DNA of 36,483 nucleotides from Flavobacteriales bacterium (lineage in GTDB: Bacteria; Bacteroidota; Bacteroidia; Flavobacteriales_D; Crocinitomicaceae). This document shows positions 1 to 36,483 of the stretch, one piece after another. Position 1 is the first letter of the stretch. Each line of letters opens with the position of its first letter. The position numbers and the translations under genes are program-made. Under the pieces are notes generated by a model. That model was not told the origin of the DNA. It did not search any database and was given only the letters and a program-made list of their open reading frames with translations. The stretch lies in assembly GCA_947470515.1 (NCBI GenBank), contig CANITF010000032.1, positions 1-36,483 of the forward strand, written 5' to 3'.

Positions 1-620
1 ATATTGGCTTTCCTTAAAAGATAATTTGAGAATAATAAGCCAATTTCATGCGTTTCATCTTCTGGTAAAAACAAAATTATTTGTTCATCACTGCTATTTG
101 GGATTGGTAGTTTAGTCAATTCATGCAAAAGCTTCTGACGAATGCAATTAGAGATAAAATGTTCTTGTAATGTATTGATATCATCTGTACCCCACATCAC
201 ACCAATCCTTACTAGTAAAGGATAAATAACTTGTTTGAATAGTGTAACAGTATCGAAAATTGCATTAAATTTTTCAAATTCAATATTTATTTTTGCTTCA
301 TCATATGAAAGTCCAGCTTCCAATAAATTCGATACTACTAATTCAATTTTTAAATCTGAAATAACTGCAGAATCATTAATTTTCGAAAGCTCCAAGATCA
401 TATTATCAGGAGATAATTGCGCAATTTTAGAAATTTTTAATCCAGCTTTAATTAAAACAACGGTTGATAGTATTTTTTTTAAGTCATCATTATTGTAAAA
501 CCGAATGCCTGTTTGTGTTCTTTGAGGTGCAAGCAAATTATACCTTTGCTCCCAAATTCTAATAGTGTGTGCCTTTGTTCCAGAAATATTTTCTAATTCT
601 TTTATCGAAAATGTTCTCAT
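1..620 (-). CDS. CarH-like MerR/cobalamin-binding transcriptional regulator (3' end cut by window edge)
   Basis: About 206 residues are readable before the window edge. Residues 5-72 form a MerR helix-turn-helix with the IRIWEQRY signature. Residues 75-170 look like the helical cobalamin-capping bundle and contain W143, nine residues, then E153-H154 (the W-x9-EH motif). Residues 189-194 read E-T-H-E-I-G, the ExHxxG motif whose histidine ligates cobalt in CarH proteins. Known CarH/CarA proteins repress carotenoid genes in the dark when bound to adenosylcobalamin and release DNA in light. The gene is last in the carotenoid operon; its ATG overlaps the cyclase stop by 4 nt (ATGA), which fixes the start and implies coupled translation and autoregulation. 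One oddity is that the residue after W143 is Gly, where Thermus CarH has the His used for the light-state bis-His adduct. The rest of the Rossmann domain lies outside the window. Confidence 0.88.
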   Translation of the reverse strand, partial: MRTFSIKELENISGTKAHTIRIWEQRYNLLAPQRTQTGIRFYNNDDLKKILSTVVLIKAGLKISKIAQLSPDNMILELSKINDSAVISDLKIELVVSNLLEAGLSYDEAKINIEFEKFNAIFDTVTLFKQVIYPLLVRIGVMWGTDDINTLQEHFISNCIRQKLLHELTKLPIPNSSDEQIILFLPEDETHEIGLLFSNYLLRKAN

Positions 621-1303
621 TTTAAAGAAGGTTTTTTAGCTTGAAAAAATGTTGTAAAAAAAGTGACTAAGACTAGCAAAAGCATGTTGTAAATGCTGTC
701 TTCAATTGGAATAGTGCCAATTCTCCATCCTATAATTTCATTTTCATTGTACCATACAACTGGATTTTTTGTAAAACCTCCCGTCAATATGCCGTTCACG
801 ATTAAAAATGGAATAAAACATACAACATAAGTTAAGAGAAAATCTCTCATAAATGTTGGATTTATAAGTGTAATCGTCGCAACTGCAATGGAACATAAAA
901 AAAATGCGCTAAACGTATAATATTGACCGTAATTAAATAAACTAATGACCAATAAAACAATCGATATACAATACCATAAGTACCGAGAAAATTTAAGCTT
1001 TATTGGATTTTGCAAATAGGCTTTCAAAACAAAATGAATAAAGGCGCATGAATATGGAACTGTTAAAAAAAACAACCATTCTTCAATAGGAAGTTTCAAC
1101 CAATGTATACCCAATAAATGCTCATCATTGAATCCCCAAACACCTTTTTCTGCGAACCATATGTCCCAAGGAATAAAAATACATCCGACAATAATTATTG
1201 CAATAAATAACGATTTAAAATAGCGAAAAAAGGCCACTTTTTTATCAAAAGACAGAAAAAGAGTCCCCATAACAAAGCAATTTATCCAAAGGTATAAACT
1301 CAT
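617..1303 (-). CDS. Lycopene cyclase, fused CrtYc-CrtYd type
   Basis: This is a 228-residue integral membrane protein with about six or seven hydrophobic segments. It is built of two homologous halves, each carrying a P-x-E motif: PIEEWLFF near residue 93 and PIEDSIYN near residue 201. That arrangement matches the CrtYc/CrtYd lycopene cyclase family, in which both heterodimer subunits are fused, as is usual in Bacteroidota. It should form beta-ionone rings on lycopene. Whether one or both ends are cyclised cannot be read from the sequence, but the neighbouring cruF argues for a monocyclic (gamma-carotene) route. The start ATG overlaps the crtZ stop by 4 nt and the stop overlaps the regulator start by 4 nt. 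Confidence 0.88.
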   Translation of the reverse strand: MSLYLWINCFVMGTLFLSFDKKVAFFRYFKSLFIAIIIVGCIFIPWDIWFAEKGVWGFNDEHLLGIHWLKLPIEEWLFFLTVPYSCAFIHFVLKAYLQNPIKLKFSRYLWYCISIVLLVISLFNYGQYYTFSAFFLCSIAVATITLINPTFMRDFLLTYVVCFIPFLIVNGILTGGFTKNPVVWYNENEIIGWRIGTIPIEDSIYNMLLLVLVTFFTTFFQAKKPSLK

Positions 1304-1764
1304 TTTTTTGCTAGTTCATTTTTTGCTTTTACATAATATTTTCTAGGCACAAATAACATCCCAAAACATTCACCATCTTCTTTTCCAATGTGCTTATGAT
1401 GAATTTTGTGTGCGAAACGAATAGCCCTAAAATAACTCGTATTGGCATTTCTAAAGAATTTTAACCGTTGATGAATAAAAACATCATGAACAATTACATA
1501 GCAAATGCCGTAAAGAAGAATTCCGATCCCAATGTATACACAAACATAATTTGAGTAGATTAAACCAAACATAATATTCAACCAACTCGGTATTGCGAAA
1601 ATCAGAAAAAAGAAATCATTTTTTTCTGTTTTTTTAGTGTGAGGAACATGGTGATCTTTGTGGAAATACCAACCTATTCCATGCATAACATATTTATGCG
1701 CAAACCATGCCACAGCTTCCATCCCGAAAAATGTCAAAGCAATCACGATAACACCTATAACCAT
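1300..1764 (-). CDS. crtZ: Beta-carotene 3-hydroxylase
   Basis: The 154-residue membrane protein belongs to the fatty-acid-hydroxylase/CrtZ family. The di-iron histidine clusters are visible in order: HKYVMH, HKDHH, HDVFIHQR and HKIHHKH. The family adds a 3-hydroxyl to beta-ionone rings, using molecular oxygen at the membrane. Length is normal for the short bacterial CrtZ. The gene overlaps the end of cruF by 10 nt and the start of the cyclase gene by 4 nt, so it is a middle cistron of the pigment operon. It probably hydroxylates the single beta ring made by the adjacent cyclase. Confidence 0.93.
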   Translation of the reverse strand: MVIGVIVIALTFFGMEAVAWFAHKYVMHGIGWYFHKDHHVPHTKKTEKNDFFFLIFAIPSWLNIMFGLIYSNYVCVYIGIGILLYGICYVIVHDVFIHQRLKFFRNANTSYFRAIRFAHKIHHKHIGKEDGECFGMLFVPRKYYVKAKNELAKK

Positions 1765-2387
1765 ACTATTTTAAAACTTAAAAACGCGAAAAAAATTGAC
1801 TGCGAAATGAATACTGTTTTGGAAATTCCCGAATATTCAGTTTGAAATTTACTGCAAATAAAAACTGCTGGAAAACTAATTAAGAACCAAGAAACATAAT
1901 TATAAGCTGGTATAGAACCAAATGTCCATTTCCAATAATTCAAATCTATAGCCGTTGGCTCCATAACAACATCAAATAAAACCATCAACAAACTTGCAAC
2001 AAAAATGTTCACCCATTTGTTACGATGTAATTTTTTACATATATGCCAAGCTCCAATACTTAATATAGACCAATTAATTCCAATAATAAGTGGGACATTG
2101 TAAAAAGATATTCCAAGATGGTTCGAGTAAGAATAATTTCCAAATAACAATCCAGAGTGAACTCCAATTTGTTCAGCAGTGAATCCTAACAAAAAAACTA
2201 ATCCAAATGTTTTTAAAAATTGAGGCATTTCACTGTAAAAAGAAAGCGTTACCAGTATAAAAGTCAGTAACAAATTGTAAATTGATAATCCTTTAAAAAT
2301 TAATTCATACGAGGTAAAAAATCCAACGAATCCAACTGTTAAAAACAACAATTGTATAATTATCAATATTTTAACGAATGATTTCAA
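1755..2387 (-). CDS. cruF: Carotenoid 1',2'-hydratase family protein (CruF, DUF422)
   Basis: The 210-residue, multi-spanning membrane protein has the CruF/DUF422 signatures GFTAEQIGVHSGLLFG (from about residue 73) and DVVMEPTAIDLNYWKW (from about residue 138). CruF proteins of cyanobacteria and Deinococcus add water across the C-1',2' double bond of the linear psi end of gamma-carotene-type pigments. This gives the tertiary hydroxyl seen in myxol, saproxanthin and deinoxanthin precursors. Here it is the first gene of the operon, 35 nt or so downstream of a TATATTTG box. The exact hydration substrate is inferred from the neighbours. The related bisanhydrobacterioruberin hydratase activity is an alternative for this family. 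Confidence 0.82.
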   Translation of the reverse strand: MKSFVKILIIIQLLFLTVGFVGFFTSYELIFKGLSIYNLLLTFILVTLSFYSEMPQFLKTFGLVFLLGFTAEQIGVHSGLLFGNYSYSNHLGISFYNVPLIIGINWSILSIGAWHICKKLHRNKWVNIFVASLLMVLFDVVMEPTAIDLNYWKWTFGSIPAYNYVSWFLISFPAVFICSKFQTEYSGISKTVFISQSIFFAFLSFKIVWL

Positions 2388-2428
2388 AAAAGTGATTTAT
2401 TTATTAGACTTCTAATAATTTAAAACAA

Positions 2429-2436
2429 CAAATATA
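2429..2436 (-). promoter_or_regulatory. Predicted -7 box of the carotenoid operon
   Basis: On the minus strand this reads TATATTTG, an exact match to the Bacteroidota -7 consensus TAnnTTTG. It lies 41 nt before the cruF ATG, giving a predicted leader of roughly 35 nt. No good TTG/TTTG -33 box is visible at the usual spacing. The upstream AT-rich stretch at 2437-2505 is the likely operator area for the CarH-like regulator, but no convincing palindrome could be assigned. Confidence 0.45.
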
Positions 2437-2550
2437 CTACATTGTTTAAATTTTTTATTAAAATGCTAAACATGTAACAATTAGGATAATGATTCGATAA
2501 AATAAAAATGTGTAAATTAACCTCGAAACAAGTTTACCAAATCCTAAATA

Positions 2551-2931
2551 ATGTCTTCTTCCTCTAAAATAAATATTCATGTCGATTGGAAAGGTCGTAC
2601 TGAACAATTTGATGATATCTTAGTAATTGGAATTCGACTTTAATTTTAGACTAACTGATTACCTGAATGACTTACGAAACAATTCAACCGTTAACGATAC
2701 ATTTCAATCAGTGCGTCCTTTTTTCGATCTCATGAGTGAAATACTGACAACCGATGAAAATGGAGAAACAAATGTTTGACAGTGAAGGAAAAGATCGATT
2801 AGGAAAAGCGTTCGAAGAAAGCTATTACTTAAGGAATCGTGAAGTTTTTGGTATACGAATATGACGAAACCGGTGAGACTGCTTTATTGGCTAACAACAT
2901 TACGATAGAAAAAAAAATAGATCAGGCGTAA
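2551..2931 (+). pseudogene. Decayed ORF, at least three frameshifts, family unknown
   Basis: Reading from the ATG gives MSSSSKINIHVDWKGRTEQF and then a stop after 30 codons. The sense then continues in other frames: EFDFNFRLTDYLNDLRNN onward to ENGETNV, then MFDSEGKDRLGKAFEESYYL, then KFLVYEYDETGETALLANN to a TAA at 2929-2931. Joined, the pieces make one plausible soluble protein of about 125 residues with ordinary composition, so this looks like a gene broken by several small indels rather than spacer. No family was recognised. It lies directly upstream of the small ORF coupled to the histidine kinase and contains one copy of a 23-bp direct repeat. The 2388-2550 stretch before it holds only the carotenoid promoter area. 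Confidence 0.55.
2755..2777 (+). repeat. 23-bp direct repeat, left copy
   Basis: These 23 bases recur exactly at 5427-5449 in the same orientation. In this copy they lie inside the decayed ORF and encode the residues ENGETNV just before a stop. The two copies bracket a segment of 2649 bp holding the rest of the pseudogene, the 102-residue ORF and the histidine kinase. An exact 23-mer is too long to be expected by chance in a window of this size. Confidence 0.75.
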
Positions 2932-2984
2932 CCTTTTGAAATGCTATTCGTATTGGGTTGTATTAAATTACTAAACATCATATT

Positions 2985-3293
2985 ATGTCAACTTTTAATT
3001 TCTTGGATCTCAAAATTGAGACCGATACTACTAACAAAAGCACAAAACTGACTTTTAATACGTTAACTGGGTCATTTACCTTGACTTCTGCTTCTACCTC
3101 AACAATAGGAACGGCAAAGGGTATTTATCTTAATGTTAATTACGATAGTCGTGGATCTGCGAATTCAATTTCGATTGATTTAAAGAAACTTTCGTTACCC
3201 ATTGGAACGTATTCTTACATAGAATGTGAAATTACAGGGACATCTAAATCACCAACTCCCAAGCATGTATTAAGAGAACCTATTAGTTTGTAA
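2985..3293 (+). CDS. Small hypothetical protein coupled to the histidine kinase
   Basis: The ORF encodes 102 residues with no signal peptide or membrane segment. It is rich in Thr, Ser and Ile (for example TLTSASTSTIGTAKGIYLNV), which suggests an all-beta fold. No family was recognised. Its TAA shares one base with the ATG of the following histidine kinase gene (TAATG), so the two are almost certainly translated from one message. It could be an accessory or ligand-binding partner of the kinase, but that is only inferred from coupling. Because the neighbouring sequence is decayed, it could also be a truncated remnant. Confidence 0.55.
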   Translation: MSTFNFLDLKIETDTTNKSTKLTFNTLTGSFTLTSASTSTIGTAKGIYLNVNYDSRGSANSISIDLKKLSLPIGTYSYIECEITGTSKSPTPKHVLREPISL

Positions 3294-5173
3294 TGTTTAA
3301 TTGTAGAGTAAATATAGTCGTGCCACTTTTTGTGGCATTTCTTTTATCTTTTAGAATACTTGCTCAAAAAGAATGTCTTTCTATTGATAAAAAAATGGAG
3401 CTTGTTTTTGAAACAGATTTAAATAAATACCAGGGCTTGTTTGGGGAATTTGTTAAATGCGAAGAAAGGAATCGAATCGATCGGTTTCATAGTAGGTCAG
3501 AATATCATAAAGCTCGAGCATTATTGAAAAATGGTGAAATTGAAAAAGCGGATGAATTGATCAATGCATCAATAAAAATTCAAAAAGATCCAAGGACCAT
3601 CATTGATTTAAAACTTTTGAAGTCTGCTTCGTTCATGATTAAAGGTCAATTAGACAGTTGTTTAAAAATTTCCAATGAAGTAATTCATTTTAAAAATTGT
3701 TCATCCATACAGCGGGCAAAGGCATACCAATACAATGCGAATTGCCACAGTAAGCTGGGGAATAGGCAGTACCAATTCAACTCCTTGAGAAGTGGCTTGT
3801 ATTTCGCGCGAAAGACAAATGATTCACTCATTAAGTCTCATTTCAACAACAGTTTAGGTGTCTATTTTAATTTAGGAACGACCAAAGTACAGGACCAATG
3901 GAAAGCATTCTATTATTGCAAAAAAGCTATCACCCTTTGTCCTAAGCGGGATAGTAGTTTAGCAGTTACCTATTTGATTAATCTGGGAAATGTATATTCT
4001 ACGCTGAAACTCAATGATAAATCACTTTCGGCATTGCGTCAAGCTTTTAATGACTATGTCAGACACATGAATACAGAGCAGTATTTTGATGTAACGATGA
4101 GTATGGGCAGCACGTATTTAATTAAAGGAGATCTGGAAAATGCCGGTTACTTCTACCAAAAGGCGTTCGAATTGCTCAATGAACTTCCAACAATTACCTC
4201 TTCAGATATCAGTATTTACTACAATTTAAGTGAATTGGAATACATGAAAGGCAATATTACAAAAAGCCTTGATTATTTGAAAACCTATGTCACTTTAAAC
4301 GAAAAATACCTGGCTAAAGAAAATGCCAATAAGATTATTGAAATACAGGAAAGGTTCAATGCCAAGGAGAGTCAGACGGAGATTCTAGAATTAAGAAACA
4401 GAAATCAGAAGGCAAAACTAGAGAACTATTTTTTACAAACGGTCATGTTGGTTTTGTTAGTGATATTAACGATTCTTATATTCCTATATCTGTATATCCA
4501 ACATAAAAAAGAGCTTGCAGAGAAGATTAGGGTTAAAAATGAAATTAAGAAAGCTGCCCTCGAGGCCACAGAAAATGAGAAATTGAGGTTTTCCAGAGAC
4601 TTGCACGATTCTTTGGGAGGATCGCTAACTGTGATTGGATTACTTGTTTCTCAAGCCAAAGAAAGCAATCCGAATCAGGCTAAGGAATTTGAAAAGTTGT
4701 ATCAACTTGTTCAGAATTCAATCAATGACCTTCGAAGGGTTTGCAGGGATTTGTTTCCATCTGAAATTCTGATTTCAGGCGCGGTCAGTTCGATAGGCTT
4801 TTATTATGAAAAACTTTCAGCTCTTAACCCTTCAGTGCAATTCGATTTTACATCCGAGAACTTTAAGTTCGAAAAAGGTTTCAGCGTTAATATATATCGT
4901 ATTGTGCAGGAACTCACCAATAATTCCCTAAAATACGCCGAGGCGACCAGAATTGAAACGAATATGATGGTGAATGATGGAAGACTTGAATTCGCTTTCT
5001 CAGATAATGGAAAAGGAGTTGACCTGAAAACACTGAATAAAGGAGTTGGTTTACACAGCATTGAAGAAAGAGCTAATGCCTACAAGGGAACCTTCAAGAT
5101 TGAATCAAAACCAGAGAAAGGTTTTGTATTACTGTTGAGTTTTCCGATAGAAGAGCTTTTATTAGTGAAATGA
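3293..5173 (+). CDS. TPR-containing sensor histidine kinase (HisKA_3, NarL/DesK-type), orphan
   Basis: The protein has 626 residues. An N-terminal signal/anchor (residues 8-24) is followed by TPR-like helical repeats to about residue 340, then a coiled coil, a membrane segment at about 380-402, and a cytoplasmic kinase core. The phospho-acceptor motif SRDLHDSLGG places His438. The ATPase domain shows an N box (ELTNNSLKY from E540), a G1 box (DNGKGV from D571) and a GVGLHSIEER region. These are HisKA_3-family features, and such kinases normally pair with a LuxR/NarL-type response regulator. None is present here; the downstream 280 bp appears decayed. The periplasmic TPR region presumably senses a protein or peptide signal. 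Its start is set by a 1-nt overlap with the preceding ORF. Confidence 0.92.
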   Translation: MFNCRVNIVVPLFVAFLLSFRILAQKECLSIDKKMELVFETDLNKYQGLFGEFVKCEERNRIDRFHSRSEYHKARALLKNGEIEKADELINASIKIQKDPRTIIDLKLLKSASFMIKGQLDSCLKISNEVIHFKNCSSIQRAKAYQYNANCHSKLGNRQYQFNSLRSGLYFARKTNDSLIKSHFNNSLGVYFNLGTTKVQDQWKAFYYCKKAITLCPKRDSSLAVTYLINLGNVYSTLKLNDKSLSALRQAFNDYVRHMNTEQYFDVTMSMGSTYLIKGDLENAGYFYQKAFELLNELPTITSSDISIYYNLSELEYMKGNITKSLDYLKTYVTLNEKYLAKENANKIIEIQERFNAKESQTEILELRNRNQKAKLENYFLQTVMLVLLVILTILIFLYLYIQHKKELAEKIRVKNEIKKAALEATENEKLRFSRDLHDSLGGSLTVIGLLVSQAKESNPNQAKEFEKLYQLVQNSINDLRRVCRDLFPSEILISGAVSSIGFYYEKLSALNPSVQFDFTSENFKFEKGFSVNIYRIVQELTNNSLKYAEATRIETNMMVNDGRLEFAFSDNGKGVDLKTLNKGVGLHSIEERANAYKGTFKIESKPEKGFVLLLSFPIEELLLVK

Positions 5174-5457
5174 TTTTTTAAAAGAGTTAAAACCTCAAGA
5201 AAATTTCTGAAAGAAGGTAGAATCTCAGAAAATAAAAAATCAGAAAGACCACAAATGAAATCGCACTAACCCAAAGGATGAGACAGGTTAAACTTTTCTT
5301 AGTGGAATATTTTAATACGATCTAGAAAGTCGCAGGAGAGTTAATGCGCAGTCAGACAGATTGGATGATAAAAAAATAAAACATCAGAATTGAAAATGAA
5401 CAAAAACGATTCTACTAGGAAGTGTTTGAAAATGGAGAAACAAATGTTTAAAGTCAA
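5174..5457. other. Gene-free decayed spacer after the histidine kinase
   Basis: No intact gene, RNA or terminator is seen here. Short stop-interrupted readings on the plus strand (for example MRQVKLFLVEYFNTI from 5280) look like remnants of coding sequence rather than functional ORFs. The stretch ends with the right copy of the 23-bp repeat at 5427-5449. A lost response-regulator gene for the kinase is possible, but no receiver or LuxR motif can be recognised. Confidence 0.4.
5427..5449 (+). repeat. 23-bp direct repeat, right copy
   Basis: This is an exact copy of 2755-2777 in the same orientation. It reads as ENGETNV followed by a stop, the same reading frame and stop position as in the left copy. 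It ends 8 bp before the stop codon of the convergent zinc-ribbon gene. It may mark an old duplication or recombination joint. Confidence 0.75.
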
Positions 5458-5970
5458 TTAAGACAATTTGTTTTTAATGTCTTTTGTCCAAAACAAGAAC
5501 ACGAAAACAACCGATGGAATAAGGAAAAAAGAGGAAAAAGCAACTGCAAAAGCGCTCCCCACTTCATAACTCATTGCTGCCGAGATTACTGTAACGATAT
5601 AAACCACTTGCGAAACTGAATATATATACAAACCCCATATTTTTTTAGACAGTAACATTATGACTCCAATAAGAGAACCTAAATTAGCATAAACATATAT
5701 ATAGCCTCTTATATATTCAGAATCAGCGTCTAAAGAAGAAACTGCTTCATACAACAACCCTCTTCCAATTCCGAAAATAGATCCAATTATACTTATTACA
5801 CTGAGTGTTACAAGTAACCCCGTGTTTTCTTTTTTAACAGTATTGTTAATACTATTTTCAACTCGATCCAACCGATCCATTAATTCGTCACGCAATTGGT
5901 GCGACCCACAATACTGACAATATGCATCCTGACCACCTATTTCTTTTTGACATTTAACACAATTCTTCAT
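5458..5970 (-). CDS. Zinc-ribbon membrane protein, function unknown
   Basis: The ORF encodes 170 residues. The N terminus carries a zinc ribbon with C4-x2-C7 and C18-x2-C21 (CVKC and CQYC). A short charged helical linker follows (about residues 25-48), then four predicted membrane segments between residues 50 and 163. Small zinc-ribbon-plus-transmembrane proteins are widespread in bacteria and mostly uncharacterised. The gene stands alone, convergent to the kinase and divergent from rlmN. No specific role can be given. Confidence 0.72.
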   Translation of the reverse strand: MKNCVKCQKEIGGQDAYCQYCGSHQLRDELMDRLDRVENSINNTVKKENTGLLVTLSVISIIGSIFGIGRGLLYEAVSSLDADSEYIRGYIYVYANLGSLIGVIMLLSKKIWGLYIYSVSQVVYIVTVISAAMSYEVGSAFAVAFSSFFLIPSVVFVFLFWTKDIKNKLS

Positions 5971-6085
5971 TTCAAACTTGAATTATTTTTCACCAAATTA
6001 TAAAATTAAACGTTTCTTTTAAAATCTGTTTTTTAAACTTACAGTTCTCAACTTTAATCTTTACCCATTTCACGAATCAATTCCC

Positions 6086-6093
6086 TACCTTTG
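6086..6093 (+). promoter_or_regulatory. Predicted -7 box of rlmN
   Basis: The sequence TACCTTTG fits TAnnTTTG. It ends 9 nt before the rlmN ATG, so the transcript would begin within a few bases of the start codon. A partial -33 element (TTTA at 6060-6063) lies 22 nt upstream. Confidence 0.6.
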
Positions 6094-6102
6094 CAGCAGT
6101 AA

Positions 6103-7176
6103 ATGGCAGACAGCAAAGAAAATATTAGAAACCTATCCTTCGAAGAGCTAAAAAAAGCTTTAGAAAAATTGGACGAAAAAACCTTTCGTTCAAAACAGAT
6201 TTATGAATGGTTGTGGCAAAAAAACGCTGCTACGTTTGAAGAAATGTCTAACCTGAGCAAAGACCTTCGTCTTAAATTAGATGAACATTTTTTTATCGAT
6301 CACATCACGCTTGATGACCAACAAATAAGTTCAGATAAAACTATCAAATGCGCTTTTTCCATTGGTGAAGGTAAAGTTGTGGAAGGAGTTTTAATTCCAA
6401 CATCTTCACGAACGACAGCATGCATATCATCACAAGTTGGTTGTAGTTTGTCATGCACCTTTTGCGCTACAGGAAGGTTGAAATTAATGCGGAATTTAAC
6501 AGCTGGTGAAATTGTTGACCAAGTTGTTTATTTGAAAGAACAAGCTGAAAACAGGTACAATACTCCCCTATCCAATATCGTATATATGGGAATGGGCGAG
6601 CCGCTTTTAAATTATAAAAATGTTCTTCGTTCAGTTGAATTATTGACGTCAGAGGAAGGATTAGGAATGTCTCCAAAACGCATAACAGTATCAACTGCGG
6701 GTATTGCTAAAATGATTCGAAAATTAGGTGATGATCAAGTGAAATTTAACTTGGCCATTTCATTACATGCTGCTAATGATAAAAAACGAAGTCACATCAT
6801 GGAAATTAATGACTCGAATAACCTTGAGGAGTTAGCAGATTCGTTGAGGTATTTTCATGAAAAAACCGGCTCTAGGGTTACGTTTGAATATATTATTTTC
6901 AAAGATTTCAATGACACGAAAGAAGACGCACAAGAATTAGCTGAATTTGCCAAATGTGTTCCATGTAAAATCAATATTATTGAATACAATCCAATTGACG
7001 ATAGCGAGTTTCAACAAGCGGATAAAAACAAAGTAGATGATTTCGCTGACTATCTAGAATCAAAGAATTTGGTTGTTAATGTTCGCAGAAGCCGCGGCAA
7101 AGATATTGATGCAGCTTGCGGACAATTAGCTAATAAAAATAAAGCAATTCTTAAAGAAGAAAGAGCAATGAAATAA
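6103..7176 (+). CDS. rlmN: Dual-specificity RNA methyltransferase RlmN
   Basis: This 357-residue radical-SAM enzyme methylates C2 of adenosine 2503 in 23S rRNA and adenosine 37 in some tRNAs. The 4Fe-4S motif CSLSCTFC gives C114, C118 and C121. The two catalytic cysteines are also present: C107 in TTACISSQVGC and C339 in DAACGQLANK, matching C118 and C355 of the E. coli enzyme. The conserved GMGEPLLNY and ISLHAANDKKR segments follow in the usual order. Length is typical. The start follows a -7 box so closely that the message may be nearly leaderless. It is monocistronic or weakly linked to the prenyl synthase 95 bp downstream. Confidence 0.96.
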   Translation: MADSKENIRNLSFEELKKALEKLDEKTFRSKQIYEWLWQKNAATFEEMSNLSKDLRLKLDEHFFIDHITLDDQQISSDKTIKCAFSIGEGKVVEGVLIPTSSRTTACISSQVGCSLSCTFCATGRLKLMRNLTAGEIVDQVVYLKEQAENRYNTPLSNIVYMGMGEPLLNYKNVLRSVELLTSEEGLGMSPKRITVSTAGIAKMIRKLGDDQVKFNLAISLHAANDKKRSHIMEINDSNNLEELADSLRYFHEKTGSRVTFEYIIFKDFNDTKEDAQELAEFAKCVPCKINIIEYNPIDDSEFQQADKNKVDDFADYLESKNLVVNVRRSRGKDIDAACGQLANKNKAILKEERAMK

Positions 7177-7259
7177 CGCATTTCAATTTATTTCAGTTTT
7201 TCCATTGAAAAAGATTTAAACAAGCCAACATTTTAGCATAAAAAACGCAATCTATCCCT

Positions 7260-7267
7260 TATATTTG
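7260..7267 (+). promoter_or_regulatory. Predicted -7 box of the prenyl synthase operon
   Basis: The sequence TATATTTG matches TAnnTTTG exactly and ends only 4 nt before the ATG at 7272. With the usual initiation distance, transcription would start at or next to the start codon. The -33 element is weak (TTTTAG from 7231). Confidence 0.6.
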
Positions 7268-7271
7268 TGTT

Positions 7272-8243
7272 ATGTTGACAGTAAAGGAAATGATGAAGCC
7301 AATAGAATCAGAGATGTCTGAGTTCGAAGTGCGTTTTCGTCAAAGCATGAAATCAAAAGTTCCATTACTAGATAAAATCACTCATTACATTATCCGAAGA
7401 AAAGGTAAGCAAATGCGTCCAATGTTCATTTTTTTAACAGCAAAAATGTTAGGAACAATGAACGACAGAGTGTACGATGCAGCTTCCTTAGTAGAGCTTT
7501 TACACACTGCGACTTTGGTACACGATGATGTGGTTGACGACGCCAACGAAAGACGAGGTTTCTTTTCTGTCAATGCATTATGGAAAAATAAAATTGCCGT
7601 TTTAGTTGGTGACTTCATGCTTTCAAAAGTCTTATTGTTATCAATCGAGAAAAATAATCTGCGTTTGCTTGAAATCGTTGCACGCGCAGTTCGAGAAATG
7701 AGTGAAGGAGAATTATTACAAATCGAAAAAGCGCGAAAATTAGATATTACAGAAGAAATTTATTTTGAAGTAATCCGTCAAAAAACGGCGTCATTAATTG
7801 CAACATGCTGCGAAGGTGGCGCAGTAGCCGTTGACCGAGAAGACATGGCGCCGACGATGCGTCAATTCGGTGAATTAGTCGGTTTGGCATTTCAGATAAA
7901 AGATGATATTTTTGATTATGGAACCCCTGGCAATATTGGGAAACCAACTGGAATTGATATCCGAGAAAGAAAAATGACATTGCCTTTGATTTATGCTTTA
8001 AATACTGCTTCAATTGAGGTGAAACGGGAATTAATAAACATTATTAAAAATAAAAACGAAGATCCAACATACGTGAATAGAGCAATTGAATTGGTAATTG
8101 CAAACGGCGGAATTGAATATGCACATGGTAAAATGATGGAATTAAAATCTCAAGCACTTGCCTTATTGACAGAGATCCCTGATTCAGACGCAAAACGTTC
8201 AATCATTGGATTAGTTGAATACACAACACTTAGAGAAAAATAA
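7272..8243 (+). CDS. Trans long-chain polyprenyl diphosphate synthase
   Basis: The 323-residue protein is an all-helical isoprenyl diphosphate synthase. The first aspartate-rich motif is HDDVVDDANERRG with D85, D86 and D89. The second is KDDIFDYG with D211, D212 and D215. The residues before the first motif are small (LLHTATLV), as in enzymes making long chains such as octaprenyl or solanesyl diphosphate for the menaquinone side chain. Product length cannot be read with certainty, and a geranylgeranyl product feeding carotenoid synthesis is less likely. The ORF leads a probable unit with the lipoprotein gene (8-bp gap) and dnaG. Confidence 0.9.
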   Translation: MLTVKEMMKPIESEMSEFEVRFRQSMKSKVPLLDKITHYIIRRKGKQMRPMFIFLTAKMLGTMNDRVYDAASLVELLHTATLVHDDVVDDANERRGFFSVNALWKNKIAVLVGDFMLSKVLLLSIEKNNLRLLEIVARAVREMSEGELLQIEKARKLDITEEIYFEVIRQKTASLIATCCEGGAVAVDREDMAPTMRQFGELVGLAFQIKDDIFDYGTPGNIGKPTGIDIRERKMTLPLIYALNTASIEVKRELINIIKNKNEDPTYVNRAIELVIANGGIEYAHGKMMELKSQALALLTEIPDSDAKRSIIGLVEYTTLREK

Positions 8244-8251
8244 AATACAGT

Positions 8252-8659
8252 ATGAAACAATTTATCCTTTTTATCTTAACGATAATACTTGTCTCTTGCT
8301 CAACTGAAGAGGCAACAGAAAATAAAGTTCCTGCAAAAGAAGAAGTCTTAATTGAAATAAAAGATGGTGTTTACACAGAATGGTATCCTGGTAAAATTCA
8401 AGTAAAATACAAAGGGGCACAAGACGACGAACGCAAAAGAAATGGTATTTGGACGTATTACAGTGTTAATGGTTTAGAATTATCCGTGACGATATACGAA
8501 CACGGTTTACGTGAAGGTTTTACAGTTGTAAAATATCCAAATGGAAGACTGCACTATCGTGGTGAATACCATAAAGATGCATCAGTTGGTGTTTGGACAA
8601 CATACGACGAAAAAGGTAAATTACTAAGTGAAAAAGATTTCGGGTATCCTGAAGAATAA
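8252..8659 (+). CDS. Small lipoprotein with MORN-like repeats
   Basis: The 135-residue protein starts with a lipoprotein signal peptide ending in the lipobox LVSC (Cys16). The mature part has MORN-type repeats with the pattern NGIWTYYSVNGLEL, REGFTVVKYPNGRLHYRGEY and VGVWTTYDEKGKL. Such repeats are common in surface or periplasmic proteins of Bacteroidota and have no single function. Its stop codon shares one base with the dnaG ATG (TAATG), so the two are translationally coupled. Confidence 0.8.
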   Translation: MKQFILFILTIILVSCSTEEATENKVPAKEEVLIEIKDGVYTEWYPGKIQVKYKGAQDDERKRNGIWTYYSVNGLELSVTIYEHGLREGFTVVKYPNGRLHYRGEYHKDASVGVWTTYDEKGKLLSEKDFGYPEE

Positions 8660-10629
8660 TGGCTAAAATTCCACCACATATTATTGACGATATCATGCAA
8701 ACTTCCAGAATAGAGGAAGTGATAGGTGAATTTGTAAGTTTAAAACGTGCTGGTTCAAATCTAAAAGGGTTGAGTCCCTTCACAGATGAAAAAACAGCCT
8801 CATTTGTTGTCTCTCCAGCAAAACAAATCTTTAAATGCTTTTCAACGGGAAAAGGTGGAACAGTTGTAAGTTTTCTCATGGAAAAAGAACATTTTTCATA
8901 TCCAGAAGCACTGCGTTGGCTGGCTGATAAATATGGCGTTCCAATTCCAGCAGATGAGCCAGCAACAGCAGAACAATTAGCTGCAATTAGTGAACGAGAA
9001 AGTTTATATATCATCAATGATTTCGCAAGAGATCATTTCAAGGACAACTTACACAATTCAGAAGAAGGAACGGCTATTGCTCTTTCGTATTTTGTAGAGC
9101 GTGGATTTCGGAAAGACATCATCGAAAAATTTCAATTGGGTTATTGCTTGAACACAGGCACCGATTTTACAAAGGCTTCCATTGCGAAAGGATATAAATT
9201 AGACTATTTAGAAAAGGTTGGTCTCATAAAATCGAAAGATGACAGACAATTTGATTTTTTTAGAGGACGCGTAATGTTTCCAATTCACAGTGTTTCGGGA
9301 CGTGTATTAGGATTTGGTGGACGAACACTTTTTACGGATAAGAAAATTGCAAAGTATTTCAATTCACCAGAAAGCATCATTTACAATAAAAGTGAGATTC
9401 TTTATGGATTACATTATTCAAAAGGAGATATCATAAAATACGACAATTGTTTTTTATGTGAAGGATATACAGATGTAATCAGCATGTATCAAGCTGGAAT
9501 TCAAAATGTTGTTTCTTCTTCTGGCACTTCTCTTACAAAAGATCAAATTAAACTTATTCGCCGATATACGCAGAATATTACTATTCTTTATGACGGTGAT
9601 CCTGCTGGGATAAAAGCATCTTTTCGAGGAATTGATTTAATTCTTGAAGAAGGGATGAATGTGAAGGTGGTTCTGTTTCCTGAAGGCGAAGATCCAGATT
9701 CATTTTCTAAAAAATCGAGCACTTTAGAACTTGAAAACTACATCAAAGAAAGTACACAAGATTTTATATCATTCAAAGCCTCAATTTTACTGAAAGACAG
9801 TGAAAATGACCCTATTAAAAGGGCTGAATTAATTAAAGAAATCGTACATTCTGTCTCATTAATTCCAGATCAGATTACCCGAACGATATACATGCAGCAA
9901 ATTTCTCAGCAATTTGAGATTAATGAAAATGTTATATCGAACGAATTAATAAAACTGAGGAAAAATATTGTTGTCAAACAGGCTCCAGAGCCAGATTTTT
10001 ACGATATCCCTAAAACGCAGGAACAACAACTACAGCAAAATTCGGAACCTCAAGTCCAACAAGATGTATCTTATTATAATGAAGAACAGCTGATTCGGAT
10101 AATGGTAAAATATGGTACACGGACAATGCAGTTTGATCAGATTGATGAAAACGATCAAACAAATTTATCTGAAACCAATGTAATAGAATTTATTTGTCAC
10201 GAGTTGATAACGGATGAAATGACCTTTACTCACCCTGTTTATAATAAAATTCATAGCTTGTTTCTAGATGGGTTATCCAAAAATGAATTTCTCTCAATCA
10301 ACTTTTTAAAACGATTAGAAGACCAAGATATTGTAAAATTTGTAAGTGATATTGAATCCAATGAGCATGAATTGAGTGCCAATTGGTTGAGTAATTACAA
10401 TATAGTAACCCGTTCAGAAGGAGATCGAATGACGGAAACAGTCATGAATGCGATTTATAGCTTCAAGCTTGCTAAAATCGAACAACATATTAATGACATT
10501 AGAATCAAAATGGGCCAATCGGAAACCTTGACAGATGAACTTTTAATGGATCTATTAGCCGAACAAATGGTTTATGAAAAAATTAAAATAATCTTTTCAG
10601 AGAAGTTAGGTCGAACAATATTAAGATAA
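8659..10629 (+). CDS. dnaG: DNA primase with a degenerate zinc-binding domain
   Basis: The 656-residue protein synthesises RNA primers at the replication fork. The N-terminal CHC2-type domain is recognisable (LSPFTDEKTASF, then KCFSTGKGG), but three of the four zinc ligands are replaced: Ser39, Thr42 and Thr63, with only Cys60 kept. The TOPRIM catalytic centre is intact, with E268 in EGYTD and D312/D314 in DGDPAG. A helicase-interacting C-terminal helical region ends the protein after a Gln-rich linker at about 450-475. Similar zinc-less primases occur in other Flavobacteriia, from memory of the family, so this is probably a lineage trait rather than damage. One base separates it from the MscS gene. 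Confidence 0.95.
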   Translation: MAKIPPHIIDDIMQTSRIEEVIGEFVSLKRAGSNLKGLSPFTDEKTASFVVSPAKQIFKCFSTGKGGTVVSFLMEKEHFSYPEALRWLADKYGVPIPADEPATAEQLAAISERESLYIINDFARDHFKDNLHNSEEGTAIALSYFVERGFRKDIIEKFQLGYCLNTGTDFTKASIAKGYKLDYLEKVGLIKSKDDRQFDFFRGRVMFPIHSVSGRVLGFGGRTLFTDKKIAKYFNSPESIIYNKSEILYGLHYSKGDIIKYDNCFLCEGYTDVISMYQAGIQNVVSSSGTSLTKDQIKLIRRYTQNITILYDGDPAGIKASFRGIDLILEEGMNVKVVLFPEGEDPDSFSKKSSTLELENYIKESTQDFISFKASILLKDSENDPIKRAELIKEIVHSVSLIPDQITRTIYMQQISQQFEINENVISNELIKLRKNIVVKQAPEPDFYDIPKTQEQQLQQNSEPQVQQDVSYYNEEQLIRIMVKYGTRTMQFDQIDENDQTNLSETNVIEFICHELITDEMTFTHPVYNKIHSLFLDGLSKNEFLSINFLKRLEDQDIVKFVSDIESNEHELSANWLSNYNIVTRSEGDRMTETVMNAIYSFKLAKIEQHINDIRIKMGQSETLTDELLMDLLAEQMVYEKIKIIFSEKLGRTILR

Positions 10630-10630
10630 A

Positions 10631-11728
10631 ATGCTAAGCTATACTCTATTTCATTTAGGTCCGTACAAAGTTTGTTTTTGGAACATCATTTTTCTAAGTG
10701 TCATCTTTTTTATAGCCATGTTGCTGCGAAGGGTGATACATAAATTATTGAAACGCTATTTGAAAAGTGCCAATATTCGTGTAGAAGGTCGAATGGTTAC
10801 CTGGCTGAAATTATTGAGTCAAAGTGTTTATCTCCTTGCAGCTTATGTCGCTGTTTGGAGCTTTAATTTTAATAATGAAGATGTGACTTTCACGGAATTT
10901 CTGAATTTCAATTTAATAAAGTCTCAAAAATTCACACTGAGTTTTTACCACATCCTTGTCTTAATTTTCATCTTCTTTGGAGCCAAGATGCTGTTGAATG
11001 TTGTGAAATTATACATCAGTAAAAAATTCAGAGCAAAAACTTCTATTAACCCAGGAACGGAATACATCTATGTCCAAATAGCAAAATACGTAATTTACAT
11101 TTTTGCCATAATTACAAGTTTAAAGGCACTTGACATTGACCTTTCGCTTTTAATGACTGGTTCTCTTGGATTATTTGTTGGTTTGGGACTTGGTTTACAA
11201 GATGTTTTTAAGGACATGTTTTCTGGTGTCGTTTTACTGGTTGAAGGCAATATTCGTGTGGGTGATATTGTTGAAATTTCTAATGGTGGAAAATCAGAAG
11301 CTATCGTTGCTAAAATTTTAAAAATCAATGTCCGAACAACTCAAATTGAAACGAGAGAAGGAAATGTGCTAATCATGCCCAATTCCAAATTAACGCAAGA
11401 ATTTGTAGAAAACTGGAGTCATGGTTCAGAGTTATCCCGTTTCAGAATTGTCTTGACTATAGATTACAATGCGGATACCGAACTAGTAACTCGTTTACTA
11501 AAACAAGCTGCTTTAGGTCATCCAAAAGTTAGAAAATCTCATCCGGTTGACGTAAGATTATCACATTTTGGAGACAATGGATTAGAACTTGAATTAATCT
11601 TCTGGGCAGATCAAAATTGGGACATCAACAACTATAAATCTGACATTCGATTTGAAATAGATCGACTTTTTAGAGAATATAAAATAACTATTCCGTATCC
11701 TCAAAAGACAGTACATATAGCGAAATAA
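10631..11728 (+). CDS. Small-conductance mechanosensitive channel (MscS family)
   Basis: The 365-residue inner-membrane protein has about four leading membrane segments. The MscS pore-lining helix follows (LLMTGSLGLFVGLGLGLQD, about residues 174-192), and then the beta domain beginning DMFSGVVLLVEGNIRVGDIV. The Gly/Ala-rich pore helix and the downstream VRTTQIETREGNVLIMPNS segment are diagnostic. It acts as an osmotic safety valve. The ORF begins one base after the dnaG stop, so it belongs to the same transcription unit, although no functional link to the primase is evident. Confidence 0.92.
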   Translation: MLSYTLFHLGPYKVCFWNIIFLSVIFFIAMLLRRVIHKLLKRYLKSANIRVEGRMVTWLKLLSQSVYLLAAYVAVWSFNFNNEDVTFTEFLNFNLIKSQKFTLSFYHILVLIFIFFGAKMLLNVVKLYISKKFRAKTSINPGTEYIYVQIAKYVIYIFAIITSLKALDIDLSLLMTGSLGLFVGLGLGLQDVFKDMFSGVVLLVEGNIRVGDIVEISNGGKSEAIVAKILKINVRTTQIETREGNVLIMPNSKLTQEFVENWSHGSELSRFRIVLTIDYNADTELVTRLLKQAALGHPKVRKSHPVDVRLSHFGDNGLELELIFWADQNWDINNYKSDIRFEIDRLFREYKITIPYPQKTVHIAK

Positions 11729-11869
11729 ACACTCCCATTTCGACTATGGCTTATTTCGATCCTTCGATAAACTCAGGAGAGTCCAGCTCAATACATCGGG
11801 ATGTCCGTTTATCAAAATTTCAATTATCGAGCATCGAGCATAGCCTAGATGTCGATATCATATCTAACT
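11729..11869. repeat. Intergenic element resembling a dispersed flavobacterial repeat
   Basis: The convergent gap between the MscS gene and pdxJ has a composition richer in G and C than other spacers here. It contains CCTTCGATAAACTCAGG (from 11760) and a heptamer doublet CGAGCATCGAGCAT at 11828-11841. The first motif resembles the short repeats often seen between genes in Flavobacteriia (from memory). Only one copy is in this window, so its repeated nature is inferred. No gene or clear terminator was found. Confidence 0.3.
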
Positions 11870-12583
11870 CTAAACCAAAAGCATTTTATAACGCTGAATC
11901 GTATTTTCCAACCCAAAGTACAAAGCATCAGAAATCAAGGCATGTCCAATAGAAACTTCTGCCAAAAAAGGAATTGAATCCTTGAAAAATTTTAGATTAT
12001 CTAAACTTAAATCATGCCCTGCATTTACTTCAATTCCCAACTCATGCGCCAGATTGGCAGCTTGAATGTATTCTTCAATTGCTTTTTCAGGATTTTTCGG
12101 AAAGTTTTCAGCAAAAGGCCCCGTATATAATTCAATTCTATCAACACCAATTTTTGCGGCATATTCAATATTCACTGAATTGGTATCAACAAAAATGGCA
12201 CTTCTAACACCCAGCACCTTTAACTGTTGAATCAAATCAGTTAATAAATCAAACTGTTTTTTTGTATCCCAACCAGCATTAGAAGTCAATACATGTGGCG
12301 GGTCAGGAACTAAAGTCGCTTGTTCTGGAAAAATATCTGCTATTAAATCCATGAAACGTGCATCAGGATAACCTTCAATATTAAATTCCGTTGTCACAAC
12401 CTTTTTCAAGTCATAAACATCTTTAGTTGTAATATGTCGTTCATCAGGTCGCGGGTGAATTGTAATACCATCAGCGCCAAAACGCTCACAATCAGTCGCT
12501 ACTTGAACTACATTTGGAACATCTCCACCTCGAGCATTCCGAATGGTAGCAATTTTATTAATATTGACACTTAATTTAGTCAT
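11870..12583 (-). CDS. pdxJ: Pyridoxine 5'-phosphate synthase
   Basis: The 237-residue TIM-barrel enzyme condenses 3-amino-2-oxopropyl phosphate with 1-deoxyxylulose 5-phosphate to make pyridoxine 5'-phosphate. It opens with the family's characteristic [17 protein letters not shown]. The active-site stretches [24 protein letters not shown] and ELYTGPFAE follow, and a late [14 protein letters not shown] longer reading starting at 12625 exists. The ATG at 12583 is chosen because it matches the family N terminus and because the upstream part would overlap the predicted promoter. It is divergently transcribed from the CBS-ACT gene. Confidence 0.95.
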
Positions 12584-12607
12584 GATACGGTACAATTTTT
12601 GACAAGC

Positions 12608-12615
12608 CAAAAGTA
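12608..12615 (-). promoter_or_regulatory. Predicted -7 box of pdxJ
   Basis: On the minus strand the sequence is TACTTTTG, matching TAnnTTTG, 24 nt before the pdxJ ATG at 12583. It lies within the 69-bp divergent spacer shared with the CBS-ACT gene. Confidence 0.5.
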
Positions 12616-12652
12616 CAAAGTTCAAAACAATTTTACTACTTTGGCAACAACA

Positions 12653-13315
12653 ATGAGAGCAATAGAACTAATAACAGATGAAATTCCTCCACTGACTCAT
12701 TCAGATTCAGGAGAAAAAGCATTGCGTTGGATGGACGAATTCAAGGTTTCACACTTACCTGTTTTAAAAAATGGGAACTTTGTAGGACTTTTATCTGAGT
12801 CTGATGTATTGGATAAAATGGATTTAGTAGAGAATCTAGACAAATTATTCGATCATTTACCGAGACCTTATGTTTTTGCAAATGCACATATATATGAAGT
12901 ATTATCTAAAATATCTGAGCACAAAATAAGTGTTTTACCTATTCTTGATGAAAACGAAAAATATTTGGGTTGTACGACGGTTTATCATTTGTTGACTGTT
13001 GTTGCAAATACGGGTAGTATTAAAGAATCAGGTGGTATTTTAGTATTAGAAGTAAATAGTATTGATTATTCAATGGCACAAATAGCGCAAATTGTAGAAA
13101 GTAATAATGCTAAAATTCTAAGTTCATATATCATGTCTTCAATGGATTCCAATACATTAGAGGTAACACTGAAGATTAATTTAATTGATTTGTCCCGCAT
13201 TATAAGAACTTTTGAACGTTATGATTATGTAATTAAAGCTTCCTTCCAAAAAAGTGAAGAAGATGATGACATTCAATATCGGTATGATGCACTCATGAAC
13301 TTTTTGAAATTTTGA
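12653..13315 (+). CDS. CBS-pair and ACT-like domain protein
   Basis: From the ATG at 12653 the protein has 220 residues. Two CBS motifs cover about residues 1-115 ([20 protein letters not shown] and [15 protein letters not shown]). An ACT-like domain follows at about 125-195 ([20 protein letters not shown]). CBS pairs bind adenosyl nucleotides and ACT domains bind small ligands, so this is probably a regulatory ligand sensor with no catalytic part. The stop is one base from the nadK ATG. That makes an operon with NAD kinase and suggests a nucleotide-linked role, which is inference. An upstream in-frame ATG at 12599 was rejected because it would lie in the divergent promoter spacer. Confidence 0.82.
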
Positions 13316-13316
13316 T

Positions 13317-14195
13317 ATGAATATAGCCATTTACGGACGAAAAGTCAATAAACTAAATATAGCTCATTACAAAGAGGTCATTGATACAATAATAGCATTA
13401 GGCTGGAATCCAATCATTGAAAAAGAACTAAAGGTTCAACTCGTTTCTAAGATGGATTTATCACCATCAACTGATCAGTTTGAATCACATACTGATTTTC
13501 ACAACGGAATTGATTTAACAGTAAGTATTGGTGGTGATGGTACTTTTATAAAATCTGTCGGATTTATAAGAGATTCTCAAGTTCCAATTCTTGGTATTAA
13601 TACTGGGCGACTAGGATTTTTATCCAACATTTCAAAAGATCAAATCCAATCTACTATGGACCTGGTCAAAAACAAACAATTTGAATTTCAAAAACGATCC
13701 CTACTAAGAATCAATACACAAGAGAATCTTTTTGGAGATGATAATTTTGCGTTGAATGAAGTCACTTTTCATAAAAAGGATACTGCTTCTATGATAACTG
13801 TTCATGCTTCTTTAGAGGATAAATATTTGAATTCATATTGGGCTGATGGATTAATTGTAGCTACTCCAACTGGCTCTACTGCTTATAATTTAAGTTGTGG
13901 CGGACCAATTATCACTCCTGGATGTCAAGTTCACATATTAACGCCAATTGCTCCACATAATTTAAATGTTCGACCAATGGTTGTGCCGGATCACATGCCA
14001 ATCAAATTAAGTATTGAAGGGCGAGAGCGGAAATATTTAATAAGTTTAGATGGAAATTCAAAAAATATTCGTCAAGGAGAAGAAGTGATTATCACAAAAG
14101 CTGAATTTATGATAAATGTGGTTAAATTTGAGGACAATAATTTCTTGGATACCATTCGTAATAAAATGCTTTGGGGAATTGATAAAAGAAATTAA
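13317..14195 (+). CDS. nadK: NAD kinase
   Basis: The 292-residue cytoplasmic enzyme phosphorylates NAD to NADP. The diagnostic GGDG motif is at residues 72-75 (VSIGGDGTFIKSV). It is followed by GINTGRLGFLS, the NEV motif (FALNEVTFHK) and the ATP/NAD-binding PTGSTAYNLSCGGPII. Length and motif order are those of the bacterial ATP-dependent family. It sits directly behind the CBS-ACT gene with a 1-bp gap, and its last bases overlap a predicted promoter for the downstream isomerase. Confidence 0.96.
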   Translation: MNIAIYGRKVNKLNIAHYKEVIDTIIALGWNPIIEKELKVQLVSKMDLSPSTDQFESHTDFHNGIDLTVSIGGDGTFIKSVGFIRDSQVPILGINTGRLGFLSNISKDQIQSTMDLVKNKQFEFQKRSLLRINTQENLFGDDNFALNEVTFHKKDTASMITVHASLEDKYLNSYWADGLIVATPTGSTAYNLSCGGPIITPGCQVHILTPIAPHNLNVRPMVVPDHMPIKLSIEGRERKYLISLDGNSKNIRQGEEVIITKAEFMINVVKFEDNNFLDTIRNKMLWGIDKRN

Positions 14196-14200
14196 TTTTG
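14170..14200 (+). promoter_or_regulatory. Full-consensus Bacteroidota promoter for the secreted isomerase
   Basis: TTTG at 14170-14173, a 19-nt spacer and TAATTTTG at 14193-14200 match both consensus boxes (TTTG and TAnnTTTG). The -33 box lies inside the 3' end of nadK and the -7 box starts at the nadK stop codon. The predicted leader to the ATG at 14258 is about 50 nt. Confidence 0.65.
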
Positions 14201-14257
14201 GTATAAATATTGGAAAGAGCACGAACACAAGAACAATTAATAATTAAATAAAGAAAG

Positions 14258-15376
14258 ATGAAAACAATTTTAATGATGTTATTACTCGTAGTTGTTACAG
14301 CAACAAGTTTTACTACAAATGCACAAGCACCAACAGAACCAGGTATTTACGCTGAATTCACGACTCCAAGAGGTGTTATTTTATGTGTATTGGAATACCA
14401 AAAAGCACCAATGACTGTTGCAAATTTTGTAGGTTTAGCAGAAGGAAATTTAACTGTTATGGATACAATTAAATACACAAAACCTTTTTACAATGGATTA
14501 AAGTTTCACCGTGTAATCAAAGATTTCATGATTCAAGGAGGTGATCCAGATGGAACTGGCAGTGGTGGACCAAAACACCGTTTCTATGATGAAATCCATC
14601 CGGATTTGAAGCATGTTGGACCAGGAATTATGTCGATGGCGAATTCTGGACCTGCTACAAATGGAAGTCAATTTTTCATTACACACAAGGAAACACCTTG
14701 GTTAGACGGAAAACACACTGTATTTGGACATGTAATTGTTGGTCAAGATGTTGTAAATGCAATCGCTCAAGGAGATGACATGACAACAGTGAAAATTATT
14801 CGTGTTGGAAAAGAAGCAAAAGCATGGGATGCTTCAAAAGCATTTAAAGAAACGTATGATAAAATCAAAGCAGTAGATGATGTGAAAGCAAATGCATTCA
14901 AGAAAATTGCCTCAATGTCTGAAGCTGATTACAAAATATTCATGTACAACGAAGTAAAGGCAAAATCGCCAAAAGCGCAAATGTCACCTTCAGGCTTAGT
15001 TTATATTATTGAGAATCCAGGAGCAGAACCAAAAGCGTCTCCAGGTGCAAAATTATCAGTGCATTATAAAGGAACGTTTAGAGCTGACGGAAAACAATTT
15101 GATTCTTCGTATGATAGAAATGCTCCGATGGATTTTGTGTTTATTGATCAAAAAATGATTCCTGGTTTTGAAGAAGGATTGGCAATGTTAGGAAAAGGAG
15201 GTAAAGGAACATTTATCATTCCTTACTTTCAAGCATACGGAGCTGCTGGTCGACCAGGAGCGATTCCTCCATATTCTGATTTAGTATTTGATGTTGAAAT
15301 TGTAAATCTTGAACCAAAAGGCACTGAAACTACTGAGCCACATCAGCACACAGAAGGTGATGGACATCAGCACTAA
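14258..15376 (+). CDS. Secreted bifunctional peptidyl-prolyl isomerase (cyclophilin-FKBP fusion)
   Basis: The 372-residue protein has a signal peptide ending near residue 23 (TTNAQA). It then carries two unrelated isomerase folds. A cyclophilin domain covers about residues 30-190 ([38 protein letters not shown]). An FKBP domain covers about 245-355 ([51 protein letters not shown]). The tail is His-rich ([13 protein letters not shown]). Both domains keep their core active-site residues, so both are probably functional in periplasmic or surface protein folding. The gene has its own promoter at the end of nadK and is followed by a strong terminator. Confidence 0.92.
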
Positions 15377-15396
15377 GAAGAAATTATTTTGAAATT

Positions 15397-15425
15397 AAGA
15401 CCTACGAAAGTGGGTCTTTTTTTTT
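15397..15425 (+). terminator. Rho-independent terminator after the isomerase gene
   Basis: A 9-bp stem (AAGACCTAC with GTGGGTCTT, one G-T pair) closes a GAAA tetraloop and runs into a T tract ending at 15425. It lies 21 bp after the stop codon and separates the gene from the convergent beta-barrel gene. Confidence 0.9.
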
Positions 15426-15426
15426 G

Positions 15427-16242
15427 TTAATGATTATAACAAATACTCGGTTTCCCAAGTCTGAAAGTAAACATTGCACCAAAAAAAGCATACCAATCAG
15501 AATTGTTTGAAGTACCTCGTTTACCAAATCTAGCACCATCCAAACTCCTATTCGAAAGACTTGCCGCAATAGGTCCATTTTCTGAAGCTAATAAAACCGG
15601 GTCGACATAAGAGTCGCTTCCAACATCATCAATATAATCAGTAAATGTTTTACGGTATCCGTATTCAAGAGTTAATGCTGCTTTCTTTCCCAGTGACATC
15701 TTAAAACCAACACCTAAAGGTATCGATAGTTGGGTGAGGCTGTAATTATTTTTCTTTGATAAACTGCTTCCCTGACCTTCAGTTCCCAATGGCTGTAATT
15801 CTGTAATATCACCATTAAAATTCGTTGTTGGATTCATGTGAAACAATCCAATTTCTGCTAAAACGTATGCCGTTCCCCAATAACGATCATTCCCAATTCT
15901 AAAAGGAAAATAATTAAACTCAACTCCTCCGGCTAATTCAAAAATTTTCGATTCGAAATTCAAATTTCTGTTCTGCATAATATTCAATTTTGAATCCGCA
16001 TCAGATGCTTTGACTTTTCCATAATTGAAATTTCCTCGAATACTTAATCGCGAATGGACATTGTAGCGATATACAAGTCCACCAGCTAATTGGGTATTGT
16101 AAAAATGTTTGTATTGATTTAAATCACCAATATAATAAGAACCACCAATCATAAATCCCAATTCTGATTTAGAACGGAAATTTGATTGCTGTGAACAAAC
16201 CAAAAAAGGGATAATAAATAATATTGATAAAACTCTTTTCAT
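15427..16242 (-). CDS. Outer-membrane beta-barrel protein (DUF6089-like)
   Basis: The 271-residue protein has a signal peptide (MKRVLSILFIIPFLVCSQQ). The mature region begins with the pattern SELGFMIGGSYYIGDLNQYK, typical of DUF6089-type outer-membrane barrel proteins of Bacteroidota. Alternating aromatic strands continue to a C-terminal strand YAFFGAMFTFRLGKP. The family has no established function. The signal peptide has Cys at position 16 but no proper lipobox before it (LVC), so ordinary signal peptidase cleavage is more likely. The gene converges on the isomerase gene and shares the terminator gap. Confidence 0.85.
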   Translation of the reverse strand: MKRVLSILFIIPFLVCSQQSNFRSKSELGFMIGGSYYIGDLNQYKHFYNTQLAGGLVYRYNVHSRLSIRGNFNYGKVKASDADSKLNIMQNRNLNFESKIFELAGGVEFNYFPFRIGNDRYWGTAYVLAEIGLFHMNPTTNFNGDITELQPLGTEGQGSSLSKKNNYSLTQLSIPLGVGFKMSLGKKAALTLEYGYRKTFTDYIDDVGSDSYVDPVLLASENGPIAASLSNRSLDGARFGKRGTSNNSDWYAFFGAMFTFRLGKPSICYNH

Positions 16243-16352
16243 TTTGATAATTACATCAATTAGAACGCCAAGTTACGCAGAAAATTATATTCAAAAGAAA
16301 GAAAAAGAAAATGAGAAATACCCATTTGCTTTTTCTTTAAATTAATTCAACC

Positions 16353-18104
16353 TTAAAATGAAGGACAAGAGACAGTTTTAAAACGTTGGAGCGTAATGTT
16401 TGCATCTTTCGGGTACTTCACTGTATAACCAATTTCAACAGATTTCACCTCTCCAGGTTGAATAACAGATTGCCAATTAGCTTCGCCCGTTAATAGATCA
16501 TGTTTAGCACCGCTTAATTCATCAATAGTCACAGTAATATCATTACTATTAGAAATAGGAACTTGATCATAAATGTCAATTTTAATAGGAACATTACGAT
16601 TGTTTCTTACCACAATTTCATATAAATACGACTCTTTTTTACTTCCACCTATAACTTTTTTGAAACTCATTTCTTTTTTCAATTTTCTCATAACAGTAAC
16701 TTTATTATCTCTGCCAAAAGACAATGAAAGTGTATCCGAGACATTTCTTGTATCAATTTCAGAAACACCAACATATTCGCCACCAAAATAAACATTCGTT
16801 GGACCAGGAATTAACTCTAATTCTTGCCATCCGACGATATGTGCTAATAAAAATGCGCCATTATCCAGTTTTGGAACAGTGATGTGTGAGAAAGTAGCGT
16901 CTAAATCCATTTCTTTTACATCCACCATATAAGGTTTAGCATCAGATGGGCAAGAAAACTTGTTCGGAATAATAAATTCCGCTGTCAATTCGGATATTTC
17001 TATTTGACGCATGCCAACGGTCATATTTCCAAAATTTTGAGGGATGATTATTCCACTTTGAAAGTTACCATTTTCTTTGTTATTTATACTTTCATCACTA
17101 TCTAAAACATAATTATCCCATGCTCTTTGGTTGGCAGTGTTTATGTTACCTTGTGCAATCGATCGGTAATCTTGTTGGGTAGTTTGTGGCGCATAATAAC
17201 CTCCTTTTTCAGAAGACTTTTTTAAGCCATCGTAATAACTCAAATACCAAGGAGACAATTCAGGATGAGAAGCTGACAAACGAGGGTCCCCTGTTGAAAG
17301 CACCAAATCAACATTTTCCCAATCGCTGCCGGTATTGTTATATACCTGCGCTTTATATTTTAAATTTATTTTTTGATTTAAATCTACAGCTGATAAATCG
17401 TAATTTGCTGCCCATCCACAATCAGAAACCAAATATTTCAAAATTGATTTCATTGAAACAGCCTCATCAGAATCCAATAAAACGACAACTTGATTACTTC
17501 TTTGATTTTCATTGTAATTTAATTCTACCAATTGATATCTTGTTTTTTCGATGTTGGTATTCAATGTTGCTTGTTCCTTTCGAAGTTTAGACATTTTGGT
17601 TACGACTTCTAACGTTCTTGACCGATAAAAATCAGCAGCTTCTTTAATCTGTGTTACAGTTAAATTTTGATTTTGACCTCCCAATTTTTTATTTGAATTC
17701 AGCACATCCAATTCAGAAGTATAAGCCGTTAACAAATCGAGATTCCCTTGTTGTTTATCTTTTAATAACTCTAAAGAATCTTGTAAAATTGCTATTCGAG
17801 GATTGAATAATTCTGCAGCCAAAAAATCCATTTCTGTAGAAACTGAAACCAAACGGTATTTTGCATCACCGACAAATTGAATAGATTGTGGGTCTGCAAA
17901 TGCAGAAATTCCAGAAAAAATTAATTTATTTCTTCCTTTTTGAATTTTAATTTGCTCTTCATGGAAGATTTCACCAGAAGTTAAAAATAGTTTTACTTGT
18001 TTAATTTCAGATTTTACAGTTTGAACTATTGGTTGTTGCGCATATATAGCAAACGGCAGAACAAAAAAGAATACGTTAAGATATTTCATAGATAAATTTT
18101 TCAT
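16353..18104 (-). CDS. Mucoidy-inhibitor MuiA family protein (DUF4140/DUF4139)
   Basis: The 583-residue exported protein starts with a signal peptide (to about residue 23, IYAQQ). An N-terminal DUF4140-type beta domain follows (VKLFLTSGEIFHEEQIKIQK). A long coiled coil spans about residues 100-205, and a large DUF4139 domain reaches to the end (GWAANYDLSAVDLN, STGDPRLSASHPELSPWYLS, VEIGYTVKYPKD). The name comes from a Salmonella mucoidy-inhibiting activity; the biochemical role is unknown. It sits just downstream of the crtD-type gene on the same strand with a 53-bp gap, so co-transcription is possible. The true start may be the ATG at residue 6. Confidence 0.85.
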   Translation of the reverse strand: MKNLSMKYLNVFFFVLPFAIYAQQPIVQTVKSEIKQVKLFLTSGEIFHEEQIKIQKGRNKLIFSGISAFADPQSIQFVGDAKYRLVSVSTEMDFLAAELFNPRIAILQDSLELLKDKQQGNLDLLTAYTSELDVLNSNKKLGGQNQNLTVTQIKEAADFYRSRTLEVVTKMSKLRKEQATLNTNIEKTRYQLVELNYNENQRSNQVVVLLDSDEAVSMKSILKYLVSDCGWAANYDLSAVDLNQKINLKYKAQVYNNTGSDWENVDLVLSTGDPRLSASHPELSPWYLSYYDGLKKSSEKGGYYAPQTTQQDYRSIAQGNINTANQRAWDNYVLDSDESINNKENGNFQSGIIIPQNFGNMTVGMRQIEISELTAEFIIPNKFSCPSDAKPYMVDVKEMDLDATFSHITVPKLDNGAFLLAHIVGWQELELIPGPTNVYFGGEYVGVSEIDTRNVSDTLSLSFGRDNKVTVMRKLKKEMSFKKVIGGSKKESYLYEIVVRNNRNVPIKIDIYDQVPISNSNDITVTIDELSGAKHDLLTGEANWQSVIQPGEVKSVEIGYTVKYPKDANITLQRFKTVSCPSF

Positions 18105-18157
18105 GGATACAATTTAGACAATTTTAGGTTCAATTCGCTTTAAACCTAATAAATTTC

Positions 18158-19633
18158 TTAAACGATAGGGATTTCTCTTGTTGCAATTTCAGCCGAAAGT
18201 AAACATAAAGGAATTCCACCACCTGGATGAACGCTTCCGCCAACAAAATAAAGACCTTTTACTTTTGAAAAGTTTGAGTGTCGAAAAAAAGCAGCCATTC
18301 GATCGTTTGAACTTGCTCCATATAAAGCTCCAGCAAAACTTGATGTACGTTGTTCTATTCTGATTGGGTCTAAATAATCCTCTTCTTCTATTAACAAAGA
18401 AATATCTTCTCCTAACAATCGACTGATTTTAGACAGAACATTTTCTCTAGTTCTTTTGCGAATAATTTCCCAATCTTGACCAGAATTTGACGGCACATTG
18501 ACCATCACAAACCAATTTTCAGCACCTACAGGAGCATCATCTTTTTTATATTTAGAACTAACATGAATATAAACTGTTGGGTCCTGGCAAACAGCTTTCT
18601 TGTCAAATATTGTTTCAAATTCTTGTTTATAATCTTCGGAAAAAAAGATGTTATGCAAATCGAGCTTGTCAAATTGTTTCTTAATTCCCCAATAAAAAAT
18701 CATTGCTGAACTCGACGGCTCTTGTTCTAAGGTTCGTTTTTTAGCTTTCGTGTTTTTCAAAAGGAACTTGTATGCAGGTTTTACATCTGAATTACATACT
18801 ACAATTGGAGCAGGAATAAATTCATTATTCACCTTAATTCCTTCAACTAATTTACCATTTTCAACAATTTCATCCACTTTGGAGTTATAATAAAATTTTA
18901 CTCCCACGTCTGTTGCCAATTGAACTAAACTAGTTGTTATAGAATGTATTCCTTTTTTTGGAAAGAAGGTTCCTATACCAAATTCCAGATGTGGAATAAT
19001 GTTAAGAATTCCCGGAGCTTGATATGGGTCTGATCCATTGTATGTTGCATAACGATCAAATATCTGAACGAGTTTCGGATGGTTTAACGCTTGAACATTG
19101 GCTTTGTGCATTGTTGTGAAAATATTCAGCTTTGGCATTGCAAGAATAGTTTTCAGTAGATTTCCTGAAAAATAATTTTTTGCTAAATGCAACGAGTTTT
19201 CTAAAAATGATTCTTTTGTTTGCTTATAAATAAATTCACTTTTCTCTAAATGTTTTTTCAAAGGTTCACTGTCGATTGATAATACTTTTTCAATTTCTGC
19301 ATATAAACTTTCTTTATTAGCAGGAAAAGAGATAAACGTTCTACCCTCAAAAAAATAATTACAGGTTACTTTTACTTCATCATATTCAAAATATTCAGCT
19401 GTTTTTTTGTCAGATAGTTCGAATAATCTTTCGACATACTGAGGCATCGTAAATAAGGATGGGCCTGCATCAAATCGATAATTGCCTAATTGCAAATTAG
19501 TCAATTTTCCGCCTGGATAGGAATTAGATTCATAAACGTGCACATCATAGCCTTTATTCGCCAGTCGAATAGCCGAAGCAATACCAGCAATACCAGATCC
19601 TACAACGCAAACTTTTAGTTTATTTTCCTTCAT
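18158..19633 (-). CDS. crtD: Carotenoid desaturase of the CrtD type (1-hydroxycarotenoid 3,4-desaturase)
   Basis: The 491-residue FAD-dependent desaturase belongs to the CrtI/CrtD superfamily. The dinucleotide-binding motif is VVGSGIAGIASAIRLANKGY near the N terminus and the C-terminal FAD signature is FVGGSVHPGGGIPLCLLSAE. The stretch YRFDAGPSLFTMPQY is typical of the Bacteroidota CrtD group. The phytoene desaturase of these bacteria has, as I recall, a GPSWYWMPD-like version. CrtD removes hydrogens at C-3,4 of 1-hydroxylated psi ends, the step after CruF in myxol/saproxanthin synthesis. It lies about 16 kb from the pigment operon. A CrtI function cannot be excluded, because no other CrtI is in the window. 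Confidence 0.75.
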   Translation of the reverse strand: MKENKLKVCVVGSGIAGIASAIRLANKGYDVHVYESNSYPGGKLTNLQLGNYRFDAGPSLFTMPQYVERLFELSDKKTAEYFEYDEVKVTCNYFFEGRTFISFPANKESLYAEIEKVLSIDSEPLKKHLEKSEFIYKQTKESFLENSLHLAKNYFSGNLLKTILAMPKLNIFTTMHKANVQALNHPKLVQIFDRYATYNGSDPYQAPGILNIIPHLEFGIGTFFPKKGIHSITTSLVQLATDVGVKFYYNSKVDEIVENGKLVEGIKVNNEFIPAPIVVCNSDVKPAYKFLLKNTKAKKRTLEQEPSSSAMIFYWGIKKQFDKLDLHNIFFSEDYKQEFETIFDKKAVCQDPTVYIHVSSKYKKDDAPVGAENWFVMVNVPSNSGQDWEIIRKRTRENVLSKISRLLGEDISLLIEEEDYLDPIRIEQRTSSFAGALYGASSNDRMAAFFRHSNFSKVKGLYFVGGSVHPGGGIPLCLLSAEIATREIPIV

Positions 19634-19697
19634 ACGAAATTCCTTCTGTGAATTTAAAAAATGAAAGCCGAAAATGTTCTATTTTTAGAAAAAAAAT

Positions 19698-20108
19698 ATG
19701 ATAGGAAAAGCAATTGGTTTAGGTGGTATTTTTTTAAAATTTAAGAATCCAGCAAAAATGAATCTTTGGTATTCTGAAGTCTTAGGTTTGACAACTAATG
19801 CTTATGGCGTATTATTCTCCTTCAATTCAGATCAATCAAAATCTGCATTGTTACAATTAGGAACTTTTCCTACCGATAGTGATTATTTTGGAAGTGAATC
19901 ACAGCAAGTAATGATCAATTTTCGAGTAGACAATTTAGAACTGATGCTTATCCGGCTGAAAGCCACGAACGTTGAAATATTGGATAAAATGGAAACATAT
20001 GAATATGGTAAATTCATTCATATTAGTGATCCAGAAGGAAATAGAATTGAATTATGGGAACCTATTGATGCTGCATTTTCAGATGAACCAACAACAGAAA
20101 TGCGATAA
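19698..20108 (+). CDS. VOC (glyoxalase/bleomycin resistance-like) family protein
   Basis: The 136-residue protein shows one vicinal-oxygen-chelate domain: IGLGGIFLKFKNPAKMNLWY at the start, VMINFRVDNLELMLIRLK in the middle and FIHISDPEGNRIELWEP at the end. The final Glu is the usual metal ligand. Substrates in this family range from methylglyoxal adducts to antibiotics and cannot be told here. It is divergent from the crtD-type gene and converges on a small unknown gene with a 1-bp gap. Confidence 0.85.
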   Translation: MIGKAIGLGGIFLKFKNPAKMNLWYSEVLGLTTNAYGVLFSFNSDQSKSALLQLGTFPTDSDYFGSESQQVMINFRVDNLELMLIRLKATNVEILDKMETYEYGKFIHISDPEGNRIELWEPIDAAFSDEPTTEMR

Positions 20109-20109
20109 A

Positions 20110-20481
20110 TTATTTTAAATTAGCTAAATAGCGTTCCAGATTTGGATTATCTAACATGACATCAGAACCTAGGAAAAGAACTTTTTTACAACCATTTCTT
20201 TCAATCCAAAGTTCTAAATTTGATACACCAACCATTAATGTTCCGTTAATATCAATTTTGTGAACAGGTTTTTGATTTTTATCAAAAATTGAGCGAATAT
20301 CTAAAATTTCTTTGTCAACCTCCTGATTTTCTGTAAATATAACAAGACCATCGATTCCTTCTTCCGAATCTTCGTTCTTAGATGAAAATTCCAGAACTTC
20401 AATATTAAGTTCGTTTACCCAAGAAGTCAGGTAGTTCGAAAACCGAGAATTGTCTTTTAAAAAAATCTTGTCTAATTTCAT
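20110..20481 (-). CDS. Small conserved-looking hypothetical protein
   Basis: The ORF encodes 123 residues with no signal peptide or membrane helix. It reads as an alpha/beta protein (IDGLVIFTENQEVDKEILDI, GCKKVLFLGSDVMLDNP). No family was recognised. A TACTTTTG box 41 nt before the ATG supports that it is expressed. It ends 1 bp from the stop of the VOC gene. Confidence 0.65.
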   Translation of the reverse strand: MKLDKIFLKDNSRFSNYLTSWVNELNIEVLEFSSKNEDSEEGIDGLVIFTENQEVDKEILDIRSIFDKNQKPVHKIDINGTLMVGVSNLELWIERNGCKKVLFLGSDVMLDNPNLERYLANLK

Positions 20482-20521
20482 TGGTGTCCTAGTGCTGATT
20501 TTTTAAAATCACGTGGGAGTG

Positions 20522-20529
20522 CAAAAGTA
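20522..20529 (-). promoter_or_regulatory. Predicted -7 box of the 123-residue gene
   Basis: On the minus strand the sequence TACTTTTG matches TAnnTTTG and lies 41 nt before the ATG at 20481. No clear -33 element was found. Confidence 0.45.
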
Positions 20530-20564
20530 ATACATTTATCGACTTATTTGTGAAAATAATCACA

Positions 20565-21956
20565 TTAATAACCCAATATTTTTAAATAATCCGCTGCTGT
20601 TTGTTCTTCACTAAACAATTCTGTTTGCAATTTACCATTTTCATCACGTTGAATCAGAATATGTTTTGGTTCTGGGATCAGGCAGTGTTTCAATCCACCA
20701 AATCCTCCGATTGTTTCTTGGTATGCTCCTGTGTTGAAAAAGCCAAGATACAAAACTTTATTTCTATCGTATTTTGGAAGATAAATGGCATTTGAATGTT
20801 GCTCTGAATTGTAATAATCGTCACTGTCGCATGTTAAACCACCTAGTAAAACACGCTCGTAATCGTCATTCCACCTATTGACGGGCAACATAATATATCG
20901 TTGATTGATTGCCCACGTATCTGGAAGATTTGTCATGAAAGAAGAATCAATCATGTTCCACTTTTCTCTATCATTTTGTTGTTTTTGGTGCAACACACTG
21001 AAAATAGCTCCACCACTTTCTCCAACTGTAAACGATCCAAACTCCGTAAATATATTTGGTTCTGGAATATCATTGTCCGCACAAACACGTTGCACTTGAG
21101 TCAATATTTCACGCACCATATAAGCGTAATCAAAATCGAAAGCCAAAGACTTTTTAATTGGGAAACCACCACCGATATTTAATGAATCCAATGAAGGACA
21201 GACCTTTTTCAAATCACTATAAATACGCAAACATTTCGTTAGTTCATTCCAATAATAGGCTGTATCATTGATCCCTGTATTTATGAAAAAATGCAACATT
21301 TTCACTTCAACACGTGGATTGTCTTTCAACATTGCTTTGTAAAAAGGAACAATTTCACGGTACCGAATTCCTAAACGGGAGGTATAAAATTCGAATTTGG
21401 GTTCTTCTTCAGATGCAATTCGAATCCCTATTTTCAGATCTTTGTCTGTTCTGGCTAAAAGATCTTGCAGCTCCTGTGTATTGTCAACAATAGGTATAAC
21501 ATTTAACTTTCCATCATTGATTAAACCTGCAATATTGTCGATATATTGTTTTGGCTTGTATCCGTTACAGATTACATATTTCCCATCCGTTAATTTTCCC
21601 GAGTTGTAAAGATTTCGAACGATATCGATGTCAAAAGCGGAAGAAGTTTCTATATGAACATCATTTTTCAAAACCTCATCTAAAACAAATGAAAAATGGT
21701 TACTTTTTGTGCAATATGAATAATAGTAATTTCCAGAATAACCTAAATTACTGATTGCTTCTCTAAACCAGCCTTTTGCTCGTTGAATATTGTTTGATAT
21801 TTGCGGTAAATAATTGAATTTCAGAGGAGTTCCATAATCCTTAATTAAACGCATCAGGTCTATACCATGAAAAAATAAATGATCTTCTCTTAAATGGAAT
21901 TCATTCTGTGGAAAATCAAAAGTTTGGTCAATTAAATCAATATACTTCGTTCTCAT
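20565..21956 (-). CDS. Arginine decarboxylase-like fold-type III PLP enzyme
   Basis: The 463-residue enzyme has an alanine-racemase-type barrel with the PLP lysine K84 in YYSYCTKSNHFSF. It also has HIETSSAFDIDIV, the phosphate-binding SLNIGGGFPIKK and a C-terminal domain with GGLTCDSDDYY and LGFFNTGAYQETIGG. This short form is the arginine decarboxylase usual in Bacteroidota, distinct from the roughly 650-residue E. coli SpeA. It would convert arginine to agmatine, the first step of polyamine synthesis. No agmatinase gene is nearby in the window, so the substrate assignment rests on family resemblance. It follows the ArsC-like gene with a 33-bp gap. Confidence 0.8.
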   Translation of the reverse strand: MRTKYIDLIDQTFDFPQNEFHLREDHLFFHGIDLMRLIKDYGTPLKFNYLPQISNNIQRAKGWFREAISNLGYSGNYYYSYCTKSNHFSFVLDEVLKNDVHIETSSAFDIDIVRNLYNSGKLTDGKYVICNGYKPKQYIDNIAGLINDGKLNVIPIVDNTQELQDLLARTDKDLKIGIRIASEEEPKFEFYTSRLGIRYREIVPFYKAMLKDNPRVEVKMLHFFINTGINDTAYYWNELTKCLRIYSDLKKVCPSLDSLNIGGGFPIKKSLAFDFDYAYMVREILTQVQRVCADNDIPEPNIFTEFGSFTVGESGGAIFSVLHQKQQNDREKWNMIDSSFMTNLPDTWAINQRYIMLPVNRWNDDYERVLLGGLTCDSDDYYNSEQHSNAIYLPKYDRNKVLYLGFFNTGAYQETIGGFGGLKHCLIPEPKHILIQRDENGKLQTELFSEEQTAADYLKILGY

Positions 21957-21989
21957 TTACTTCTTCTGCACTAAATTATTTTTAATCAC

Positions 21990-22340
21990 TTAAAGGATTT
22001 CCAAAATTCTTTCTGTTGGTCGACCAATAATTGCCTTGTTGCCTTTTATTACGATAGGTCGCTCAATAAGTTTCGGAAATTTAATCATTGCCTCAATCCA
22101 TTCTGAATCAGAAAGAATTTTACCCTTAAAATTAGCTTTAAAATCTTCTTCTCCTTTGCGAATCAATGCTTCCGGTTTGATACCTAATTTGGAAATAATT
22201 TCTTCTAAATCTTTGTAAGTCGGGATGTTTTTCAAATAATCTACAACAGAATAATCTACTCCTTTTTCATTAAGAAATTCAAGGGCACATCTGCTTTTCG
22301 AACAGCGGCTGTTGTGAAATACGATTATTGAATCTGCCAT
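21990..22340 (-). CDS. ArsC/Spx family (arsenate reductase-like) protein
   Basis: From the ATG at 22340 the protein has 116 residues with a thioredoxin-like ArsC fold. The N-terminal redox motif IIVFHNSRCSKSR contains the catalytic-type Cys and a second Cys. The C-terminal part IVIKGNKAIIGRP is the conserved ArsC loop. Family members reduce arsenate with glutaredoxin/glutathione or act as Spx-like regulators. No arsenic-resistance genes are near, so a general redox role is equally likely. A longer reading from 22361 was rejected, because that codon overlaps the -7 promoter box. Confidence 0.85.
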   Translation of the reverse strand: MADSIIVFHNSRCSKSRCALEFLNEKGVDYSVVDYLKNIPTYKDLEEIISKLGIKPEALIRKGEEDFKANFKGKILSDSEWIEAMIKFPKLIERPIVIKGNKAIIGRPTERILEIL

Positions 22341-22358
22341 ACCATTATTATTGGGATG

Positions 22359-22366
22359 CAAAGATA
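22359..22366 (-). promoter_or_regulatory. -7 box that fixes the start of the ArsC-like gene
   Basis: On the minus strand TATCTTTG matches TAnnTTTG. It overlaps the upstream in-frame ATG (22361), so that ATG would not be transcribed. The next ATG at 22340 gives a short leader of about 12-15 nt. Confidence 0.6.
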
Positions 22367-22427
22367 CGCGTTTCTTGAATCATACTATATGTTTTACTCT
22401 TTTTTTAAAAATCAAACATCACGTTTC

Positions 22428-23672
22428 TCATCCAATCAATTGCGTAAAAAGTGCTTGATTATTATTCAAGTATTCATATTTAAAATGCAACTTATCCAAA
22501 TTGAAATAAATTCTCTTCAAATCTTCCGGACTTTTTAATTCTATTCCGACAACCGCAGGACCGCTTTCTCTGTTATTCTTTTTAGAAAATTGAAAAAAGG
22601 TGATATCATCATCTGGACCTAAAATTTCGGTAACAAAATCTTTCAATGCACCAGGTCGCTGAGGAAATTGAATTAAGAAATAATGCTTTAATCCTTCATA
22701 AAATAGAGAGCGCTCTTTTATTTCTTCAGTTCGTGTGATGTCATTGTTACTTCCACTCACAACACACACACAATTTTTACCTTTAATTTCATCTTGATAA
22801 AAATCAAGCGCGGCAATACTTAATGCTCCTGCTGGTTCAACAACGATTGCTTCTTCATTGTATAATTTTAATATTGTTGAACATACTTTTCCTTCTGGAA
22901 CCAAAATAATATCATCAAGGTTCTTTTTGCATATTTCAAAATTCAAATCCCCTACTCTTTTTACTGCAGCGCCATCAACAAATTTGTCAATTTCATCCAA
23001 AGTGATATTTTGATTTGCTGCAATTGATGTTTTCATTGATGGAGCACCAAGAGGTTCAACCCCAATTATTTTTGTGGATGGACTTAATGTTTTAAAAACC
23101 GTTGAAACACCGGCGGACAGTCCTCCCCCACCAATAGGCACAAATAAATAATCGATTGATTCCTTGATTTGTTCAAGAATTTCAAGTCCAACAGTTCCTT
23201 GACCTGCAATGACTTTTACATCGTCAAAAGGATGCACAAAAACATTGTTGTTCGCTTCACAGAATTCTAAGGCCTTTTTATACGTATCATCAAAAGTGTC
23301 GCCTTCTAAGATTATTTGAACATTATTTTTACCAAATAATTCGACTTGTTTTATTTTCTGCTTTGGCGTTGTTGCCGGCATAAAAATGGTGCCTTGGATA
23401 TTCAATAAATGGCATGAATAGGCAACACCTTGCGCATGATTTCCTGCACTTGCACAGACAATTCCTTGTTTCCTTTGATTTGATTGGAGGGAATTAATTT
23501 TATTGTAAGCTCCTCTAATTTTGTAAGAACGAACCACTTGAAGGTCTTCTCGTTTAAGATAAATTGAAGCAGCGTATTGACTTGACAAATTAATACTCAA
23601 GCTGCAAGGAGTTTCAAGAATAATCCCGCGTAAATTTTCCTTGGCTGCTTTTATTTCTTCAAGAAGTTCCAT
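22428..23672 (-). CDS. ilvA: Threonine dehydratase (biosynthetic)
   Basis: The 414-residue PLP enzyme deaminates threonine to 2-oxobutanoate, the entry to isoleucine synthesis. The PLP lysine is K51 in VVRSYKIRGAYNK. CASAGNHAQGVA, the phosphate loop PIGGGGLSAG and VVSGSNND follow. The C terminus (about residues 325-414, HYFLIQFPQRPGALKDFV) is a single ACT-like regulatory domain, the usual site of isoleucine feedback in this form. It is the last gene of the ilv operon, 13 bp after ilvC. Confidence 0.95.
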   Translation of the reverse strand: MELLEEIKAAKENLRGIILETPCSLSINLSSQYAASIYLKREDLQVVRSYKIRGAYNKINSLQSNQRKQGIVCASAGNHAQGVAYSCHLLNIQGTIFMPATTPKQKIKQVELFGKNNVQIILEGDTFDDTYKKALEFCEANNNVFVHPFDDVKVIAGQGTVGLEILEQIKESIDYLFVPIGGGGLSAGVSTVFKTLSPSTKIIGVEPLGAPSMKTSIAANQNITLDEIDKFVDGAAVKRVGDLNFEICKKNLDDIILVPEGKVCSTILKLYNEEAIVVEPAGALSIAALDFYQDEIKGKNCVCVVSGSNNDITRTEEIKERSLFYEGLKHYFLIQFPQRPGALKDFVTEILGPDDDITFFQFSKKNNRESGPAVVGIELKSPEDLKRIYFNLDKLHFKYEYLNNNQALFTQLIG

Positions 23673-23685
23673 TAGATTCTAATAA

Positions 23686-25155
23686 TTAATTTAACTTTTT
23701 CATATCCGTCATCATTCCTCTTAACCACGCTCCTACTTCCTCAATTGGGTGTTGACGAATTGACGCATTCACTTCAATCAATTCCAAATTGTCCACTTCA
23801 TTCGTAGATGAAAAATTATTCCCGATGACATTCAATTCTATTGTGGACATGAAATCTTTTAATAATGGCTTGCAAGCATGATCAAATAAGTAACACCCAT
23901 ATTCAGCCGTATCTGAGATAATTCTGTTCATTTCGAATAATTTCTTTCTCGCGATTGTATTTGCGATCAATGGCGCCTCGTGAAGGGATTCATAATAAGC
24001 TGATTCGGCAACGATTCCTGTTTCCGTCATGGTTTCATAAGCCAATTCAACTCCAGCTTTGACAAATGCAACTAATAAAGTTCCTTGATCAAAATAGGTT
24101 TGTTCTGAAATAGTTGAGCTCGTTGCAGTGGTTTTTTCGAATGCCGTTTCACCTGTTTCTTTTCTCCAAGTGTGCAATTCTAAATCACCATTCTTCCAAT
24201 CTTCCATCATTCTTTTAGAAAAATCACCACTCATGATATCATCCATGTGCTTTTGAAAAAGTGGACGCATAATGGCTTTTAATTCTTCAGCCATTTCAAA
24301 CGCTTCAATTTTTGCAGAATTTGATAATCGGTCCATCATATTGGTAATACCGCCATGTTTCAATGCTTCCGTAATTGTTTCCCAACCATATTGAATCAAT
24401 TTCGCTGCATACGCAGGTTCGATTCCTTTTTCAACCATTTTGTCGAAAGATAAAATAGAACCTGTTTGAAGCAAGCCACACAAAATTGTTTGTTCACCCA
24501 TTAAGTCAGACTTAACTTCTGCGACAAAAGAAGAAAATAAAACACCTGCTTTGTGTCCACCAGTTGCAGCTGCGTATGCTTTTGCTTGTTCCAAACCTAA
24601 ACCATTTGGATCATTTTCTGGATGAACGGCTATTAACGTTGGTACTCCAAATCCGCGCTTATATTCTTCTCGCACTTCAGTACCTGGACATTTTGGTGCA
24701 ACCATGATAACGGTAATATCTTCTCTGATTTGCATTCCTTCTTCAACGATATTGAATCCGTGAGAATAAGACAAAGTGGAATCTTTTTTCATCAATGTCA
24801 TGATTGCATTGACAACTGATGTATGCTGTTTGTCTGGAGTTAGATTACAAACTACATCTGCCCATGGAACTATTTCTTCGTACGTTCCAACAATAAAATT
24901 ATTCTCAGTTGCATTCTTATATGAAATTCTTTTTTCTAAAATAGCATCTTCTCGCAAGGCATAAGAAATATCTAAACCTGAATCGCGCATGTTTAATCCT
25001 TGGTTTAATCCTTGCGCTCCACAACCAACTATGACAATTTTTTTACCTTTCAAAGCATTAATTCCATCTTCAAAATGTGATTGATCAAGGAATTCACAGG
25101 TTGCTAATTGTTCAACTTGTTTTCTAAAAGGCAATTGATTAAAATAATTTTTCAT
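23686..25155 (-). CDS. ilvC: Ketol-acid reductoisomerase, class II
   Basis: The 489-residue length identifies the long class II enzyme with a duplicated knotted C-terminal domain. The Rossmann motif [20 protein letters not shown] lies near residue 41. Metal and substrate motifs include [30 protein letters not shown] and the second copy around [26 protein letters not shown]. It converts acetolactate and acetohydroxybutyrate to dihydroxy acids with NADPH and magnesium. It lies 12 bp after ilvN in the operon. Confidence 0.96.
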
Positions 25156-25167
25156 CTGTATTTCTTA

Positions 25168-25692
25168 TTAATTTTCTAATTCTTCTAAATAATGTTCTAA
25201 TGTTTTCATTGGTTTTGAAATGGCAACTCTTCCAGAGCGCACAAATTCAAGCACTCCAATTGAACTCAGATCATTGAATAATACTGTCAATTCTTCTGGT
25301 TGACCAGTTTTTTCTACGATAGTGAACTCTTTTTCGATTGTCAAAATGCGCGCATGGTGTTCACGAACAATTTTTTCAGCGCCACCGTTTGCAAATGCTT
25401 CGGTCGACAATTTATACAAGGCTATTTCTTGGTGAACCACCTCATCATCTGTATGAAAAAATGCTTTTAAAACCTCAACTTGTTTTTCAATTTGCGCAAC
25501 TACTTTTTTCACTTGATCTAACGACGTATTCACAACAATTGTATATCGGTAAACCCCTTTTACTTCCGATTCGGAAGCTGTGATACTTTCAATATTTAAA
25601 TGGCGCCTTGTGAAAATGATAGTGATTCTATTTAGAATTCCAATACTATTTTCTGTGAAGACCGATATGTTATAAGCTCTTTCCATACTCAT
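25168..25692 (-). CDS. ilvN: Acetolactate synthase regulatory (small) subunit
   Basis: The 174-residue protein starts with an ACT domain (YNISVFTENSIGILNRITII, RRHLNIESITASESE) and continues with the small-subunit C-terminal domain (GRVAISKPMKTLEHYLEELE). It activates the catalytic subunit and gives valine feedback inhibition. Its ATG shares one base with the ilvB stop (TAATG), so the two subunits are translationally coupled. The alternative ATG two codons later is also possible. Confidence 0.93.
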   Translation of the reverse strand: MSMERAYNISVFTENSIGILNRITIIFTRRHLNIESITASESEVKGVYRYTIVVNTSLDQVKKVVAQIEKQVEVLKAFFHTDDEVVHQEIALYKLSTEAFANGGAEKIVREHHARILTIEKEFTIVEKTGQPEELTVLFNDLSSIGVLEFVRSGRVAISKPMKTLEHYLEELEN

Positions 25693-27383
25693 TAATTTAA
25701 ACGTATTTCAGAAACAGAAGCACCTGTTTCTATCATTGGGAACACATTTTCCTCTTGTTCCACAACAACTTCCAATAAGAAAGCCCCTGTTGAATTCAAT
25801 AATGTATCTAATCCATTATCAAGTTCATTTCTTTCTGTTATTTTCAATGCATCAATTGAATATCCTTTTGCTATTGCAGTAAAATTTGGATTCACTATTT
25901 CCGTAAACGAATACCTACGATCAAAAAACAATTGTTGCCATTGACGCACCATTCCAAGGAAATTGTTGTTAAGAATTAAAATTTTAACATCCACTTTTGC
26001 TTGAAGGATTGTCCCTAACTCTTGAATGGTCATTTGAAACCCACCGTCTCCAATTATTGCCACAACTGTCTTTTCTGGATTCCCTAGCTTTGCGCCAATA
26101 GCGGCAGGCAAACTAAATCCCATTGTACCTAATCCTCCTGAAGTAACATTAGATCTAAATCCTTTATACTGATAGTATCTAGATGTAATCATTTGGTGTT
26201 GACCAACATCTGTTACAATAATTGCTTTTCCGTCTGTTTTTTCAGAAAGTAAATTAACAACCTCCGCCATTTTCAATTCGCCATTGGTTGGATGTTTCGC
26301 TTTGTTTACAACACATTCATGTTCTATTTTTTCCAATGCTCTAAATTCTCCTAGCCAATTTTCATGCTTTTTGGGAGTAATCAACTCAATCAAAAGCGAC
26401 AATGCTTCTTTCGCATCTGCTAAAACAGCTACATCCGCTTTTATTATTTTGTTTAATTCGGCTGCATCAATATCAAAATGAATCACTTTCGCTTGTTTCG
26501 CATAACGAGAAACATCACCCGTAACTCTGTCGTCGAATCTCATTCCGATAGCCAAAAGAACATCACATTCATTTGTTAAAATATTGGGAGCATAATTCCC
26601 GTGCATACCTAAATAACCTACATATAAAGGATGATCAGGTGAAAAAGCACCAAGTCCTAATAAAGTAGAAGCTACAGGAATGCCTGATTTTTCAGCAAAA
26701 GCAACTAATTCTTGTTCCGCGCCAGACAATATTATTCCTTGTCCAATTACTAAAAATGGCTTTTGAGCACTATTAAGTATATCCACCGCTGCATTCAAAT
26801 CATTCATTTGAATGGTTGGTTTTGGGGAATAACTTCTAATTTTTTCACACGGCTTATATTCAAAGTCAGTCATTCCGAATTGAGCATCTTTCGTAATATC
26901 CACCAAAACAGGTCCTGGTCGACCAGAACGGGCTATATAAAAAGCTTTTGCCATTGCGCCAGCGATATCTTCAGCCTTTGTTACTTGTACATTCCATTTG
27001 GTAACGGGCATGGATATTCCAATTACATCTGTCTCTTGAAAAGCATCGGTACCCAAAAGATGGGATGCTACTTGACCAGTAACACAAACGACAGGCGTAG
27101 AATCGATCATTGCATCAGCTAATCCAGTAATCAGATTAGTGGCTCCTGGACCTGAAGTAGCAAAGCAAACCCCTACTTTTCCAGATGTTCTTGCATATCC
27201 TTGTGCAGCATGAATCGCGCCTTGTTCGTGTCTTACTAGAATGTGATTCACTTCGTCTTTAAAATCGTAAAGTGCATCATAAATAGGCATAATTGCCCCT
27301 CCTGGATAACCAAATAGTGTATCAACTTTTTCTGCGACTAGGCAGCGCATAACTGCTTCTGCTCCACGTATATTTTTTTCCAT
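25692..27383 (-). CDS. ilvB: Acetolactate synthase catalytic (large) subunit
   Basis: The 563-residue TPP-dependent enzyme makes acetolactate from pyruvate, or acetohydroxybutyrate from pyruvate plus 2-oxobutanoate. The cofactor-activating Glu is in VRHEQGAIHAAQGYARTSGK. The TPP-binding motif is GDGGFQMTIQELGT with the NNN ending, and a FAD-binding middle domain is present (LLAIGMRFDDRVTG). The order and length are those of IlvB/AlsS-type anabolic enzymes that pair with a small subunit, which follows immediately. One base separates it from ilvD. Confidence 0.96.
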   Translation of the reverse strand: MEKNIRGAEAVMRCLVAEKVDTLFGYPGGAIMPIYDALYDFKDEVNHILVRHEQGAIHAAQGYARTSGKVGVCFATSGPGATNLITGLADAMIDSTPVVCVTGQVASHLLGTDAFQETDVIGISMPVTKWNVQVTKAEDIAGAMAKAFYIARSGRPGPVLVDITKDAQFGMTDFEYKPCEKIRSYSPKPTIQMNDLNAAVDILNSAQKPFLVIGQGIILSGAEQELVAFAEKSGIPVASTLLGLGAFSPDHPLYVGYLGMHGNYAPNILTNECDVLLAIGMRFDDRVTGDVSRYAKQAKVIHFDIDAAELNKIIKADVAVLADAKEALSLLIELITPKKHENWLGEFRALEKIEHECVVNKAKHPTNGELKMAEVVNLLSEKTDGKAIIVTDVGQHQMITSRYYQYKGFRSNVTSGGLGTMGFSLPAAIGAKLGNPEKTVVAIIGDGGFQMTIQELGTILQAKVDVKILILNNNFLGMVRQWQQLFFDRRYSFTEIVNPNFTAIAKGYSIDALKITERNELDNGLDTLLNSTGAFLLEVVVEQEENVFPMIETGASVSEIRLN

Positions 27384-27384
27384 T

Positions 27385-29058
27385 TTACTTATCTGTTATG
27401 CATCCTTCAGAAGCTGAAGCAACACATTTTGCGTATTTATAAAGAACTCCCTGTTTAACTTTTAATTCGGGTTGTTTCCAAGACTGTTTTCTATGATTAA
27501 TTTCTTCCTCAGAAACTTTTAATGTTAGTTTATTATTGACCGCATCAATTGCTATAAGATCTCCGTCCTGTACAAATGCAATTAATCCTCCTTCAAAAGC
27601 TTCTGGTGTAATATGACCAACAACGAATCCATGTGTTCCACCAGAAAATCTTCCATCCGTAATTAAAGCAACCGAACCTCCTAGACCTGCACCCATGATC
27701 GCTGAAGTAGGTTTTAACATTTCGGGCATTCCAGGACCACCTTTGGGTCCGCAATTTCGAATGACGACAACATTTCCAGCTTTTATTCGACCCTCACGGA
27801 CACCGTCAATAACAGTAAATTCATCTTCAAAAATGACTGCAGGTCCTTCAAAAAATTCACCTTCATTACCACTTATTTTGGCCACAGAACCTTCTGAAGC
27901 CAAGTTTCCATATAGAACTTGAAGATGTCCAGTTTGTTTTAATGGATTATTAACTTGATGAAAAACATCTTGACCAACAGTAAGATCATTAATGCTTTCC
28001 AAATTTTCAGCAATCGTTTTACCTGTAACTGTCAAACAATCACCATGGATTAAACCTTCCTTTAATAGATACTTCATCACGGCTGGAACGCCACCAACTC
28101 TGTGTAAATCTTCCATTAAATATTTCCCGCTTGGTTTTAAATCAGCTAAAACTGGTGTTTTGTCGCTAAATCGTTGAAAATCATCAATCGTCAATTTAAT
28201 TCCAACCGAATGTGCCATTGCAATTAAATGCAAGACAGCATTTGTAGAACCACCCAAAACAACAACCATGGTCATGGCATTTTCAAATGCTTTCATCGTC
28301 ATAATATCACGTGGCTTGATATCATTTTCGAGTAAGTATCGAATTGCTTTTCCGGCTTCTTCGCATTCTTGATTCTTTTCGTTGCTTTTTGCAGGATTAG
28401 AGGAGCTGTAAGGTAAAGACATTCCTAACGCTTCAATTGCAGAAGACATGGTGTTAGCCGTATACATTCCACCGCAAGCTCCAGCTCCTGGACATGCATT
28501 TTTTATAACTCCTTTGAAATCTTCAGGAGTAATCGTATTATTGAATTTTTTGCCCAATGCTTCGAATGCAGAAACGATATTTAAGGATTCTCCATTCCAA
28601 TTTCCTGAATGAATGCTTCCACCATAAACCATTATTGCAGGTCTATTTAATCTTCCCATTGCGATAATAGAGCCCGGCATATTTTTGTCGCAGCCAACAA
28701 CAGCTATCATACCATCGTACCATTGCGCTCCCATAACTGTTTCAATAGAATCGGCAATGACATCTCGAGAAACCAAGGAATAGCGCATGCCATCCGTTCC
28801 ATTTGATATACCATCACTCACACCTATCGTATTAAAGATCAATCCAACAAGATCTGCATCCCAAACAGATGTTTTGATGTCTTTTGCCAAATCATTAAGA
28901 TGCATGTTACACGTGTTTCCTTCATAACCTGTACTAACGATTCCAACTTGCGCTTTCTTCAAATCTTCTTCTGTCAAACCGATTCCATATAACATTGCTT
29001 GAGCGGCTGGCTGTGTTTCATCTTGGGTTATTGTTTTACTATACTTATTCATTACCAT
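27385..29058 (-). CDS. ilvD: Dihydroxy-acid dehydratase
   Basis: The 557-residue iron-sulfur enzyme dehydrates the dihydroxy acids to 2-keto acids. Cluster cysteines are C50 (YEGNTCNMH), C123 (GCDKNMPG) and C195 ([12 protein letters not shown]), the three-Cys pattern usual for the family. [17 protein letters not shown] and [11 protein letters not shown] are also present. It lies 8 bp after ilvE and one base before ilvB. The start could be the first Met or the Met two codons later. Confidence 0.96.
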
Positions 29059-29066
29059 GATTTCTG

Positions 29067-29954
29067 TTATAAATAAACATTTTGATATTCATTAAAAGCA
29101 ACTCTTCTTTTGTATTTGCGTTGGATGAAAGAACTGTTAGATTCTTCCCAATTCATTGGAAATTTATAGTCATTGAATTGCTCTATCCCAATTACTTCAG
29201 CTGCTGTTCCACAGAAAAATGCTGCATCAGCAGTTTCAATTTCTTCAGGTTTGAAGAAACGTTCTTCTACTTCAATTTGTAATTCTTTCGCAATTTCAAA
29301 AACAGTTGCTCTTGTAATCCCAGAAAGTATATTTCCTAATGGCGCTGTTACAAGTTTTCCATCTTTTTCAAAAAAGAAGTTTGCACCAGGGCCTTCAGCT
29401 ACATAGCCATTCATATCGGTTAATAAAGCTTCATCAAATCCATTTTGTTTTGCTTCGGTAGTTGCAAGAATGCTATTCGTGTAATGACCCACAACCTTTG
29501 CTTGTACAAAGCATGATTTAGGATTTGGACGTTGAAAAGAGGAGAGCATCACTTTCAGCATTTTATCTCCTAGGTATTTTCCCCATTCCCAAACCATAAT
29601 TACGAGGTGCACTTCATCTGTTGGAGTAAGTGACATATTATCTCCTAGATAAACAAGTGGACGGATATACGCATCTTTCAAATCATTCATTTCTAAAAGT
29701 TGATACGTGATTTGTTCCAATTCTTCAGAAGAATATTTCAACTTGATATGCATTTTTTCGGCTGAATAATGCAAACGGTCAAAGTGTTCTTTTGCTTTGA
29801 AAATTCTTGTTCCATCAGGTGTATCATAGGACCGAATGCCCTCAAAAACGCCATTGCCGTAATGCATTGTCTGATTGTACAAACCAACTTTAGCATCTGC
29901 TGCTTTAACAAAGTTGCCATTTAAAAAAACTACTGAATTTTCTGAATAATACAT
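29067..29954 (-). CDS. ilvE: Branched-chain amino acid aminotransferase
   Basis: The 295-residue fold-type IV PLP enzyme does the last step of isoleucine, valine and leucine synthesis. Visible features are [14 protein letters not shown], the PLP lysine K153 in [15 protein letters not shown], and [24 protein letters not shown] followed by LSGITRATV. The GHY after K153 replaces the commoner GNY. It is the first structural gene of the operon, directly downstream of the attenuator. No leucine-specific genes are in the window. Confidence 0.95.
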
Positions 29955-29980
29955 ATTCCTTCCTTTTTACATTTTTGAAT

Positions 29981-30016
29981 TAAAAAAAAGCCTTTCTCAA
30001 CAATTGAGAAAGGCTT
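29981..30016 (-). terminator. Attenuator terminator of the ilv operon
   Basis: On the minus strand, AAGCCTTTCTCAA, a 3-nt loop and TTGAGAAAGGCTT form a perfect 13-bp stem followed by a run of T. It stands between the leader peptide and ilvE, 27 nt before the ilvE ATG, so it must be read through for the operon to be expressed. Its 5' arm (30005-30016) can instead pair with the upstream segment 30029-30040, which overlaps the leader stop codon. Confidence 0.93.
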
Positions 30017-30040
30017 ATAAATAACAACAAGCATTTCTCA
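30005..30040 (-). promoter_or_regulatory. Antiterminator hairpin of the ilv attenuator
   Basis: The minus-strand segment TGAGAAATGCTT (30040-30029) is complementary to AAGCCTTTCTCA (30016-30005) at 11 of 12 positions. The latter is the 5' arm of the terminator. Segment TGAGAAATGCTT is thus a near copy of the terminator's 3' arm TGAGAAAGGCTT, and the two compete. Its first three bases are the leader-peptide stop codon, so a ribosome finishing the peptide would mask it. A ribosome stalled at the Ile codons would leave it free. Confidence 0.85.
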
Positions 30041-30088
30041 CTCTTTTGGAATGTCAATAATAATTGAGATAAAAATGACCTGTTTCAT
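30038..30088 (-). CDS. ilv operon leader peptide
   Basis: The short ORF encodes MKQVIFISIIIDIPKE, 16 residues with six Ile and one Val, including three Ile codons in a row (ATT ATT ATT). It lies 84 nt upstream of ilvE and just before a perfect terminator. Its UGA stop begins the antiterminator arm. This is the classic design of a ribosome-stalling attenuator sensing charged tRNA-Ile and possibly tRNA-Val. As usual in Bacteroidota, no strong Shine-Dalgarno is seen; the region before the ATG is A-rich. No consensus promoter could be placed with confidence upstream (30089-30203). Confidence 0.88.
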   Translation of the reverse strand: MKQVIFISIIIDIPKE

Positions 30089-30160
30089 ATATTTTATTTT
30101 TTCTAATGTTATTATCCTGCTTACTTTAAAATAATAAATACTTTCTCCTAGGAATATAAA

Positions 30161-30219
30161 TTTGATTAGCGCTATTACCGACCTAACCTAAACCTATATA
30201 TACTTATTTGCTAATCAAA
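30161..30219 (-). terminator. Possible terminator or inverted repeat after the T9SS cargo gene
   Basis: On the minus strand TTTGATTAGC (30219-30210, within the last codons) and GCTAATCAAA (30170-30161) are perfect 10-bp complements separated by 39 nt, followed by TTTATATT. The long loop makes it an imperfect terminator, so function is uncertain. It lies between the cargo gene stop and the ilv leader. Confidence 0.4.
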
Positions 30220-32114
30220 ATTTTATCCGAAAACAAAATCGAAGAATTCGCCAGTTTAAGGAAATATATTCCGTTGGAGAAAGAATTCATTAAGTTCATT
30301 TCTGTAAATCGTTCTGATGCTTTTAAAAAAATCTCAGAAGTTTGCTCCATTTGGCCCATTGCATTATAAACTGTCGCTTCTAACAATTGATTTTCGTCAA
30401 ATTTATATCCTAAATTTATAGAGTTGTTGTTAGAATTATAAGACGAGCTGATATCAAGACCACTTCCTGTCAAACAATTGTTGTTTAAGGAGATTGTCTT
30501 TAATTCGCGTTTAGCACCATTCACATCAGTCTGAGACAATCTATAATAATTCATTCCTTCCTCTGCATAATAATCAGCAAAAACATAAGTAGTTTTTTGG
30601 GTAGTATTCATTGCACCACTTATTTGGGCCAAAACAACGAAATCAGCATCACTGCCAGCTCTTTCGATGGTGAAAAAGGCATTATTAAGTTCTGAAGCTG
30701 TTGACCATTCTAATTTCGCGTGGGTTTTTTCACAAGAACCAGTGAAGTCAAGGAATTCGATAGGAAGTAAAATTCCATAACATGAGCCTTGCAATGCTGG
30801 AACTGAGGTAACGGCAATTGTAGTTGGAGCAGTTGTGTTTATTACATTTACTGCACCTGTTCTTGATGGATTACCTGAATTTTGTAAATTGATTGTTGCA
30901 GTATTATCATTTCTGATATCTTGCCCTGAAACACTAAATGTACATTGATTGATAGTAAAGGTAGCCGGATTTGAAGATCCAACTCTCGCAAATAAATGGT
31001 TTCCACTTGTAGTCGAAGTATTACTCGTAAAAGCACAGGTCGTCAAGTTTACAGTCGCAGTAGTGCCAGATCCCGCAAAACTTGTATTTATTCCAATGGC
31101 TCCACCATTTCCACTGTTACTAACAGAATTACCTGTAAACGTACAATTTGAAATATTCAAAGTTGCTCCTCTACCAACGGAAATAGCACCTCCATAATTT
31201 GGTCCTCCTGATTGGAACGAAGAATTATTCAAAAAACGACTACCATTAATTGTAAGGTTTGCGCCAGATATATAAATTGCTCCCCCACCAGAACCAGAGG
31301 AATTTCTATTATCCGAGAATATTGAATTATTCACGGTAACATTAGTAGTATTATTACCAACAATATAAAGGCCCGACCCACCTTGAAAATCTTTAGAATT
31401 ATTCGAAAAAGAATAATTATTAAATGTCACTGAATTCCCAATTCCTTCAACATTTACTCCTCCTCCAGCGACAGAACTTGTTGAATTACAATTTGAACCT
31501 CCACTATTAAAAGTAACATTGGAAGCACCTGCTATAACAATTGTTGCAGAGCCACCGCCTGGATGATTTTCATCTGACAAGACATTATTAAAAACAACTC
31601 CTGTTGCACCTGATATTTGAATGGCACTGCCTCCTCCGGTTCCTCTATTATAACCCTTAATATAAAGTGCTTGAATAGTTATATTATTTGCTATAATGTC
31701 AAACAAACGATTGGCGTCAGCACTTGCAGAAGCATTGTCAAATACAGTTTTTGATGGTCCTGCACCTAAAATTGTTATTCCAGATACATTAAGGGTTAAA
31801 TTAACATCATTATAAGTTCCCTTATCAACATATATAATATCCCCACTAGTGATTACATTCGATCCAGAAGGTCCATAAGTTGCCCAAATACTGGAAAGTG
31901 AAGCTTTTGGAAAAGCGGCAGATTGACCGTTATTCAAATTACTGCCTACACCGGTGCAAAATACATCACCTGAAATTGACGCATCATTTACAAAATAAGT
32001 AAATGAAAAACAATTAAAAATGGAAGAAGAAAAAATCACAAACAAAACTATTAACTTCGATAGCGTTAAAAATTCAAATTTGAATTTTGAAACGAATGAA
32101 AAATTATTTTTCAT
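30204..32114 (-). CDS. Secreted beta-helix protein with T9SS C-terminal sorting domain
   Basis: The 636-residue protein begins with a long signal peptide (to about residue 38). Most of the mature protein (about residues 50-400) is a right-handed parallel beta-helix with repeated N-rich turns such as NVTVNNSIFSDNRN, LTINGSRFLNNSSF and LNISNCTFTGNSVS. This is the pattern of pectate-lyase-like or choice-of-anchor proteins. A Cys-containing beta domain follows (LPIEFLDFTGSC), then a type A T9SS sorting domain at about 560-636 (ATVYNAMGQ, FSNGIYFLKLANSS, KILISK). It is exported across the outer membrane and anchored or released. Catalytic residues of a polysaccharide lyase were not identified, so an adhesive or structural role is equally possible. 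Confidence 0.9.
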   Translation of the reverse strand: MKNNFSFVSKFKFEFLTLSKLIVLFVIFSSSIFNCFSFTYFVNDASISGDVFCTGVGSNLNNGQSAAFPKASLSSIWATYGPSGSNVITSGDIIYVDKGTYNDVNLTLNVSGITILGAGPSKTVFDNASASADANRLFDIIANNITIQALYIKGYNRGTGGGSAIQISGATGVVFNNVLSDENHPGGGSATIVIAGASNVTFNSGGSNCNSTSSVAGGGVNVEGIGNSVTFNNYSFSNNSKDFQGGSGLYIVGNNTTNVTVNNSIFSDNRNSSGSGGGAIYISGANLTINGSRFLNNSSFQSGGPNYGGAISVGRGATLNISNCTFTGNSVSNSGNGGAIGINTSFAGSGTTATVNLTTCAFTSNTSTTSGNHLFARVGSSNPATFTINQCTFSVSGQDIRNDNTATINLQNSGNPSRTGAVNVINTTAPTTIAVTSVPALQGSCYGILLPIEFLDFTGSCEKTHAKLEWSTASELNNAFFTIERAGSDADFVVLAQISGAMNTTQKTTYVFADYYAEEGMNYYRLSQTDVNGAKRELKTISLNNNCLTGSGLDISSSYNSNNNSINLGYKFDENQLLEATVYNAMGQMEQTSEIFLKASERFTEMNLMNSFSNGIYFLKLANSSILFSDKILISK

Positions 32115-32156
32115 AGATGTTTAGGTTTAGGTTTTGCCCATTTTAAATGAACAGCA

Positions 32157-32183
32157 CAAACATACATTGATTAAGAAAGACAA
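32157..32183 (-). promoter_or_regulatory. Predicted promoter of the T9SS cargo gene
   Basis: On the minus strand TTG (32183-32181), a 16-nt spacer and TATGTTTG (32164-32157) fit the Bacteroidota promoter pattern. The predicted leader to the ATG at 32114 is about 40 nt. The 160 bp upstream to the LytTR gene holds nothing else recognisable. Confidence 0.5.
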
Positions 32184-32345
32184 TAAAAAAACTTCCGTAT
32201 TTGGCTAGATAACGTTGTAAAACGAGATGATTTGGGGTGAAATGTTGGATTTCTGAATTGAACGGTTATAACAGTTAACCACAAATGAATTTAATATTAA
32301 CTTATTAGCAGAAATCAATTTAATAAAAAGGAAATACGTTAGATT

Positions 32346-33137
32346 TTATTTTAATAATTGATTCACGTCATACGAGCGAGAAACTGGTACTAAATTATCG
32401 AAATGAGTTAATTCAAGTTTATATGCTTGTGCTTTACCTTTAACTTCTGAAATATAAGAAGAGTTGATTAAAAATGATTTGTGAACGCGCTTAAAATACA
32501 CGTCTTCATTTATGAGCATGTCTTCTATTTTCTTCAGCGATATGCGTTCCATAGATTTTTTCAATTGCTGGTTTTTATCTAAAAAATAAGTAATCACATA
32601 ATTATCATTTGCTTCAAAACAGATAATGTTTTTGATCTTAACCTCAATCAATAATTTTCCATTATCATTTTCAAGGTGAAATATTTTATCTTCAATATCC
32701 TCAGAGGATTCATCTTTTTTGACACTCACCTTACTAAGAATTGAAATCTTTTCCTCTGCTTCTTTAAACAGAAATAATAATAATGAAATAACTGTTGGTA
32801 AAAAGGAGGAAACAATAAACGCCGCTACGAAAACAAAATAATTGGAAAATGAATTATTAAATAAAAACCAAATTAATGATCCTGCTATCAAACCACTTAT
32901 TTGAAAAGAACTTGCAAGTAATATTTTGTTCTTACCAAGTTTCTTAGATGCTTTAATGATTAAATAAAGGAATACAAATTCTATTAGAAAAGTACTTATA
33001 AAAACACATCCAAGAAATAAAAAGAAATTTAAATCCTCCTTCAAAAATACTTTTGAATCAAAAAATAAATTGATCACGGTTTGATATATACCAAACCCCA
33101 AGGCAATTACTATTTTATATTTCAATGGCAAATTCAT
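32346..33137 (-). CDS. Membrane-anchored LytTR DNA-binding protein
   Basis: From the ATG at 33137 the protein has 263 residues. Four membrane helices span about residues 9-27, 37-62, 73-94 and 100-125, followed by a linker and a LytTR DNA-binding domain at about 152-263 (ICFEANDNYVITYF, FKRVHKSFLINSSYI, LVPVSRSYDV). There is no receiver domain, so it is not a standard response regulator. The start is set by an ATGA overlap with the stop of the upstream TPR gene; a longer reading from 33215 would run inside that gene. The DNA-binding domain would have to act at the membrane. It probably regulates nearby or its own genes, with the adjacent secreted-protein gene as an obvious candidate. Confidence 0.85.
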   Translation of the reverse strand: MNLPLKYKIVIALGFGIYQTVINLFFDSKVFLKEDLNFFLFLGCVFISTFLIEFVFLYLIIKASKKLGKNKILLASSFQISGLIAGSLIWFLFNNSFSNYFVFVAAFIVSSFLPTVISLLLFLFKEAEEKISILSKVSVKKDESSEDIEDKIFHLENDNGKLLIEVKIKNIICFEANDNYVITYFLDKNQQLKKSMERISLKKIEDMLINEDVYFKRVHKSFLINSSYISEVKGKAQAYKLELTHFDNLVPVSRSYDVNQLLK

Positions 33138-34291
33138 TCTTTTGAAGTTGTTAATTTTTTTACACCATATAGAATTAGGCCTATTGATAAAATTAAAAGA
33201 GTAATAACGAACCAAGTGATTTTCAATCCATATACTCTTAAATTCTTTTCAAACTTCTCATTTTTCTTTGCTAAATCTCTTTCTTCTTGAACAAGCTGGA
33301 TCTCCAATTGCTTTTTTGTGATTTCATTTCTATAGTTTAAATCATCCAATTGATTCTTTATATTCAAACTGTTCATTTTTTCAATCAATGATAGGTATTG
33401 CTTATATTTCAATGCTGCTTTTTGCCAGTCACTTGATTTTTCATATACTTCAATTTGAAGTTTGACTAGTTCTAATAAATTGGTACTATTCTTATACTTC
33501 AACGAAAGGTTTTCGCCTTCTTGAAACTCCGACAGAGCACTCGATGAATTTCCAGAAGAAATCAACAATTTACCTTTTAACTTATGTAAAATGATTGCTT
33601 CTTCTATTTGGCCTTGTTGTATTTTCTTTTCAATTGAGGCAATTACTATTGAGGCATCAGTAAATCTTTTTATTCTAATATAAACATCAGCAATTCCTAA
33701 ATAAGCATAAACTATTCCTTCATTACTTTTTGCTTTTTGCTCGATTAATAAAGAATTATTGAAATAAGTCAATGCCAAATCGAGACTATCTAAATCCTTA
33801 TAGCATTCTCCTATGTTATAAAAACGAATTGACTTTTGAATCGGTTGATTTAATTTTTCTTCAATCGCTAGGCTTTTATTGAAATATTCGATTGCTTGAC
33901 TATAATTTCCTTGGAGTTGATAAACACTTCCGATATTATTTAAACATGCTGACTGACGCGGAAAATCCTTTAATTTTTCAGCTGTATTTAATGCTTTTAA
34001 ATAGAAATCTAGAGATGTAACATAGAAACCCCTATCCTTGTTTACAATTCCAAGTAGCGTATATGCATTAATTCTATAGAAATTAGGCTTGCTTTTAAGA
34101 CTTTCCGTGAGCAATTTATTTGCATCTTCAAGCACTGAGGAAGCATTATTTTCCAAAGAACTAAAAGCAATTGAATCAAGCTCTCTTAGCTTTATTTCGC
34201 CACTATTTTGAGACAATAAAACTCCACATGGAAGAATTACAGAAAATAAAAATAAAATTATATTTTTCTTAAAGCTCATAATTGAACTCAA
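33134..34291 (-). CDS. TPR protein with signal anchor and C-terminal membrane helix, no kinase domain
   Basis: The 385-residue protein has an N-terminal signal/anchor (about residues 9-27). At least four TPR motifs lie between about 70 and 300 (ACLNNIGSVYQLQGNYSQAI, SIRFYNIGECYKDLDSLDLA, VYAYLGIADVYIRIKRFTDA). A coiled coil covers about 310-350 and a final membrane helix 358-377, with only a few cytoplasmic residues after it. The architecture is that of the sensor half of a Bacteroidota TPR histidine kinase cut off just after the membrane. The gene is translationally coupled to a membrane LytTR protein, so signal transfer may be by direct contact in the membrane. There is no sign of a lost kinase region between the genes. 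Confidence 0.85.
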   Translation of the reverse strand: MSSIMSFKKNIILFLFSVILPCGVLLSQNSGEIKLRELDSIAFSSLENNASSVLEDANKLLTESLKSKPNFYRINAYTLLGIVNKDRGFYVTSLDFYLKALNTAEKLKDFPRQSACLNNIGSVYQLQGNYSQAIEYFNKSLAIEEKLNQPIQKSIRFYNIGECYKDLDSLDLALTYFNNSLLIEQKAKSNEGIVYAYLGIADVYIRIKRFTDASIVIASIEKKIQQGQIEEAIILHKLKGKLLISSGNSSSALSEFQEGENLSLKYKNSTNLLELVKLQIEVYEKSSDWQKAALKYKQYLSLIEKMNSLNIKNQLDDLNYRNEITKKQLEIQLVQEERDLAKKNEKFEKNLRVYGLKITWFVITLLILSIGLILYGVKKLTTSKE

Positions 34292-34405
34292 AGAAACGAT
34301 TTTTTAAGAAAAAATATAAGATTTGAATTAGAAAGATTTAGATAATCTTTAAATCCTAGCTCTATACCCTTTTGCAAATGGATTAGGTGTAACAAAAATG
34401 GCAAT

Positions 34406-34625
34406 TTATCGGTTACTTTTAGCACTAACATATACTCCAGAGGATACATCACTATGGGCTGGCCATTTTAAGGTAATGGATAGTGGGCTTATTACAACTG
34501 CTGCTTCAACTTGTATAGACAGTCAATCACCAAAGGTGGTTTGAGCAAATGGAACAAATTGTAAATTAAGAACAGAATTGTAAAAAATTTGTAAGTTTAG
34601 TTTTGTAATACTTAATTAATAGCAT
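34406..34625 (-). pseudogene. Possible remnant of a secreted, Fn3-like protein gene
   Basis: On the minus strand an ATG at 34625 opens MLLIKYYKTKLTNFLQ, a signal-peptide-like start. After a one-base frame shift the sense continues as NSVLNLQFVPFAQTTFGD, an in-frame stop, LSIQVEAAVVISPLSITLKW, PAHSDVSSGVYVSAKSN and a final stop. The SPLSITLKWP stretch resembles the first strands of fibronectin-type domains found in T9SS-exported proteins. The rest of such a gene is absent. The remaining spacer (34292-34405) shows nothing else. The resemblance is by eye only. Confidence 0.35.
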
Positions 34626-34634
34626 AGTAAATAA

Positions 34635-35666
34635 TTATCTAAATCTAACTGAATTGTTTCCAAAAGAATTTGGAGCTGCATAGCGTAAAGATAATTCAAA
34701 TCCCCCTCTTAGGTTGGAAGCTGGACTTAATTGAGACACATTAAAATCATAACTCAAGCCAATCATGTAATTTGATATTTCATATTGTAAGGAAGTAATT
34801 ATGGCATCTTTATGTCTATAATATACACCAATGGAAGCAGCTGATTGACCCCTGAAACCTGTTACTTTCGACGCTTGTTGTAGTAAAAATCTTACTCGTG
34901 TCCCTAGTAATACTTCACTTGCTTTATTTTGTCTGATGTACATTAAACTTGGACCAATTGCAACATTAGAATTTGGTAAACTGATTAAAGAATTTGCAAA
35001 CGCTGTTACTTTTATTGGAAGACGTTCGTCACTACCAACAAAAGAATATTTTGGTCGGTTAATATGTGAAACGGAAACTCCAAAATTTAATATTTTATCA
35101 TTATTTCCTGTCACTTTATGGTATTCATTAGCGCTATATGAATATACTATTCCAGCAGATACATCAGCAACTTTTATAGTATTATAAGTACTTCCTTCTG
35201 AATTTAAAATTGCTGAATTATAACTACTCCCATCATACTGACTTCCCCATTCAAATCGTCCTGGATCGAGACTTCGTTGTAACATACCACCTTGAATGCC
35301 TAATCCAATTGAACTTAGTCGGTTAATTTTAATGTGCCCTGCAACATTAAATTTTATATCCATTGTTTTCACGGTACTTGCCGCATTATCAGAAAGAGCA
35401 TAAATTCCCAATGCTAAAAAACTGTTTCTACTTTTTGTGTTAATTCGTTGATCTACAGAAAAAGCGAACGTTTGAAATGGCGATTCAACACTTGTCCATT
35501 GATTGCGATAATTTAAATTCACCTGTGTCTTATATACAGCTCCGGCCAAACCTGGGTTTAGAACTAGGGGTGACTTATCGAACTGAGTAAAGTGAATATC
35601 TTGAGTTTTACCATTAAAAGGTAAGAAAACAAGTATTGTTATTAATGAAGAAATTATTTTTTTCAT
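34635..35666 (-). CDS. PorP/SprF family T9SS outer-membrane protein
   Basis: The 343-residue protein has a signal peptide to about residue 21 (GKTQ) and then the family start QDIHFTQFDKSPLVLNPGLA and VNLNYRNQWTSVESPFQTFA. An outer-membrane beta barrel follows with alternating strands to the end (GFELSLRYAAPN). PorP/SprF proteins help type IX secretion of specific partners, often the CHU_C/type B-sorted protein encoded next to them; here such a gene lies 6 bp upstream. It is therefore likely the dedicated partner of that adhesin-like protein. Confidence 0.93.
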   Translation of the reverse strand: MKKIISSLITILVFLPFNGKTQDIHFTQFDKSPLVLNPGLAGAVYKTQVNLNYRNQWTSVESPFQTFAFSVDQRINTKSRNSFLALGIYALSDNAASTVKTMDIKFNVAGHIKINRLSSIGLGIQGGMLQRSLDPGRFEWGSQYDGSSYNSAILNSEGSTYNTIKVADVSAGIVYSYSANEYHKVTGNNDKILNFGVSVSHINRPKYSFVGSDERLPIKVTAFANSLISLPNSNVAIGPSLMYIRQNKASEVLLGTRVRFLLQQASKVTGFRGQSAASIGVYYRHKDAIITSLQYEISNYMIGLSYDFNVSQLSPASNLRGGFELSLRYAAPNSFGNNSVRFR

Positions 35667-35672
35667 ATTTAA

Positions 35673-36483
35673 TTATTTTACAACCGTTATTGTTCCTTTT
35701 TTACTAATTGGTTCATTAGCTGCAGAAGTTGCTTCTAATGTATAAGCATATACACCTGTGCTTACTATTTTTTCTTTGTATGTTCCATTCCAACATTCTT
35801 TAGGATCTGTGCTTTCATAGATTAATTCTCCCCATCGATTATAGATTTTGAAAGATAAACCTTGAATACAATCAGCACCAAATAGGCATAATTCATCATC
35901 TAATGAATTTTCATTAGGAGAGAATACGTTTGGAACAAATAAATTACCACAGTCGATACTAATAGTAACTACTATACAAGCAGTGTCAGTACATCCATTT
36001 AAATCTTGCCCTATTACACAATAGATTGTTGTTGTATTTGGAGATGCAATGACTGTTGCTCCAGTTGAGACATCTAATCCTGTTGTTGGAATCCACATAT
36101 ATGAATTAGCTCCAAAAGCATTTAAAGTTGTTGATGTTCCTAGATTGATAATTACATCCGGACTAACAGTTACAGTTGGACCGGCTCCAACCGCATTTAC
36201 AGTTAAAACAGTTACAGCTGAAATACAACCTGTAGTCATATCTTGAGCGGTGATGTTGTAATTACCAGGAGCCAATCCAGAGAAAGTTGTACCTACTTGA
36301 TATGCTCCACCATTGCTATATTGTATCGTTGCACCAATCGGAGCAGCTACCACAATTGTTCCGGTAGGTGTTGTACAAGTTGGTTGAATAGTGACCGAAG
36401 CTGTTGGTGCTGCAGGAGCTGTTGGAATAGCATTTACAGTTAAAACAGTTACAGCTGAAATACAACCTGTAGTCATGTTTTGA
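35673..36483 (-). CDS. Gliding-type surface protein with SprB-like repeats and CHU_C sorting domain (5' end outside window)
   Basis: About 269 C-terminal residues are visible; the reading frame stays open to the window edge. At least one full and one partial 79-residue repeat are seen, each ending in DMTTGCISAVTVLTVNA or NMTTGCISAVTVLTVNA, with the core GTIVVAAPIGATIQYSNGGA and FSGLAPGNYNITAQD. This matches the SprB-repeat type of gliding adhesins. A PKD/Ig-like domain (TTLNAFGANSYMWIPTTGL) and a gliding-motility C-terminal domain follow (VPNVFSPNENSLDDELCLFG, FKIYNRWGELIYES, STGVYAYTLEA, ISKKGTITVVK). The protein is likely large, exported by T9SS with type B sorting, and helped by the PorP/SprF protein downstream. 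Confidence 0.9.
   Translation of the reverse strand, partial: QNMTTGCISAVTVLTVNAIPTAPAAPTASVTIQPTCTTPTGTIVVAAPIGATIQYSNGGAYQVGTTFSGLAPGNYNITAQDMTTGCISAVTVLTVNAVGAGPTVTVSPDVIINLGTSTTLNAFGANSYMWIPTTGLDVSTGATVIASPNTTTIYCVIGQDLNGCTDTACIVVTISIDCGNLFVPNVFSPNENSLDDELCLFGADCIQGLSFKIYNRWGELIYESTDPKECWNGTYKEKIVSTGVYAYTLEATSAANEPISKKGTITVVK
36193..36239 (-). repeat. 47-bp exact repeat, copy 1
   Basis: These 47 bp recur exactly at 36430-36476, 237 bp (79 codons) away in the same frame. They encode the MTTGCISAVTVLTVNA end of the SprB-like repeat. The near-perfect DNA identity points to recent duplication or gene conversion between tandem repeat units. Confidence 0.9.
36430..36476 (-). repeat. 47-bp exact repeat, copy 2
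   Basis: This copy is identical to 36193-36239 and marks the end of the preceding 79-residue repeat unit. The array continues past the right edge of the window. Confidence 0.9.

Follow-up and report, generated by a model that had tools for sequence, protein, structure and literature searches.

A candidate isoleucine-sensing, ribosome-mediated attenuator before the ilvEDBNCA operon of a Flavobacteriales bacterium, with related elements in Bacteroidia

What governs transcription of the branched-chain amino-acid operon on the minus strand of this DNA? The stretch analyzed (hereafter the window, 36,483 nucleotides) carries the gene order ilvE-ilvD-ilvB-ilvN-ilvC-ilvA behind a short leader, with ilvE (29067-29954) as the first operon gene, followed by ilvD (27385-29058), ilvB (25692-27383), ilvN (25168-25692), ilvC (23686-25155), and ilvA (22428-23672). 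Pfam assigns all six minus-strand genes (PF01063 for ilvE), and NCBIfam models score above cut-off for ilvE (TIGR01122 and NF005146) and ilvA (NF006390 and TIGR02079), in agreement with the operon named in an initial annotation of the locus. The leader makes it very probable that ilvEDBNCA is controlled by a classic ribosome-mediated transcription attenuator, predicted to sense charged tRNA-Ile with a minor input from Val.

The leader ORF lies on the minus strand at 30088-30038 (ATG AAA CAG GTC ATT TTT ATC TCA ATT ATT ATT GAC ATT CCA AAA GAG TGA). Its 16 codons and TGA encode MKQVIFISIIIDIPKE, in which six residues are Ile (6 of 16 codons, at positions 5, 7, 9, 10, 11, and 13) and a lone Val occupies codon 4. 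Segments 3 (30004-30016, AAGCCTTTCTCAA) and 4 (29988-30000, TTGAGAAAGGCTT) are the 5′ and 3′ arms of a terminator hairpin (30016-30004 / 30000-29988) with 13 perfect base pairs, a loop of 3 and a predicted energy of -17.1 kcal/mol. A tract of eight T (29982-29989), the first two of which lie within the stem, marks the expected end of a short RNA and stops 27 nt before the ilvE start. The stretch 30040-30029 (TGAGAAATGCTT) starts at the leader stop codon and repeats the terminator 3′ arm (TGAGAAAGGCTT) with one mismatch in 12 positions; it can therefore pair with the 5′ arm. The initial annotation had described the Ile-rich ORF, the perfect 13-bp terminator with its T run, and the stop-codon-anchored match at 11 of 12 positions, and each was recovered here, the ORF with the same coordinates and sequence.

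Absent from that annotation, and located in the present analysis, is segment 1 (30065-30085), at the very start of the ORF. It pairs with segment 2 (30025-30043), which overlaps the leader stop codon, and the resulting duplex (30085-30065 / 30043-30025) reaches -16.9 kcal/mol, a value equalled by 3 of 300 shuffles. Segment 2 thus has alternative partners, segment 1 via 30043-30025 or segment 3 via 30041-30028. The sequence accordingly contains four segments with mutually exclusive pairings and an Ile-rich ORF whose stop codon falls inside segment 2, and with segment 1 present the classic 1:2 / 2:3 / 3:4 attenuator layout is complete at the level of predicted pairing. The whole leader folds at a predicted -33.5 kcal/mol (z = -4.8 against 200 shuffles) into the terminator and a second long hairpin that joins the first ORF codons to the stop-codon region.

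These elements suggest how the switch would operate. With ample Ile, the ribosome would get to the stop codon and cover segment 2; segment 3 would then join segment 4 in the terminator, and transcription would stop near 29982. A shortage of Ile-tRNA would stall the ribosome at Ile codons 9-13, where it would cover part of segment 1; segment 2 would then be free to form the 2:3 antiterminator, and the operon would be transcribed. When the leader is not translated, the predicted minimum-energy structure of the complete leader combines 1:2 with 3:4, which corresponds to the off state.

The arrangement is singular within the window. The terminator has the longest stem among the nine terminator-like sites in 18000-36483, although the number of such sites itself matches shuffles (8.9), and 30016-29988 is the sole fully complementary inverted repeat of at least 13 nt within 29900-32400. 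An initial detector missed imperfect stems and was superseded by a strict and a relaxed version. The strict detector, which combines a terminator, an upstream partner for its 5′ arm and an ATG-started ORF that ends there and holds at least five Ile/Val codons, returns one match on the two window strands, among 13 hairpins with any upstream partner. It is positive for 70 of 99 real upstream regions and for none of 990 dinucleotide shuffles of those 99. One pattern search and one DNA search, to which attenuators of different sequence are invisible, gave no further copy in the window genome.

Related ilvE loci were collected for comparison, with close IlvE proteins (E up to 1e-80) in 57 of 200 family genomes. 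The final set comprises 128 non-redundant upstream regions of ilvE genes whose products are at least 51% identical to the window IlvE; duplicates with identical last 200 nt were left out (35 of 80 named loci, 1 of 55 family loci, none in the phylum draw), as were the paralogues L002 and L003. The relaxed detector is positive for 92 of the 128 (family 44/54, named loci 28/45, phylum draw 20/29) and for 1 of 1480 shuffles, a shuffle set that also covers 20 additional upstream regions; the two detectors combined reach 96 of 128. The matches include Flavobacterium, Patiriisocius, Tenacibaculum, Fulvivirga, Pedobacter, and Chitinophaga, and within the window genus the leaders are mostly Ile/Val-rich peptides that start with MKQ (MKQAIIIPIIIIIPME, MKQAVIILVIQNIPEE, and MKQTIITTPIIFVIQHYAE). 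In the phylum draw, 28 of the 29 loci are labelled as the same class; the other, L143, is labelled as the same phylum only (IlvE 59% identical) and has two units. The gene ilvD adjoins ilvE in 90 of the 92 positive loci and in 29 of the 36 negative ones.

Among these 36 relaxed-negative loci, four match the strict detector (L034, L051, L054, and L055), the element is visible by eye in L042 and L044, and five from Flavobacterium (L106, L107, L109, L110, and L111) have no ilvD next to ilvE. The comparison proposed in the initial annotation, a search of relatives for conserved Ile/Val-rich ORFs with co-changing segments, is thus borne out for most related loci and fails for a minority, such as the related ilvE loci L037-L039, in which no element was seen. 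A further draw of 20 "same phylum" ilvE genes (IlvE about 40% identical) yielded no attenuator; its stretches lack ilvD and hold little DNA behind the gene, and it is no fair negative.

If the pairings are functional, the segments should change together, and they do. Attenuators that differed at fewer than four of the last 12 residues were merged, which reduced 101 to 61. In these 61, the 2:3 pairing averages -9.2 kcal/mol with the own partner and -6.7 kcal/mol with swapped partners (own lower in 52/61), and the 1:2 pairing, taken as the first 36 ORF nucleotides against the post-stop region, -10.1 versus -7.4 kcal/mol (44/61); the respective p-values of 5e-9 and 2e-5 are optimistic, since related loci are not independent. 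With the first 24 ORF nucleotides the 1:2 values are -7.1 and -5.6 kcal/mol (p = 5e-4, read with the same caution). Control pairings display no preference for the own partner (ORF end with post-stop region, p = 0.42; ORF start with segment 3, p = 0.88). The own pair ranks in the top 10% of swaps for 27 of 61 attenuators (2:3) and 22 of 61 (1:2), numbers that are low partly because many loci share a core. Across loci the core is swapped wholesale, TGAGA occurring with TTCTCA, GGATGG with CCATCC, and GTCAGG with CCTGAC. A 1:2 duplex is present in all 11 window-genus leaders tested (-13.7 to -26.2 kcal/mol; z from -2.6 to -6.2 relative to shuffled post-stop sequence). A MAFFT alignment of these 11 leaders was excluded from pair counts, and replaced by the swap and shuffle tests, because by eye segments 2 and 4 fell in shifted register in some rows.

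It may be asked whether the signal is Ile specifically, or translation or branched-chain amino-acid supply at large (Ile plus Val, or general coupling). Composition gives this broader sensing some weight: the 61 leaders, which were selected for Ile and Val, contain 33% Ile and 11% Val, 92 unfiltered ORFs ending at segment 2 contain 26% and 11%, and Chitinophaga leaders are rich in Val (VVVVVVII). Leu, however, accounts for only about 5% of residues in the 61 leaders, and in the window the six Ile codons are set against one Val, which at codon 4 lies too early in the ORF to serve as the main stall site. We therefore regard broader sensing as a doubtful description of the window and retain Ile as the likely principal signal.

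The placement of the regulatory codons can be compared with the geometry expected of an attenuator. In the 61 attenuators the distance from stop codon to segment 3 has a median of 29 nt (quartiles 27-32), and the last Ile or Val lies on average 3.4 codons before the stop versus 1.2 in shuffled peptides. Ile/Val frequencies at one to six codons before the stop are 0.07, 0.08, 0.16, 0.38, 0.61, and 0.79. We modeled a ribosome that covers -15 to +12 nt of the A-site codon and computed the probability that segment 3 is held upstream. The mean over the 61 is 0.46 on the stop codon and climbs through 0.52, 0.60, and 0.72 as the ribosome is moved back by one, two, and three codons; at four or more codons it is 0.87 to 0.96. 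The frequency and masking curves turn at similar positions, which fits a last stall codon that, under the model, must leave segment 2 free.

For the window alone the model gives 0.76 at the stop codon versus 1.0 for a stalled ribosome, a weak contrast at equilibrium. When the ribosome is removed and segment 4 is not yet made, the model still predicts antitermination (window 0.97, mean 0.81), whereas the textbook scheme has the off state here. The equilibrium model by itself hence yields no off state in the window, and a working switch there would need co-transcriptional kinetics, that is, the order of synthesis, or a footprint larger than that modeled.

The attenuator logic predicts different codons in the leaders of operons that make other amino acids. 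The gene hisG was found in 6 of 20 relatives, and all six his loci have His-run leaders (three by detector and three by eye): HHHH in L188, L189, and L192, HHH in L187 and L190, and HHHCH in L191, one such leader reading MNFKNIQLHHHHTLEFQV. Trp-run leaders occur in three of nine loci that match the trpE N-terminal model (L196-L198, with WWW, WWW, and WW); these are the three best matches to the model, and the remaining six, which matched part of it only, were not read by eye. A terminator stands behind the His-run and Trp-run leaders of these relatives. Seven homoserine dehydrogenase loci of relatives have no comparable leader, with the qualification that their upstream ends may fall outside the fetched flanks. 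Models for hisG, leuA, homoserine dehydrogenase, and the N-terminal domain of trpE match nothing in the window genome itself, and the organism is possibly a multiple auxotroph despite its complete ilv operon; the leuA result comes from one NCBIfam model, which does not establish that Leu synthesis has been lost.

Several relatives carry more than the one unit seen in the window. With the relaxed detector, 20 of the 92 positive loci contain more than one, 19 with two and L057 with three, and L045, L043, L056, L138, L143, and L144 are further examples; the strict detector gives 12 serial loci in 99. About 16 of the 20 are solid; L027, L151, L152, and L161 each contain a unit whose pairing is weaker than -5 kcal/mol. 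The cores differ between units in most serial loci, with near copies in L144 and L057. Pairing within a unit averages -9.4 kcal/mol versus -7.1 kcal/mol across units, and the distributions overlap, indicating only partial insulation between serial units.

Might the hairpin be nothing but the intergenic terminator of the T9SS-type gene (32114-30204) that lies upstream of the leader on the same strand, with a short ORF there by chance and ilv expressed from its own promoter or by readthrough? The terminator does sit between this gene and ilvE, in L013 the apparent stop of the upstream gene is, by eye, about 13 nt from the leader ATG, and no promoter is assignable in the window. A plain terminator nevertheless leaves unexplained why an Ile-rich ORF ends at segment 2, why the segments change together, and why relatives have two or three serial units, and we consider it very improbable. 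Control by a T-box, riboswitch or protein-binding leader with an incidental ORF would have a precedent in the T-box-controlled ilv operons of Firmicutes and is scarcely credible here, given that at gathering score the window contains no Rfam family and 15 related loci contain one tRNA only, and that the matches of the 361-nt leader region at E up to 5 are all far below curated scores. The best of these sub-threshold matches is the PyrG leader (30.5 versus 65 bits), and PyrR and Phe leader also appear.

The Shine-Dalgarno-like motifs GGAG, GAGG, AGGA, and AAGG are found at -16 to -4 in none of the 61 leaders (2.1 expected), and A occupies -3 in 38 of 61. The predicted start of the window leader is likewise devoid of a Shine-Dalgarno motif and lies in an A-rich context. 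Among units that come first in their series, 41 of 77 have the promoter element TAnnTTTG within 80 nt of a leader ATG, versus 157 of 1540 shuffles; among later units the count is 3 of 24. The element ends 4-12 nt before an in-frame ATG in 12 of 77 first units versus 24 of 1540 shuffles; the gaps of these 12 are 7-9 nt, and 11 come from the window family, so that they are not independent. In Flavobacterium psychrophilum, TAnnTTTG elements are located at -12 to -5 and 5.5% of mRNAs are leaderless (PMC9723704). Gaps of 7-9 nt combined with this position imply a 5′ UTR of 3-5 nt, and these 12 of 77 first leaders may start on nearly leaderless mRNA. In the his leaders L187 and L188 the element stands exactly 4 nt before the ATG, which predicts no 5′ UTR at all and a leaderless leader mRNA.

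There is no TAnnTTTG within 80 nt 5′ of the window leader ATG, and the element is not enriched across the whole window (44 sites versus 55.6 expected). A scan for sigma-70-type promoters was uninformative (74 sites versus 76.3 in shuffles), and no tie between the TTTAGGTTA repeat and a promoter was established.

Taken as a whole, these observations raise the possibility, to which we assign even chances, that the window element, itself a single copy, belongs to a class of attenuators spread across Bacteroidia that is free of Shine-Dalgarno signals, repeatedly iterated (two to three in series), and in some first leaders nearly leaderless. If so, serial units would multiply the off state and steepen the response, and transcription and translation would be tightly coupled from the first codons in bacteria carrying such attenuators. 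The serial arrays of relatives would be natural stacked RNA switches for the same signal.

The enterobacterial trp, his, and ilvGMEDA operons are the classic ribosome-mediated attenuators. The window leader shares with them an ORF rich in the regulating amino acid, the 1:2 / 2:3 / 3:4 segments, and, ahead of the first structural gene, a terminator with its T tract. Unlike them, none of the 61 leaders here has a Shine-Dalgarno-like motif, segment 1 coincides with the beginning of the ORF, and segment 2 overlaps the stop codon. Ribosome-mediated attenuation requires a leading ribosome that keeps pace with RNA polymerase. In Bacteroidota, which are not reliant on Shine-Dalgarno initiation, natural attenuators before ilv, his, and trp would permit a direct test of such tight coupling of transcription and translation by starvation for single amino acids, and the detector output provides a short list of leader ORFs for annotation and ribosome profiling. 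A 2010 survey of bacterial attenuation by Lopatovskaya et al. reportedly covered Bacteroidetes, and such elements may have been predicted earlier. Our open-access literature searches found no publication on attenuation in Bacteroidetes or Bacteroidota by name and none on serial leader-peptide attenuators that respond to the same signal.

The remark in the initial annotation that such attenuation is little described in Bacteroidota is only partly right. Against it stand the transcriptome of the flavobacterium F. psychrophilum, which gave strong clues to leader-peptide attenuation before amino-acid operons (PMC9723704), and the Bacteroid-trp motif, RF01692, listed as a cis-regulatory RNA of Bacteroidetes (PMC2864571). 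The former concerns related bacteria and the same proposed mechanism before amino-acid biosynthesis operons, and the passages in question give no operon, sequence or segment detail for comparison with the window leader (PMC9723704). The latter belongs to a different operon; the trp leaders L196-L198 would share its logic, and at gathering score Rfam gives no match in the window or in the trpE loci L196 and L197. Outside Proteobacteria, leader-ORF-dependent ilv control is also described for Corynebacterium ilvBNC (PMC10272879, PMC11857589), which differs from the window in phylum and operon. Authors writing in 2010 knew of no leader-peptide system beyond Proteobacteria and Actinobacteria before their own Firmicutes case (PMC2965389). 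Salmonella mgtCBR has tandem attenuators for different signals (ATP and proline), termed a singular example (PMC3641672). The serial loci in relatives of the window resemble it in placing two leader ORFs in one leader RNA and differ from it in that every unit is Ile/Val-rich and precedes the same operon; the window itself is not serial. As far as these sources go, the attenuation principle is known and a flavobacterial setting has been hinted at (PMC9723704), and what is new is the member in the window. Of interest, all at the level of sequence, are the apparent breadth across Bacteroidia, the missing Shine-Dalgarno signals, and the serial arrays; the last two, and the possible nearly leaderless starts, are less expected.

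Several smaller features deserve record. In loci such as L040, L041, L043, L045, L049, L050, and L054, segment 2 is GGATGGT or GATGGT and segment 4 is GGATGGC. In this type the antiterminator has a U-G wobble versus a C-G pair in the terminator, a difference that may tune the balance between the two. The upstream T9SS-type ORF is bracketed by telomere-like arms at 32117-32133 and 30185-30201 (CCTAAACCTAAAC-type and TAGGTTTAGG-type), 17 nt long and 88% complementary. Repeats of the TTAGGTT type also occur immediately 5′ of the leader ATG in several other members of the window genus.
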